This document shows, in pieces, positions 1-64,000 of a stretch of 64,000 nt of DNA. Positions within the stretch are counted from its first letter, which is position 1; each line of letters begins with the position of its first letter. The DNA comes from Lytechinus variegatus (Eukaryota > Echinodermata > Echinoidea > Temnopleuroida > Toxopneustidae), in NCBI RefSeq assembly GCF_018143015.1, contig NC_054741.1, positions 42,000,092 through 42,064,091 on the forward strand. The letters are read 5' to 3'. The notes beneath the pieces were generated by a model. It saw only the letters and a list, made by a program, of their open reading frames with translations. It was not told the origin of the DNA and made no database searches. A program made the position numbers and the translations under genes.

Positions 1-625
1 TTATTTAGGAGTGATTGCTTGTCAGCGTTCATTATGAGCAGCTTCTCAGATAAGCACAGGTCACATCTCTTAGACTCGTTGGTGTAAGGATGCGCACGTC
101 GGGCAATCGACCACTTGATGGTGTAGGGTGTATCATGCCGTTTTAGATCCCAGATGAATTTTGATAGCTCCGTGCTGTGTTGATACCTCTCATGTCGGAA
201 GGATAGGAGATGGTTGCTGTACCTCAACTTGAAGGGGGGCTCCGTAAGGCCGATGTAGACCATCGTTTTGCTTGGGCTAGTAACTTCGGCGTTGTAGATG
301 ATGTTAGTAGCCAAGCAGAGTTCCCTTGAAGGGGGCAGAGGTTCTTGTTCCGGCAGTTGCATGTTTTGCTGCTACTGGTTTTCTTGCCTTCTTCCATGTA
401 TAGCTTGTTATGGGCCTTGATGATGCTGGCAACGTTCGGCATGCAGCTGTAACTGACCTTGAGGGTATTCCTGTTGAATATGCGATTCAGTTTTGATTTC
501 TTGGGGAAGTGCTTATCCACAAGCTTCAAGAAGGTGCCACCGATGTTTGTAGCGACGTTCTTGCTGAATGGCGGGTTGAACCAAACAATATTCCTTTGCC
601 TGTTTTTCCTTTTCCGCCTAGGACG
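1..625 (-). mobile_element. Penelope-like retroelement, C-terminal part (broken)
   Basis: Minus-strand reading gives the region after the reverse transcriptase of Penelope-like elements: an IVWFNPPFS block near 590, a SYSCMPN block near 440, then a CNCRNK..CPLQG zinc-knuckle-like segment near 350, followed by GIY-YIG-type endonuclease sequence (a VYIGLTEPPFKLRY-like block near 230-265) running to the window edge. In this family the GIY-YIG nuclease nicks the target DNA to prime reverse transcription. The copy is broken, and the reverse transcriptase itself is not in the window. The family call rests on motif memory; the order of motifs fits well. Confidence 0.75.
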
Positions 626-1194
626 ATCAAAACAAGCGTTACTATGTTACTATGTTACTGTGAAGGGCGCGCATCCTCAGCCAGTCATCATAACAACATG
701 TGTCTGAGGACGCGCTCTCTTCAGTATATACTTCAGTATATCTCTCTCTATATATGTGTTAGAAAGATTACCTAACGATTTGAGTTAAGATTCAACATTA
801 ATTTTCATTTTATTTCCCAAAATCTTTCAGTCAATAATGTTCCTTATATAATTTTGAGTAAGTGTACCAAATATCTCATAAAAATTTTAAAGAAATATAT
901 GATTTTCTTGGAAAAAAACCCACTGGTGATCAATTTCAGATTGAACCGAAAAAATGGTACCCCAAGTCTGCGCACCCATTCACTTTGCACGCGATTCAGG
1001 GCTTTTGATGAAAAAGGCTGCTTTTGAAGACCACCTGAATTGCCCAAAATTCTTTATTTTTCCACCATTTTGAGTCGGATTTTTTAATGAATATATTTCT
1101 ATGTATTGCATGTGTAAAGTCCGTGGTCGTCGCGTATCTTTGTTTACTAGAATCGCGTAGATATGCATATGCGCAGACTAGGGGGCACTTGCCA
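626..1194. other. No gene seen
   Basis: AT-rich sequence with short pyrimidine-rich and TATATA-like stretches around 725-765. I see no coding signal, repeat ends or RNA gene that I can support. Confidence 0.5.
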
Positions 1195-2357
1195 AATATG
1201 TTTAAACTGCTCTGATTAGCCTACAAAATGATATTAATTGTGCAATTGACAATAAGCAAGCTGTTTTCTTATTAATGCTTGACCTCTCATCTGCCTTTGA
1301 TACGGTAGATCACAAAACCTTTTGCAAAGGTTGGCTGACGACTTTGGCCTAGGTAATAATGCTCTTTCCTGGTTCAAATCGTTTCTTAGTAACAGGTCTA
1401 GTCGAGTACACATAAAAAGGGTCACTTTCAAGTGAGAAACCATTGGAATATGGTATACCGCAAGGGTCTATTATCGGGCCTCAGTTGTCACCACTTATGA
1501 TCCTACCAAGCCTGGAGATGCAGCCTGCGCGTATTTTCGCATTTCAAAATGTTTTTCTGACATTCAAAATCGTGGCTTGTTGATAATAAATTGAAATTAA
1601 ATTCTTGTAAAACAGAGTTCTTTGTTGCTGCATCTCCTGCACACCTTGATCGGATCCTTGACCTTTCTTTTTCTGTTAATGACATAGATATTCCATTAAG
1701 GATTTAGGAGTTGTTTTTGATAGTGAAATGAAAATGACCGAACATGTAACATACTTGTGTCGCACTCTCAACTAGCAAATATATAATCTCAATCGCATTA
1801 GAAGTTTCCTGGACAAGGACACGTGTCATAATATCGTTAGGACTCTTGTGCTCTCCAGGCTGGACTATGGTGGTTGCTTGCTGGGGGTATTAGTAAACAG
1901 GATTAAATTGTCAAAAAACACGATTAATCTGTCAAAAACCAAAATGTTGTCATGCTGCCCCTCTTCTAAATGAACTACGTTGGCTACCTGTTTCTGATTA
2001 CATTATCGAATACTTGTTAAAACCTATAAGTCTCTGTCAACCATACTACCTTCTTACATTTCTTCATTATTTCAGCAACAAAGATCTACTTACTCTCTTC
2101 GTTCTACTGCTGCTCCTTCCTATGTATTTCCAAAGTCCAGAAAACAGGCCGGTTTCAACTCCTTTCAATCTCTTGCCCCCCCCCCCCCCGTCTTTGGAAC
2201 AAACTCCCTCCATCTCTTCGAAACCTCTCTTCTCTTAACCTCTTCAAAAAACATCTCAAAACACACTTATATAACTATAAACCATAACTTGTCTTATGCA
2301 ATTAACAGCGCTTTGTATCCTCTGGAAAAAGCGTTATATAAATCCAATTATTATTAA
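1195..2357 (+). mobile_element. CR1/L2-type LINE fragment, degraded
   Basis: Plus-strand translation near 1270-1310 gives [16 protein letters not shown], a hallmark reverse-transcriptase block (family A motif with catalytic Asp). A GIPQGS-like segment follows near 1455. Near 1855-2230 are the LSRLDYGG and LLNELRWLPVSDYI blocks typical of the C-terminus of CR1/L2-type elements. The 3' end reads AAAAAGCGTTATATAAAT and then ATT repeats, as expected for a LINE tail. The frame is interrupted many times and the 5' endonuclease part is absent, so this is a dead, 5'-truncated copy. A run of 12 C near 2178-2189 lies inside it. Confidence 0.8.
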
Positions 2358-3057
2358 ATTGATGTTTATTTTCTGTTATAATGAGATATGTTTTAGTGGA
2401 CTTCAGGAAATGGTCGTAAGCAACAATTATTTTTAAATTTACAACCTGATTTTTTCAAGTGCTCTGTAAAATGTCCCTTTTATGGTCTAAATATCAATCT
2501 TTTCAGCTCACGCTGCTCGGTCGCATTATTTGATTGGTACAGGCCTACTTCTTTATAAATGCTTACAAACCGTCCTTAAAATGCACCTTTAACGAATTGT
2601 ATACTATCATGATTGCCAATTTGTACAGAAAAACACTGTATTTGATTATGTCATATTGTTTAAAATGTACTAATTTTGTTACTTAATTTCCTTCTTTAAT
2701 GTTTAATTGCTTTCACCCAAGAATAATACACACAAAATTTGACCATGTAGGGCTAAATGGTAAAATTACAAGGTGTTCTTGTGTGTATTATCTATTTTTT
2801 TTTTTTGCTTACTGTATTAAGTTATGAAGCCACATTCTTAATGTGGAATGTGCACTAATTGTTTCATAATTCTTAGCTTCTTTGTTAGTTGAATTGTTTT
2901 AAAATAACAGGTTTATAGGTCCTTCTTGACAGTGTTAGTGTTGATAGATGCGTTATCGACTTTCAATATTTCCACATAATTATGAAGGTGTCTTTTTTAC
3001 GTTTTATCTATTTGTTTGATTTCTTTCCTGAAATTAAACCCAAAATAAATATTAACA
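2358..3057. other. No gene seen, AT-rich
   Basis: AT-rich sequence with a poly-T run near 2800. No open frame, splice pattern or repeat boundary could be supported. Confidence 0.5.
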
Positions 3058-3934
3058 AGAGTGTCGCTAAGGCGAGCACATAATACGCCCGTCTGTAACA
3101 CGGAAATATGGAGCTATTGGTCAAGCAAAAAAAGTGGAAGATGGCGACTTCACCTTTAACCTTCTGACCTCAAAATCAATAGAATTGCTAGGAACTATGC
3201 TAGTATCATTCACATCAAACTAAATGAGCCTAGGTTAAGTTAAACTGAAGTTATCGCGTTTACGGGTGCAGAATGGTAAGATGAAAAAACATCACTGTGA
3301 CCTTGACATTTGACCTTAAAATCAATAGGCTTCCTGGGATCAATGCACTAGCATTGTATGAGCCAAGGTTAAGTTCAACTTAAGTTATCGTGTTTATAAG
3401 AAGAGTACAATGAGAGTAGGTCACTGTGACCTTGACCTTTGAACCTCAAAATCAATAGGCTTCCTTGGATCCATGCTAGTATTATACATACAAAATTATA
3501 TGAGCATAGGTTAAGTTAAACTGAAGTTATTGCGTTTACAAGGACTGCAGAAGGGTATAATGAAAATATGTCACTGTGACCTTGATCTTTTGACCTGAAA
3601 ATCAATAGGCTTCCTTGGATCCCTGCTAGTATTATACATACCAAATTATATGAGCCTAGGTTAAGTTAAACTGAAGTTATCGCGTTTACAAGGACTGCAG
3701 AAGGGTACAATGAAAATAGGTAATTGTGACCTTGACCTTTGACTTTTTGACCTCAAAATCAATAAGCTTCCTTGGATCTATGCTAGTATTATACATACTA
3801 AATTATATGAGCCTAGGTGAAGTTAAACTGAAGTTATCGCGTTTACAAGGAAAAGTTAACAGACGGACAGACAGACGGACGGACACCGAGCGTGATACCA
3901 TAATACGTCCCGTCAAGACGGGTGTATAAAAATC
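3058..3934. repeat. Minisatellite-bearing element, copy 1 (CCCGTC ends)
   Basis: Starts near AGAGTGTCGCTAAGGCGAGC and ends near CCCGTCAAGACGGGTGTAT. Between the ends lie about five divergent tandem units of 130-150 bp, each with GTGACCTTGACCTTT, a CAATAGGCTTCC block and a TGAAGTTATCGCGTTTACA block. Just before the right end is a GGACAGAC repeat. Both ends carry a small CCCGTC/GACGGG hairpin motif. A second copy with the same start, core and end lies at 40499-41382. The layout resembles non-autonomous elements with internal minisatellites, as in pearl-type elements of molluscs. No protein is encoded. Confidence 0.8.
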
Positions 3935-4261
3935 AGATCAGTTGCAGTCAGAGATATTCAGCATTTGTGATATGTATTATGACTGATCGTGTTCGATTGT
4001 TCTATGAAAACTTAGTATGAGGGCCAGTTTACATATTCTCTGATGTATATATGCATAACCAAACGTGAGGTTTCGGGTGCAATTAAGCCCCCCCCCCCTT
4101 TTTGTTCATGATGCAGAAAGCGTCGCTAAACAAAAATAAGGAAAAAAGAAAAAAGTGAGAGAACAGGAGAAAGAGCAATATAAAAGAGAAAGAAAAAGTT
4201 ATAAAACGCGAAATAAAGTAGAAAATATTTCGAAAATCTGACATTGATGCTGGAGAGAAGG
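3935..4261. other. No gene seen
   Basis: Short AT-rich spacer with a C-run near 4088-4098 and a purine-rich stretch at 4135-4200. Nothing coding. Confidence 0.45.
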
Positions 4262-4470
4262 GGGATTTTCTGGGGGTACTTGTCCAAGGGTAAGGGGGTA
4301 CTTATGATCAGGGTAATTGTCCTCGGGGGATATTGTCCAAGGGGTAATTGTCCAAGGGGTAATTGTCCTCGGGGGTGATTGTCCGGGGGCAATCGTCCTC
4401 ATGGGGTAATTGTCCGGGGGGGGGGGGTAATTGTTCAGGGGTAGTTGTCCGAGGGGTAATTGTCCTAGAA
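4262..4470. repeat. G-rich minisatellite, GGGGTAATTGTCC unit
   Basis: About ten imperfect units of 14-18 bp built on GGGGTAATTGTCC with variable linkers (AAG, TCGG, GAGG) and one run of 12 or more G. Units sit head to tail. On the minus strand they would read as repeated LPLGQ or TITP peptides, which I take as a by-product of the repeat rather than a gene. Confidence 0.85.
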
Positions 4471-4867
4471 CCATAATTATGTTCATGAAATTTCAACTCT
4501 GTATCATTCTTTTTAGAACATTTATGAGGTACCAAACTTGAATACTGAAATATCAGAAATGTCGCTTTTTGTATGCATTTCCGTAGACTTATATGTATAA
4601 TAATATGCATAATGCAGGCCTTTAGTTGAAAATTAAGAGTAGGTTTTCTCTATCAGCTATGGAAAAAAAATGCTGGAATTTCGAAGCTTACCCCCCCGGC
4701 GATATAATGTTGTATATTGCCTATTTATTGTAAAAAAATCACTATTTTGGATCACCCATTGGATACAAGAGACAAATGGCAGTTCTGCTATACAGTACAG
4801 CCACCTTAATTGATTTGAAACCACTTGAAGAAGAAAGAATAGGCTTTGTTCTACCAGATTCATTATA

Positions 4868-5410
4868 GGCCAAGTCTATCCCAGAAAATTTTTAAATTTG
4901 AATCAATAGAGAAAACTAAAACAAAAAGCATAATACTGAAAATTTCATCAAAATAGGATGTAATACAAACAAAATTATATTTTAAAGTTTCGCTTATTTT
5001 TCACAAAATAGTTATATGCACAATCATATGCAAATTAGAGAGTTGATGATGTCCCTCACTCACTACTTCTTTTGTTTTTTATTGTTTGAATCATAAAACA
5101 TTTCAATTTTTACTGATGTGTCAATTAAGGACCAACTTGACTGAACCATTAAATGTTAAACAATGGTGATTCAATATGTTCAGGTAGAAATATTTTTTTT
5201 GCAGGACAATGAGGAGAAACTTAAGAATATTTCATATTTCATATAATACCATACAAAAGAAATAGTGAGTGATTTCATCAGGTCCCCCATTAGCATACCG
5301 ACCAGGATGAGCATATAACTGTTTTCAGAAATTACGCGAAACTTAAAACTATCATATCTTTATTTTACATTTTTATTCAAATCAACTTTTTGTTGGGGTG
5401 GATTTGTCCG
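4868..5410. mobile_element. Fold-back MITE, copy 1, inside an array unit
   Basis: The flanking array reads GTTCTACCAG..CATTATAG on one side and AAGAAGTGGCACATTGAAGCC on the other, which are consecutive parts of one array unit elsewhere, so this block is an insertion. It has long imperfect terminal inverted repeats: GAAAATTTCATCAAAATAGG near the left and an AACTTTTTGTTGGGGTGGA end on the right. A second copy of the family is at 19711-20250. No coding capacity. Confidence 0.75.
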
Positions 5411-7572
5411 AAGAAGTGGCACATTGAAGCCTACTTTGTACAACCATAATCTCGGGCGGGGGGGGGGGGGGGCTGCCAAAGTCACCCACCTCTTTTGCTA
5501 ATGTAATCATATTACCAATTTATTCGAAAATTCTCAATTTTGGACTCAATATTGAGGCAAAAATACACCCCATTTTAGTGATTTGAAACCACTTATAGAG
5601 GCAAGAGGAGAGTTTGTTCTACCAGCTACATAATAAAGAACGCTGGCGCATTTAACTCCTAGTGTGTTCTAGGGGGCTGTCAGAGTCGCCCCCTATATTA
5701 TGTAAATTGCCCATTTATTGGAAAATTCACCATCTTGGAGTCCCCAGTGAGGCAAATAGGCGTTTCTTATTTAGAGAAAGTCGCTTTTATTCTTCTTGTA
5801 AACCTCTTGTAAAAGAAAGAGTAGGCTTTGCTCTATCAGTTTCGTATAAAGAAGTGCTGGCCCATCGAAGCCTACCCTCTCCAGGGGGCTGTCGACATTA
5901 TTGCATTATTACCAATTTATTAGAAAATTCTCCCATTTTGGAGCCCCCATAGAGGCAAGAAAGAGCGTCTGCCACTTTTACTGCCGTAAAACTACTTAGA
6001 GAGGAAATAATAGGCATTGATGTATCAGCTACAACCCCTTCAGGGGGCAGTCGAAATTACCCCACTTTTTTGCATTATTGCCAATTTATTGGAAAATTCC
6101 CCCATTTTGGAGCACCCATAGAGTCAATAAAGAGCGTCTGCCACTTTTACTGCCGTAAAACTACTAAGAGAGGAAATAATATGCATTGATGTGTCCGCTA
6201 TATATAAGGGAATGCTGGGAAGTAAAAGCCGACCCGCTTCACTGGGCTGTTGAAATCACCTGGCCCTTTTGCAATTAATCCCTATTTATTGGAAAATTGA
6301 CCATTTGGGAGCCCCCATTGAGGCAAAAAGTTGTTTCTGATATATAGTTCTGCTACTTTTACAGCCTTGAAACGACATGAATAGGAAAAGAATAGCTGCA
6401 TTTAAAGAAGTGCTGGCAAATTTAAGTTTATCCCTGTGGGCGGCTGTCAAAGTGACCCCACCATGTTTGCATTATTACCTTATCATTTGAAAATTCACCA
6501 TTTTGGAGCCCCATTGAGGCAATATGCATTCCTGTTGTATAAAACACCCAATTTAATTTTCTTGAAACCACTTAGAGAGGAAAGAGTAGGCTTTCCTCTT
6601 TTAGCTACATATAAAGAATTGCTACGATATCAAAACCTACCCCCCCCATTTCAGGGGGCTGTAGAGGTTACCTCAATCTTTTTACAAATTTAGCCAATTT
6701 ATTGGAAAAGTCGCCATTTGGAGCCCCCATTGGGCGAAAAAGGTGTTTCTGATATATAGTAACGCCACGTCTTCATATGTAGCTCTTTCCTCTCCAAGTA
6801 GTTTCAAGGCTGTAAAAGTAGCAGAACTATATATCAGAAACTACTTTTTGCCTCAATGGGGGCTCCAAAATGGTATTTTTTTTCAATAAATAGGCAATAA
6901 TGCAAAAAGGGTGGGGTGGTTTCAACAGTCCCCTGAAGGGGATATGCTTTTATTTCCAAGCACTTTATTATATATGTAGCTGATAAAGCAAAGCCTATTC
7001 CTTCCTCTCTAAGGTGTTTGAATGCATTGAAAGTGGCAGAATTATATATCACCGACGCTTTTTTGCCTCAATGCGGGCTCCAAAATGGAGAATTTTCCAA
7101 TAAATAGGCCAATAATGCAAAAGGGGTGGGGGTGGTTTCGACAGCCCCCTGAATTGGGTAGGATACGATGGGCCAGCATTTCTTTATATATAGCTGATAG
7201 AGCAAAGTCACTCTTTCCTTTTCAATTAGTTTTAAGGGTAAACGTGGCTTTACCCAAAATAAAAACGCCTTTTAGCCTCAATGGGGGCTCAAAAATTGGG
7301 AATTTTCCAATAAATAGGCAATATACATAATTATGGGGGCGACTTCGACTGCCCCGAGAGGGCTAGGGTTTTATGTACCAGCGCTTCTTTATATGAAACT
7401 GGTAATAATAATGATAGAAATAATGTGACTTGTAAAGTTCCAAATCCTCTCTGTATAGTGCTCAAGGCGCATAAAGAGCGTGGAGTTAAATAAGTTTTCA
7501 GAAGATTTAAAAGTCTTGACATGTCACTAGGAAGGCTATTCCACAAAGTGCGGTAGGATAATAGTTTCATAG

Positions 7573-7644
7573 TTTCAATAGTTTCATAAACTTGGGGGGA
7601 AAGATGATATCATCTTTCCCCCCAAGTTTATGAAACTATTGAAA
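7573..7644. repeat. Perfect 72-bp palindrome
   Basis: Two 36-bp arms meet with no spacer at GATGAT|ATCATC (centre 7608/7609). I checked every base and found no mismatch. It includes GGGGGG/CCCCCC within the arms. It sits in the right arm of the foldback element next to a TAATAATAATGATAG stretch. Confidence 0.95.
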
Positions 7645-7980
7645 TAACAAGGTAACCAGAAGTAGATGAGCGCAAAAACCTGCTTGGTCTGGTAGAACAA
7701 AGTCTACTATTTCCTCTCGGGGGGGGGGGGGGGTTGACTTCAACAGCCCCCCCCCGAGAGGGGTAAGGCCTCAATGTGCTTGCATATTTTTGATGTAGCT
7801 GATAGAGAAAAGCCTACTCTTAACTCTCCAAGTGGTTAAAAAGGGGTAGATAATTGCATTGAATTTTTGACAATAGATTATACATATATTGTACATATTA
7901 GTCTACGGAAATGCATTCAGAAATCAACATTTCTGAAATATGAGTTTGATACCTTTTAAATTTCAGTCAAATGACCTACT

Positions 7981-10900
7981 TACCCCTATAAATAGCACCA
8001 AATTGTTGGAAATTTATTTGGCTTACAATATGACACAAATTGTATGGCAATTGAATGCTTATGTCAAAATCTATGTACAAAAATAAAATATTCTGAAAAT
8101 TTGGCGGTCATTTTGAAAAAAGCGCCCTCACAGGTTAATTTTCAGGATACAGCCTGTTTACCTCATATATTCATATTCAGCGTAAAAAATTGGTCAAGAA
8201 GCACTATTTAAAAATTTCTCCTTCTCCGAGTTGCACCTTGCTCAATTATAACCCGGACTATATCGAATTTGAAGCAGAAACGGAATCAATAAGCACATGC
8301 AAGCTGAATCCTACCCACAAACACGCATCCCCACATATCCACTGTAATATATGTACCTCCACCCTAACCCCATCCCCCCCAAAAAAAAGCACACACTGAC
8401 ACACAGACACAAATATCCAATCACCTGTCCATTACAAGCGGTTCGTGTGACGCTCTAGCAAGCTTTGCGACCATGAAATGGTTAATGAACAGGAGAGTGG
8501 AATATGGAGCTGCCTAAGAGAGGTCTGGTACTAGGCCTAATGTAGGCTAGGCCTGGACAGTGGTGCTGAGTTACGCCTTGCTATGAAAGCAAGGGATTAT
8601 CTCATGTTACAAAGCTTTGGGTTACAGGATTTGTAATATCGTTAATTAACCGTTTTTAAAGACCAGTTCAAAGGTGTCTTCCACAAGCAGCAGCCCGATG
8701 CTGAAATCTGCTTGCGTACTTGAGCGAAAACATGCTATTATGAATTGTGATCACCATACTACTACAACCATGAAAACCACCATCCTTATATAAAGGGCAG
8801 AGGATTTAAAATCAATATTTGGGAAATATTGTGCTACATGCATGTTATAAAAAGAATTGAAAGCAAACACATTCTGTAGGAAAATTCTCAAAACTTTATT
8901 CCACCTCAAAACTCTTGGAGGTAGACAAAAAAAAAACAAATACAAGAAAGAGAAAATTAAAATGGTGAGCAAATAATCTTCCTTAATCTTCAAATCTCAT
9001 TCTAATAAAAAAATGACACAATTGCATCACATACTTCTAACACCAAATAGTGAGCAACTTGGCAACATTGATTGTGCATTATATTCAATTTCAAACTCCA
9101 TCAAATCTTCTTCCATATATTAACACTGATTTAATGTACAGATGGTCAGTAGATATGAAAGAGAATGTAAAAACAGACCAACATTATTTCATTAACATTT
9201 TCAGCTCGGTAGAGCAAGTAGTCATTCATGAATATTCTGTACAACCACCAAAGCCTCTTGGCAAAGCATTCTCTTTCAGATCTACTGACCATCTGTACAT
9301 TACTTTCTTCAAATATACACTGTACATAATAAACCATCTCTTCACTAGTATTTCATGTGATATACAAAGTATTTTCAAATCTAGACTGTTGAAAATAGCT
9401 TTGTTCTTTTCCCTTTCAATGAAGTTACCCTAGACTCTGTAGTGACAGTTTTAACATCTTAAAAGTGCCTGATCATTCCAGCAAAGAAAAAAAAATTCAA
9501 TTAAAAAAATCAATTCCAACTAGTACCCCAGGATCTAGCAAACAATGTGCATCAACAAACAATGCAGACTGATTTTGCATCCTTCAGCAGTAAAAGATCC
9601 ATTCAGGATCAATTAATATTTTGCTTCTTCCTTTGACCGACTCAAATCCCAATCTTTCTTAGACATGCATCCTCAATGTAGTCTCAAACATAAAAAAAAT
9701 CAAAACTGAAGAAACATGGGGAACATTATATAAAAATATGGTTTTAACATTAAACAGGTTGAAAACTATAACTCAAAAGAAAAAAAATCACTTTGTAAAA
9801 TATGTATCCGCCAGAATAAACAAACTTCATAAAAATACCACCATGACTCATGTTATGAATGGTCAACATTCAAAACACATGTAGAGTAACTTCATATAAA
9901 TCCAATAAAAAAAGAAACCGTTTCTATGCTCTTGATATTAAAAAAGGACTACTTATTTCACACTGCACACTGATACAACAGAGCTGTAATTGCATAAAAA
10001 GATGCTCCTTTCAGAAATACCATATCTTGAATTCACACACTATTTTGGAGAAGTAGTTAAAATCTAATATACCTACTTGGGTTGTGTACATTTATGAAAC
10101 TCAATTATAAATGGACTATATAAATTAATGCAAGTTTGAAAAGTTCATGCTTTTCAATCTCACTTCCTGGTACTCTGTTTAAAATTGTAATGTATTTAAA
10201 ACTATGAGACAAAAAATACATCCAATCACTTCATCAGCGTTCATCCAAACTGTCGTAACAGTTATGGTCAAAAAATAAATTTTGAGATCTTTGCATGAAA
10301 GTAATGAAAGTAAAAATGAAAATAAATGAAAGTAAAGGTCCTATTCTTTTCATTACCAGGTACTAAATGTCTTAGCAGCAATTTATTTTAGTTTCTGAGA
10401 TATGAGGGGATTTCAATGTCGATGCCATGCAAATGGTTGATTAAATGTGCGAATCCCATATTGGAATTGTGTACTCTAGCAAAACAAACAACAGCTGCGC
10501 ACACTTAATAATATGCAAATGCGGGGTCAGCCAAGCCGACTGCGCATGAGGATGACTGTATAAATTATCATCCCCAAGGTGAGTTTTATACAGGCCCACA
10601 AGCCCTTATACCACTCCGAGGTCTTGGCCGGGGGGGGGGGGGGGGGGGGGGGTGATAGAAGGGTCCATGTGAAAAGCATCGAGGGAGTGATGATTTTTCA
10701 TTGTCAACCAAATACAGAGCAGTCCTTATTTGTTTTATATACCTCATTGTTAACATAAAACTCTAGCCCCAATCAATTAATTTTACGACCACTAGTGTAA
10801 CTTTAGTCTCAACTTGATTTGATAAATCACTTTAATTCTAATTTAAACGAGCTGCAATTTGCTGCTGGCCTGGACACCGACATATCCAGTTGGCCAGTGC

Positions 10901-11463
10901 GCTGCTGGCTGCAAGAACAAAACTGAGCAGCAACAGCGCACCAAAGCAGGGGTGTTTCCGTGGCTTATTATAATCACTCGCGGGCGGGTTCGCAATCAGG
11001 TTCTAATGGTGTCTTCAATGGGACAAACATGCTGGGAAAATAAAATGTACTCGACTACTTATTTAAACATAACAAAAACAAGCAAATCAGCCATGTGGCT
11101 CAACTATCTTAGAATACATCCGGACTTCTACTGTGTCTTGTACAAGGACTCCGAGTCGGAATTTGCCATATCTGCCACATCTATATTACATTGCCATTCC
11201 CATATGCGGACATGCCTGCATGCAATGGCCCCAAGGCGGGACCCGGCTGCGGTCGGACACAACATGCATCGGTAGCATGGAGCAAGCTAACGTGAGTCGA
11301 GCCGAGTTAGATCTCACGTTACAGTGCCAGTCAGTCCGCAGCTCGTCCGAAAGTATTTTATTTAGTGGTATGCATAGCCAGCCATCCGTGGTTTAATGCA
11401 TATATACAGTGGTGTATCGTGGGGCAGCCAGTTAGCTCGAGCCAGTCAGATGCGCATGTAGAA
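7981..11463. other. No supported gene; AT-rich, with a 23-G run
   Basis: Mostly AT-rich non-coding DNA. There is an AATAAA-type signal on the minus strand near 8896 (TTTATT on the plus strand), a CA-rich stretch at 8325-8410, and a run of 23 G at 10630-10652. A 127-codon open frame (9050-9433) and a 138-codon one (10859-11275) show no domain, splice support or coding-like composition, so I do not call them genes. The block could include a long 3' UTR of an unseen minus-strand gene. Confidence 0.4.
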
Positions 11464-12421
11464 TAACAAGTGGAATGCCTCTGGCCGTCTCACCTGCATC
11501 ACGCGGTTCAATATAGCAGCAGTGCTCACTTTGAATACTACTCTAACTCACACAAGATGTTCAGTGATACATGGTTACTCTTATTTCCCTTTTTATGAAC
11601 TAGACCAATAAACTTACAGAGATATGATGGTTATTCAACAAAAAACCCCAACATGGCCAAAGTTCATTGACCTTACATGACCTTTGACCTTGATCATGTG
11701 ACCTGAAACTCGAACAGGATGTTCAGTGATACTTGATTACTCTTATGTACAAGTTTCATGAATCAGATCCATAAACTTTCAAAGTTATGATGGTAATTCA
11801 ATAGATACACCCAATTCGGCCAAAGTTCATTGACCTTTGACCTTGGTCATGTGACCTGAAACGCGCACAGGATGTTCAGTGATGCTTGATTACTATTATG
11901 TCCAAGTTTCATGAATCAGATCCATATACTTTCAAAGTTATGATGGGAATTCAACAGATATCCCCAATTCGGCCAAAGTTCATTGACCCGAAATGACCTT
12001 TGACCTTGGTCATGTGACGTGAATCTCATGCAGGATGTTCAGTGATACTTGATTAACCTTATGCCCAAGTTTCATGAACTAGGTCCATATATTTTCTAAG
12101 TTATGATGAGATTTCAAAAACTTAACCTCAGGTTAAGATTTCGATGTTGATTCCTCCAACATGGTCTAAGTTCATTGACCCTAAATGACCTTTGACCTTG
12201 GTCATGTGACATGAAACTCTAATAGGATGTTCAGTAATACTTGAATAACCTTATGGCCAAGTTTTATTAACTAGGTCCATATACTTTCTAAGTTATGACA
12301 TCATTTCAAAAACTTAACCTCAGGTTAAGATTTGATGTTGACGCCGTCGCCGCCGCCGTCGCCGCCGCCGTCGGAAAAGCGGCGCCTATAGTCTCACTTT
12401 GCTTCGCAGGTGAGACAAAAA
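11464..12421. repeat. Minisatellite element with GTCTCACC/GGTGAGAC ends, copy A
   Basis: Left end AAGTGGAATGCCTCTGGCCG followed by TCTCACCTGC; right end GCAGGTGAGACAAAAA, so the two tips are inverted relative to each other. Inside are about five units of 155-195 bp with GTTCAGTGATACTTGATTA, CAAGTTTCATGAA, GGCCAAAGTTCATTGACC and TGACCTTTGACCTTGGTCA blocks. A GCCGTCGCCGCC trinucleotide stretch precedes the right end. The same element recurs at 20511-21456, which fixes both boundaries. Confidence 0.85.
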
Positions 12422-12817
12422 CTTGTGGTCCCGCCCTCAGGGGTTAGGTGTACTCTCAGAGCAGTTAATAAAAAATTGACAAGTTAGACAAACCCCTGAC
12501 ACAGACTGACGAAATAGCACTGAGTCACAGGATGCAGATTAGACCAATCAGTGATAACAATCTTACTATAAGGTATACAATAAATTCATCTGCATCTCTC
12601 TGATTCTAAAATCTATATCACATGAAAGTGAAGGAATATGATATGAACTTTTTCTTTAAAAAACTATATTTGAAAATATGTCATACTTTTAGGGCAGTGA
12701 ATATTATTAACTTTATGTCACAAAATGAATTCATATTAAGGAAAAGCATTTTTCTACGATAATGCTCATATACATGGACATGTAAAAGGAATTGTGATTT
12801 TCTTACAATGTATCTAT
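12422..12817. other. No gene seen
   Basis: AT-rich spacer between two repeats, without open frames or signals I can support. Confidence 0.45.
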
Positions 12818-13079
12818 CAGGGCCGTCGCCAGGGGGGGTGCGGAGGGTGCGAACGCACCCCCCTTCAGAACCAAAAAAAAAAAATAATAAAAAAAAAAAT
12901 TAAAAAAAAAAAAAAAACAACCGGAGGGGGGGTAGGGATACTTGAGGGCTCTTTTGAAAAAGATCTGGCCGGCGGGCTATATAACTGCATGAAATTGAGT
13001 TAATACGTTGTTTTTTGTGTTTTTGTGTTTTTTTTTCATAAAAAGCACCCCCCCTAGAAAAAAGCTGGTGACGGCCCTG
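12818..13079. mobile_element. hAT-like MITE, CAGGGCCGTCGCCAG ends
   Basis: Terminal inverted repeats CAGGGCCGTCGCCAG and CTGGTGACGGCCCTG, each followed inward by a C7/G7-rich block (GGGGGGGTGC and GCACCCCCCC). A CAGGG start is typical of hAT elements. The flanks share TCTAT, but a clean 8-bp duplication is not evident. The interior is poly-A rich (12875-12918). Non-coding and non-autonomous. Confidence 0.75.
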
Positions 13080-13399
13080 TCTATTAATATGTTGACATAA
13101 ACTTCCTTCAATATGATCATCTAATAAAACATTTTCATGTCCTCACTTCCCCCTCCTCTACTTAAAAATGACAACTCCTGATGTAAAGTTAATCTATATT
13201 CTAGAAGTAAGAATGACATTTGTTTAATTCTGAAGCATTTCTATTCACTAAAGAAGTAACATGAATCACAGACTTATTTTCAATGGACAAATAGATCAAT
13301 TTCCATTAATTCAGGGGAGGCACCATGATTTCATAAAAAGGGGCCCACAAAGTGTAAATTTATTCAGATCTTTCACTGTTTTAAAGACAAGGTGGTCGG

Positions 13400-14440
13400 G
13401 CCCTTCCTGATTTCATGATCATTAAATTTTTTTTGACCCATAGATGACCTTTGAAATTATCATCCTCATGAACACACATGTGGTGTTACCAAAGGATCAG
13501 TTGTACCAAGTGTAAACGCACATGATGAAGAAATAAAGAAATGAGAGCAATTTGAACCAAAATTTGACCTTTAGACCCTTAGATGACCTTTGACCAATCA
13601 TCCTCAACTACACATGTTTGGTATTAACCAAAGATCATTCGGACCAAGTGTAATAAAAATTGATGCAGAAATAAAGAAATGAGAGCAAGCTGAACAAAGA
13701 CTTCCAAAAAAGTTCGACATAACCTCATATCATTTGACCTTTTGACCCCTAGTTGTCCTTCAACCCCATCACTAGGTGGTTTCAAACCGCCTTGATCACC
13801 AGAATCCCCGTTAAATTACGAGAACTTTTTTTGGCTAAAAAATAACCATTAATTATTCCTGCATTCACACCGCCCGAAACATAGCCTTCGGGATAAGTTC
13901 CTGAAGTTATGAGCATGCGCAGTATGGTCTGATAAGCAGGCAAGGCGCGAGATTCAAATTTACTAGCCCAGCAGCCACCCACACCGCCGCGCCCAACGAC
14001 ACGCTGGGCTAAAAGTTCCCGTAATTTGCTTTCACATTGCCAAAATACCTGCAACCTTGGAAAAATCCCCGCGAAAGTTCTTGTAATTTCGCCAAGTACC
14101 TACTATTTAGCGGGTATTTCTTTGGGGAAATTATGCGCAGTTTGCTTTCACATTACCAAAATAATCTGGTATTTTCTGATCGGGGTTAATTTCCCGATCA
14201 GAGAATACCTGGAACTGACGAACTTCGAGGCGGTCTGAAACCACCTAATCTCCTAAGTTCACATCTAGGATTACATGTACCAAGTATGAACATAATTGAT
14301 AAAGAAATTAATAAATGAGAGCAAGTTGAACAAAAACTTATAAATTTTTTTAACAGATTAATGGACTGACAGACCAACAAGAAAAGTGATCACTAGGTCT
14401 TTGCCAAATTTTGTATTCAGGCGAGGCAAAAAAGGAATTT
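13400..14440. repeat. Minisatellite block, GATGACCTTTGA units
   Basis: Three or four divergent units of about 140-150 bp with AGATGACCTTTGA, ACCAAGTGTAA and AAATGAGAGCAA.TTGAAC blocks (near 13440, 13570, 13735 and after 14248). It ends with TTCAGGCGAGGCAAAAAAGG, like the GAGACAAAAA ends of neighbouring elements. A TA-flanked MITE (13775-14245) interrupts one unit. The left boundary is uncertain. Confidence 0.65.
13775..14245. mobile_element. MITE with GGTGGTTTCARACCGCC ends and TA duplication
   Basis: Left tip GGTGGTTTCAAACCGCCTTGA and right tip, read inverted, GGTGGTTTCAGACCGCCTCGA: 19 of 21 bases match. TA is present on both sides (13773-13774, 14246-14247), consistent with a TA target duplication as in Tc1/mariner-type elements. 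The inside is CpG-richer than its surroundings with no intact gene. It splits a minisatellite unit, so it is younger than that block. Confidence 0.8.
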
Positions 14441-16807
14441 TGTATCCCCAAAGTAAGGCAAGCCTGAATAAATAAAAAATACAATTCTGTTATTGTGTAA
14501 GGCTAGCTCATCTTCTCAACATAAATGATTGGAGAATTGGAGCTTTCATGACATTTCCATTACTACTTTATTTATTTTATGGTGGATAACAATAAATGAG
14601 AAAAGATAAACAGAGAGTCCTCATCTTAAGAAATCAATATTATGTCTTCATTTCTTCTAAAGCAGTAGCACTTCAAAGAAATTGTTTTGGTTGATTGTCT
14701 CATTTAAATTGTGATTCCTTGAAATAACTCTAGGTGTAAATTATAGGATTGCACTAATCAAATTTGTCAAAATCATATAGAAGTAAACTTTGTATCAAGA
14801 CATAAATATTGAATATTTGAAAAAAAGATTGTCATACAATTAATCAGAAATATATTGATGGGAAAAAACTACACCATCGAGCAGAGAGGACACATAAACA
14901 AGAAAAAGAAACATAATACAAGATTATTCTAGGCAATCAACATAATTAAATTACAATTTTCTGATCACACACAAGAAAAGGATGGTGAAAATCATGCTAA
15001 ATTCATATACAAATGATATTACATTCACAAAAAATTTACAGTCACAAATTTGTGTTTATGTAGAATACGAAATGTCTCTTCTAGCCAGTGGTATGCTAAT
15101 CAAAGAACAAATTTTTAGTAGCATTTTCATTGTCTATTGATATATGGAGCTTGAAAGTGTTTCACAAATATTACTTCAGTTATCGTCAGTTATAGCAACA
15201 TTGTAATGCTATTCATACTGCATGAGTGGTCCTAAAAAATAATTGGATTTAAAATTTAATTTAACAAGTTCCATCCATTGATAACTTCACACACCTTGTT
15301 AAAACAATATAAAAAAAAACCTGTATTGTTTGCTCATACAATATATATTTCACAAGCTCCTAATCTCATTTTTTTCTGATTGCCCATATTTTTTCAGTCT
15401 ACTGAATTTCTAATTGATCTTATCATTCTCAAAATGATGTTAACTTATCTGTAGTTCCATTGAAATACATAGTTGTGCAAATATGACTCATAATAGTTAT
15501 CAAACTCTCAAATCTATTACGCTATGTAGAAGTAAACAAAAGTCCCTGTACAAGGAAAATTGGAATGTTGCAGAATCATTCATCAAACAAAAAATATCCT
15601 TCATAATTACTTCCAATCAATCAACATGATATCAAATAAAAACGAAGCAGAAGTATACTTAAATATGATCATGCAAGAAGTACATTTCATAACCGAAATA
15701 TGCATACAATATTGTAAACGCATATAAAAGCTTACATTACAAACACAAATGATGACAATGAGAGCTTGATCCTCAATATTGGTGCAAAAACAAATTAAAA
15801 ACCAAACCCGATTTTCTTCTTGTCAATTATAACATGACCCTGTATGAATTTTTAGCTTGAGTTTCTTTTCACTTTCTAAGAAGTTACATTATAATAACCA
15901 AAAGATCTACTTACTGTCAATAATAAGATAATGTGTCTATCCTGAAAAAAAAAATTGTTCTAACATATTTCTGAAGTCCTTTCAAGTACATTCGGATTAC
16001 CTTTTAGTGTTACAAATCAAATAGCACGTCAATTAAGATTTCTGTGGCAACACAACTTCTATTTAATTGAAGACTTTTTAAAACCATCATGCATGGATGA
16101 AAAAGTTTAGGACAAGTATCATAAATACTGACTGGTAGACAGTGAAACATTCATGTTAACTATAAGTAGATACATGGAAACATTATGTGAAGTGTTATAA
16201 CAAACGTAAGACAGCACTTCTTAGTCATTGGCTTGTTACATATTAAATACATAGAGAAAGGCATTTCCAGTTGTGCAGCATCATGACATCAAGGGGAAGG
16301 AGGAAATCATTACTTTTCTGAACAACTTCCGTAAGCTACATGTACAACAGCCAATTCACCATCCTTATATTGTCTTAATGTTTTAAAGATAAAGTTTGTG
16401 TAAACACAATACATTATGTCACAATAATAAAAATGCGGTCACTGCATGGGTATGATGTAACTGCTTCAATGGAATGCTAATTAACTTGGACCACTCAAAT
16501 ATGATTGTATACAAAAAAAATTCTGAGAACACTCCACCCATACTCTAAATGTTTCCACTTATATGTGTACATGTAATAAGAAGGCATAACTGAAAAGGTG
16601 GACTTATCATGATTGATTCAATAATGGCAACATCATATCAATTATGATAAAACTTCTATAAGCAATGACTGGGAGTGTATTTATTGCATCTTTGCATTCT
16701 GCCTCAAGTAGTATCTGTGGTGATGTACTCTAAAAAGGTTGAGGTTAACATATAAAAATCCAAAATAAAGGATACTAGATAATGTTCCTAGAATAAAATA
16801 TATCACT
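14441..16807. other. No gene seen, strongly AT-rich
   Basis: More than 2.3 kb of A-rich sequence with no open frame above noise, no clear splice sites in phase and no repeat ends recognised. It could be intron or a long 3' UTR of a minus-strand gene, but nothing proves this. Confidence 0.45.
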
Positions 16808-16811
16808 TTAA

Positions 16812-17697
16812 GGACGTTCCCCAGTTATCATGTTTGTGCGCATCCCTATCTGCACATATTTTACGCCACGCGCGTTGATATCACAATAAATGAACAGGTG
16901 AGTAATCAGCTGCAGGTATCAGCTGAGTTGTCCAGTCATCAGTAATGGCAAATCTTGATGTGTTATTTTACAAAGCTATTAGCTGAAAATAATTTATGGA
17001 ACAAATTTTTAAATGCATCTACATCTTCAGAATACTTCTGCAGTTCAGCAAAGTATGACAAATATGACCTCCAGCTTGATTAAAGGGGATAGTGATATAG
17101 AATTTTCTTTTATGTAGATACAAGCCTTTCGAAGCGATTTTGTGTTTTGCTCCAAGAAAAGTACTGATAGTTTAAAAAACCCCAATATTTACTAATCAAC
17201 ACATCTTTAGGATACCTTCCTCTACATCTATGCAAAATTTTGTGAAAATGACACAGGTTTTGAATATTGCAGCATTTGGTATACTTCTTAGAATTTTATA
17301 GAAATTTTGAATATTTTAGATGTGTCATCTTCCACACTTTATTTTCAAATTTGAAGGTGGTGATGCTCTTTAAAGAGCAAATGAATAGCAATGTGTGTGG
17401 ATTCTTTATCTTTTATCTTAAGTATGAAATTCTGAACTATAATGTAAAATTTGGTGGAATTTAGATGGATTTTGACTGAGTAATAGAGGAATAAACTCAA
17501 TATTGTGCTCTCGAAGGTTCTAAAATGGCAAAAAATATTTTTATTGCGTATTTCTCAAGACCTTTCAAATGGGTGACCTTCAAAACTCGAGAGCAAAAAA
17601 AAGCATATTAACACATGTTAATTTTTGCACATTTCGAATACTATCTAGGTGCTAAAGTAACTCTGTGCAAAATTTGGTGTGGAAATGTGGAACATCC
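16812..17697. mobile_element. TTAA-flanked element, 886 bp
   Basis: Tips are GGACGTTCC (left) and GGAACATCC (right, inverted GGATGTTCC), bounded by TTAA at 16808-16811 and 17698-17701. TTAA duplication is the signature of piggyBac-type and Kolobok-type transposons. Beyond the tips the arms do not match well, so this is a short-TIR, non-coding element. Superfamily is inference. Confidence 0.55.
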
Positions 17698-17823
17698 TTA
17701 AAGAACATATAAAAACTTATATAACTATTTGCAAAAAGCACCAATTGAAAATTCAAAGATTTATTTCCTGACCTAGATAAAGAAAACACAATATTACTTT
17801 CAAGACGAGGCATTAGCGATACT

Positions 17824-19548
17824 GTGTCTCGCCCACCTGTGAAAATACCTAGAAATATTTTAATTCTTCTTGTACAGCGCATCCCCCCAAACTGTCCCTC
17901 TGACATAGGGCTGAATTAATTTTAACATGTGGTAGTATTCTCAAATAAATGTTCATGAGTAGAAAGCTCATTTCATGATCTAACTGCTCTGAAAATTATT
18001 TGGTCGCGCTTCAGTGGTCTTGAATACACACTCTGTTTAATATGTGACAGTGGTGCATTTAAGCCCATTCCAAGTTTGCAGCATTTCTGCATTGTCTATG
18101 TCATGTTAACCCCCATCTTTTACATCCAAGATCTGAGCAGGGACATTTCCCTAATCATACCAGGCTCATCAAATCATAAACTTGGGCATGTTCAGAAGGA
18201 CAATTAACAAACATGAAAAATTAAGTTTGTTTGATGATTGATAAGGGAATTCAGTGCAACAAGAAAATGTGAATAATGGATGAGTAAAATAAGCTGAAAA
18301 GGGAAATCCTCAAGTTAATCACCCTTTGCGAAAAGGAACTTTACCAGAAAAAAGAGACTTAAAAAAAAAAGTTACATTGAAACTTGACCTCTGTAGTTTA
18401 TTTACTAAAAAAAAGTACTGAAAACAAAATTGCAGTATTGCTGGAATTAGGCATGACACAGGCATGACCCGTTGTCTCAATCATCGTGCATCTCCCGTTA
18501 TCACACATGAAATGAACTGTCAAATACTGTTTTTGCCCTTCTGAACATGTTCAAGGTTGTGGTTTGATGAGCCTGGTTATATCAATGAGATTTACCTGCT
18601 CAGATCAGGGAATTTCTTGGTCAGAATGGTCAAAGGGCATTGATATGCTAGAAAGTGCAGAACACACAGCAGTGGTGCATGCATATAAACTTGGGCTAAA
18701 AAAAAAAAGAAAAAAAAAGGAACCACTGTTACATAATAGACTGTGTATTCAAAAACCACTGAAATGAGACCAATGACACTTTTGTAGATGTTAGAACTTG
18801 AGATGGGCTTCCCAAAGTCATACATTTCATTGAAAATTATTTATATTTTTGACAGTAATTAAGCCACTTATCAGAAGGACATATTTGGGGGAACGCGCTG
18901 TAGAATGTAATACAAAATAAAATTTGAGAAGGGCTATTTCATGAAATGCTACTCCTTTCACCTTCCCCTGTACCTACTCCACCCCTTTGATATGACATTA
19001 TTGTACTAATATTTCACATGTGTGAAGGTGAAATGTTTGCGTGTGCAGGATATGATGTAGTGTCATAATGAGCTTATCATTTAGAGAAAAAAATTTGAAG
19101 AATTTTCGAAGTTTGGTTGAAAAAAGAGACATGGTTCCAGAGTTATGTATCATTAGAAAGTCTTTCACCTGAACTTTTAACATTGACCTCAAAATGACCT
19201 TTGTCCCTACTATCTTACACCCTACTGCACAATAACATGCAGGTCTCCAAAAAACTACATCCCGTGTTTGGTTGATAAGTGACTTACGGTTGCAGAGTTA
19301 TGTGTCATAAGAGTCTTGCACGTACACTTTAACATTGAAGTCATAATGACCTTTGACCTTACCACAGGACCACTGACTGCACCATAACATGCAGGTTCCA
19401 TACGTACATCTGTAAACCGAGTTTGGTTGATAAGTGATTTACGGTTGCAAAGTTACCTGTCATAATGTTTGTGACGGATGGACAATGGACGGAAGACGAC
19501 ATTTGGTTCCTTTAGTCTTGTCTTCATCTCTGGTGGGCGAGACAAAAA
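17824..19548. repeat. Element with GTCTCGCCCACC/GGTGGGCGAGAC ends
   Basis: Left TGTCTCGCCCACC and right GGTGGGCGAGACA are exact inverted repeats of 13 bp, the right one running into AAAAA like its relatives at 12421 and 21456. The right third (about 19140-19500) has two to three units of about 145 bp with AACATTGA.GTCA.AATGACCTTTG, CATAACATGCAGGT and TTTGGTTGATAAGTGA blocks, then GACGGATGGACAATGGACGGA. The middle has a separate inverted repeat (18158-18577). That the two tips belong to one element is inferred from the tip match. Confidence 0.6.
18158..18577. repeat. Inverted repeat, about 40-bp arms
   Basis: CCAGGCTCATCAAA near 18160 with CATGTTCAGAAGG near 18187 returns inverted as CCTTCTGAACATG and TTTGATGAGCCTGG near 18537-18574. 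About 35 of 42 bases match. The loop is about 340 bp and non-coding. It may be a small fold-back insertion in the surrounding element. Confidence 0.7.
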
Positions 19549-19710
19549 GTATAAGAAGTAGGGTAGAGTTAGTACTTTGCAGCATCTGAAATGATTTAGT
19601 TCTGACATAATTGAGGTGAATATTAAATGACACTACTTCCACTAAAAACAAATTTTAAATTGCGGTACTACGATCTTCTTAATCATCAAACATGTCAAAT
19701 ACTGGAGCAT

Positions 19711-20250
19711 TAAAGGTCAAGTCCTCCCCAGAAAAATGTTGATTTTGATAAATAGAGAAAAATCAAACTAGCAGAATGCTGAAAATTTGATCAAAATCAG
19801 ATGTAAATAAGAAAGTTATGGCTTTTTAAAATTTCACTTATTTTTCACAAAACAGTGATGTGCACAACTCGGTGACATGCAAATGAGACAGTCGATGTCT
19901 CTCACTATTTCTTTTGTTTTTACTGAATGAATTACCGTATACAATGTTTTAATTTTTAAAGATGTTTTAGATGAATTAATTGTTGTTCCCTTTGACAATG
20001 AGGGGAAAATTAGAATATTTCATAGTTCATATAATAAGATACAAAAGAGATAGTGAGTGGATGATGTCATCAGTCTCCTCATTTGCATTACTGACCAGGA
20101 TGTGCATATAACTCTTTTGAGAAACTAAGAGAAACTTTAAAATGTTATAACTTTCTTATTTTACATCCGATTTTGATGAAATTTTCAGTGTTATGCCAGC
20201 TGGATTTTGTCTTTTCATTCAAATCAACTTTTTGTTGGGGTGGACTTTTA
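19711..20250. mobile_element. Fold-back MITE, copy 2
   Basis: Same family as 4868-5410. The left arm (TAAAGGTCAAGTCC, then GAAAATTTGATCAAAATCAG) is the inverse of the right arm (GATGAAATTTTCAGTGTTATG, then TTGGGGTGGACTTTTA). Arms are about 130 bp or more with scattered mismatches. The middle carries CTCACTATTTCTTTTGTTTTT and its approximate inverse. No coding capacity. Confidence 0.8.
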
Positions 20251-20510
20251 CATAAGGCATAGTGTAAAGTGAGATTACAAGAAGTGTGTTAAAACTAGGC
20301 CTGAGTCATATAGATTATTTTGAAAACCAGTGTTCCGACAGCTTTAATTTGATCGAACATGCATCGAAATTTGAAGGCGGGGAAAATCGAGTCAATTGTT
20401 TTGGCTTCGGTCGTCGGTATGTGCATGCACTGCTGTGGTATGCGCTGGGAGGGTAAGCGTTTCACAGGCAAATGACAGAGCAAAAGTTATTTTCTATGAT
20501 CACAAACACA

Positions 20511-21456
20511 AACAAGTGGAATGCCTCTGGCCGTCTCACCTGCATCACGCGATTCAACATAGCAGCAGTGCTGACTTTGAAAACTACTATAACTCACACA
20601 AGATGTTCAGTGATACTTGGTTACTCTTATTTCCATGTTTTATGAATTAGACCAATACACTTACAGAGATAGGATGGTAATTCAACAAATACCCCAAATG
20701 CGGCCAAAGTTCATTGATCTCACATGACCTTTGACCTTGATCATGTGACCTGAAACTTGCACAGGATGTTCAGCGATACTTGATTACTATTATGTCCAAG
20801 TTTCATGAACCAGATCAATAAACTTGCAAAGTTATGATGGTAATTCAACAAATACCCCCAATTCGGCCAAAGTTCATTGACCCTAAATGACCTTTGACCT
20901 TGATCATGTGACCTGAAACTTGCACAGGATGTTCAGTGATACTTGATTACTATTATGTCCAAGTTTCATGAACCAGATCCAAAAACTTTTAAAGTTTTGA
21001 TTGTAATTCAACAGATACCCCCATATCGGCCAAAGTTCATTGACCCTAAATGACCTTTGACCTCGGTCATGTGACGTGAAACTCATGCAGGATGTTTGGT
21101 GATACTTGATTAACTTTATGTCCAAGTTTAATGAACTAGGTCCATATATTTTCTAAGTTATGATGACATTTCAAAAACTTAACCTCCGGTTAAGATTTTG
21201 ATGTTGATTCCCCCAACATGGCATAAGTTCATTGACCCTAAATGACCTTTGACCTTGGTCATGTGACATGAAACTCTGATAGGATGTTCAGTAATACTTG
21301 ATTAACCTTATGGCCAAGTTTCATGAACTAGGTCCATATACTAAGTTATGATGTCATTTCAAAAACTTAACCTCAGGTTAAGATTTGATGTTGACGCCGC
21401 CGCCGTCGGAAAAGCTGCGCCTATAGTCTCACTCTGCTATGCAGGTGAGACAAAAA
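20511..21456. repeat. Minisatellite element with GTCTCACC/GGTGAGAC ends, copy B
   Basis: Same start (AACAAGTGGAATGCCTCTGG), core units and end (GCAGGTGAGACAAAAA) as 11464-12421. Five units of about 160-170 bp. Four of them contain the exact 13-mer TGACCTTTGACCT (20725, 20888, 21051, 21243). The trinucleotide GCCGCC stretch before the end is shorter than in copy A. Confidence 0.85.
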
Positions 21457-24261
21457 GGGACTAGATCTTATGCAGAATTCTTCCCAAAATATCTTAATAA
21501 TATTTGCAGATGACAGCATATAATTTTAAAATGAAACAATATTAAGCGACCGGAAGACTTACGGGACTACCTTCTCTTCCGTATATTGCTGATGCTGAAT
21601 ATTAAAGACATGAATCGCAGAGTCGATCCAAATGATTTTCGGTCAACTAGCATTCGCAGTCCAGACTCGCACACAGTACAGTCCCTGTACACTCACTGTC
21701 CCCAATCGACAGGCGTGCTTGCTGGAAAAAACAGTGGATAGCACTGTAACTTGCCTGAGATGTAGGCCTACATGTAGTTGGATCCAAAACGAGCTCCTCA
21801 TTGATGGGAATAAATATCATACATGATTTTCTCTGGATGGTCATTTAAATCGGTATTCAATGCTGACATAACAAATGTGACTAAAGATTGTGGAATATGA
21901 GTTATGACGATGTTCAAGAATTAATCCTGATAGGCTCTAATCCATGAAGAGCATGCAGGGATCGAAATAAATACAAATGACTCGGATCGAGCTATAAATT
22001 TATATAAATTATTGGATGTTAAATACATGTTATGATTTTATAAGATTTTCTAGAGCTCTGAGAAAAACACAATGTGCATGCGTGTTCAATGGTGTATGAA
22101 ATATTTTCCATTCATGGATTCAGAGTTGGGCACAAAGAACTTCAAATTGATGGGAAAAAAATATCAAACGTAATTTTCTCTGTTTTGTCATGTAAAATGT
22201 TATTATATGGTTATATTACGATCGTGGAAAAAAAAGAGTTTAATATGCATATTGACAATCAATTGAGAATCAATGATATCATGACGTAATAATTTTTTCT
22301 TAAAGACAAGTGCACTCACATCGATCATGATGTGATGTCCGTCATTAAAAATTGAAATGAAATAAAAATGCTTCATATCAAGCTCTACATTCATATTAAT
22401 AACTATCACATGCAAGTTATTGTTAAAATATTGCGATTAAATAATAATTTATGGTCATGAATATTGTTCATAAAAGCAAGGTTTATTTTACGTTGATCAC
22501 AACTTGATCGCGTCATTTTTCTGGTTTGATTGAAGCCGGTACTGCGCATGCGTGATCGATGGCGATGACTCAGATCAGCTACAACGAATGTAGAGGGCAG
22601 CAACACTTTGCAGTATTGCTTTTAGAAAGAAATCTCCTTATTTCACCCCGATTTTGCCAAGCTCATTTTGTGACCACTTTTAAGCTTCGCCCCTCACTCA
22701 GAAAACCAATTTAGTACAGCGTAGAGTTGATTTTTTTTTTCATTTCCTCATTTTCAACATTTTTGTTATAAAAGTTTTTACATCAAATATCATGTATAAA
22801 AATATGGAACATTTATATTTGCATTTTTCCTAAAATATTATTTGGTAATGACTATGATTTTATGACGTTGCGTATCAATTATCATAACAAAGATAGGTGA
22901 GGTTGATACATTTGCTGCAACACATCAATGTGCCTCCAGCGCCATGGTGGTTTGACTGAGCATGCATGCCCGGCTGGCATCTCAGTAGGTGTGGCCAGTT
23001 TACCGGATGGTGGTATTTGAAATTCTACATGCATGCTTACATAAATTGGTGTAAAATTATAGCATGAAAATACTACCTGTGCCATAGACCTTCGCCCCTT
23101 GATAGTTCGTAAGTCAATACCCTTCAGAATATACATGGCTCGATACTAAACCGGATAGATAACGAAAGAGTAGATCTAGGTCTAGGACTTGGCTTTGCTC
23201 GTGTAGTGGCCATATTCGATCTCTGCCTGATAGATTGCAAAAAGCTGGGTCGGATTTGTGGATATTACATACTGTATACATATTTCTATGTTCAAATCTA
23301 TACTGTAAGTGAAAAATAAGATTCTAACCTTGAATATTTATCGTTGCTTAACTGCCTTAGTGCCACAACAGTGACAGGCCAAGTCCATATCAAGCTTGGT
23401 TGATTCGCGTCGAGTATGCGGCCAGCACTGTTTTTCGCGCAGTATACGTGCACATACCCATATGTGACCGGGAAAGTTTTGGCGCTGTCAGGACAGAAGA
23501 TCAAGGTCTTGGCTCTGGTGTTGGCTGATGTAATTTTGGTAGGATCAGTGAAATTAAGCAGAAGAACAGTAAATGCAACGTCATCAGACTATGAATTTTC
23601 ATTGATATGCAAACAACAAAAATCATGATTACCTTACTTTTTTAGAAAAATAAAAATTATTTAAATAATATTTAACATTCTTTAATGAAGTTCTCATTAC
23701 CAATGAAAAATAACAAAATTAAAAAAAAAAAAAATCAACTCTTCAATCTACCCCAATGGTTCTCTGAGTGAGGGACGGAGCTTAGAATGGTCACAAAATC
23801 TGAGTGAAGTGGATCTTGCTAATAGCAACACTGATGTGTGTTGCTGCCCTCTACGTTTGTTGATCAGCTTCATTCATGAATTCATCGTGCATAAATTATC
23901 TCAGCAAGAGCAGACGAGTAAGACTCAAACTCTGATCGAAATAAACTTCAAATTAATGGTGAATAGGCATCATTATTACACAATCCTTTTCATTTAGGGG
24001 GAAAATAAATCAAGTAGAAGTTGACTTAGACATTACTGTTTATTTTAATGATTGTGTGAAACAAACGGAATGGCCGGCCGGCGTTTGATCTATTTTTTCT
24101 TCTTTTTTCGATGCACCGATTTTGCAAAATCTGCACCAACATCTGCAATGACATCAATCGAACACCAATTTTAAAATCGATTTTACTCAGGCTTAGTTTA
24201 AACTCATTTATATATACCCATCATTTCCCAAATAAATCGTCAAATTTTCATTCATTGAATT
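21457..24261. repeat. Inverted-repeat region, no gene seen
   Basis: The best-matched arms are 22577-22740 and 23721-23873: GTAGAGGGCAGCAACA, TTTTGTGACCA, CCCTCACTCAGA and GTAGAGTTGATTTTTTTT blocks recur in inverted order. A block ATTGATGGGAA.AAATATCA.AC also recurs near 21800, 22150 and, weaker, 23950. This looks like an old fold-back element or its relics. No protein or RNA gene is recognised in the loop (22741-23720). Confidence 0.55.
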
Positions 24262-25868
24262 CACAGGTGATTAGAGCACTTTATTGAGGTATTGTCAATG
24301 CTCACACAACGTTAACAAGGTATGATGGTTCACATCACACATCAACATACAACCATCTACAAATTGCATTGTTAAGTCTCAACAATATTTGCAGCACTTG
24401 TGTATTTCTATCCTCAAGATTACAATAACAAAAGAAATAAGTGAGAGAGAGACTGGTATGAGGAATGTTTCAAGTCCCTTCCTAAAGCCGTACCCAGTTT
24501 CTTAAAATCTGGCAGTTCACAGCAATAATTACTCTTATTATCAAAATAGATCTATTCGCATGACATTGCTCCACAACACATATCATAATGTGAGAGTATT
24601 CATAAATGCACTGTTAGGCTTAAAAAATGTTTGCCTATCTCGGTTAAACTACGAGCCTTTTCACACATGAATCTCGAATCAGCATTGTAATGATGATTGC
24701 TATTGTAATCGTGACTGTGATTAGCGTTCGTGATTCCAATCATGTTCTAGTTTGGTTTCACACAGGAAAATAGTCATCAATAGCCTTTTCACTGGAATCA
24801 TCATTCAAATTACAATTTTTTTTACCGTGTGAAAGGGCGGTAAGACAAATATGAATGAATATAGAAGAAGCAGGTTGCAACTTGATCAAAGCCCATAGAG
24901 TCTATATAACAAGAAAAAGATTACAGAGGTGAGATTCATAAAAGAATCATACACAATGGCAATGCCTTGGATTTTACATATGATTATACAGGTAGAGTTT
25001 GATAACATTCATAGTAGTGGTGGACAATGTGGTTGGGGTGATAGAAATAGTTAAAATCTAAGCCACCACCCTGTAAAACTCTAAAAAACAAGACTTGAAA
25101 CATCTATTTCCATGAAGCTCTTATCGGTTCAGATTATACTCCGTACCTGAGCTCAAGGGAGCATGGAAGAACGATTGGTATTTGCATGGCCTGGTTAGTA
25201 TGATACAAAACTGGCAGCATTTATGTAGCTTTGAATTCTTTCAACTTTGATGTAGTCCCATACCTTTCTGGTTACTTCTAACAACTTAAAGTGCATTTCA
25301 TAACCCTAACATCACACATCACTTCATGCAATGGGAGAAATGTAATTCTGGTAATTTAATCCATAGATTAAATATTACATCCTATATCATTCTTTGGGAC
25401 AACCTCTCAAGAATAAAGTCACATACATGGTAATATTATTACACATCACAAGTTTATTGCAAACAATATAGTAATGGAAATTACACACATTTGTAAGGAA
25501 ACCACAATTTACTAATGAAAGAAATTCTAATTTTGTAATACTGCCTTCCAATTTTAAGCAGATCCCTGGATATGTTTGCAAACTACATATGAACCAAAAG
25601 ATACATCAATAATAGCAGACTCCTACTAACTATCAGATAACAATTTCTTCCTTTGTTTACTCAGCTTTTCTCTAGAATTAATTCCCCTTAGGTTGTATTT
25701 CCATATTTGAACATAACACACTTGCAGCAGCAAACATTAAATATACAACATTAATTTGAGTATGAATCAGAGAAGCATGTTTACACACTAAGAATGGAAT
25801 ACCTGGTTTTTAATCTATCTGAACATTACTATCCCTAAGAGCACGACAAAGTCTGCAGAAAACCTGTT
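24262..25868 (-). other. Probable 3' UTR of the minus-strand gene
   Basis: This follows the stop codon of the exon at 25869-26249 on the minus strand. A polyadenylation-type AATAAA on that strand lies near 24280 (TTTATT on the plus strand). The stretch is AT-rich, without open frames, and hosts a MITE at about 24649-24842. Extent is inferred from the signal only. Confidence 0.4.
24649..24842. mobile_element. Short MITE with CCTTTTCACAC-type ends
   Basis: Left TACGAGCCTTTTCACAC and right GTGTGAAAGGGCGGTA form imperfect inverted tips with TA at both edges. The interior consists of variants of AATCATGATT-like inverted words (24675-24800). Non-coding. Confidence 0.55.
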
Positions 25869-26249
25869 TTATCTCTCTACTTTCTTCCGTAATCTTGACT
25901 CTGAAGGAGAAGTCGTCATAATGGTAACTGAAGTTGTCTCTGCCATAGAAACAGATGATGATGATGGTGGTGGTGGTGGGGGCATCTGTGGCAATGTTGA
26001 TCCATGTAGGAAAGATAGAGGTGATGCAGCACTAGTAGTAGCAAGGTCAGAAGAGCTACATGTGACTGGTGTTGACACAGCTCCTGTTGATGTACTCACT
26101 ATTGTTGCAGCTGTTGAAGTTCGTGTTGCTGAAGGTGTTGTTGCAGCTGTTGCAGGCGGTGTCAATAAAGATGTTGCCGAAGCTGTTGTATTGTTGGTAC
26201 GGTTGCTAGGGACCATGGTCAGATCCTCAACAAGTTCCCTGAGTTGGCT
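25869..26249 (-). CDS. Terminal exon of an unrecognised host gene
   Basis: The exon opens right after a good acceptor (TTTTGAATCTCTGTAG on the minus strand) in phase 0 and runs 126 codons to a stop. The first part, SQLRELVEDLTMVPSNRTN, reads like the end of a helical or coiled-coil segment. The rest is a low-complexity Ser/Thr/Ala/Pro tail with a PPPPPP-SSSS stretch and a basic end (SRLRKKVER). I do not recognise the protein. A possible first exon lies at 28171-28215; the two would join in phase 0, but a CT-rich tract and a SINE fill the gap and other exons may be missing. The opposite strand is also open but looks like a shadow of this composition. Confidence 0.5.
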   Translation of the reverse strand, partial: SQLRELVEDLTMVPSNRTNNTTASATSLLTPPATAATTPSATRTSTAATIVSTSTGAVSTPVTCSSSDLATTSAASPLSFLHGSTLPQMPPPPPPSSSSVSMAETTSVTIMTTSPSESRLRKKVER

Positions 26250-26529
26250 CTACAGAGATTCAAAACAGAAAGTAATAAAAATTATTATATTTCCCATGTA
26301 TTAGGTTTAACCTTTGAACTTCATAGTATATTGTTTACATTTGCAAAAACATAGATCTTAGTCACTGTGGTAACAAGAGAAATCCAACCCTGATGAAAAC
26401 AAAACAAAAATGGTAGATGTTTGAAAGAAATCGGGTAAGCAATAAAATTCACGGCTGCTAAAATATCAATAACACTATGTAGAGGTGTTGCAGCTCAGTA
26501 GATAAGTATCTGGACTTTGAACCGCAAGG

Positions 26530-26810
26530 TCTGAGTTCCTCCTTTTTCTTGTTCTTTCTTTCCTTCTTCCATTATTTTTTTTTAATTCTCTCTTCACTTA
26601 ATTCTTTCCTTCCACTAGAGTTTCATCCTTTCTTTCATTCTTTATTATTTCTTTCCTTCTCTTTTTCCTTAATCTTTCTTTCATTCTTGGCTATTTCCTT
26701 CATTCCTTCCTGTTTTCATTTTCTTTCTTTCTTTCTTTCTGTCTTTCTTTCCTTTCTTTCTTTCTAACTTTCTTCCTATCTTTCTTCCTTTCTTTCTTTC
26801 TATCTTTCTT
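26530..26810. repeat. CT-rich tract, (CTTT)n-like
   Basis: Nearly pure pyrimidine plus-strand sequence of CTTT, CCTT and CTTTC units. With 27171-27463 it forms one tract split by a SINE. Open frames through it (Phe/Leu/Ser-rich) are by-products. Confidence 0.9.
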
Positions 26811-27162
26811 AATAATAATAATAATATTCTGCATTTATATAGCGCTTAATACATCGGAACGACGTCTCTAAGCGCTTTACAGACATATTATTACCCCGGT
26901 CATCGGATCCTTGCATGCCCGCATACAATGTATGTCCATCTCCACTCCCTGGGGAGCATTCCAACAAGAGTTCCAAGACTAAATTGCTAGGCATACTACA
27001 TATAGGCTTTCACATCCTACCGGGTACCCATTTAACACCTGGGTGGAGAGTGGCAAAGTGTGGATTAACGCCTTGCCAAAGGACGCTAGGCCATGGTGGG
27101 ATTCGAACACACGACCCTCTGATTTCAAGGCGAGAGTCAGAACCGCTACACCACGACGCTTC
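26811..27162 (-). mobile_element. tRNA-derived SINE
   Basis: On the minus strand it begins GCGTCGTGGTGTAGCGGTTC (box A-like) with GTGTTCGAATCCC (box B) about 50 bases on: a tRNA-Ser-like head with CTTGAAA in the anticodon-loop position. A body follows and the tail reads AAGCGCTATATAAATGCAG and then ATT repeats. The tail resembles the end of the CR1/L2-type LINE at 2320-2357, so that LINE group may have mobilised it. It was inserted into a CT-rich microsatellite. Confidence 0.85.
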
Positions 27163-27170
27163 CACTTCCG

Positions 27171-27463
27171 CGCTTCTTTCTTCCTTTCTTTTTCTTTCTT
27201 TCTCTCTTTCTTCCTTCCTTCCTACCTTTCTTTTTTTCTTTCTTTCTTCCTTCCTTCCTTCCGTCCGTCCGTCCGTCCTTCCTTCCTTCCTTCCTTCCTA
27301 CCCTTCTTCCTTTCTTTCTACCCTTCTTCCTTTTTTTTCTACCCTTCTTCCTTTCTTTCTTTCTTTCTTTCTTCCTTCCTTTCTACCTTTCTTCCTTTTT
27401 TTTTTTTTCTTTCTTTCTTTCTTTCTTTCATCCTTCCTTCCTTTCCTTCCTTCTTTAGTTATT
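27171..27463. repeat. CT-rich tract, second half
   Basis: CTTT, CCTT and CCGT units, including GTCCGTCCGTCC near 27263. Continues the tract left of the SINE. Confidence 0.9.
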
Positions 27464-28170
27464 TTCAGTGGTTCCACTTTTTATTTTGTGTCACGGTCAT
27501 ATACAATAGTACATGGAAATACAATAGTACATGGAAATACATAAGAGTGAATATTAATCAAATGGCATATTGACACCGATTTTGGTCATAGCAAGGTTTC
27601 AAATGAGATGGAGTAACAGCATATAAAATCCCATAGAACAAGGTTAAAAACTGCCAGCAGAAAGTATGTCCGGCATGCACTTTTCTCAACATCTCTTGCA
27701 GTTGTGTAAACAAATGATTCCGTCATGACTTTATAGGTAATATATAAAGGGAAATATGCTATTGTGACGATAATTACTTTTTTGCCGCATCTCGTCTGGT
27801 TATATGTGTAGTACATAATTCGGAGCCATGCGAAAATAAACTATGCAATATGTCCTAAAATATGACTCAAATTTCCTCGACTGGGCATGTGCGGCACTCA
27901 TCTGGCATATACAATAATGGATAGCAATATTCCATCGACCACATTTGAAATTTTAATTTGCCACAAACGATCGGAAGTGTTAAAATCTGGTTTCAGTAAA
28001 GGTCAAATTCTTACTTTTTCCACTAATTAAAGGTAAATTGATATAATCTGGCCAAATATCTCAGCGTTATAGTGCTTGGTTATTGATGTCTTGTCATGCG
28101 TACAAATTTCTGTTTGTTTATTAATATAAAAGATGGAAAATTGATTCAATGGATATTCGTAAAATTTCAC
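27464..28170. other. No gene seen; short tandem duplication
   Basis: Near 27503-27541 an 18-bp unit AATACAATAGTACATGGA is present twice. The remainder has no supported feature. Confidence 0.45.
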
Positions 28171-28215
28171 TCCTCGGATTTCTTCACTGAAACTGGCGGC
28201 TTCGAAGGCGGACAT
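28171..28215 (-). CDS. Possible first coding exon, MSAFEAASFSEEIRG
   Basis: On the minus strand an ATG in fair context opens a GC-richer stretch of 15 codons ending at GGA|GTGAAA, a usable donor. It would join in phase 0 to the exon starting at 26249 (…EEIRG then SQLRELV…). The frame stays open beyond the donor for 47 more codons of AT-rich, unconvincing protein. The link to 25869-26249 is speculative. Confidence 0.25.
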
Positions 28216-28537
28216 TCTTAACTGCCGTTCTTCCTCTTGTGCTTCTTTAGAAATGAACAGCTGCTTAAATAAATTTGTTGCCTGTTGGAACTCCAGTCAT
28301 AGAAACTTTTTGGTCATAGGAACTAAAATAACTTTGAAAAAAAATATTACAAGGTACTATAGTTTACGTTTAAAAGAGAGGAAAGGGACAATGGTATATA
28401 AAACCATAGTACTTTCTTTTGAAGCAGTAAAACATTATTCAAGGATTTTTTTCGGGCAAGTGAAATGCATTTTCGGGCAAGTATTTTCCAACTTTTTAGA
28501 AATTCACTTGCCCGAGTGGGCAGCTGCTTCTAAAAAG

Positions 28538-29306
28538 TTATGTAGCACCCTGATAACAGCATGACCAATCAGATGTAATTTGACCTATATTTACTCTTTG
28601 TTGTCTTTGACACAAAAATGAATGAATCCAATTGACACTTTTGTGACTAATGCCAATGTGAACAAGTTTATCAATAAGAACCTTGTGGTTAAAGAGAATG
28701 CCAGTAGTTGCAGTAAACACTGATTTCATGAGAAAGTCTGTAAAACAAGGCTTAGTTGTCAGTATATCATCAAGGATCTAGATCTGGTACAGTTACATAA
28801 AATGAACTTTGTGAAATCTTGAAATCTACGCTGAAAAATGTTCACACTGAAGATCACCAACACAGATAAGCGCATGTGGGACACATGTATAATTATTGCT
28901 CTGAATGTCGGGCCCGACGCTTGACCTGAATCCTGTGCTTATTTGCTGATTTCTCAGCAATTACACAATTTCTTCCAGAATCCTTTGGCACATATGGTGG
29001 TCATTTCATTGGATTCTGTATTAACTCATTTTAATATCGTTACCAAAACTGGCATTTACCTTTAATTCGGTCAAAAGCTTTTTGGAAGTCTACTAGTAAC
29101 ACCCTAATGGCTTGTCTATTAGCATCCGTTTCCTGATACCAGTGATGACGGAGATCAATAAGTGCTATGGTGGTAGAGGAGCTTGGAACGCTCCTGAACT
29201 GATTCTTGTCAAGATTAGGTAAATATTCATTCCAAAGCCATTTATGAATAAAATTCTCAAGAACTTTTCCTAAAACCGGTGTAAACGAAATAGGTCATAC
29301 ACAGCG
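28538..29306 (-). mobile_element. LINE reverse-transcriptase fragment, minus strand
   Basis: Near 29290-29030 the minus strand reads GKVLENFIHKWLW, then DKNQFRSVPSSSTTIAL and RVLLVDFQKAFDRI, the fingers and palm motif A of non-LTR reverse transcriptase (CR1/Daphne-like wording). Near 28650-28550 it reads SVNWIHSFLCQRQQRVNIG, the next RT block. Roughly 300 bases between them (28740-29030) do not fit and may be an insertion or decay. 5' and 3' ends are missing; the copy is dead. Confidence 0.75.
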
Positions 29307-30639
29307 GCGTAAGACGCAGGGGGGACAAGCTGCCCCCCTGGCAGATTTCACTGGGAAAATAAAAAAAAAAGGAAAAAAAAAGAAAAGGGAGGGAGAAAGA
29401 AAGGGAAAGGAAAGGAGCAAAAGGAAAGGGAAAAGTGAAAAGAAAACGAAGATTTTTTTTTAAAAATGGAACAGAAAGGAATACAGGAAGAGGAACGAAA
29501 GAAGAACATTTTAGAAAGAACAAATCATTCCAAAATAGGCATACGTAATACAATAGCATCATGGGAAATATACTAAAAGATGACAAAATGGCAAATGATA
29601 GCGGGAAATGAAGGTAGAATGGAATGAGTCAAAAGCTAAATTGGAAAACAAAGAAAAGTGACAAGAATTTAAACTTAATAACATGACCGGGTTGCCGAGG
29701 ATTTAAAATAAAGAGCGGAAAGAAAGATGGACTGCATACAGCATTGCGCTATAAGCTAGCTAAATTTTATGTGAATATGCTACCGAGGCTTTGCCCCAGA
29801 CCCCAAGCTGTATGGGCTTTTCATCAATAACGTTTAAATGGCTCTATAACGCCCCCCGTAGAGACCCTCCCTACATTAAGCTTTACTTTCAATCAGGAGG
29901 CAGGAGGGGGGGGGGGCTTGGTTCCACACCAAAGAGGAATTAAAAGAAATTATAGGAGACAACGTATAATGAAATGAATGGAAACATTGAAATGTGTTAT
30001 TTGCTGAATATAATGGAAAAATCTATCACAGAATTTAATTTCATTTGGCAATTTTTTCCAGCTTGCTTTGCTCGCTGGAAACTATTTACCAATTTTCCCA
30101 CATTGCTACGTTTTCCCCCCCTCAAAATATTTGGTTCAACTGGGTTGAATAAATGTGTTGTGTAAAAGCTATATCCTGTATGTACCTGCTATTTGATTAA
30201 AAATAGCGGCAATCTGTGAGGTAAAAATGGCTTTGATATCAAGAAGTTCCGGGGCTCGAGACGGACCCCAACCGCAAAGCACTGCCGTATATGAATATGG
30301 AAAGGTTGGGGCCATAGTCCCCAAAACTTATACAACCAAGAAAAGAAACAGAGAAAAGAAAAGCAAAGGAAAAGTGTAGGATATGATTTTATTTACTGAA
30401 TATAATGTCAAAAATATCTCAAAGTAAAATTCTCATGAAAAGGTGATTTTTTCTTGTTCGCTTTGCTCGCTCAGGACTCCTTTTTTTTACTCTATCACGC
30501 TACTGCCGCAAATTATCCTGTTCACAGTGGCGTACAGACCATCAAAAAATGAATGGAAAGAGAGAAGAGTGAAATACATCATTCTCTGGATATCATGCCA
30601 AAATCTATCACGAAATTGGCTTTTGTATTACGGCCCGAT
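29307..30639. other. Degenerate repeat-like sequence, no gene
   Basis: Starts with CAGCGGCGTAAGACGCAGGGGGG followed by GCCCCCCTGG, resembling the tip of a DNA element. A related CACAGTGGCGTACAGACC occurs near 30521. CTTTGCTCGCT occurs near 30067 and 30463, and AAAGAAAAGAAA tracts occur at 29350-29460 and 30340-30375. I see two diverged copies of one repeat but cannot set their limits. Confidence 0.35.
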
Positions 30640-31408
30640 CTAAACTTCCTCGCTCCCGCATCCCCGACACGGAAAGCAACATCCGGGACCGAAGGTGTGC
30701 ACAAAAAAATCCTCTAAGTCTTGAGCAGCAAACCGATAATCCTTCGAGACTTCTTTACTGATCGGTTTAAGCCGCGAGTGTTGCTTATCTAGGCCCCGAA
30801 AGCAGGATTTATACGGAGCATCCATCTTGATCGCAGGACTGACTTCGTCCGATCGACTAAGGGACGAGTTCAGGCGGAAGATTTACTTCTCTCACTCAGT
30901 TTCGCTACTAGTACTGTCTTGAGGGCAGTATTTAGACAAGATCAGGGCTGACTGATGCCTGTTCCCACTCGCCGGAGTATCGCGTTCATGTATGCCAGAA
31001 CTCTCTCGTACCCCTAATGGTGATTGTCCTCGTTCGAATCCCATATGCTGGGCAGCTTGGAGGGAATGCACGGGGCTGCTATTAGAATTTGATGGGGAGA
31101 AATCGCCCCAATCTCTTCTGCGAGATGTAACAGGTCGGTGGTAATCAAATTCCGAATCAGATTCTCCCACAATGGAAAACTCTTTTCTCTACGGCTAGTA
31201 CGAGGCGAGTTATCATTAGCCCCACTCCGCGACCAGTACGAGGCGATCTAGACCTCTCTCTACGTCTAGAATGAGTCGAGTTTTCATTAGCCCGTTGTCT
31301 CGGGCGGCTTTGTCGACTACTTGCCGGGCTGGCGGTAAGCAAGTCCAGAGGGTCGGGGTCGATGGCGGTGCCCGCTGGGGTATGGAAGCAGGAGACCGTC
31401 AAAAACAC
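30640..31408 (-). pseudogene. Unrecognised GC-richer coding-like region
   Basis: Three consecutive minus-strand open stretches (within 31157-31408, 30892-31170 and 30640-30825) share higher GC and Arg/Ser-rich composition (RRRERSRSPRTGRG near 31260). They may be pieces of one broken protein. A Ser/Arg-rich leader of this sort occurs in gag-like proteins of retroelements, but no diagnostic motif is seen, so identity is open. It abuts the palindromic satellite on its right. Confidence 0.3.
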
Positions 31409-31413
31409 GGATA

Positions 31414-31678
31414 TACGTCGTGTCGTAATTCAATTTACTACACGACGTAAATAATTACGTAGTGTAGCAATTCGAATTACTACACGACGTAAATAATTAC
31501 GTAGTGTAGTAATTCGAATTACTACACGACGCAATTCCGAATTACTGCCCAACGATTTAATGTCATTACTTTAAATGAATCAGTGTCGCTACATCAAATG
31601 ATTAAGGTCGTGTAGTAATTCGAATTACTACACTACGTAAATAATTACGTAGTGTAGTAATTCCAATTACTACACTAG
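31414..31678. repeat. Palindromic AT-rich satellite
   Basis: Alternating self-complementary words GTAGTAATTCGAATTACTAC and ACGTAAATAATTACGT recur about three times each, so nearly every segment can pair with its neighbour. A short non-repeat stretch lies at 31540-31600. Confidence 0.85.
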
Positions 31679-32593
31679 AAACATCTAGGCTTACAGTGAG
31701 AACAGACTTGCCTCCAGCATTGAAGGCAACACGCAGTGAGTTGGCCAAAGTTGCATACAAGTTGAGAAAAGAAAAAAGCTGTCTACAAAAATAACGGTTG
31801 TTGGAGCGAAAGTGGTCCTCTTCTACAGAGAAAAAGGTACCAAGAAATGGGAAATACATAAAGAATAGCGGTCCTGCATTCACGGTCTTCATTTCATTTA
31901 CAATTACAGAGAACAAAATTCAAGTTCATTTATTTTATTGAACACAAAATGCTACTGACATTGGAAATGAACACACAACTTTTGATCAGTTGTTTTGATA
32001 CTGATATATATCTGCTCTATATACTGTAATGAATAGATTTTTTCTGCCACATTATGGTTTCTCCCTCCAGTAATATTTGTTAATTTTGTAAACATGTTAA
32101 AGGGGGGGGGGGGGTTTGTTAGTTCCTTTAATGTTTCATGTCTTTGCGTGTTCCTCATGTTAAGCATTCGATCAGTCAGACGTGTGTTAATTTTTTTCAC
32201 ATTTATTAATGTATTTGTTTGTGTACAAGTGTTACACATTTAAAATTTCTTTGTATATAGTTTTTATGTACATAGTTTGCCTTTGCCAAAGATGTTCTTT
32301 TTATAGTTCTCTTGCATCAGCTGAAAGCAAAACAAATTCCAAGTGCTGGAAAACAAGTACTGTTAAGGCAGTTGCTCAATGTATAATTTTGAAATTTACA
32401 TTAGCATTTGTAACGATACTTATGAATGGTGTTCGCAACAGTGGAAAGTTATATTTAGGCTTCTATATGTTACAGGTGCAAGCCAAGGCAATACATCTGA
32501 CACCTGTCGTAAGTACATGTAGGTTGCACGGTTATGTGTTTGTGGATTGGTACATGTACATGTATATCAAAGTTACAGATATGATACCTTGCT
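31679..32593. other. No supported gene; poly-G run
   Basis: AT-rich. A run of 13 G lies at 32102-32114. The 131-codon open frame at 32209-32604 lacks any recognisable domain and may be leader sequence of the LINE that follows. Confidence 0.4.
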
Positions 32594-34482
32594 ATGGGTT
32601 GTGAAACGAGCATTAACTTTTTGTCTCTGAATGTGAGAGGTCTAAGATCAGGGTTTCGGAGGCAGAAGGTATTTAGTTGGTTACGAGAAAAAGAAATAGA
32701 CATTGCTCTCCTACAAGAAACATATAGTTCAGAAGACGTAGAAAGTAGTTGGTCTTCAGAATGGGGCAGTGATGTACTCTTTTGTCACGGATCTCCTCAT
32801 AGTAGTGGGGTCATGATACTTACCAATTCAAAACTAGATTATAAAATCATTTCCAAACATGTTTCAGGTAATGGTAGATATTTGATTTTAAGAATTATTA
32901 TAGATGGCAATGAATTTATAATTTGTAACGTTTATGCACCAACAGCTGATAAGAAACATGAACAAAAAATATTTTTTGATCATTTATTATGTACCTTAAA
33001 TTCTTTTGATGACATTGCGACCACTCCTCTTTTAATTGGGGGCGATTTTAACGTGATTTCAAACATGAATGTTGACAGACAAGGTGGTCATCCAACAACC
33101 TTGCAAGCAGTAATCAGTCAACTTAAAAAATTACAGAGTGATTTAGATGTCATTGATATATGGCGTGTACGTAACCCTATCACGCGTAAATATACTTGGA
33201 AACAATTGCGGCCTTTAATCCAAAGTAGATAAGATATTTGGTTTGTCTCCGAGACCCTGCAGGATTATATTAGTAAGGTAGATATGATACCCGGAGTGGG
33301 TTCTGATCATTTGGCTATTATTTTAGAATTTAAAGTACAAGAAGAAACAAGATGTAATGCTATGAATTGGAAATTTAATAACACCCTATGCGACGATGAA
33401 GTGTTTTGTTCTGAAATGACGAAAAATTAAGATCTGTGGATTAAAGATATTTCACAATTTGATGATATGAGAATAGGTTGGGAATTTCTCAAGTATAATA
33501 TTCGCCTATTTTCGCGTAAATACAGTATTGAAAAGGCACGGAAAAGGAAAGAAAGGCGAAGAGAACTGGAAAACAGGCTAAAAAGGTTGCAGTTTCTGTT
33601 GGATTCCGAGGGTGAAAAGCATGTTGAGGAATATGAAAAGATTGAAAGGGAATATGAGTCTTATTTAGATTATACAACACAGGGCATCATATTAAGGTCT
33701 AAAGCAAATTGGATGGAATTTGGGGAGAAAAATACTAAATTTTTTCTTAATTTAGAGAAAGGCCACAAAAATAAATCATCAATTTTTAAGCTGAAGCAAG
33801 GCAATTCCATACTTACAGATATGAAAAATATTAATTCCGAAATAAAATCATTCTATACACAATTATATAAAAAGCCTAATGTCGACTCGAGGCAAAACTC
33901 CTTATTCTTAGGACAAGAAAATATTCCAAAGTTACCCTCGGATGCCAAGAGTAAATGTGACTTGCCGTTAACGTTAGAGGAATGTACATCATCCCTATTA
34001 CTTATGTCAAAAAACAAGTCACCTGGAAACGACGGTTTAACGGTTGAGTTCTATCGCAAGTTCTGGGGTAAAATTGGACAGCTTTTGGTAGATAATCTCA
34101 ACTACAGTTTTCAACAAGGTCAACTTTCTAGTTCACAAAGACAAGGTTTAATTACACTCATATCAAAGAAAGGTAAAGACAAAATGTTAATTGAAAATTA
34201 CCGACCCATCACTCCAGTGAATGTTGATTTGAAAATTGGTTTTAAAGCTCTTGCAGAAAGATTAAAGAAAGTTCTATCGGATCTGATTCACCCTGATCAG
34301 GTAGCATTTATAAAGGACAGATTTATTATAAAGACGCTCTTTTCTTTTCCGACTTGAAAAATATTCCCGGAATATTATTAAGTTTGGACTTCCAAAAGGC
34401 GTTCGATTCACTAGACCATTCTTTTTTGTTGAACGTCCTCCGATCATTCAATTTTGGAGAAGGATTTTGTCATTTTATTTAA
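32594..34482 (+). mobile_element. Tx1/L1-like LINE, part 1: endonuclease and RT start
   Basis: The start Met is followed by an APE-type endonuclease: SLNVRGLR (residues ~9-16), LQETY (~40), YAPT (~114), GGDFNV (~148), then after a TAA (33230-33232) DIWFVSE and GSDHLAI. A second TAA is at 33428-33430. An RT fingers region follows (MSKNKSPGNDGLTVEFY; LISKKGKDK..ENYRPI), and after a frame change near 34350 SLDFQKAFDSLDH. Wording matches the Tx1 group of L1-type LINEs. No ORF1 is seen upstream. Part 1 is interrupted at 34483 by a MITE. Confidence 0.85.
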
Positions 34483-34978
34483 AGGGGAAGTTCACCCTGA
34501 CAAAAAGTTTATTGTAAAAATAGCAGAAAAAATAATAAAAAATATTACCGAAGGTTTGAGAAAAATTTCATCAAATAATTAAAAAGTTATTAGAAATTCA
34601 ATTATTTGATTTGTGACGTCACATGCGAGCAGCGTTCCTACATAGCGAATGGTAAAAAATCTATGAAATGTCATTTTCTCAGAAAATTGAAAATGGTTTT
34701 CACTGTAACTTTTGTATATCAATAGACAAATCATTTCACACCCGTTCATGAAAAGAAAACAAAATTAAGTCATAAGGAACCATACAAAATTTGAAATTCA
34801 TACATTTTATATTACATAACACATGGGGCAGCTGCTCGTTTATGACGTCACAAATCCAAAATTTTGAACTCTAATAATTTTCTCACTCTTAACGGATTTT
34901 CCTCAAACCTTCACCAATATTTTTTACTATTTTTTCCGCTATTTTTACAACAAAGTTTTCTTCAGGGTGAACTTCCCC
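34483..34978. mobile_element. TTAA-flanked fold-back MITE inside the LINE
   Basis: The tips AGGGGAAGTTCACCCTGA and, inverted, GGGGAAGTTCACCCTGA continue into arms of about 90 bp (TAAAAATAGC, AAATATT, GAAGGTTTGAG blocks). TTAA lies at 34479-34482 and 34979-34982. The LINE RT resumes right after it (KVLYTNLES), so it is an insertion; removing it restores the coding sense to within one base. Two TGACGTCAC-type words lie inside. Non-coding. Confidence 0.85.
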
Positions 34979-35319
34979 TTAAAGTTTTATATACCAATTT
35001 AGAAAGCGCGGTAATGAATCGGGGTCTGTCATCAGGTTTTTTTCCCATTGAAAGAGGTGTTAGGCAGGGGGACCCATTGAGTCCCTATTTATTTGTTTTA
35101 GCTATAGAAACATTTGCTATAAATATTCGTGAAAAAAAGACAATACATGGTTTAAAAATATCTGACAATTTAGAATTGAAATTGTCGATGTACGCGGACG
35201 ACATAACGGTTTTCCTTTCAGACAATATTTCATTTAGACATCTTTTGAATACACTTCAGAATTTCCGAAAGGAATCATCACTCTCTATCAATATTTTCAA
35301 AACAAAGGCAATGTGGATA
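34979..35319 (+). mobile_element. Tx1/L1-like LINE, part 2: RT palm
   Basis: Contains RGVRQGDPLSPYLF (RT block 4) and YADDITVF (catalytic motif C, near 35190-35215), then the segment SLSINIFKTKAMWIG. The frame is open to the TA at 35318-35319, where the 20.7-kb element is inserted; the LINE resumes at 55975. Confidence 0.9.
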
Positions 35320-35336
35320 GGGGCAATTCCACAGGT
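35320..35336 (+). repeat. Left terminal inverted repeat of the giant element
   Basis: GGGGCAATTCCACAGG matches the inverted right end (55960-55974) at 13 of 15 positions. Similarity fades beyond that. Confidence 0.85.
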
Positions 35337-35682
35337 TGGTGGACATGAGCTCAAAAATTCAAATTCAATATTTTCTTGAATTTTTTTAATACTTTAAGTC
35401 CTTCATACATGATAGTTTCAGGAACAAGAAATAAAAAGTTTATTATCTCATGTATACTTTGGAAAGAAATGGTCAAAAGTTGTGTCTTCCATTCTGTACC
35501 AAAATACAAGAAAAATAGTGAAAAATGAAATATGCCTTATTACCATTTTGTTATTGCAACAACATACCACTTTATATGTTTTTGAAGTTTAGAAGAGTCG
35601 AATTACTTAAAATATGCAACAGATTTTCAAGTAAATTTGTAGTACTCATCAAAAATTGAATATTGCAACCTGCTCAGGTGAT

Positions 35683-35880
35683 GTAACGTGAGTAACCGAA
35701 AAAAATGACTTTGTTTTCTGAGAGAAAAATTCTTCACAGTTAATTGGTGGGATTTTAAATTCTCTTCATTCAAACAATCTTTGACACAGTGATGACTATC
35801 AAAATCATTAAAAAGTACAATTTTTTTATAAACATGATGAAGAAAAACTGTAACGTGAGTAACTTTGTAACGTGAGTAAT
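35683..35880 (+). promoter_or_regulatory. Left subterminal repeats GTAACGTGAGTAAC
   Basis: Copies at 35683-35696 and 35850-35863 (exact) and 35867-35880 (last base T). Each is itself a GTAAC-GTGA-GTAAC direct repeat. Subterminal repeats of this sort usually serve as transposase binding sites; that role is inference. Confidence 0.75.
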
Positions 35881-35999
35881 CATCATGTAATGTAACCAGT
35901 AAAAATTATTCAGTTAGGTAACATTTTCTGTGGGATGTCAAGTTTTAAGTCTCATGGTGAGTTATGAAGTTATTTTTGATTAATTAAAAGCAAAATGAG

Positions 36000-38844
36000 G
36001 GTACACCTCTTTGATGTGACTCTTTGTTCTTAAAAATATCAGTGGTCATACAATCACACAAAAAATTGAATATTAGTAGAAGTATTCACAATGCAAGAGT
36101 GCATATGACACATTCTCTATATACATACATTATTCACCACTTCTACTATTAAAATTTGAAGTTTTTCTGTGAGTTACAATACTTGGTTATTGAAGAACCT
36201 TGTATATTAGAGTTCTGAAAAATACTTGTTATGACATAATATACTGCTTATTATTTCTACTACAGCTGATCCATCATCGACACCTCAAAACCCCCTTTGG
36301 TCGTACTTGCCACGATAGCACAATCATGTAAACATGTACACAATCCAGTTTCCATTTTCGATACTGTTGTGAGATTTTGTGGTATTCCTTAAATCATATT
36401 AGCATATAAAGTTGAGGATAACCCATTTCTTCCTGAAAATGTGCTCTTAATAACAAAATTTACTGTATTTTGACAGACAAAAGAACTCAAACTTTAACCT
36501 CACTTGAAAGCAAAAGACAATACATTAAGACCTTATCAAAATGAACATACTAATGTACCGCTGTAACTTACAAAATTAAAATAATATAATTCGACCAGTA
36601 AAAGAAAGAGTGGAAGAGAATTCTTTGTTTTGAGTAACGTCACGTTTGACATTTTGCGCGTAACGTTCGCGGTATTTGACAGACGTAAACAACGCCGCAC
36701 ACAAAGTGCGTTGACATGCACGCAAAGCATTGTGGGGAGGATTCATCTATTCTACACGAGGGGTAATCTGCCGTTTCGCGAATTTATCATTCAAAGATGC
36801 CCCAATTGCACTTTTTTTTCATTGTATTTAATGTAAAATAGGTTTTGAAAATTTTTTATTTACAAAACAAATCAAATCAGAGGTAGAAAAGGGAAACATT
36901 TATCAACATGTGTAAGGAAAGTTCCCCAAACACAAATCGTCTTACCATGTATGGATCTCGAGCGCGAGATCGAGATAGCTCGTACTCGACTCGTCGACTG
37001 CTAGTTTTAGCTTCGGCTAGACGAGTGGCGGAGCCAAGGCAAAATGTGAACGAACCGATCAACTGATGATTGGTCTTGTCTGCTTGTTAAATGATTATTG
37101 ATCGGCATGAAAAAAAACCCCGTGTTTTAGAGGGGAAGCATGTATATTTCATGCTTATTACCGATATAGAAATTCGTGTGACCGACGTGAAATTGCGAGC
37201 TGGGATCTTATGTTTTCATACTTTTTCTGGTAGTCCCGTGTGTGCAACAATTTGTTTATAGTGAAATGCGTAATGTAAGTGTAGTCAACAAGGAAATGCA
37301 CGATCACTCCTGCGTAGAAACTATATCTGAGTTCAAGTGTGTACTTTAGTTACAAAAGTAGACTTGCGATCACCACGTAAGATGTTCATAAACCCTCAAA
37401 ATTAAGTCCCCTCAATATTTACTCAACTGATGAACCCAAACTCATAACATTTTCACTGAACTTTGTTTCTTCCCGTACCTAACACTTTTTAAACAGGAGA
37501 TAAACTTCAACACGTCAATGATGATGCAGGTTCAGTGCTGGTAATTTGCTTGTTTCCGGTAATTGTACTTGGTTGAAATCAATTTTATTTCATGCATGCT
37601 TTCATTTAAGTTGGTTATGAATTTCGAGGTTCCAAGTTCACTGTTGGAATTTTGAGGTGCAGATTTGCATGTAATTTAATGCACTTCTTATTGACAAGAT
37701 GGGATTTACATTTTTCATGTTACCATTCTGTTTACGTTTCAGAACACCATACAAATTACAAATGTCATGCTTGATTGAAGAATAATCAAATATACAGCAT
37801 AATTATTTTACCTTAAATGTGACAAATGAGCAAATAGTCGGCTGAACTTCCCTAGTGAAAAATTCAGTTCTACAGCGAATATTCAAGGTATATATAATTA
37901 TGCAATGACCATGACGTTAGCCCTACAAGTATAATTGTTATATCCTTACCAGCTTACCTTAAAAATCAGTCCTTTATTCCTGAAACTTATGCTGCATACA
38001 ATGGAAGCCGCATAAAACATGCAGTTTTTGTCAAAAGAAAAAAAAAACGGCTATCCATAACAAAAATGTCAAAGACAGCTCATTTGAATTCCATCAAGAA
38101 TGACTTGTTGATAAATATTGACTGAATTTTGTTTCAAGATTTGTTATTTCACGTATACTTCAGCAGCGAGTGTGATTTTCACAGATGAATTTCTACCAAG
38201 TCACATGAAGAAACTGACAAATTATTGACAGAAATTCACTAGGAACAGTCACACTTATTAATGCAACATGTACTGCTGGACATGCAGCATCTGGCAGGTT
38301 ACGTTGTCACGTGCAGCTAACGTTGAAACTAATGTGTACGTCAGACAAGGTAGTGTGGAAAAGGCTCTTCCTTTTTCTTTTAATCTTAACATTAGTCAAT
38401 TAAAGACTTGTTATAACTTAAATTTTTGTTTTTTATGTTCTAATATTCAATACAACTGTTTCAATTCATGTTAATTAGACTAACCGAATTCTGCTCATGC
38501 ATGATTCAAACATTTTTCAAGTTGAATTTTGGGCACTAATACTTTTTTAATGTTTGTTTTTACATGTTTTTTGTTTGTTTTTTAAGTGTCATGCACTGTT
38601 GTAATTACACTATTAGATAGCTATATTTGGTATTATCTCATCTATAAAAGTTGTTGACACTCCTGAACTCCACTATAAGTCACGACTGACAGTCGACTTG
38701 TCTACGAAGACTGGGAAATCTAATCAATTACCTCACTCTCGTATACCAGATGATGATGATAATTCTAATATCTTGTACTCTCCTTTTCATTTTATTTTCA
38801 TTTATGTTTGCATTCACTCTTATTTCCTCTCCCTTTTTGCACAG
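36000..38844. other. Element interior, no supported gene
   Basis: A CpG-richer stretch at 36625-36770 includes GAGTAACGTCACG and GTAACGTTCGCGG, relatives of the subterminal motif. A palindrome-rich stretch (CTCGAGCGCGAGATCGAGA) lies near 36958. Small open frames do not show domains or phased splice sites. Confidence 0.4.
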
Positions 38845-39010
38845 ACCTGATGAGGATCTCCATACCAATGTACCTGAAGCAACCAATCCAGATGGATACA
38901 CAACCATTGTTCATCCAATAATCCAAAGGAATTTACTGACCACCTCATCATGGACTAGACACATGGGAATAACCCCACATACTTCAATTGGCTATAATAA
39001 TTGGAAATGA
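38845..39010 (+). CDS. Possible terminal exon, function unknown
   Basis: A long pyrimidine tract and TTTTTGCACAG acceptor precede 54 open codons (PDEDLHTNVPEATNPDG...) ending in TGA. AATAAA occurs at 39528-39533. No upstream exon with matching phase was found, and the protein is not recognised. It might be a second, plus-strand gene of the giant element. Confidence 0.25.
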
Positions 39011-39021
39011 AAGGAAAATTG

Positions 39022-39440
39022 AGTCACAATAGGCAATATGTGAACAGAAGAAAAAAAATATGGCAAGAGGATGGATTTTTTAATGCATGTACAAATAATA
39101 CATGACCCATCACATCATGGGTATAATTATTACATGTAACAAGTAAGAACAATTATTTAAATACAATTCAGTTTACATTTATTTCTTATTCTTCGTTAAT
39201 TTTCATTTAAAATGAGTATATATTATAGATTGAACAGTATTTGAATGAGAATTGGACAACATTTGAACAGAAGAAGAAATCATGGAAGAAAGATGGATCA
39301 TTTTTAGTACATGTACAACTACAAATGTATTGGTGCATGTGCTTTATCATGCCATCATTGACGTAATTATTACGGTTTGACATTAGTTTCCTATTTTTGG
39401 TTAATTTTCATTAATAAATGAGTATGTAAATTGTATATTG
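39022..39440. repeat. Tandem duplication, about 215-bp unit
   Basis: TTGAACAGAAGAAGAAAT.ATGG, ATGGAT..TTTTTA and TTAATTTTCATT...ATGAGTAT blocks occur in the same order in 39022-39235 and 39250-39440. Non-coding. Confidence 0.7.
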
Positions 39441-39988
39441 CTTGTAAACAATCAGTTTATTATTTAGGTTATTATACTAGATTTTGTTTGAATTCATTTT
39501 GTAAATTATTTGGAAAAAATTTCCAGAAATAAAATCAAAATCAAATCAAATCAATGTCTGTAAATACATTATTCAGTCTCATAGTTTGTAATTTTAAGTT
39601 ATATTCATTACACTGTATCATATTGCAAACCATCATAACATGTATTCATATTTCTTGATACCAAGAAATGCATTCTTAATATCAAGAAATATCACAAAAT
39701 GCATTTGTTGATATCAAGAAATCCCGAGGGGGGGGGGGCAGTCAAGCCCAGTGCTGTACACATGCGCAACCAAAGATATCCAAAAACCCCCCTTTCATAT
39801 CAGGAATTGACTCCAAAGTACCCCTAAACAAGCATTTAAAGCAGGTTCGCTAAATACTAGTTAATGATCCTCTGCATGAAAATTTCAAAGGCTAGCTAGT
39901 CCGAATTTCTTTTTTTTCTATTGTACATGTACTATGTAGAAACACAAAAAAAGGCCAAAATAACAATGAATTCTGATGTTGCCATTAA

Positions 39989-40262
39989 AGGTACTGGGTG
40001 AGAGTGTATGACTGCAGAATGCAAGTGTTGAGTTACGAGTTGAACTGGTATAAAAAATGTTATCAGGTGTCACAGAAGCCTAAATATGACTAAAGATTTG
40101 GAAAACATATCGTCTGGAGAAAACTATGAATGAAAATATGGCGAGAGCGTCACCGTAATGCTAATTTTCTTTACTTTGTTTTTATTTTCATTGATGTCTC
40201 GCAAATATATCGATTGGATTTCTCAGAAGTTTTGCACAAGCCAACACTCTTACCCAGTACCT
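39989..40262. mobile_element. TTAA-flanked MITE
   Basis: Tips AGGTACTGGGTGAGAGTG and, inverted, AGGTACTGGGTAAGAGTG (17 of 18), with TTAA at 39985-39988 and 40263-40266. piggyBac-type duplication; superfamily inferred. Non-coding. Confidence 0.85.
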
Positions 40263-40498
40263 TTAAATGATGTACTATAAGCCGTAAGATATTTTGATAA
40301 CACACTACCTAACACAAGTGTGAAAGAAGATACGACTAAGCCTCCGCACACAACACGATTTTCCGGAGCACGACTGATCGATCTCGGATCTGAAATAAAA
40401 TATTGCGTACATTTTGTGCACGGTGATTTATTTCAAATCAAAGAGTTGGTCAGTTGTACGAAAACCGTGAAGTGTGCGGAGGCCTTAAGTGTCAGAAC

Positions 40499-41382
40499 AA
40501 GAGTGTCGCTGGGGTGAGCACATGAGCCCGCCTGAAAAGCGGAAAATGGGAGTTATTCCTGGGATCAATGCTAGTGTCGTACACATCAAATTATATGAGC
40601 CTACGTTTATTTAAACTCAAGTTATTGCGTTTACAAGGAAAAGTTAACAGACTTCACAAGGGTAAGGTGAAAACATGTCATTGTGACCTTAATGTTTGAC
40701 TTCGGGACCCCAAAATAAATGGGCTTCCTGGGATCCATGGTAGTGTCATACACACCGAATCATATGGGCCTAGGTTAGTTGAAACTGAAGTCATCACATT
40801 TACAGGGACTTCACAAGGGTAACATGAAAACATGTCACTGTGACCTTGACCTTTAGACCTCCAAATCAATTGGCTTCCTGGGATCCATGCTAATATTAAA
40901 CAAACCAAATTATATGAGCCTAGATTAAAGGCAAAGTTTAGTTTTGGTAACTGTAGAAAATCATAAAATTCCTAATCAATTATTTTAATAGGGCATTATG
41001 ATATCTAACACCCCTGTGAACTGTTTTCTTCAAAACCATCACTTTTGGGTAATATTTGGGTAATAAGTTCTAAAAACTCAGGATGTCGCCAAGATTTTCA
41101 CCATAGCTTTATCTACAAAACTCCCTCTAGTGGCCATTTGTTGACTACTTATAATTCGTCATTAGCAGTGATTTTGGGTGGATTTGATCTCATTTGCCGG
41201 TGTCTGGAGTCTGAATGCTTCATTTTTCAAAAGACTGATAAAAACTTTTTCGGTTGTACCAAAATTATACTTGGCCTTTAAGTTAAACTGAAGTTATGGC
41301 GTTTACAAGGAAAAGTTAACGGACGGACAGACGGACACCAAGCGTGATACCATAATACGGCCCGCAGGCGGACGTATAAAAA
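40499..41382. repeat. Minisatellite-bearing element, copy 2 (CCCGCC ends)
   Basis: Same start (AAGAGTGTCGCTGGGGTGAGC), core units and end (GGACACCAAGCGTGATACCA) as 3058-3934. The tip hairpin is CCCGCCTG...GCGG on the left and GGCCCGCAGGCGGAC on the right, different from copy 1 yet alike at its own two ends. A TTAA-type insertion (40930-41277) interrupts the last unit. Confidence 0.8.
40930..41277. mobile_element. TTAA-flanked insertion inside minisatellite copy 2
   Basis: The intact unit elsewhere reads CCTAGGTTAAGTTAAACTG. Here it reads CCTAGATTAA, then AGGCAAAGTTTAGTTTTGG, about 350 bp, then CCAAAATTATACTTGGCCT, then TTAAGTTAAACTG. Tips match at 16 of 19 and TTAA is duplicated. Superfamily (piggyBac-like or Kolobok-like) is inferred. 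Non-coding. Confidence 0.85.
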
Positions 41383-41394
41383 TGATTGAACATT

Positions 41395-44300
41395 TTATGC
41401 TTCATTGGTAGCGAGGAACTTCCTGATAATCTTATCTTCTTCAGATGTCATTAAAGACAGTTTGAATCTTGTCCCTGTAATGTTAATATCAGGTGACACT
41501 GTGCAGAGTATGTCATCCTGCATCTGCCAGGACACATCCTCCACTGCAGGCCATGAGTAGTATGATCCAGTCTTAGTGAGGTAGGTCACTTTAACATGCT
41601 CATCTCTGATTTCCAAAACCTGAAAGAATGAAAGAAATTGCCAGCTTGAATGCATAAGGAAAATCACAAATCATATGATTTTCTGAGAACATAAATGTGC
41701 TTGCGTGAAAATACCTAAATTTGCAGTGCATAAGAAAATTATTTATTTAGCTTTTGATGGGTATGGGGAACAATTTGATTTATATGTCCTGCTATTATGT
41801 CCTATAACATAATTCCAAGTAATAATACAGCGAAAAGTCATTAAAACCAGGACACTGGGGTCATACAAAATTGCCTTGGTATATTACACTCGTATCAGAT
41901 TTAAAATTGGAAATAAATGGGACCAAAATCTAAACTTATTCTAGCGATTTTATGAAATCAGACATCTTTATTATAAATGTAACATACTTTGACTCCCAAA
42001 CTATTCACAATAGTTGCTTACCTTTCCTATGTACCAAGAACCTCTTCCGCGGAGACTTGTAAGTCTAATGGCCACAAATTGGCCACGAGTCACCTCAACT
42101 GGAGCTGCACATCAAGAAAATGAAAAAAAAATGTTTACCATTTCCACCCCCCACCCAACCGATGCCAAAAAATATTCAATGTTTAACATATAATCAATCA
42201 AGACTAACAAGGTTGGTGGGTGCGTAAATTAATACATTCTTTTTGTGATGAATCCTTGTGGCAAGACTGCCCTACCATTCAAACTTGCTTTGCAGTTCTC
42301 ACTAAAATTAGGGCTTGTCTATCTATTTGGGAAATTAGAAGACCACTCATTCTATAGATCATTTATTCATGCAAATACACCTCCACGTTTGTTTAAATAT
42401 TAAATATTTGATAACGAAGGAAGACTAGTACATTATCAGGGAAAATCTCATGCATAAAAATGACTATTGCTTTTATTTTGGCAAATAAATTACCTGCTTG
42501 GTCCTTGTTGGAAGGCTGCATTTCAATCTGAGGTTCCCTAGCAGGTTTTTCAGCTGGAACTGGGTCTTCTCTATCTCTTGCTGCAATTGAAAGCACTAAA
42601 TCTGTAGTTTACTTGTCGGAATATCTGAATTTTGCATACTAATGAAATACAAGCGAGTGGACAGGGAAATACAAACTCATTACACTACTTAGAATGTTTC
42701 AGAAACTTATAAGATGGGTTTGTACAGAAAGACTGACCTTGTACGGGAACATCTGTTGGTTTTCCGACTGGTAGTTTGTCCCCTCTACGTAGTGCTGCAA
42801 ATGAAATTGAACAATCAGTAAGTTATTTCTTCTTGCTCAAATAACTGGATTTTGCACACAAAATCAAAAAAATACAACCAAGTGGGCAGGGAAATCCATA
42901 CTCAATACACTAGTCCCATTTCTTAAAAGATAACAGTTTTGTGAATAACGGTTTTGTGAAAAAATGTAACTAGTGCATTGAGGAATATATTGAAGTGAAG
43001 AAACACTGACCTTGTACGGGAACATCTCTTGGTCGTCCAGCTGGTACCCTGTCCTCTCTAGCTCTTGCTGTAATTAAAAAAAAAACAATCTGTAATTTAT
43101 TTCATGTAAGAATAACTGGATTTTGCATATTAATAAAATACCAGCTAGTTGACAGGTCTATTCAAATTCATTACACTAGTTACATTTTATTTCAATTACT
43201 TGATGGATTCTTGTAGAAAGACTGACCTTGTATTGAAACATCAGTTGCTCGGTCTGCTTGTACCAGGTCTGGTCGTTCTCGTGCTAAAATTGAAAGAGAA
43301 CAATCATTTCAGTGCATAAAAAGTTTTAAAAAGTATAAAAAAAAGGAATTGATGAGCATGTCAAAAAGAATGGAAAGAAGAAATGCATTTCTACACCAAT
43401 CTTAAAGTTATTGTAATGAATTGTGTATACTAATATTTGCACAAGTGTTCTTTTTCTTTAATAACGAATTCGAAACTTGCATATCACTAAATAATACACA
43501 TTTACACGTTTTGTCATCGTGATAACATGTCCACTAGTCAATATTAATTTCCATCAGCTCTGTTTCTTTTAGGGGCAAAATGAATATTGGGAGTACCTGG
43601 TTCATGCTCTGCATGCTTCAGCTTCAATTTCCGCGTTGCAAACTTCCCAATGTGATCTGTGTTTAGGCAGCCTTCAAATCTCTCCTCCATGCACTCCTCG
43701 CAGAAGCAGGACAATTGTTGTGCCTTTAGAACATAAGGACGAAGATTTGTGATCTGATGTAGGCGCCTGCATCCCATCATGGTGTGAACATCAGTCTCTT
43801 CCTCTTAATTTCGCCCTTTCTGACAAGGAAAGAATTTTCTGCGAGATGGTCTTTCTGAGGACGACAAGTTCTTACAGCACCATGTGAACATCTCTTCTGC
43901 ACTGTTAATGACTACTTCCCTTGACAAGATGGCACGGTCAATGGCTTTGTTAATAAGGCCAATCTCACCATCACCTTCTCCTTTGCCATGTTCAGACCCA
44001 AAAAAGTGTCGCTCAGTTCTCACAGTCTGGAGGCTCAAATCAGCAAATGAGCCGCGTCCCTTGTACTGGCTGGTGCACCCATCACTGAATATGATTTCTC
44101 TGTTGATGGTGTGGTTAGCAGACAGGTAGTCTTCTGTGCACTTCAAGAAGTGGTTAACAGCATGGTGATCATGCCCAAGGTCATCTGACAGGAACACAAC
44201 TGATTCCCGAACAACACTACCATCCTCCCTGTAGTAGCACACTACAGGATGCATTGTGACTTGCTGTTGAGTGAAATAGGCTGCCTTTATCTCATCTTGG

Positions 44301-46697
44301 TAAAAAACCTTTCTGTTCCGAGCAAAGTCCATCACCATCAATGCAACATTGTCAGGTAGGTTGTCCTTAATCCTTTGGAACTGTCGTTGCTGCCACCTTG
44401 CAGTGTGGAGGTGTTGAACGAAATTTAAACCTTGTGTGGGTGAAAGGACATCATATGCCCATTCTGCTTTATCAATGTTATAAATGTATTAATTCAATTA
44501 GTATAAGTTTGGGATTGTCTTTTTTTTTCAAGCAATCTGCTTATGATGACAATCCTTCTCCTGCAAATTGTGAACATCATATAGTTAATCATTTTTGTCT
44601 GAATTATCTTTTTAGTAATCTTTATTTACAATTTATGCCAAAAATGCTAACATATTATGTTTATTATGTTATGAAAAATGTATTATACAAATGTTATGGA
44701 TGCAGAAGAAAACAATAAATAAATGTTATAAAAAATTTCTGAATTCACCGACGAGATCACCAAGGGTACCATGTTTTGTACTGAGGACACGTTTCGACTT
44801 TCCATCTGTCATTGTGTGACGTTCCCAGTGATTCCAAGTTACGTCCATTCCATCATCAGACTGCAGTAATTCATGGCATAACTCAGTCAGTTTCTTCCCG
44901 AGATCACTGCATTTGTCACACTCACCTCTGATACAAGTTGCCTTGTGAAAGCGTTGACTTGCAGGCAAAGGGCAGAGCAGGAGATCGATCAACTGGTATT
45001 CATCAGTGATTCTGGGACTCTGACACTTTCCAGAATTCACAATCTTCTTGATTGTTTGCACCTTGTACATGATGTTAGCACAGTACACACAGAGGCATGT
45101 GTCATGAAAGTTTCTTGAGAAGAGTCGAACACTCCTTGGCCTTAACTTTGCAAAGGCGGCAAAACTTATTTTGCACCGTGGAGAGTCCTTGGAAAAGGTC
45201 TGGAAGGCCCTCTTGAGCGTCATCTGCATGACATATGCTGCTCCATCTCACTTCGTTGCATACCTTTTGTGTGGAAGCATTCTCGAAATGTCCCCTCGCT
45301 TGTAGAAAGACTGCACTTTCTCCACAACATGCCTTGGGAGTTTTCGTCCTGGCTTCTTCTTTTTGGCCAAAACCCTCCGTGCAAACGTAAGTGCTGACTT
45401 TCGATGCAGTAGTTTCAGCTCACGTGGTGAAAGTTGGGGACTTGTACTCCACTGTATTCCCTCCCTTTCCAGTGCTGCCTGTTTTCGAGGTGAGGTGTTT
45501 TTCAGAAGTGCCTTGATAACTTGCGCAAACTTCCTTGGGGACTCCGGCAATGATTTCCTTGCTTTGGAAACATGATTGTAGAAGGTATTCTGATTGTAGA
45601 ATGGATTCTGTGATGCACAATTTGACCTTCTGGAACTTGCAACTTTCTTTTGCATTTCACGCTTTTCTCTCTTTTGTTTCTGATCTTTTTCTCGAATCCT
45701 TCTCAGTTTTTGTGGCTCCTTCTCTTTGAGTCTTTGTCTTTCAGCTTGTTTTCTTTCCCTCCAGTAGGCACGTCTTGCTTCAACTGACGATCGCGTTGCC
45801 TTTGAGACTGAATCCTTCTTGCTCGAGGTCCTTATGGGTAGCTTCACCTTCAATGCCTCTGCTGGGTGAGGTAACCTGCTTTGACTGAAAATAAAACAAA
45901 GTTTGCAATGATCAAATTTGTCATAAATCAATTTATAATCACTTTTCTTCTGTAATTCATCTTTTTACATGTATTTCATATACTTAGAAGTGAAATTGAT
46001 GTGCATTAAAAACAGCATAGTGTTCAACCACATGTATTTAAACAGGAATATCTACAAAATATTAGAAACAATGTACTACTGTAAAAGTGGAAATTTTCAT
46101 GCATATCCCGCAACGCGAGCATAGCACGAAAATAAAAATGCGCAAATATTTTTGTTTACCTTTTTGTTCAATGGAAACGGCTGACTTTTCGCGGAATGCA
46201 TCATATTTGGCTTAGCACGAAAAATTAATCCTGTGAAAATAACCACTTTTACAGTTATCATAAAAGGCACATAATTTTTATCAACAAACATTTAATCCTG
46301 GCAGGGCTTGAAAAAATTAGGGTAAACTAAATTATCCTTCTAACTTCCTTTTTGCCTGATTCCAACTTACAGGTAGATTGAAAAGTAAAATTTAATTTAA
46401 TACATGGTACTTATTTCACTGTTCCAGTTTACATTAAAACACATCCAGGTACCTAGTACAAACCACCAATGTACACACATTAAAAAAGAAAAACTGACTC
46501 AATATCTAGATCTATAACTTCAATTCAAATACTAGTAATCAAACAACTTTACCATTTTTTCCTTTCTCGGAATCGTTGCTGCCTTAGCCTGGCCAATTCC
46601 CTCTGCCTTTGCCTCTCACCTTCAGACAGACCCTGGCGGTACTTCCGGGCACGTTCAGCTTGCCGGGCTTTCTTCTCTGGATCAACCCTCATTGTCA
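41395..46697 (-). CDS. Intron-rich DDE-transposase-like gene of the giant element
   Basis: Nine coding exons: 46697-46553 (ATG at 46692), 45884-44749, 44430-43597, 43283-43227, 43067-43011, 42794-42738, 42580-42494, 42104-42022, 41619-41395. All introns are GT-AG and every junction is in phase; total about 891 codons. Order: basic coiled leader (MRVDPEKKARQAER), Lys/Arg-rich region, Cys motifs (DTCLCVYC; CIRGECDKC), a DDE-like core (MVMDFARN, IFSDGCTSQYK, HGKGEGDGE; Asp to Asp about 82 residues, Asp to Glu about 39), Cys cluster CFCEEC, four short linker exons, then an SH3/Tudor-like end (GQFVAIRL..WYIGK, YYSWPAVED). In-frame stops at 45248-45250 and 43805-43807, the latter beside a likely local double frame slip, suggest recent decay. 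It resembles uncharacterised animal proteins I cannot name; the transposase role is inference. Confidence 0.75.
42494..43283 (-). repeat. Tandemly duplicated exon-intron units
   Basis: Exons 43227-43283, 43011-43067 and 42738-42794 are each 57 nt, same phase, and encode A.xRxDxVPAGxPxDVPVQ-type 19-residue repeats. Exon 42494-42580 begins the same way (ARDREDPVPAEKP) and diverges. Donors are all CAAG|GTCAGT for the first three. Introns share ATAACTGGATTTTGCATA and ACTCATTACACTAG words, so whole exon-intron units of about 215-270 bp were duplicated. Confidence 0.85.
44431..44748 (-). other. Intron, possibly enlarged by an insertion
   Basis: Bounded by G|GTGAAT and ACACAAG|GT, phase-consistent. 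The plus strand carries AATAAATAAATG followed by an A-rich end near 44715-44735, like the 3' end of a small retroelement. Whether an original intron grew or a new insertion is spliced out cannot be told here. Confidence 0.4.
46077..46257. mobile_element. TA-flanked MITE in the first coding intron
   Basis: Tips CTGTAAAAGTGGAAATTTTC and, inverted, CTGTAAAAGTGGTTATTTTC (18 of 20) with TA at the edges; Stowaway/Tc1-mariner-like. The whole is about 176 bp and lies between coding exons 1 and 2, where it does no harm to the reading frame. Confidence 0.8.
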
Positions 46698-47035
46698 CTG
46701 TTTATAAACTGGCAGAAATTGACACATTAAACTTTCTGAAATTTTCATTAAGAAATATACACAGTCTCTTCTTCTTGTGGTTTTGATATTGTTTTCACAA
46801 TCACTATAGTCTAGATAAATGTCATAATCGAAAACGAATCTGTTGTACCTACACCAACATACGAAAAAGTCTACACATGGGACTACACAGACGGACATTG
46901 GGGAGAGTTAGGGATGTTTTAGGGAAGAGTGAGATAAAAATGTACGAGATTTTGCTCCTGTTCATCAGATTCGGATATTTTTCTTTTTAAGAATTGTCAT
47001 TCACCTACAAAAACGCAAGTAAGAATGTCGCTTAC

Positions 47036-47150
47036 CGTTAATCTCTGTTCTTCATATCTGACAAATCCGATCTTGGTCGCCTGGATACGACCGCCACTGC
47101 TCGGAAGATTTCTTTTCGCCGCGCCTTGGTATAGCTGTCTGCTGATCAGC
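47036..47150 (-). promoter_or_regulatory. Probable non-coding first exon and promoter side
   Basis: The minus strand has GATTAACG|GTAAGC, a strong donor at 47036, which would join to the acceptor ATAAACAG at 46698, five bases ahead of the start ATG. The upstream DNA (47040-47300) is CpG-richer than its surroundings and contains GCAACGTGAGTAG and GTAACGTTC, relatives of the subterminal motif. The transcription start is not visible. Confidence 0.45.
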
Positions 47151-47299
47151 TGCAGAATCGCGAAATTGTGACGTTATTGTCAAATGCATGTACTGCACAG
47201 CATCGGTCGGTCAAGAATACAGCAACGTGGCGCGCAACGTGAGTAGCTCTGTCAAGCAGCCCGTAACGTTCTAGTCATGTCGGTCAACTGACACTAAGT

Positions 47300-48532
47300 C
47301 GTAACGGTTTGCACATTTCCTGAACTTAATAAAAATACGGACATTAAAATATTGTGTCTGTCATACTATGATAAACATCAGCGATTGAACTAGCATGACA
47401 AAGAACGTTTGAATCTAAAATCCTTACGTGGTAATCATGACGGACCCGTTTCGTGGAAACGTTATATGTACGTTATATATCGAAGTACCGTGATGAAAGT
47501 TGACAGACATTGTTTCGGGTAGTAATTTGGAAAATTAACATTTTTTTCAGGGCTAGAAAAACTGTGAAATTTAAATGCTCTCTAAACACTTCTTCGTCCA
47601 TGATTATCACATCAAATGAGATTTCTTAACATTTCTAACAGCTGGAGATAAAAAATTGAAACGTTACTTGATGCGTTTGACAGACAAGGGGTAGTGAGTA
47701 ACGTCCGCGATAACACGCCCGAAGGGAATAAGCTAGTAATTTCCGAGGTCGATTAAAAGTTGTTTTTATCGTACTTTGCACCTTCTAAATGTAATATTTA
47801 TTAACTGCAGGTTACAGTGTACATTGGATTTACTGATATTTAGATTACTGGGAATTTGACAGATTTTGACAGACCGGAGTAACGTTTCCACTACCGTCGG
47901 CAAAATTCAGTTTGTGTTATGAAGATACACGAGTCTGAAATTTTTACTGCATCAATTTAAGAAAGGAACATATATGGTATACGAATATGATACTATTTGG
48001 TAAAAGGGGTCTCCCATTTTTTCCTACAAATGTTTCAAATATGAACAGCTCATGAACAAGTAGTATTTGTCTGTCAAATATGTAACGTTTTCAACATAAT
48101 AATTAAAAAACAACAAATTAAATTTTGTGGGTGGAGATCAAAATTGTCTTTATTATTTCCTTTATTGAAGATCTGTTGTGCAATGATAATGAAAACACAA
48201 ATACAAATTTATCTTTTTAGATAAATAACTTCATTTATTTGACACCATAAAACACAAGTATATAGAGAATCTGCCATTAGTAAGACTTGGTTTCGATTAA
48301 CCAAACTTTAAAGAGTGTTCGAACAACACCTTGAATGCCCTTACCTGTAACCCTATCTAGGCCAGGGTATTTTGGGAGTTGATATGGCCCAGGGGGGGGG
48401 GGGGGGTGGGGGGCTTCCCAGGTCCCCCCCTTGATATCTCGGCCATTGGCCGCACGATCACGCCAAAAATTTGTGCGCAGGTTGTCTTGGACATAATCTA
48501 CAATACTATACAGTAATTTATTTCATGCAAAT
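47300..48532. other. Element interior, no gene; poly-G run
   Basis: Contains GTGAGTAACGTCCGCG near 47692 and GGAGTAACGTTTCCAC near 47875, again resembling the subterminal motif. Run of 15 G at 48392-48406. No open frame supported. Confidence 0.45.
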
Positions 48533-49319
48533 ATGAAAATACTTACCTGATTTTCTTATTTACGAGATAACTCATACATCTACTTGATTTGCTAGTTCAG
48601 CCCTCTGGACTGCCATACCCGAATAGAACTCCCAAGGATTTAAAAAGCGCGAGCGCGCCCTCTCCCGTTCAGGCTTACTACCCATGATCACCGCGCAACT
48701 AGCGTCCATCTTCCTCACCTTTCGCAAGCCCATACGTTGAAACATGTTGCTACGCAAGGCGGAGGGTCGGTGGGAGGGTATCAAGTAGATGTATGAGTTA
48801 TCTCGTAAATAAGAAAATCAGGTAAGTATTTTCATAATTTACTTCAATAACTCCATACATCTACTTGATTTGCTAGACCAGCACGGACTCAAACCGTAGG
48901 GAGGCATGTTTTCAATTGTAAGCCTAAGAAAATTTAAAAGAAAAAACAAAAACAACGAAATTTAGGGAGAGGGGGAAAAAAGCCGCAGCTGCTTTAAGCG
49001 CCGAAGCAGCAAATCTCGCCTCGCTGGACGGAATGTCCTTCAAGTAGAAAGAAGTGAAGGAGTTAGTTGAGCGCCAAAAGGCGGCCCTCAAAAATGTCCT
49101 CGAGAGGAATGCCCTGTATACTCAGGAATACTAAGTATCATGGGCCCTCGGCCTAGTGTCAGGAGAACAACATCACCTGCTGACTAGAGCGTAAGAATCG
49201 AAATTTGTTGAAAATTTCAACAAGAATCGTGATCGGAAAACTGAAGCTTTTAAGGCTCAGTAAGTGATCAATCGACCAATCTGAGAAGGCGAGATATCTC
49301 AGAACCCCTACCGGAATTT

Positions 49320-49520
49320 AAGCGTGCCGCTTGCTAGTAACTAGCATGCGACTAGCAGGGCACTCGCTTAATAAGCGAGTGCATGCTAGCGAACAGTCCC
49401 TGCTCGCTAAAAGATCGCTTAACTATTACTCTGCACGCATATCACACGCTTAATAAGCTAACCGCATGCTAGTTACTAGCATGCCGCAAGCTTGCGCAAG
49501 CTAGTCGCACGCTTCCCGCA
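49320..49520. repeat. Palindrome-rich segment of the DIRS-like fossil
   Basis: Overlapping self-complementary words: GCTAGTAACTAGC, CACTCGCTTAATAAGCGAGTG, GCATGCTAGTTACTAGCATGC split by spacer, GCAAGCTTGCGCAAGC. Strong secondary structure is likely in RNA or single-stranded DNA. Confidence 0.75.
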
Positions 49521-52394
49521 AGCTTGGAAATTTCTGTAGGGGAAGCCTCCGCGTGGGAGAAAGCGCCCAGAATTCGATATCTGTCTCAAATGCGTGAGGG
49601 CAGAAATCTGCAGAATTCTGATAGAGAGCTGTGGTAAAAAGTTACTAGCGGTCCGAAGGGGACCAGGAACGACGGAGAGTAGGGATTTAGGAAGAAAACC
49701 ACTCGTAAGGCAGACAAGGGTCGAGAATGCGACTGAGTGCCATCCTGTTAATAAGGAATGCCGCGGACATGTTGCCTATGTAGAATAGAGCAGTCTGGTC
49801 AAAACAGCTCAACCGGGCGTGTCAGGGATACAGCGCGGTACACATCACGACAAAAGTGTGTTAGACCGAGTGATCGAGAGAGAACTCAGGATCCCCTTTC
49901 TCCCATACTGATTGAAGCACCCATCTGAGGGTGCAGTGCCCGCGGTGGAAGAGGTGGCTTGGCTCAAGCCACCATCGCCGAGAGAGCCCGTGAGGCTAGG
50001 CTGCGATGGCTGTCCGCTGGGCGGGGGAATCCCTAGCAGCAGCAAGTGTACGCCAGAGGGAGCTGGCGAAAAAAAATCTGTCACGATATTACGTGTAAAC
50101 GACCATCAAGAGATGCTCTAAACGAACAGACATCGCCAGATATGATACCTCAACCGTTACATTCCCAACGGAATCGAATGAGGTAGCAACGGCCCTGTCC
50201 TATCAAGTTAGGGACGGAAACTGGCTAAGAGTGTCGAAGTCCTCGCTTGAAGAAACAAGCGAGGGAGACTTGAGGAAGTAATCACAAAATTTCCATCAGT
50301 CTGCGGTGAGAACCAGTTGTTTATGAAAACAGTCACAAGGCCTGTTTCTCAGGTGATCGTAAGAGCGAGCACCGCCGGCGCCGGTTGCGGCAGCGTGGAA
50401 CAGTCCGATATCGGTAAGATAAGGAGCTCCAAAAAGCTGCGGGGGGGGGGGGCGGCAAAAATGACGCCCTAAGCAGCGGGGGATGAGAATCTAAATTTCT
50501 AAAAGAAGAACTCCAGTGAAGTAAATCACTTACATGGAGAGGCTCATCCACAGTCGGCCCGAGAGAAGGCGGGTCGTAGTGATCGTGGTTAGGAAGGCAT
50601 AAGCATACATCCGTCCACTGTTACATCATCCTCGGTCGTGCGGTGACCCTGGCCACATGCCTTGCATGGAAGGAGGATGAAAGCAGCATGCGGGGCGACT
50701 CGAGTGTGCCGTGAAAAAATTTCTAAGAAAGAAGCCGATTCGACTAACGGGCACGGTAAAGACATCCACCGTAGACCACTCCGCACAAGGAGGGAGCGGC
50801 GGAGACGCCCGCAAGATTGACCCACATAGAGGGCAGTCTATAAGATAGACAGTTAGAGCTCGACCGATGGTCTGGCGGTGTACAGTTTGGTGTGAACTCG
50901 CCGACCCGGTACGGTGGGTGTGCCCAGAAAGTAGGCATAGAATACCGACAGAGAATCCTGGGGCTTTAAACAAGTTTGAACGCACGTACATAGCCAACAA
51001 TCTCATGAGATGTACGGCGGTTACTTTCCTCCGAGATGATGTTTACCCAACCGGGAAAGACTCGGGGAACAGCTGTGAATGTCAACAGGAGGGATATCTA
51101 GCATATGAAAAGCTGATTCCTTCCACGTATTCGGAGCGGGTGCTGCCGGCGGTGTCCGGGGGGACGACCGGTGATGGCAGCTCGGGCAGGGTTCGTACGA
51201 GCCGCCCGAATACGAGACAAATAGGTTAACATAACCATAATGCACCGGGTGGTGAAGGCATAGCGATTATTAAGCACAGGAGAACTTTTAATCGCCGTGA
51301 CATTCAGATCCGATATACATACTCATAAGCTCGGAGAGCTATGAGATAGTGAGACATACCGCTGAGCGGTGATGGTGCTCATATCAGAGTCGCCCTCTCT
51401 TCAGCGGCGATCGCTGGAGAACGGGTGTCTGTACTATAGCCCTGACTCTGGCGTTGCAAGGGTAGGAGCTAAGTAAGACAGGGCACCCTTACTTTCTAAT
51501 AGAAAGTGAGGTTCAGGCCAGAAAAGCGACGGTCCCGTCGCCTGGGCGGACGGTCCGCGGACGTGATAGGTTGTCCTCTCAAAGCAGCCAAACATTCTCA
51601 CGAGAGAAGTGCGGCATGCGGTATGTAAGAGATTCATACCTCCAATCTACGGGCCCGCTTAGGGGGAAGAATGGAGAGAGTTACCGCTGAAGGAGTCGTC
51701 GCCGTATGTGAGCTTGACGTAGAGGGCGAATTCGGGAGTACCTGCATAATAATCGCCCCCCCCCCTGCCTCTGCCTTCTCGCTAGCCTCGAGAGGCTTGA
51801 AAATTTCGAGACGGCGGCGCCGGAGCCTGGCGCTTCCGGGCAGCAGCAGAGCGGGGGTGGGTTTACACCCACGGAGCTGGCGGCTTCCTCGTCGTAGGAG
51901 CCGCCTCGTCTAGAGCGACCCCGTCACTCTCCGAGACCCCCAATTCGGCCGATTGAGCTCGGAGCGCCTGAAGAGGCGGGGCGAGAAAATATGGACTCCC
52001 TTGCTTCATCAATACCCCCGCTCGGAGGGTAGATGTGAGGTAGATACTTGTCAAGCAGCGCCTGAGCGCTTACTGAAAAGTCGACCGCGGGATAGGGGTT
52101 GTCCTCGTAAAGGGAGTCTCGCTCTATGGACTGAACCGGGAGGTTGTCCAGTAAGCGCCGGGGTGGCCCCGCGTGTCGGCTGGGACACGTGCTCTGAGAT
52201 CGACGAAAATGCTGGAAAGCACACGCGATCTTGGGGCACCCGGTTAGTCGGTGCACTGGCTGGCGATTTAACAGAATCGCTCGAGGATTTCCCGGGTGTC
52301 TGGTGGTTATTGCCCACTTGTCTCGCTTGATGCTCAGGGGCATCAGCGGGGTGAGTAGACGTCGAGGGTGGGGTGAACCCGCACTACTCGAAAG

Positions 52395-53240
52395 CAGAAT
52401 GTAGCAGCATGAATAGCTGTGACATCTGACCACCGACACAAGGGTCTGAAGGAGGGACGCCCATGGCAACAGGGCTGGCCGACCTCACCTTCGACCTCTT
52501 CTTCTTCGCGGCCTCCGCCGGTGTGGCCGGGGCAGAAGAAGGCACAAGAGGCACGGGTGATTTCTTACGATTTGCCGCCCCTGGCAGGGCGGCCGTCAAC
52601 AACGAAACTTCACCCGAATCTGACGGGGTCAGATTGTGGTCACAGTCTGATGTGTGACGCCTCTCGCGGTAGCAGAATGTAGCAGCATGAATAGCTGTAA
52701 CATCTGACCACCGACACAAGGGTCTGAAGGAGGAACGCCCATGGCAGCAGGGCTGGCCAACCTCTCCTTCGACCTCTTCTTCTTCTTCTCTTTCTGCGGG
52801 CTCCGCCGGCGTGGCCGGGGCAGAAGAAGGCATGAGAGGCACGGTTGATTTCTTACGATTTGCCGCCCCTGGCAGGGCGGCCGCCGACAATGAAACTTCA
52901 CCCGAATCTGACGGGGTCAGATTGTGGTCACAGCCCGATGTGTGACGCCTCTCGCGGTAGCAGAATATAGCAGCATAACATGTATGACTGTAACATCTGG
53001 CCACCGATAAGAGGGTCTGAAGGAGGAATGCCCATGGCAACAGGGCTGGCCGACCTCTCCTTCGACCTCTTCTTCTTCTTCTTATTTTGCGGGCTCCGCC
53101 GGCGTGGCCGGAGCAGAAGAAGGCACAAGAGGCACGGGTGATCTCTTACGATTTGCCGCCCCTGGCAGGGCGGCCGCCAACAACGAAACTTCACCCGAAT
53201 CTGACGGGGTCAGATTGTGGTCACGATCAGATTGTGGTTA
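52395..53240. repeat. Three tandem units of about 280 bp
   Basis: AGCAGAATGTAGCAGCATGA-type starts at about 52395, 52671 and 52957; each unit continues with ACATCTG.CCACCGA, GGCTGGCCGACCTC, CTTACGATTTGCCGCCCCTG and CACCCGAATCTGACGGGGTC. Inside the DIRS-like fossil; minus-strand open frames repeat with the unit. Confidence 0.85.
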
Positions 53241-54474
53241 CAGTCTGTGTGACGCCTCTCGCGGTCAGGGGCTGGGCGATCTCTCCCGATGCTGTCAACG
53301 GAGGACGACTTATACGGCAGAGATCCTGACCTGTGCCGGGGGGAGAGAACCGCACTCTCCCTCCGGACTTCTGGTGACCCGGTAGCCGGTGGGTCGCATA
53401 GCCCTATGGGTGCTGCGGCGGCAGGACCTAGTTTAGGCTTGGAAGCCTTGGCTACCACTTTTTCCTTTGTCCGAGACCGTGGCACCACAGTCTCGGCCTT
53501 CCTTCTCTTAGCATCCGACCGCAAATTCGGAATGCTGATCGACGCACCCTCATACTCACCGCCGCTGGGCGCTCACCGCGGCGTCCCTCCTGCTCGCCTG
53601 GAGGCGGCCGACTTCTGTAACTTGCAATCGGGACGGTCCCCGTGGAGGGCACCAGGTCCTCTGGGGCTGTGTTAGTCCCATTCAAAGATACCTCTCTCTA
53701 CCCTGAAAAAGGAAAAACACGAATTTTTCTTTTTTTTTTTTTTTTTACAAAGATCTCGCTTAGATTAAAAGTGGAGACCGGAGTGGTCTTTCCCTCCTCC
53801 TAAAAGGAGTTTGTTTGAGCAAACAGAACAAAACAAGAGGGGAGGGGTAGGGAGGAAGAAGAACCTAAGAATAGTTTAGGTATCTGCCTGTAAGAAAATA
53901 AAAAGGAGGTCGGAGATTTTGAAAAAAGAACTCCTACAAGGTTCCCCTACTATATTCTCTTTTATTGTGCCCGAAGGAAAAATTCGAAACAAAAATTCAA
54001 AAATGAATGCAAGTTCAGAAGAGAACGAAGTTTCCACCTGCGAAGAAACACAAAAACAAGCATTTCAGAGCAGGAAGAAAAAGGGATTGAGAGACAAATA
54101 ATTCCTAGATAAGAGAAATTTTACGATAATTTCCAAGAGGAAAAAAAAGTAACCTCCTGTGGAAAGGTAAAGAAATTCAGAACAGGAGGAAGGAGGAACG
54201 TCTCTAGTAACGATTCCAAGAGGAAGAACGACACAGTAAATCCTCAAAGGGAATCGTAGAGCCCGCCTGTCGAAATAAAAAAATATATAAGACTAGGAGG
54301 GAAGAGGGAATTGAACGAAGAAAACAATTCCGGGACAGGTCAAAAAAATTTCTAACAGGAAGGAGACCCCACCTGTAAAGAACAAAATTTTTTTTTTTTT
54401 TTTTAGGGGGGATTGAATAACCAAACAATCATCAGGTATAATTGCGTAAGCCGAATTAAACAATCCCCGAAGCG

Positions 54475-54745
54475 TCTGTGAATAAAATATTAATCAAGAA
54501 TTTTATTCAGAACAGAAAGGAAAAGGAATTGAGCTTTAGGATCCGCCTGTGAATAAAATATCAATCAAGAAATTTATTCAGAACAGAAGGAAAAGGAATT
54601 GAGCTTTAAGATCCGCCTGTGAAAAAAATATCAATCAAGAAATTTATTCAGAACAGAAGGAAAAAGGAATTGAGCTTTAAGATCCGCCTGTGAATAAAAT
54701 ATCAATTAAGAAATTTATTCAGAACAGAAAAGAAAGAGAATTGAA
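54475..54745. repeat. Four tandem units of about 66 bp
   Basis: Unit built from TGTGAATAAAATATCAATCA, AGAAATTTATTCAGAACAG, AAGGAAAAGGAATTGAGCTT and TAAGATCCGCC, four copies with few differences, so recent. Confidence 0.85.
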
Positions 54746-55603
54746 GAATTAATCAATCAATAATCAATCGAAAATCTTAATAAATCAATTCCAGAAAGCA
54801 AGGAAGGAAAAGAGTTGAAGATCCCAACCTGCAAAAAGAAATAACAATAACACCCTCGACAACAAAGTGTAGAGGCTGTCTAGAATTTAATTCAAAAACG
54901 GCACCAAAAGCCACCACGCTTTGAACGTGAAGAACAATAACCATGACAGGTGGTGAAAGCTTGCTGCCACGTAGGCAGGCCAAGCCCGGTGCCTCGCGAA
55001 CGCGCTAGCGATGCGGCGCGACGAGAACTCAAACGTTAGGAAAACAATTTAAGTGTCATCAAAAACACGTCTAAAAAGTCACGCCAAGTGTAAATTCTGA
55101 ACACAATCTTACACACAAATGGAAAGATTGAAATTAAAAGGGAGAATGCACCACAGATAAGCGAAAATAATATACCAAAGCTCAAAAAGATTTGAGCTCT
55201 TAGGAGACTTATCTGAGCACGTCTTGACAGGTGGCTTGCCGAAAGCAAAAGAGGAAGATGGACGCTAGTTGCGCGGTGATCATGGGTAGTAAGCCTGAAC
55301 GGGAGAGGGCGCGCTCGCGCTTTTTAAATCCTTGGGAGTTCTATTCGGGTATGGCAGTCCAGAGGGCTGAACTAGCAAATCAAGTAGATGTATGGAGTTA
55401 TTGAAGTAAATTAGATATTAAGCGATTATGCTTATTTATGCATAATTATTAAGCAAAACCATACTTTTCCCTCTTATTCCCTAATAAAGCTCCAATTGTT
55501 CCAATTTTTGGTATAAAATCTCTTTTTGATGTTCTTAGCAATGAATTTTACACACATTTAATTTTTAATGACATGTGTGTTGTTAACCATACATGGACAA
55601 AAT

Positions 55604-55960
55604 GTAACGTGAGTAACCATATTATCTGCACCCCAAGTAAAAACCATGTGTTCTTTAATATTTTAATTATATACAAAGTTTGTCTCCCTAATATACTTCT
55701 TTGAAATGGATATAATCAACTTTCATAAAAGCCTTGTATGAGGAGACATTTCACTTATGTCGACTTTTCATTTTATGCATGTCCAAATCATGTAACGTGA
55801 GTAACCGACACATTCCAAAGATTTGCCAGGAGCATAACAAAATTTCCCAAGTTTTGATTTTATACAAAGGATAGTCAGAATGTGTACTTTGTTGTGATAT
55901 GGAGATGTTTAGTTCCTATCAAGTATGAGTCAAGGTGTCTCCAAATGTAACGTGAGTAAC
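55604..55960 (+). promoter_or_regulatory. Right subterminal repeats GTAACGTGAGTAAC
   Basis: Three exact copies at 55604-55617, 55792-55805 and 55947-55960, each followed by C and in the same orientation as the left set. The last abuts the right terminal repeat. Confidence 0.8.
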
Positions 55961-55974
55961 CGTGGAATAGCCCC

Positions 55975-56739
55975 TAGGAGCCTGTAAAGATAATCAACAT
56001 TCACTAGAGAATATTCAGTTTGAGAAGTCTTTGACAATTCTTGGAGTAGATATAGCATATTCACCCAATGTGTTTTTCTTTACAATTGCGAAGAACACTT
56101 GTGTCACATATGTTGGATGAGTATGGCAGACCATTAAGATGGTATCACCAGAAATTCTAGTGCATCTTTTTTATTCTTGCCATGTCGTTAACCAATTTTG
56201 GAATAATGTTGGTACACTTTTTGCTTCACTAGATCTTCCTGATTTCCTCTCAGAAAGTTATGTTCTTTTTGGTATCTGTAAGCCCCAAATTCCCAGAAAT
56301 ATATTTATATTGAACTTTCTGCTCCTGTCAGGTAAACAATATATTTTTAGATGTCGATGTGATGAAACAAAACCTACTCTCCCATTTTTGTAACTTTCTT
56401 TTATCATTTGAAACTGTTGAACATACCATAGCACAAAGGAAATGCAAATTAGAAAAACATGATGGCAAGTGGGCTATCATTCTGAATACTTTAAAGAGGC
56501 GATAAAGCAGAAGGCTATTTTTGTTATGCTTATTTTTTTATAGGCCAAGTGCCTGATTTTTTGTTGTTGTTGTAAACAAACATATATGTTTTCTTATTTT
56601 ATACTATTTTGTATGTTAGACATGTTATTTTATATGCCAACGTCATCTGAACTTTAATATGTGATCCATTATACCATGAATGTTTTGTTATGTATATTTT
56701 GATGAAAAGGATCAATAAAACATGAATTACGAAAAAAAT
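55975..56739 (+). mobile_element. Tx1/L1-like LINE, part 3: C-terminus and tail
   Basis: Begins with the second TA and GGAGCC, continuing the RT frame (KSLTILGVDIAYS). A TGA follows at about 56117, then ILVHLFYSCHVVNQFW, the zinc-binding C-terminal motif of this LINE group. About 200 or more residues expected between these are missing, so there is an internal deletion. The 3' end has AATAAAACATGAATTACG and a short A-rich tail near 56715-56738. Confidence 0.8.
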
Positions 56740-57473
56740 TAATGAGGGCTTTTTTTAGCTTCTAATGGATTAAACAAAATGGCGGTAGCTTCAGGCCTGA
56801 TTGTTATTATTATGATTTTTAGCTCCACCGTAAATTATCGTTTATTATGAAAGCACAGAATTCATGCAAAAATATAAAACATGACGAAAATCTTGCTTTG
56901 AAGGGCAGTATACCCCAGTTTCCCTTATCATCAATTCTCTTCTCCAAGTACTACTAGAAATTTAAGTATAGAAACCCTGTTTCTTGACCTCGGTCCGAAG
57001 ATAACACACCCCAGCATCAACGGTCACAGCAGGGATGGATTGCAATGTGTGTAGTTCTACAGAGTGCATGGATATCCATGTATACACGCATTGATAGAAA
57101 CTTTTTTCTTCCTTTCTTTCTTTCTTTCTCTTTCTTCCTTCCTTCCTTCCTTCCTTCCTTCCTTTCTTTCTTTCTTTCTTTCTTTCTTCTACAGGCAGAC
57201 AAGTTTTACGTAATAGCACAGCTGTTGTTTATCATTTCGTCCTTGGCTCAACGCTCGTACGTTTACTGGCCCGTGGTGGTAAAATTGAGACCTGGCCAAG
57301 ATGGGTTTATGTTGTTGAGATTTTTCAAATGAAAAATGGGATATAGGACCGCAGTTTGCAGTCCGAAGTGCAGTCGAGAATCAAACGGGAGATTCACGTA
57401 ATGAATAAAAGTGAAAAAAAAAAACCCACACAAGATGAAAAATAAAGGAGAGTCCAGAGAGTACGAAATATTA

Positions 57474-57571
<98 letters not shown>

Positions 57572-58971
57572 TGGGAGATCAGTTACGTAATAATATTATG
57601 TAATAATGATAACATATGAATATTATGATAGAATTATGGTTTGTAATAAAGTAATAAATACATTTAATTTTGTATTCAACATGGGTCACCACAAAAAAAA
57701 GGCTTAATGTCAATATAAACACTTCCACCTGACCCCACATTTCTTTTTAGGCGGGGGGGGGGGGGGGGGGGGGGTCAGACCAGTAATACAGAACAAGTAG
57801 GCCTTTTTTTTCTTTTTTGAAAATTTGTATTGATTTTTTTTTGTTTGTAACTGATCTGCATTCCTCTTCTTTGATTCACTAAAATAAACATTTTTTTCTT
57901 ACTTCTGTGTACTTTTACAAGAACGCCCAAATTATTTTGTGGGATTTTATACCCCAAACTTGTTAGTATTGCATTTGTCTGAACCCTTTTCATCTATATT
58001 TCAATATATCATATTTAGTGCTTTTATATTTTGTCTCCTTCTGACTGGCAATAACTTTGTTTGTTACACTATGAATAAAAAGAAAGTACAGGGTCATATT
58101 TTGAAGACTACCCGAATAAAAGGGTACGGTTGGCCGCACTTTGAAGATACATGGCTCTAATTTATTATCGTGTCTGTTCGCATAGGGGATCGCAGCTGAG
58201 ATTGGTCACTTGATCGAGGACAAAGCCCTTTTTTGAACAGGTCGCTTTCTATTGCGTCTGTATACTCTCTTGTACTTCGGAGGAAACAACTTGAATAGCA
58301 AAATACTATTTCATTCAAAAGAGCATTATTTTTTTTGTTATTTCTGCTTGTTCAATTTCATCAATAGATATGTCATTTGAAAGGGGAAACATTGAACTTT
58401 CATTTTATCTTCATAATTTCTTGGTATCTCTACCATTCCTAAGGTTATTTACTCTTTGAAATGTTAAATGAAATTATAATTTTCTAGGTTTTACTTAATG
58501 AAAAAACGATGTACAATATTGCATCTTTTCTCCATTTTTCCAAACGCGAATATGAAAGATAACACGATCAAAAATTCCATGAACCATGCATTATTTCATG
58601 TATATAAGGTTTCATTAAACAACATACAGGTAAAGAGTTATGACCGTTTTAAAATCAGTCGCTGCTTACGTTTTGGTCAATTCAGGATTCCCTCGAATAC
58701 CCCTGGTAGTGGAGGGGTATTCATATTGGCACATTAAGAGTTCAACACAGATTCGTTCTCAGCCTACTGGATTTTCTTTTTAAGTTTAGCAATATTTTGT
58801 GAGTATGTAGGCTTGGGCCTACACAAAATTGAAGCAGATGAATGCGCATATCTTTATTTGTTATGAGTGCCACATGTGGTTATTCAACACCCTTTCTCAC
58901 ATAAATGGGTGCTATTCAATTAAAAAAAAATCAATTTGGGTTGAATTCCTCTGAATATTGGAATGACTTAC
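56740..58971. other. No gene; simple repeats
   Basis: CT-rich (CTTT/CCTT)n at 57105-57192, (TA)n at 57472-57545 followed by (GA)n to 57570, a 22-G run at 57753-57774, and AT-rich DNA elsewhere. No coding support. Confidence 0.6.
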
Positions 58972-59082
58972 TTCACTATATCTGCATAGCAGTTTCAGGC
59001 TTCTTCCAGACATTTTAGTCTTTGTGATCATCTGGTAAGCATGATTGAGGCAGTAAACTCTATCCTCTCTTTCACTAACAAC
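58972..59082 (-). CDS. Isolated internal exon of an unrecognised host gene
   Basis: On the minus strand a strong acceptor (TCTCTTTTCTTTCAG) opens 37 phase-0 codons (VVSEREDRVYCLNHAYQMI..., ending LLCRYSE) closed by a strong donor (GAA|GTAAGT). Only this frame is open. The peptide has natural-looking composition (two Cys, mixed charged and hydrophobic residues). Neither the protein nor other exons are recognised, and it overlaps no repeat that I see. Confidence 0.45.
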
Positions 59083-61384
59083 CTGAAAGAAAAGAGACCA
59101 AAATACACCTTGCTGTTATTAAAATCTTATTAGACTAGATAAAAAAATATACATAACATGTTTCTAGTCAAATAATGTTTGATTTCCTTCTTGAACGCTC
59201 ATTCTGGACTATCAATGATCTCATCCTCCTTCAAGGTAAACACTATAAGGGACATGGACCTGGCCACGGAGGATTGTCTATTGTTACTGGGGGTGCTGTG
59301 ATGATGCTCAGCACCCCCAGTAATAATAGACTAATCCTCTATGGATAGGTCCCTGATAAGGGAGCCTCAGATCAGATCATCTAAACCTGAAGATTTCATT
59401 TTCTTAGTTGGTAATCTATTCAATTGAATCCATAAATCATGTTCATGAGACACTTGTTGATAAGGGACATTTTGACTTTTTCTAAAACTAGTTTACTAGA
59501 AATTGGTTCAGGAAACCAGTTTGGAAGATCGCTTTGCTAGCATTCCCATTTGATCAAACAAAACCACTTCACATACAATGGTCTTGTTGCTCAGGGAACA
59601 CACTCCATAAGGTGACATATTTCAAATGAAATTTGAAACCACAGCATAGGCATTCCATATACAGTGTGTGGAGTAGCACATGCTATCATCCACAAATGTC
59701 TCAAGTTACCACAAAAGGAATTTTGAGACTGCAAGTCAAAAGGTATTTAAAATGCCAGGATAGCAAAGAAAAATCAACCCAATTAACAAATATTCCAGGT
59801 TTTTCTGTTGAAAATAAAGTGAGAAGTATTCATTCTCAGTTGGTCCGGCAATGTTACTATTTTCCCTCAGGCCTTCGCCCCTCGGAAAAAATAATTATTG
59901 CTGAATCAACCTCGCAAAATCATCCGAGGTAGGACTAGCAATTAATATTTGATTTGATTTATTTCCACATTTCAAAACAAAAACAAATTATATACAAGTA
60001 TAATAATTTTTTTCAGTATTATATAATAATCAAAATATTTTTTTAAACGTTATGAATAATGTACATAAATCATAAAATTTCTTTAATTACTGAACATATA
60101 TATATATAGAAATGTGGGAGACCTCCATCTTAAGCTTGGAGCTTGAAAGTGATGGAGGCCTCGAAATGAAAGGGGATAGAAAACCAGTGGATGGTGTTGT
60201 TCAGGGTGAACATATTCCCGACCTTTCGTTTGAGGACGCGCACACGTATTTACGACGCTAGTTGATTTTGGAAGAGACTTTTGGGCCCGTCGACATGGTC
60301 GTAAAACTCTGTCCTGCAATGCAAATTGTGTGACATGAGATTTTTTTTCGTTTCGCATCTGGAACGGAAACATTCAATTTGCATTTCTGGTTGCTACTAT
60401 GGTAACAGCGATATATCCGATTTAGGACGACTTTCCAATTCCAAATTTGCTTCCTCTAGAGCTCGAGAGGCTGCCCGGGGGGTCCACTTCCATTGAATGG
60501 TGGAAACTAGGCGCGACCACACGTACAAAGGGAAAGAGTGGATAAGTATGTTACGTATAGGCCTATGTAGCGTTATAAGGGTGTGAAAAACAGTGATTAA
60601 AATACTGAAAAAAGTGATATATTTCCAATACTTGTAGGGTGTCACAACCCAAATACTTGTTAAGAGATGCATTTTCATAATCTGGAAAAGACTTACTTCC
60701 CTTGATTAGGGTGCTTTTCGAACCCCATGGTCACACCTGGTATCCACTCATCAATGGAAGTGTACCCCCCGGGAAATCCCCGATTTCTGCGGAAAGTAAA
60801 ACATACTGCCCATTACATTGTGTGCTAGAGGCAAATCATTAGTGTAGAAGTAGCAGGCAAAAGAATATCCCGCAAATTTAGACGGTTTATGGCCTGTTGC
60901 ATGCTGTGTACATGTCAACGCATGCAAAATGGTTCGGCTTGAGAGGTGATCTGACCTATGAAATCAATTGCCAGTGATCCACCAATAATGCACATTAAAT
61001 GCAATATCGATTCAATGGACTGTAATGATCTATATCTAAGCCTTAATTCGTAAGTTTTTCCTTACTCAATATGATTTGATTTGTTTGAAAAACCACTTTC
61101 TTATCCATGTCATAATCTACATTTCGCATGTCTCCAGCCAGCTGGAGTCATAGCCATGATACAGGTACAGTCCTGCTGCGAGCTCAGGCAGGCAAATGGC
61201 ATGGCATGCCATGCTGGTATCGTATGAAAGAGCTTTGCACACGAAAAGCAAGATCTATAGGGCCTGTAACACAAAGCTTAGTAATGATTGTAGAACAGTT
61301 TTCTACGTTTGATTGTATTGACTGTAATGTACAATCAATCGAGAAAATTGAGTCTATGATTAATCGTTAACTTTTGAGTTACCC
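59083..61384. other. No supported gene; fold-back repeats
   Basis: A hairpin element of about 105 bp lies at 59248-59352 (AGGGACATGG...TTACTGGGGGTGCTG against CAGCACCCCCAGTAATAATAG...GGTCCCT). At 60472-60530 CCCGGGGGGTCCACTTCCATTGA reappears inverted at 60770-60745, marking another fold-back repeat to about 60790. The rest is unassigned. Confidence 0.55.
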
Positions 61385-61930
61385 GACTCTAATCTCGCGT
61401 TGTAGAGGTTTGCGAAAGGTGCCTATTTTGAAAGGAAGGGGGAAGTAATCCCTTTTTGTATTTGAACATGAATATTGCAGTATGAAATGTATTTATACCT
61501 GAAATTTTTAATGTTTTTAATTTAAAAAATAAAGGATTAGATCTAGCAAGATATTGTGATATTGTGATCCTGTGCAAATACGGACTGCTCTTTTTTTTAT
61601 AAGAAAATCGGATTAAGTTTCGTTTTACCACAATTACCCCAAACTATATTGCAATATGATATGTGAGGAAGCACCAAAACATTATAAAGTAAAAAGAGAG
61701 TTTTTTCGGTTAATATGTATTTTAATTTTGAAATTATCCCAGCACCTTTGGACACGGAAGTTGTGACTTGGCTTAAATGATTATTCCAGGATAAATTTTC
61801 ATCAATAGTTACCCCTAGAAACTTTGAATGTTGTTTTTGCTGTAGAGATACGTTATATTTATCGTTATTGCATTGTTAACTGCATGTGTATTGTAATGCT
61901 TAAAGTGCATAAAATGTGTTTTGTTTATAT
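61385..61930 (-). mobile_element. LINE C-terminal fragment, minus strand
   Basis: From 61920 downward the minus strand reads LNINKTHFMHF, SKFLGVTIDENLSWNNHLSQ, ILTEKTLFLLYNVLVLPH, YCNIVWGNCGKTKLNP, KRAVRICTGSQY and IFMFKYKKGLLPPSFQN: the thumb and C-terminal segments of jockey/CR1-type LINE reverse transcriptases. At least one frame break is present. The upstream end is cut at 61931 by a TTAA-type transposon. Confidence 0.8.
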
Positions 61931-61934
61931 TTAA

Positions 61935-62657
61935 AGGTCCTATGAAATTAAAACTAAAGATGTGTTAGTAGAGGTATTTTGCCATGAAAATTGCGAATCT
62001 GTGACCTATTTTTGCGTACGATTGATAGTTTCAGAGTTATTCCCTGACAAAGAACTTGACAGGGAACGCCCACCTTTTTTCCGGCGAAAACCTAGAATAG
62101 AGCTGTCAATCATAAAGACGTCACTTTCAGAAAACGGCTTTTGCTAGGCTCGCGTTCGGCTTTATTTACTGTATGTTTGCGTGCACTTTGACAGAGATGA
62201 GCTAACTTTACTGAACTTGAGATTGACCTTTACTAATAGTAATGGCGAATTCCTCCCCTTCGGATGAAGAGTCAGCATCGGAGTGGTCTACTTCTCTCTC
62301 CGAAAGATCTAGCTTTGAGTCTGATGATGGTAGAAATGGAAATGATTTGTTATGATACTGCAACAAATAACAAAGAAGATTTGAAATTTAATTTCCCTTT
62401 TTTTTATTACAGGAAATTGATCATGTACTTAAACAAAATAAAACCAAATAATCTTACATCAATCTCTTGAAGTGTCTGATGTACAATCCAGGGTTATAGT
62501 TCACTGTTATGATAGTCCAATATATATATTCCAGGTAGGCTGGGAAGATTCCTTATTAATGATCGAGATGATGTAACTGATGTTGAAGAACGATGAATAA
62601 TAAGAGTCACTGTAATGAGTTGAAGTGTCCGTGAAGACGATGTTGATGATGATTAAC
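61935..62657 (+). mobile_element. Left end of a TTAA-type DNA transposon
   Basis: TTAA (61931-61934) then AGGTCCTATGAAATTAAAAC inside the LINE. No matching right end is in the window, so the element probably continues past the DIRS-like fossil inserted at about 62658. A first-exon-like ORF lies at 62241-62346. TTAA suggests piggyBac- or Kolobok-like, unproven. Confidence 0.5.
62241..62346 (+). CDS. Possible first exon, acidic Ser-rich leader
   Basis: ATG in the context AGTAATGGCG opens MANSSPSDEESASEWSTSL..., an acidic Ser-rich leader, to a possible donor GATGATG|GTAGAA at about 62328. Such leaders are common at the N-terminus of DNA-transposon proteins. Without the donor the frame ends after 37 codons. 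The rest of the gene is not visible. Confidence 0.35.
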
Positions 62658-64000
62658 CAGAATGCTCAGAAGTGATCATATTATCTACTAACAAGCTATA
62701 CTTACCTATACCATCTCATCAAATTGCTATTCGTTACCCTGACTCGAATAGCCACCGGTAAAAAACTCCCTGAAAGAGGCTAACTGCAATCAGGTAGCCT
62801 GGGAAACCCGTCACGGGACGAGACCCATAAAACCCCCTCGCCACACATAAGCCTCCTCTTTCGTTGCCAAGGAGGGGCGAGGTCTGCTGGGGAGGACGGG
62901 TGGGGAGCTATAGGTAAGTATAGCTTGTTAGTAAATAATATGCTCACTACTGAGCATTCTGATTTACTACACTGCGCTATACTTACCTAAACCATCTCAT
63001 CAAATTGCTAGAATAGCACGGAAAAACTGGAGGAGGGGCAAAAACGAGACCCTTTCCAGACAAGTTAGCATAACAATGATAAAGAAACTGATTTACTATA
63101 AAATGGAGTAGTCTCCCAACTGGAGAAGCTACTCTTGGAATAAAGGGATAAAAATCATCAACCACGTTAATGAAATATATCAACTGGAAATAGCCTAGGA
63201 AAAATTAGGACAAGACAAGAACCGCCAAGGCAAAACCTGTGTCTTGGCTATTATATCAAATAAGTAATAAGATACAAAGGTATTGAATAGGTCCAATAGG
63301 ATGCCTGGAGGATCTCCTCCAAAGAGGTACCCTGAAAAAGCGCCCAAGATGTTGCTATGCCCCATGAATCGTGGGCTCTAAAGGATCCTGATAAAATGGC
63401 ATTTTCTCCATCTGACCTGATCCCCTGCACTAACCATCGAGAAATAGTAATTGGATTAACAGGGCTGTGAGGTTCTATTGAACTAATGAAGAGTTGGTGG
63501 GAAGTGCAAATGCACTTTAATCAATGTACCACTTTAAGGCACGTACGGGACAACATAACCTATTCTTCGGAAACTGACGAGATTGTAAAATCACATTGTT
63601 CACCCCAGGACTTGAACCTGGGACTCCAAGGACACTAGTCAAGTGCGTTATCCATTCAGCCACGATATCCCCCTAAAGGCTGGAAGAACAACATCACAGG
63701 ATTTAGGTGTTTCTTTTTCTTAGCTAGGAAATCATGTCTAGGGATCAAGCGGACTCTGTCCTTCTCCCAACGAATATGACCCGGTCTCACCGTGAGTGCA
63801 TGAAGCAAACTACGTCTTTGACCTGAAGCTATAGTCAACAAGAAGGCTATCTTAATGGAAAGATCAGGGAGCAATTATGTATGGGTTTAAAGGGGGATTT
63901 GGCTAGGGCACCGAAGGACTCTTGGCAGGTTCCAATTGGGGAAGAGTCTTCGGCTGGGAGGAATCTGTTAAGAAGAAGGATCTTGTTAGTCTGGTACGGA
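62658..64000 (-). mobile_element. Second DIRS-like retroelement fossil, runs off the edge
   Basis: Outer end 62658-62713 (CAGAATGCTCAGAAGTGATC...) returns inverted at 62908-62961, followed by ACTGCGCTATACTTACC..ATTGCTAG (62970-63011), the layout of terminus plus internal complementary region seen at 48533-48876. Minus-strand pieces within about 63280-63500 and 63656-63874 resemble a DIRS tyrosine recombinase (KIAFLLTIASGQRRSLLHAL; WGIATSWALFQGTSLEEIL), which would integrate circular copies. A SINE-like insertion separates the two pieces. The element is broken; age cannot be set without its other terminus. Confidence 0.8.
63602..63671 (-). mobile_element. tRNA-like head of a SINE
   Basis: Minus-strand GGATATCGTGGCTGAATGGA (box A-like) and CCCAGGTTCAAGTCCTGGG (T-arm with box B). 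The D and T arms fold, but the 5' GGATATC has no complementary 3' acceptor strand, so it is a SINE head rather than a working tRNA gene. It sits within the DIRS recombinase region; its 3' end may lie near 63530. Confidence 0.6.

Follow-up and report, generated by a model that had tools for sequence, protein, structure and literature searches.

A 20.65-kb insertion in a Lytechinus variegatus LINE is a nest of mobile elements with a probable Sola-like transposase

The 20.65-kb insertion that interrupts a LINE in the Lytechinus variegatus window (the whole 64,000-nucleotide stretch of DNA analysed) is a nest and not a single transposon, the part that belongs to the outermost inserted element, A, being about 1.6 kb long. 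We consider it very probable that at least four mobile elements are stacked here, namely the host LINE, A, a nested transposon B and a DIRS-like element, and that the B-type transposase is most likely a Sola-like enzyme. An earlier note on this DNA had described a single 20.7-kb TIR transposon; the cut-and-paste insertion of a TIR element into a LINE is retained from that description, while the unit itself resolves into A plus the nested B and DIRS-like element.

The 5' part of the host LINE, delimited by Pfam matches and frame joining (32585-35320, plus strand), contains endonuclease and reverse transcriptase pieces in three open stretches and is broken at 35320. Pfam matches were obtained for Exo_endo_phos on 32585-33232 (E = 1e-12), for RVT_1 on 33431-34357 (7.6e-4, below the cut-off) and for RVT_1 on 34846-35319 (E = 2.2e-16), the latter corresponding to the reverse transcriptase frame split by the insertion. 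As the earlier note had proposed, joining the flanks restores this frame, which reads continuously from MWIG into ACKDNQ; the 3' continuation to the next stop (55978-56118, plus strand, located by flank joining) begins, once joined to the left flank, ...GACKDNQHSLENIQFEKSLTILGVDIAYSPN. The outer boundaries of the insertion are genuine. They had been placed at 35320 and 55974, one base off on each side, and the true span is 35321-55973.

A carries the tip sequence GGGCWATTCCACRG, which reads GGGCAATTCCACAG at the left end (35321-35334, plus strand; recurrence in the genome and paired copies). The inverted tips claimed for both ends were found, with 13 of 14 bases matching, a score equalled by 2 of 20,000 random place pairs. 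In the 870-Mb genome, the left tip gave 424 matches with at most one mismatch and the exact 29-mer of the right tip gave 47, each with 0 matches for the control. Among the left tips, 36 are exact and 388 inexact, and 61 of the 64 inexact ones listed differ at the first base only, which is A or T; the first G of the "GGGGC" tip is not conserved. Both tips were paired at 39 other places, the short copy L047 being left out of this count because its flanks are identical to those of L046. The search for other copies suggested in the earlier note did recover recurring paired tips and shorter relatives of about 1.6 kb, with duplications of 4 bp and not TA. In the comparison of both sides of the 39 paired copies, the 4-bp duplication is exact in 27, has one mismatch in 9 and is worse in 3, which refutes the TA target duplication formerly assumed. 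At the window copy, it is ATAG on the left (35317-35320) and CTAG on the right (55974-55977), both placed by comparison of copy flanks, with a one-base mismatch.

The sequence of A lies in three plus-strand segments that align with the 1.6-kb copies of a young non-autonomous family. The left segment (35321-36106, also delimited by empty sites) ends with ATAT, at the position of the expected left target copy of B; the middle segment spans 48276-48532 (alignment to copies and empty sites), and the right segment (55408-55973, alignment to copies and tip pairs) ends with the tip CCGTGGAATAGCCC. The subterminal repeats reported earlier are present as six copies of TGTAACGTGAGTAACC, all on the plus strand and with at most one mismatch. 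Three are located in the left segment (35682-35881, starts at 35682, 35849 and 35866, with 0, 1 and 1 mismatches) and three in the right one (starts at 55603, 55791 and 55946, no mismatch).

B occupies 36107-48275 on the minus strand (12,169 bp, delimited by empty sites and inverted tips), with tips GACACATTCTCTATATAC and GGCAGATTCTCTATATAC. At each of the 20 distinct further A copies that a script could read, the insertion site of B is unoccupied. The tips match each other at 16 of 18 positions at the breakpoints (null maximum of 15 in 20,000), and their spacing to ATTC equals that seen in A and in the homologous elements L095 and L100. A second piece of B, at C7:36305823-36308988, also terminates in the right tip of B, beside different adjoining DNA. 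Because of this fragment and of the tips found at the breakpoints, B is regarded as a separate insertion, and the view that it would have entered as a transposon in its own right is strongly supported. The left 2.5 kb of B gave no other match in the genome. A search with the B tip returned three exact matches (both window tips and the C7 piece) and five with one mismatch; the latter are not credible as further copies, since a reversed-pattern control gave 11. GTAACG repeats are found near the left end (36634-36665, plus strand, starts at 36634 and 36660), and six GTAACG/CGTTAC repeats near the right end (47263-48087).

The third inserted layer, a DIRS-like element of about 6.9 kb (48533-55407, minus strand), was delimited by its inverted arms, its internal complementary region and empty sites. 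Its 144-nt inverted arms (48573-48716 and 55251-55394) are 100% identical, and the internal complementary region is located at 48780-48882. DIRS-like retroelements have inverted terminal arms plus an inner stretch that is complementary to the two extremities, and this piece shares both traits. Position 48532 is joined straight to 55408 in 18 distinct other A copies, giving the empty site of this element. Genes for a reverse transcriptase and a tyrosine recombinase would be expected in a DIRS-like element; however, neither domain was detected in the 10 reading frames scanned, in which the weak FBP_C match (2.7e-4) is below the cut-off. The piece could be a non-autonomous copy.

The earlier note had assigned to the insertion a gene of its own. 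This gene most likely belongs to B, a separate but related transposon. Judged by the reading frames, it extends in several exons over 41398-46692 on the minus strand, only the junction of exons 1 and 2 having been checked for phase and the other exons chosen by eye. It is broken by an in-frame TGA (45248-45250), a TAA (43805-43807) and a 271-bp repeat (44453-44723, recognized by its genome matches) that is abundant and young, being 96-100% identical at 38 other places among the matches listed. An intron between 44488 and 44740 was considered and dropped, as the stretch is this abundant repeat. The putative catalytic part, D-81-D-36-D, lies at 43808-44452 (minus strand) in an alignment of eight sequences. 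The corresponding 227-aa open frame (43808-44488) has its first residues inside the 271-bp repeat; its D54, D136 and D173 are invariant in all eight, with spacings of 81 and 36, and are predicted from this alignment to be the catalytic residues. No Pfam match above the cut-off was obtained for the B exons scanned or for seven homologues, nor was any PDB match, or any viral, phage or prokaryotic relative by pattern or tblastn. The whole gene was found in the genome at the window locus only.

Flanks were read for four homologues, three of which have elements of their own, 5.7-6.2 kb long, with exact 4-bp duplications, tips starting with GG and subterminal GTAACG. The tips of these three are GGGCCAAAACCAC, GGGTCATTCTCA and GGTCGATTCCAAC, such pairs being found 0 times in 12 shuffles of each, and their proteins are 25-31% identical. 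For the fourth, L093, the left tip alone was found, and no match to a strict tip pattern occurs within the 3.3-3.6 kb searched at each of L090, L091, L094, L096 and L105. GTAACG is the most enriched 6-mer at the ends of five elements, with 28 occurrences at the ends and 4 inside. It was seen in only 5 of 20 homologue loci as first fetched, most of which need not reach the element ends.

The earlier note had found no superfamily match; the DDD triad and the 4-bp duplication narrow the placement to Sola-like. Sola elements are described as present in animals, with a DDD transposase, 4-bp duplications, short TIRs and lengths that can exceed 15 kb (PMC10741241, PMC3627910), the TIRs measuring at least 11 bp and the elements 2-9 kb, some more than 15 kb (PMC10741241). 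In Dictyostelium Sola2, the target duplications are AT-rich (PMC10741241, PMC3627910). The D-81-D-36-D triad of the B group agrees with this description, as do the tips (13/14 in A and 16/18 in B) and the sizes (12.2 kb for B and 5.7-6.2 kb for the homologues). A 4-bp duplication is found in the A copies and in three of the four homologues, B itself having the inexact ATAT/ATTA. By published description, the B-type transposase fits Sola, perhaps Sola2, as a putative member. Unlike the B group, the Sola descriptions in the parts of these two articles consulted make no mention of subterminal GTAACG. When the literature was searched for the tip sequences in printed form, 49 papers matched a term, and none of the 20 titles listed concerns transposons. 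Duplications of 3 or 4 bp are also known from Academ (AcademX; PMC10045372), and the 4-bp length is shared with the A/B group. Pfam matched no nuclease or helicase domain, as Academ would carry, in the seven homologues or in those exons of B that were scanned. It is possible, though rather unlikely, that B and its homologues form a transposase lineage distinct from Sola that cross-mobilises unrelated non-autonomous families, such as A, via GTAACG. The traits of this putative lineage would be D-81-D-36-D, GGNNN-A tips (in most of them, ATTC follows base five), target duplications of 4 bp and a subterminal GTAACG recognition motif kept at protein identities of only 25-31%.

A different reading of the locus is that of a single autonomous 13.8-kb transposon, made of the A ends and the gene, from which the 1.6-kb copies would derive by internal deletion, so that only the DIRS-like insert is foreign. 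Internal deletions use microhomology at breakpoints, such as the CAT triplet that is present at both breakpoints of B. The 4-mers flanking B are moreover unequal (ATAT on the left and ATTA on the right, with ATTA at the empty site), which means that its duplication is not exact; the transposase group of the gene is one suited to GGGC tips with duplications of 4 bp, and GTAACG is common to A and B. However, this reading is confronted with the inverted tips that B has at these breakpoints, with their ATTC spacing, with the C7 piece ending at the same right tip, and with the location of all eight GTAACG sites of B within 1.1 kb of its own ends. We hold it to be improbable; the C7 fragment and the tips of B led us to abandon, for the most part, an internal-deletion origin of the 1.6-kb copies.

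A Tc1/mariner-like element duplicating TA and nothing else, as the tips given in the earlier note imply, would agree with the TA adjoining both window tips and with ATAG/CTAT being the most frequent duplication among the A copies examined, part of which were retrieved with a TA-containing pattern. Yet the central TA is absent from 10 of the 27 exact duplications (e.g., CCCT, TTTG and CAAA), TA directly follows only 17 of the 47 right tips, including that of the window, and is missing after the other 30, and no Pfam transposase match was obtained for the B exons scanned; such an element is barely credible here. That the locus is a chance composite or an assembly artefact is very improbable too. 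Several unrelated repeats are indeed crowded into 20 kb, and the whole transposase gene occurs at this place only, but every junction of A, of B and of the DIRS-like element is accounted for, either by an empty site elsewhere or by the LINE frame, and 39 further places show paired A tips with corresponding duplications.

Returning to the nest, we propose that the 1.6-kb non-autonomous element A would have inserted into the LINE by cut-and-paste with a 4-bp duplication, and would later have been invaded by the 12.2-kb B and by the DIRS-like element, in either order, after which the 271-bp repeat would have split the B transposase gene. From the sequence features described above, the B-type transposase, most likely a Sola-like DDD enzyme, may bind the subterminal GTAACG repeats, pair both ends, cut at the tips and insert with a 4-bp stagger, and a transposase of this group may have moved A.

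Reading several elements as one is easy where a transposon nests in a transposon of a related kind, and this is corrected here. The tip, the 4-bp duplication and the subterminal GTAACG together provide a signature for an animal transposase group with no Pfam model above the cut-off in the copy searched. A motif readable from several strongly diverged members would allow non-autonomous families to be assigned to their enzymes.

When the flanks are joined without the insert, AAAGGCAATGTGGATA runs directly into GGAGCCTGTAAAGATAATCAA and a single LINE reverse transcriptase frame is restored (MWIGACKDNQ), as claimed in the earlier note, placing the insertion at 35320/35321 and its end at 55973/55974. 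The LINE piece 5' of the insertion matches RVT_1 (Pfam, E=2.2e-16). The insertion edges noted earlier are thus real, while the first base of the noted left tip is not part of the tip: the left tip with at most one mismatch gave 424 matches genome-wide (control 0), of which 36 were exact, and among the inexact matches listed (64 of 388), 61 of the 64 deviate at the first base only, which puts this base outside the real tip. Exact matches to the 29-base right tip number 47 across the 869.6-Mb genome holding the window (control 0).

The tips recur in pairs in shorter copies, and both sides could be compared at 39 other places, comprising 21 short copies (210-715 bp) and 18 longer ones (mostly ~1.6 kb) of the element that we call A (35321-55973 with its inserts). 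The four bases beside GGGC and GCCC are identical in 17 of the 21 short copies and differ by one base in the other four; in the longer copies, the flanking 4-mers are identical in 10/18, differ by one base in 5/18 and by more in 3/18. For the window copy itself, the left flank is ATAG and the right one CTAG. A TA precedes the tip in 41 genome matches against 2 in the control, and part of the 39 loci were retrieved by a TA-containing pattern, so that ATAG and CTAT are overrepresented; since the 27 exact duplications include 10 that lack a central TA, the TA duplication proposed initially gives way to 4-bp flanks.

In the 1.6-kb copies, the window stretches 35321-36104, 48275-48532 and 55408-55973 are directly contiguous, and the short copies of ~234 bp consist of the left tip and a stretch resembling 55781-55973. 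Nineteen short copies diverge by 0 to 3.3% from their own consensus. Over two stretches, the 1.6-kb copies diverge from their consensus by means of 2.2 and 1.8% (n=17 and 15) and the window copy by 3.7 and 3.2%; being above their average, it is not the nearest source of the young copies. The subterminal repeats reported earlier are present in A as six copies of TGTAACGTGAGTAACC with at most one mismatch, three near either end and all on the plus strand. Two short copies 51 kb apart (C3:3158636 and C3:3210076) share identical flanks, and a local duplication therefore carried the insertion along.

The claim that this is one transposon with its own gene was not supported, since the gene probably sits in a separate unit, B (36107-48275, minus strand, 12,169 bp), nested in A. 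The site 36106/48276 is empty in 25 locus rows corresponding to 20 distinct places, where it reads GTGC-ATTA in 19 (GTAAG coming next in 18 of these) and GTGC-TTCA in one; in the window it is filled by B with tips GACACATTCTCTATATAC and GGCAGATTCTCTATATAC, which match each other in inverted orientation at 16/18 positions at best (within 3 bases), whereas 20,000 random place pairs did not exceed 15. The sole partial copy of B, on another contig (C7), spans window positions 45084 to 48277 at 96-99% and stops at the same right tip, with different DNA on both sides. These observations make it quite improbable that the gene belongs to A and that the short A copies are internal deletions, a reading favored by the unequal 4-mers flanking B (ATAT and ATTA) and by the CAT triplet present at each breakpoint. 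The left 2.5 kb of B has no further match anywhere in the genome, and for its catalytic frame there is no close counterpart either, the next best of 21 genome matches being 38% identical. On C7 (36304800-36310100), inverted 72-nt copies, 89% identical, lie on both sides of the partial copy, which looks like the outcome of B inserting into a further inverted-repeat element or being captured by one.

The second insert in A (48533-55407, minus strand) has a pair of identical 144-nt inverted arms together with an inner stretch complementary to either outer end, an arrangement known from DIRS elements; no reverse transcriptase or recombinase domain was found in the 10 frames scanned. Position 48532 abuts 55408 in 18 distinct A copies, and AAAT flanks the insert on either side in the window. 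It holds tandem repeats at 52393-53224 and 54476-54744 (293-bp and 71-bp units). Other tandem arrays lie at 3353-3851, 11545-12341 and 20597-21394 (units of 150, 163 and 192 bp), and a repeat resembling by eye the 150-bp kind also occurs within B, at ~40556-41324.

The transposase gene of B runs from 46692 to 41398 on the minus strand in several exons chosen by eye, with the frame kept at the exon 1-exon 2 junction. It is interrupted by in-frame stops (TGA 45248-45250, TAA 43805-43807) and by a 271-bp repeat (44453-44723), so that this copy is broken in this assembly; the repeat is abundant and young, with 96-100% identity at 38 other places among the matches listed (40 of 1269 candidates scored). 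Neither the window B frames nor seven homologues gave a Pfam match above the cut-off (best E for the homologues 0.0057, to an unrelated cadherin-like model), and a comparison with PDB sequences gave no match. Eight aligned sequences share 11 invariant positions, including D54, N58, H106, D136, H167, G168, K169 and D173, the invariant Asp spacing being D-81-D-36-D in the B frame.

Flanks were read for four homologues. Three lie in elements with two tips and 4-bp duplications: L092 (5,844 bp, tips GGGCCAAAACCACTAACTCG and GGGCCAAACCCACTAACTCG, ACAG), L095 (5,711 bp, GGGTCATTCTCA, TATA) and L100 (6,216 bp, GGTCGATTCCAACGAAAAGT, ATAT), the first base of the L100 tip being ambiguous because its flanks repeat AT. 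An equivalent tip pair appeared in 0/12 shuffles for each. The frames of L095 and L100 run uninterrupted for 711 and 751 aa. The fourth, L093, has a left tip, GGGCCATTCT, with no right partner found in the flanks read. Two further homologue loci (C4:1406630 and C4:3509245), 2.1 Mb apart in opposite orientation and 99.8% identical over 3.3 kb, reflect either recent copying or a duplication made in the assembly. The end stretches of A, B, L092, L095 and L100 contain 28 occurrences of GTAACG against 4 in the interiors, and it is the top-ranked of all 6-mers there, a ranking that is descriptive only because the end lengths (1,100 bases, 650 for A) were chosen after the motif had been seen and the A repeats are near-identical. 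The motif occurs in 5/20 homologue loci, which as first extracted mostly need not span the element ends.

Sola2 tips may resemble GGGTCATTCCA, which we take as a lead only. The family described here was not found in the open-licence literature searched, the defining Sola papers being outside it, and we make no claim that it is absent from print. According to the published description, a Sola element has a DDD transposase, makes 4-bp duplications, mostly measures 2-9 kb (some exceed 15 kb) and carries TIRs between 11 and 1124 bp long (PMC10741241); Sola2 of Dictyostelium fasciculatum has TIRs of 12 or 13 bp and AT-rich 4-bp duplications (PMC3627910), and Sola1, 2 and 3 are recorded in bivalves (PMC10294476). 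Compared by description, A and the homologous elements share the tested features of Sola.
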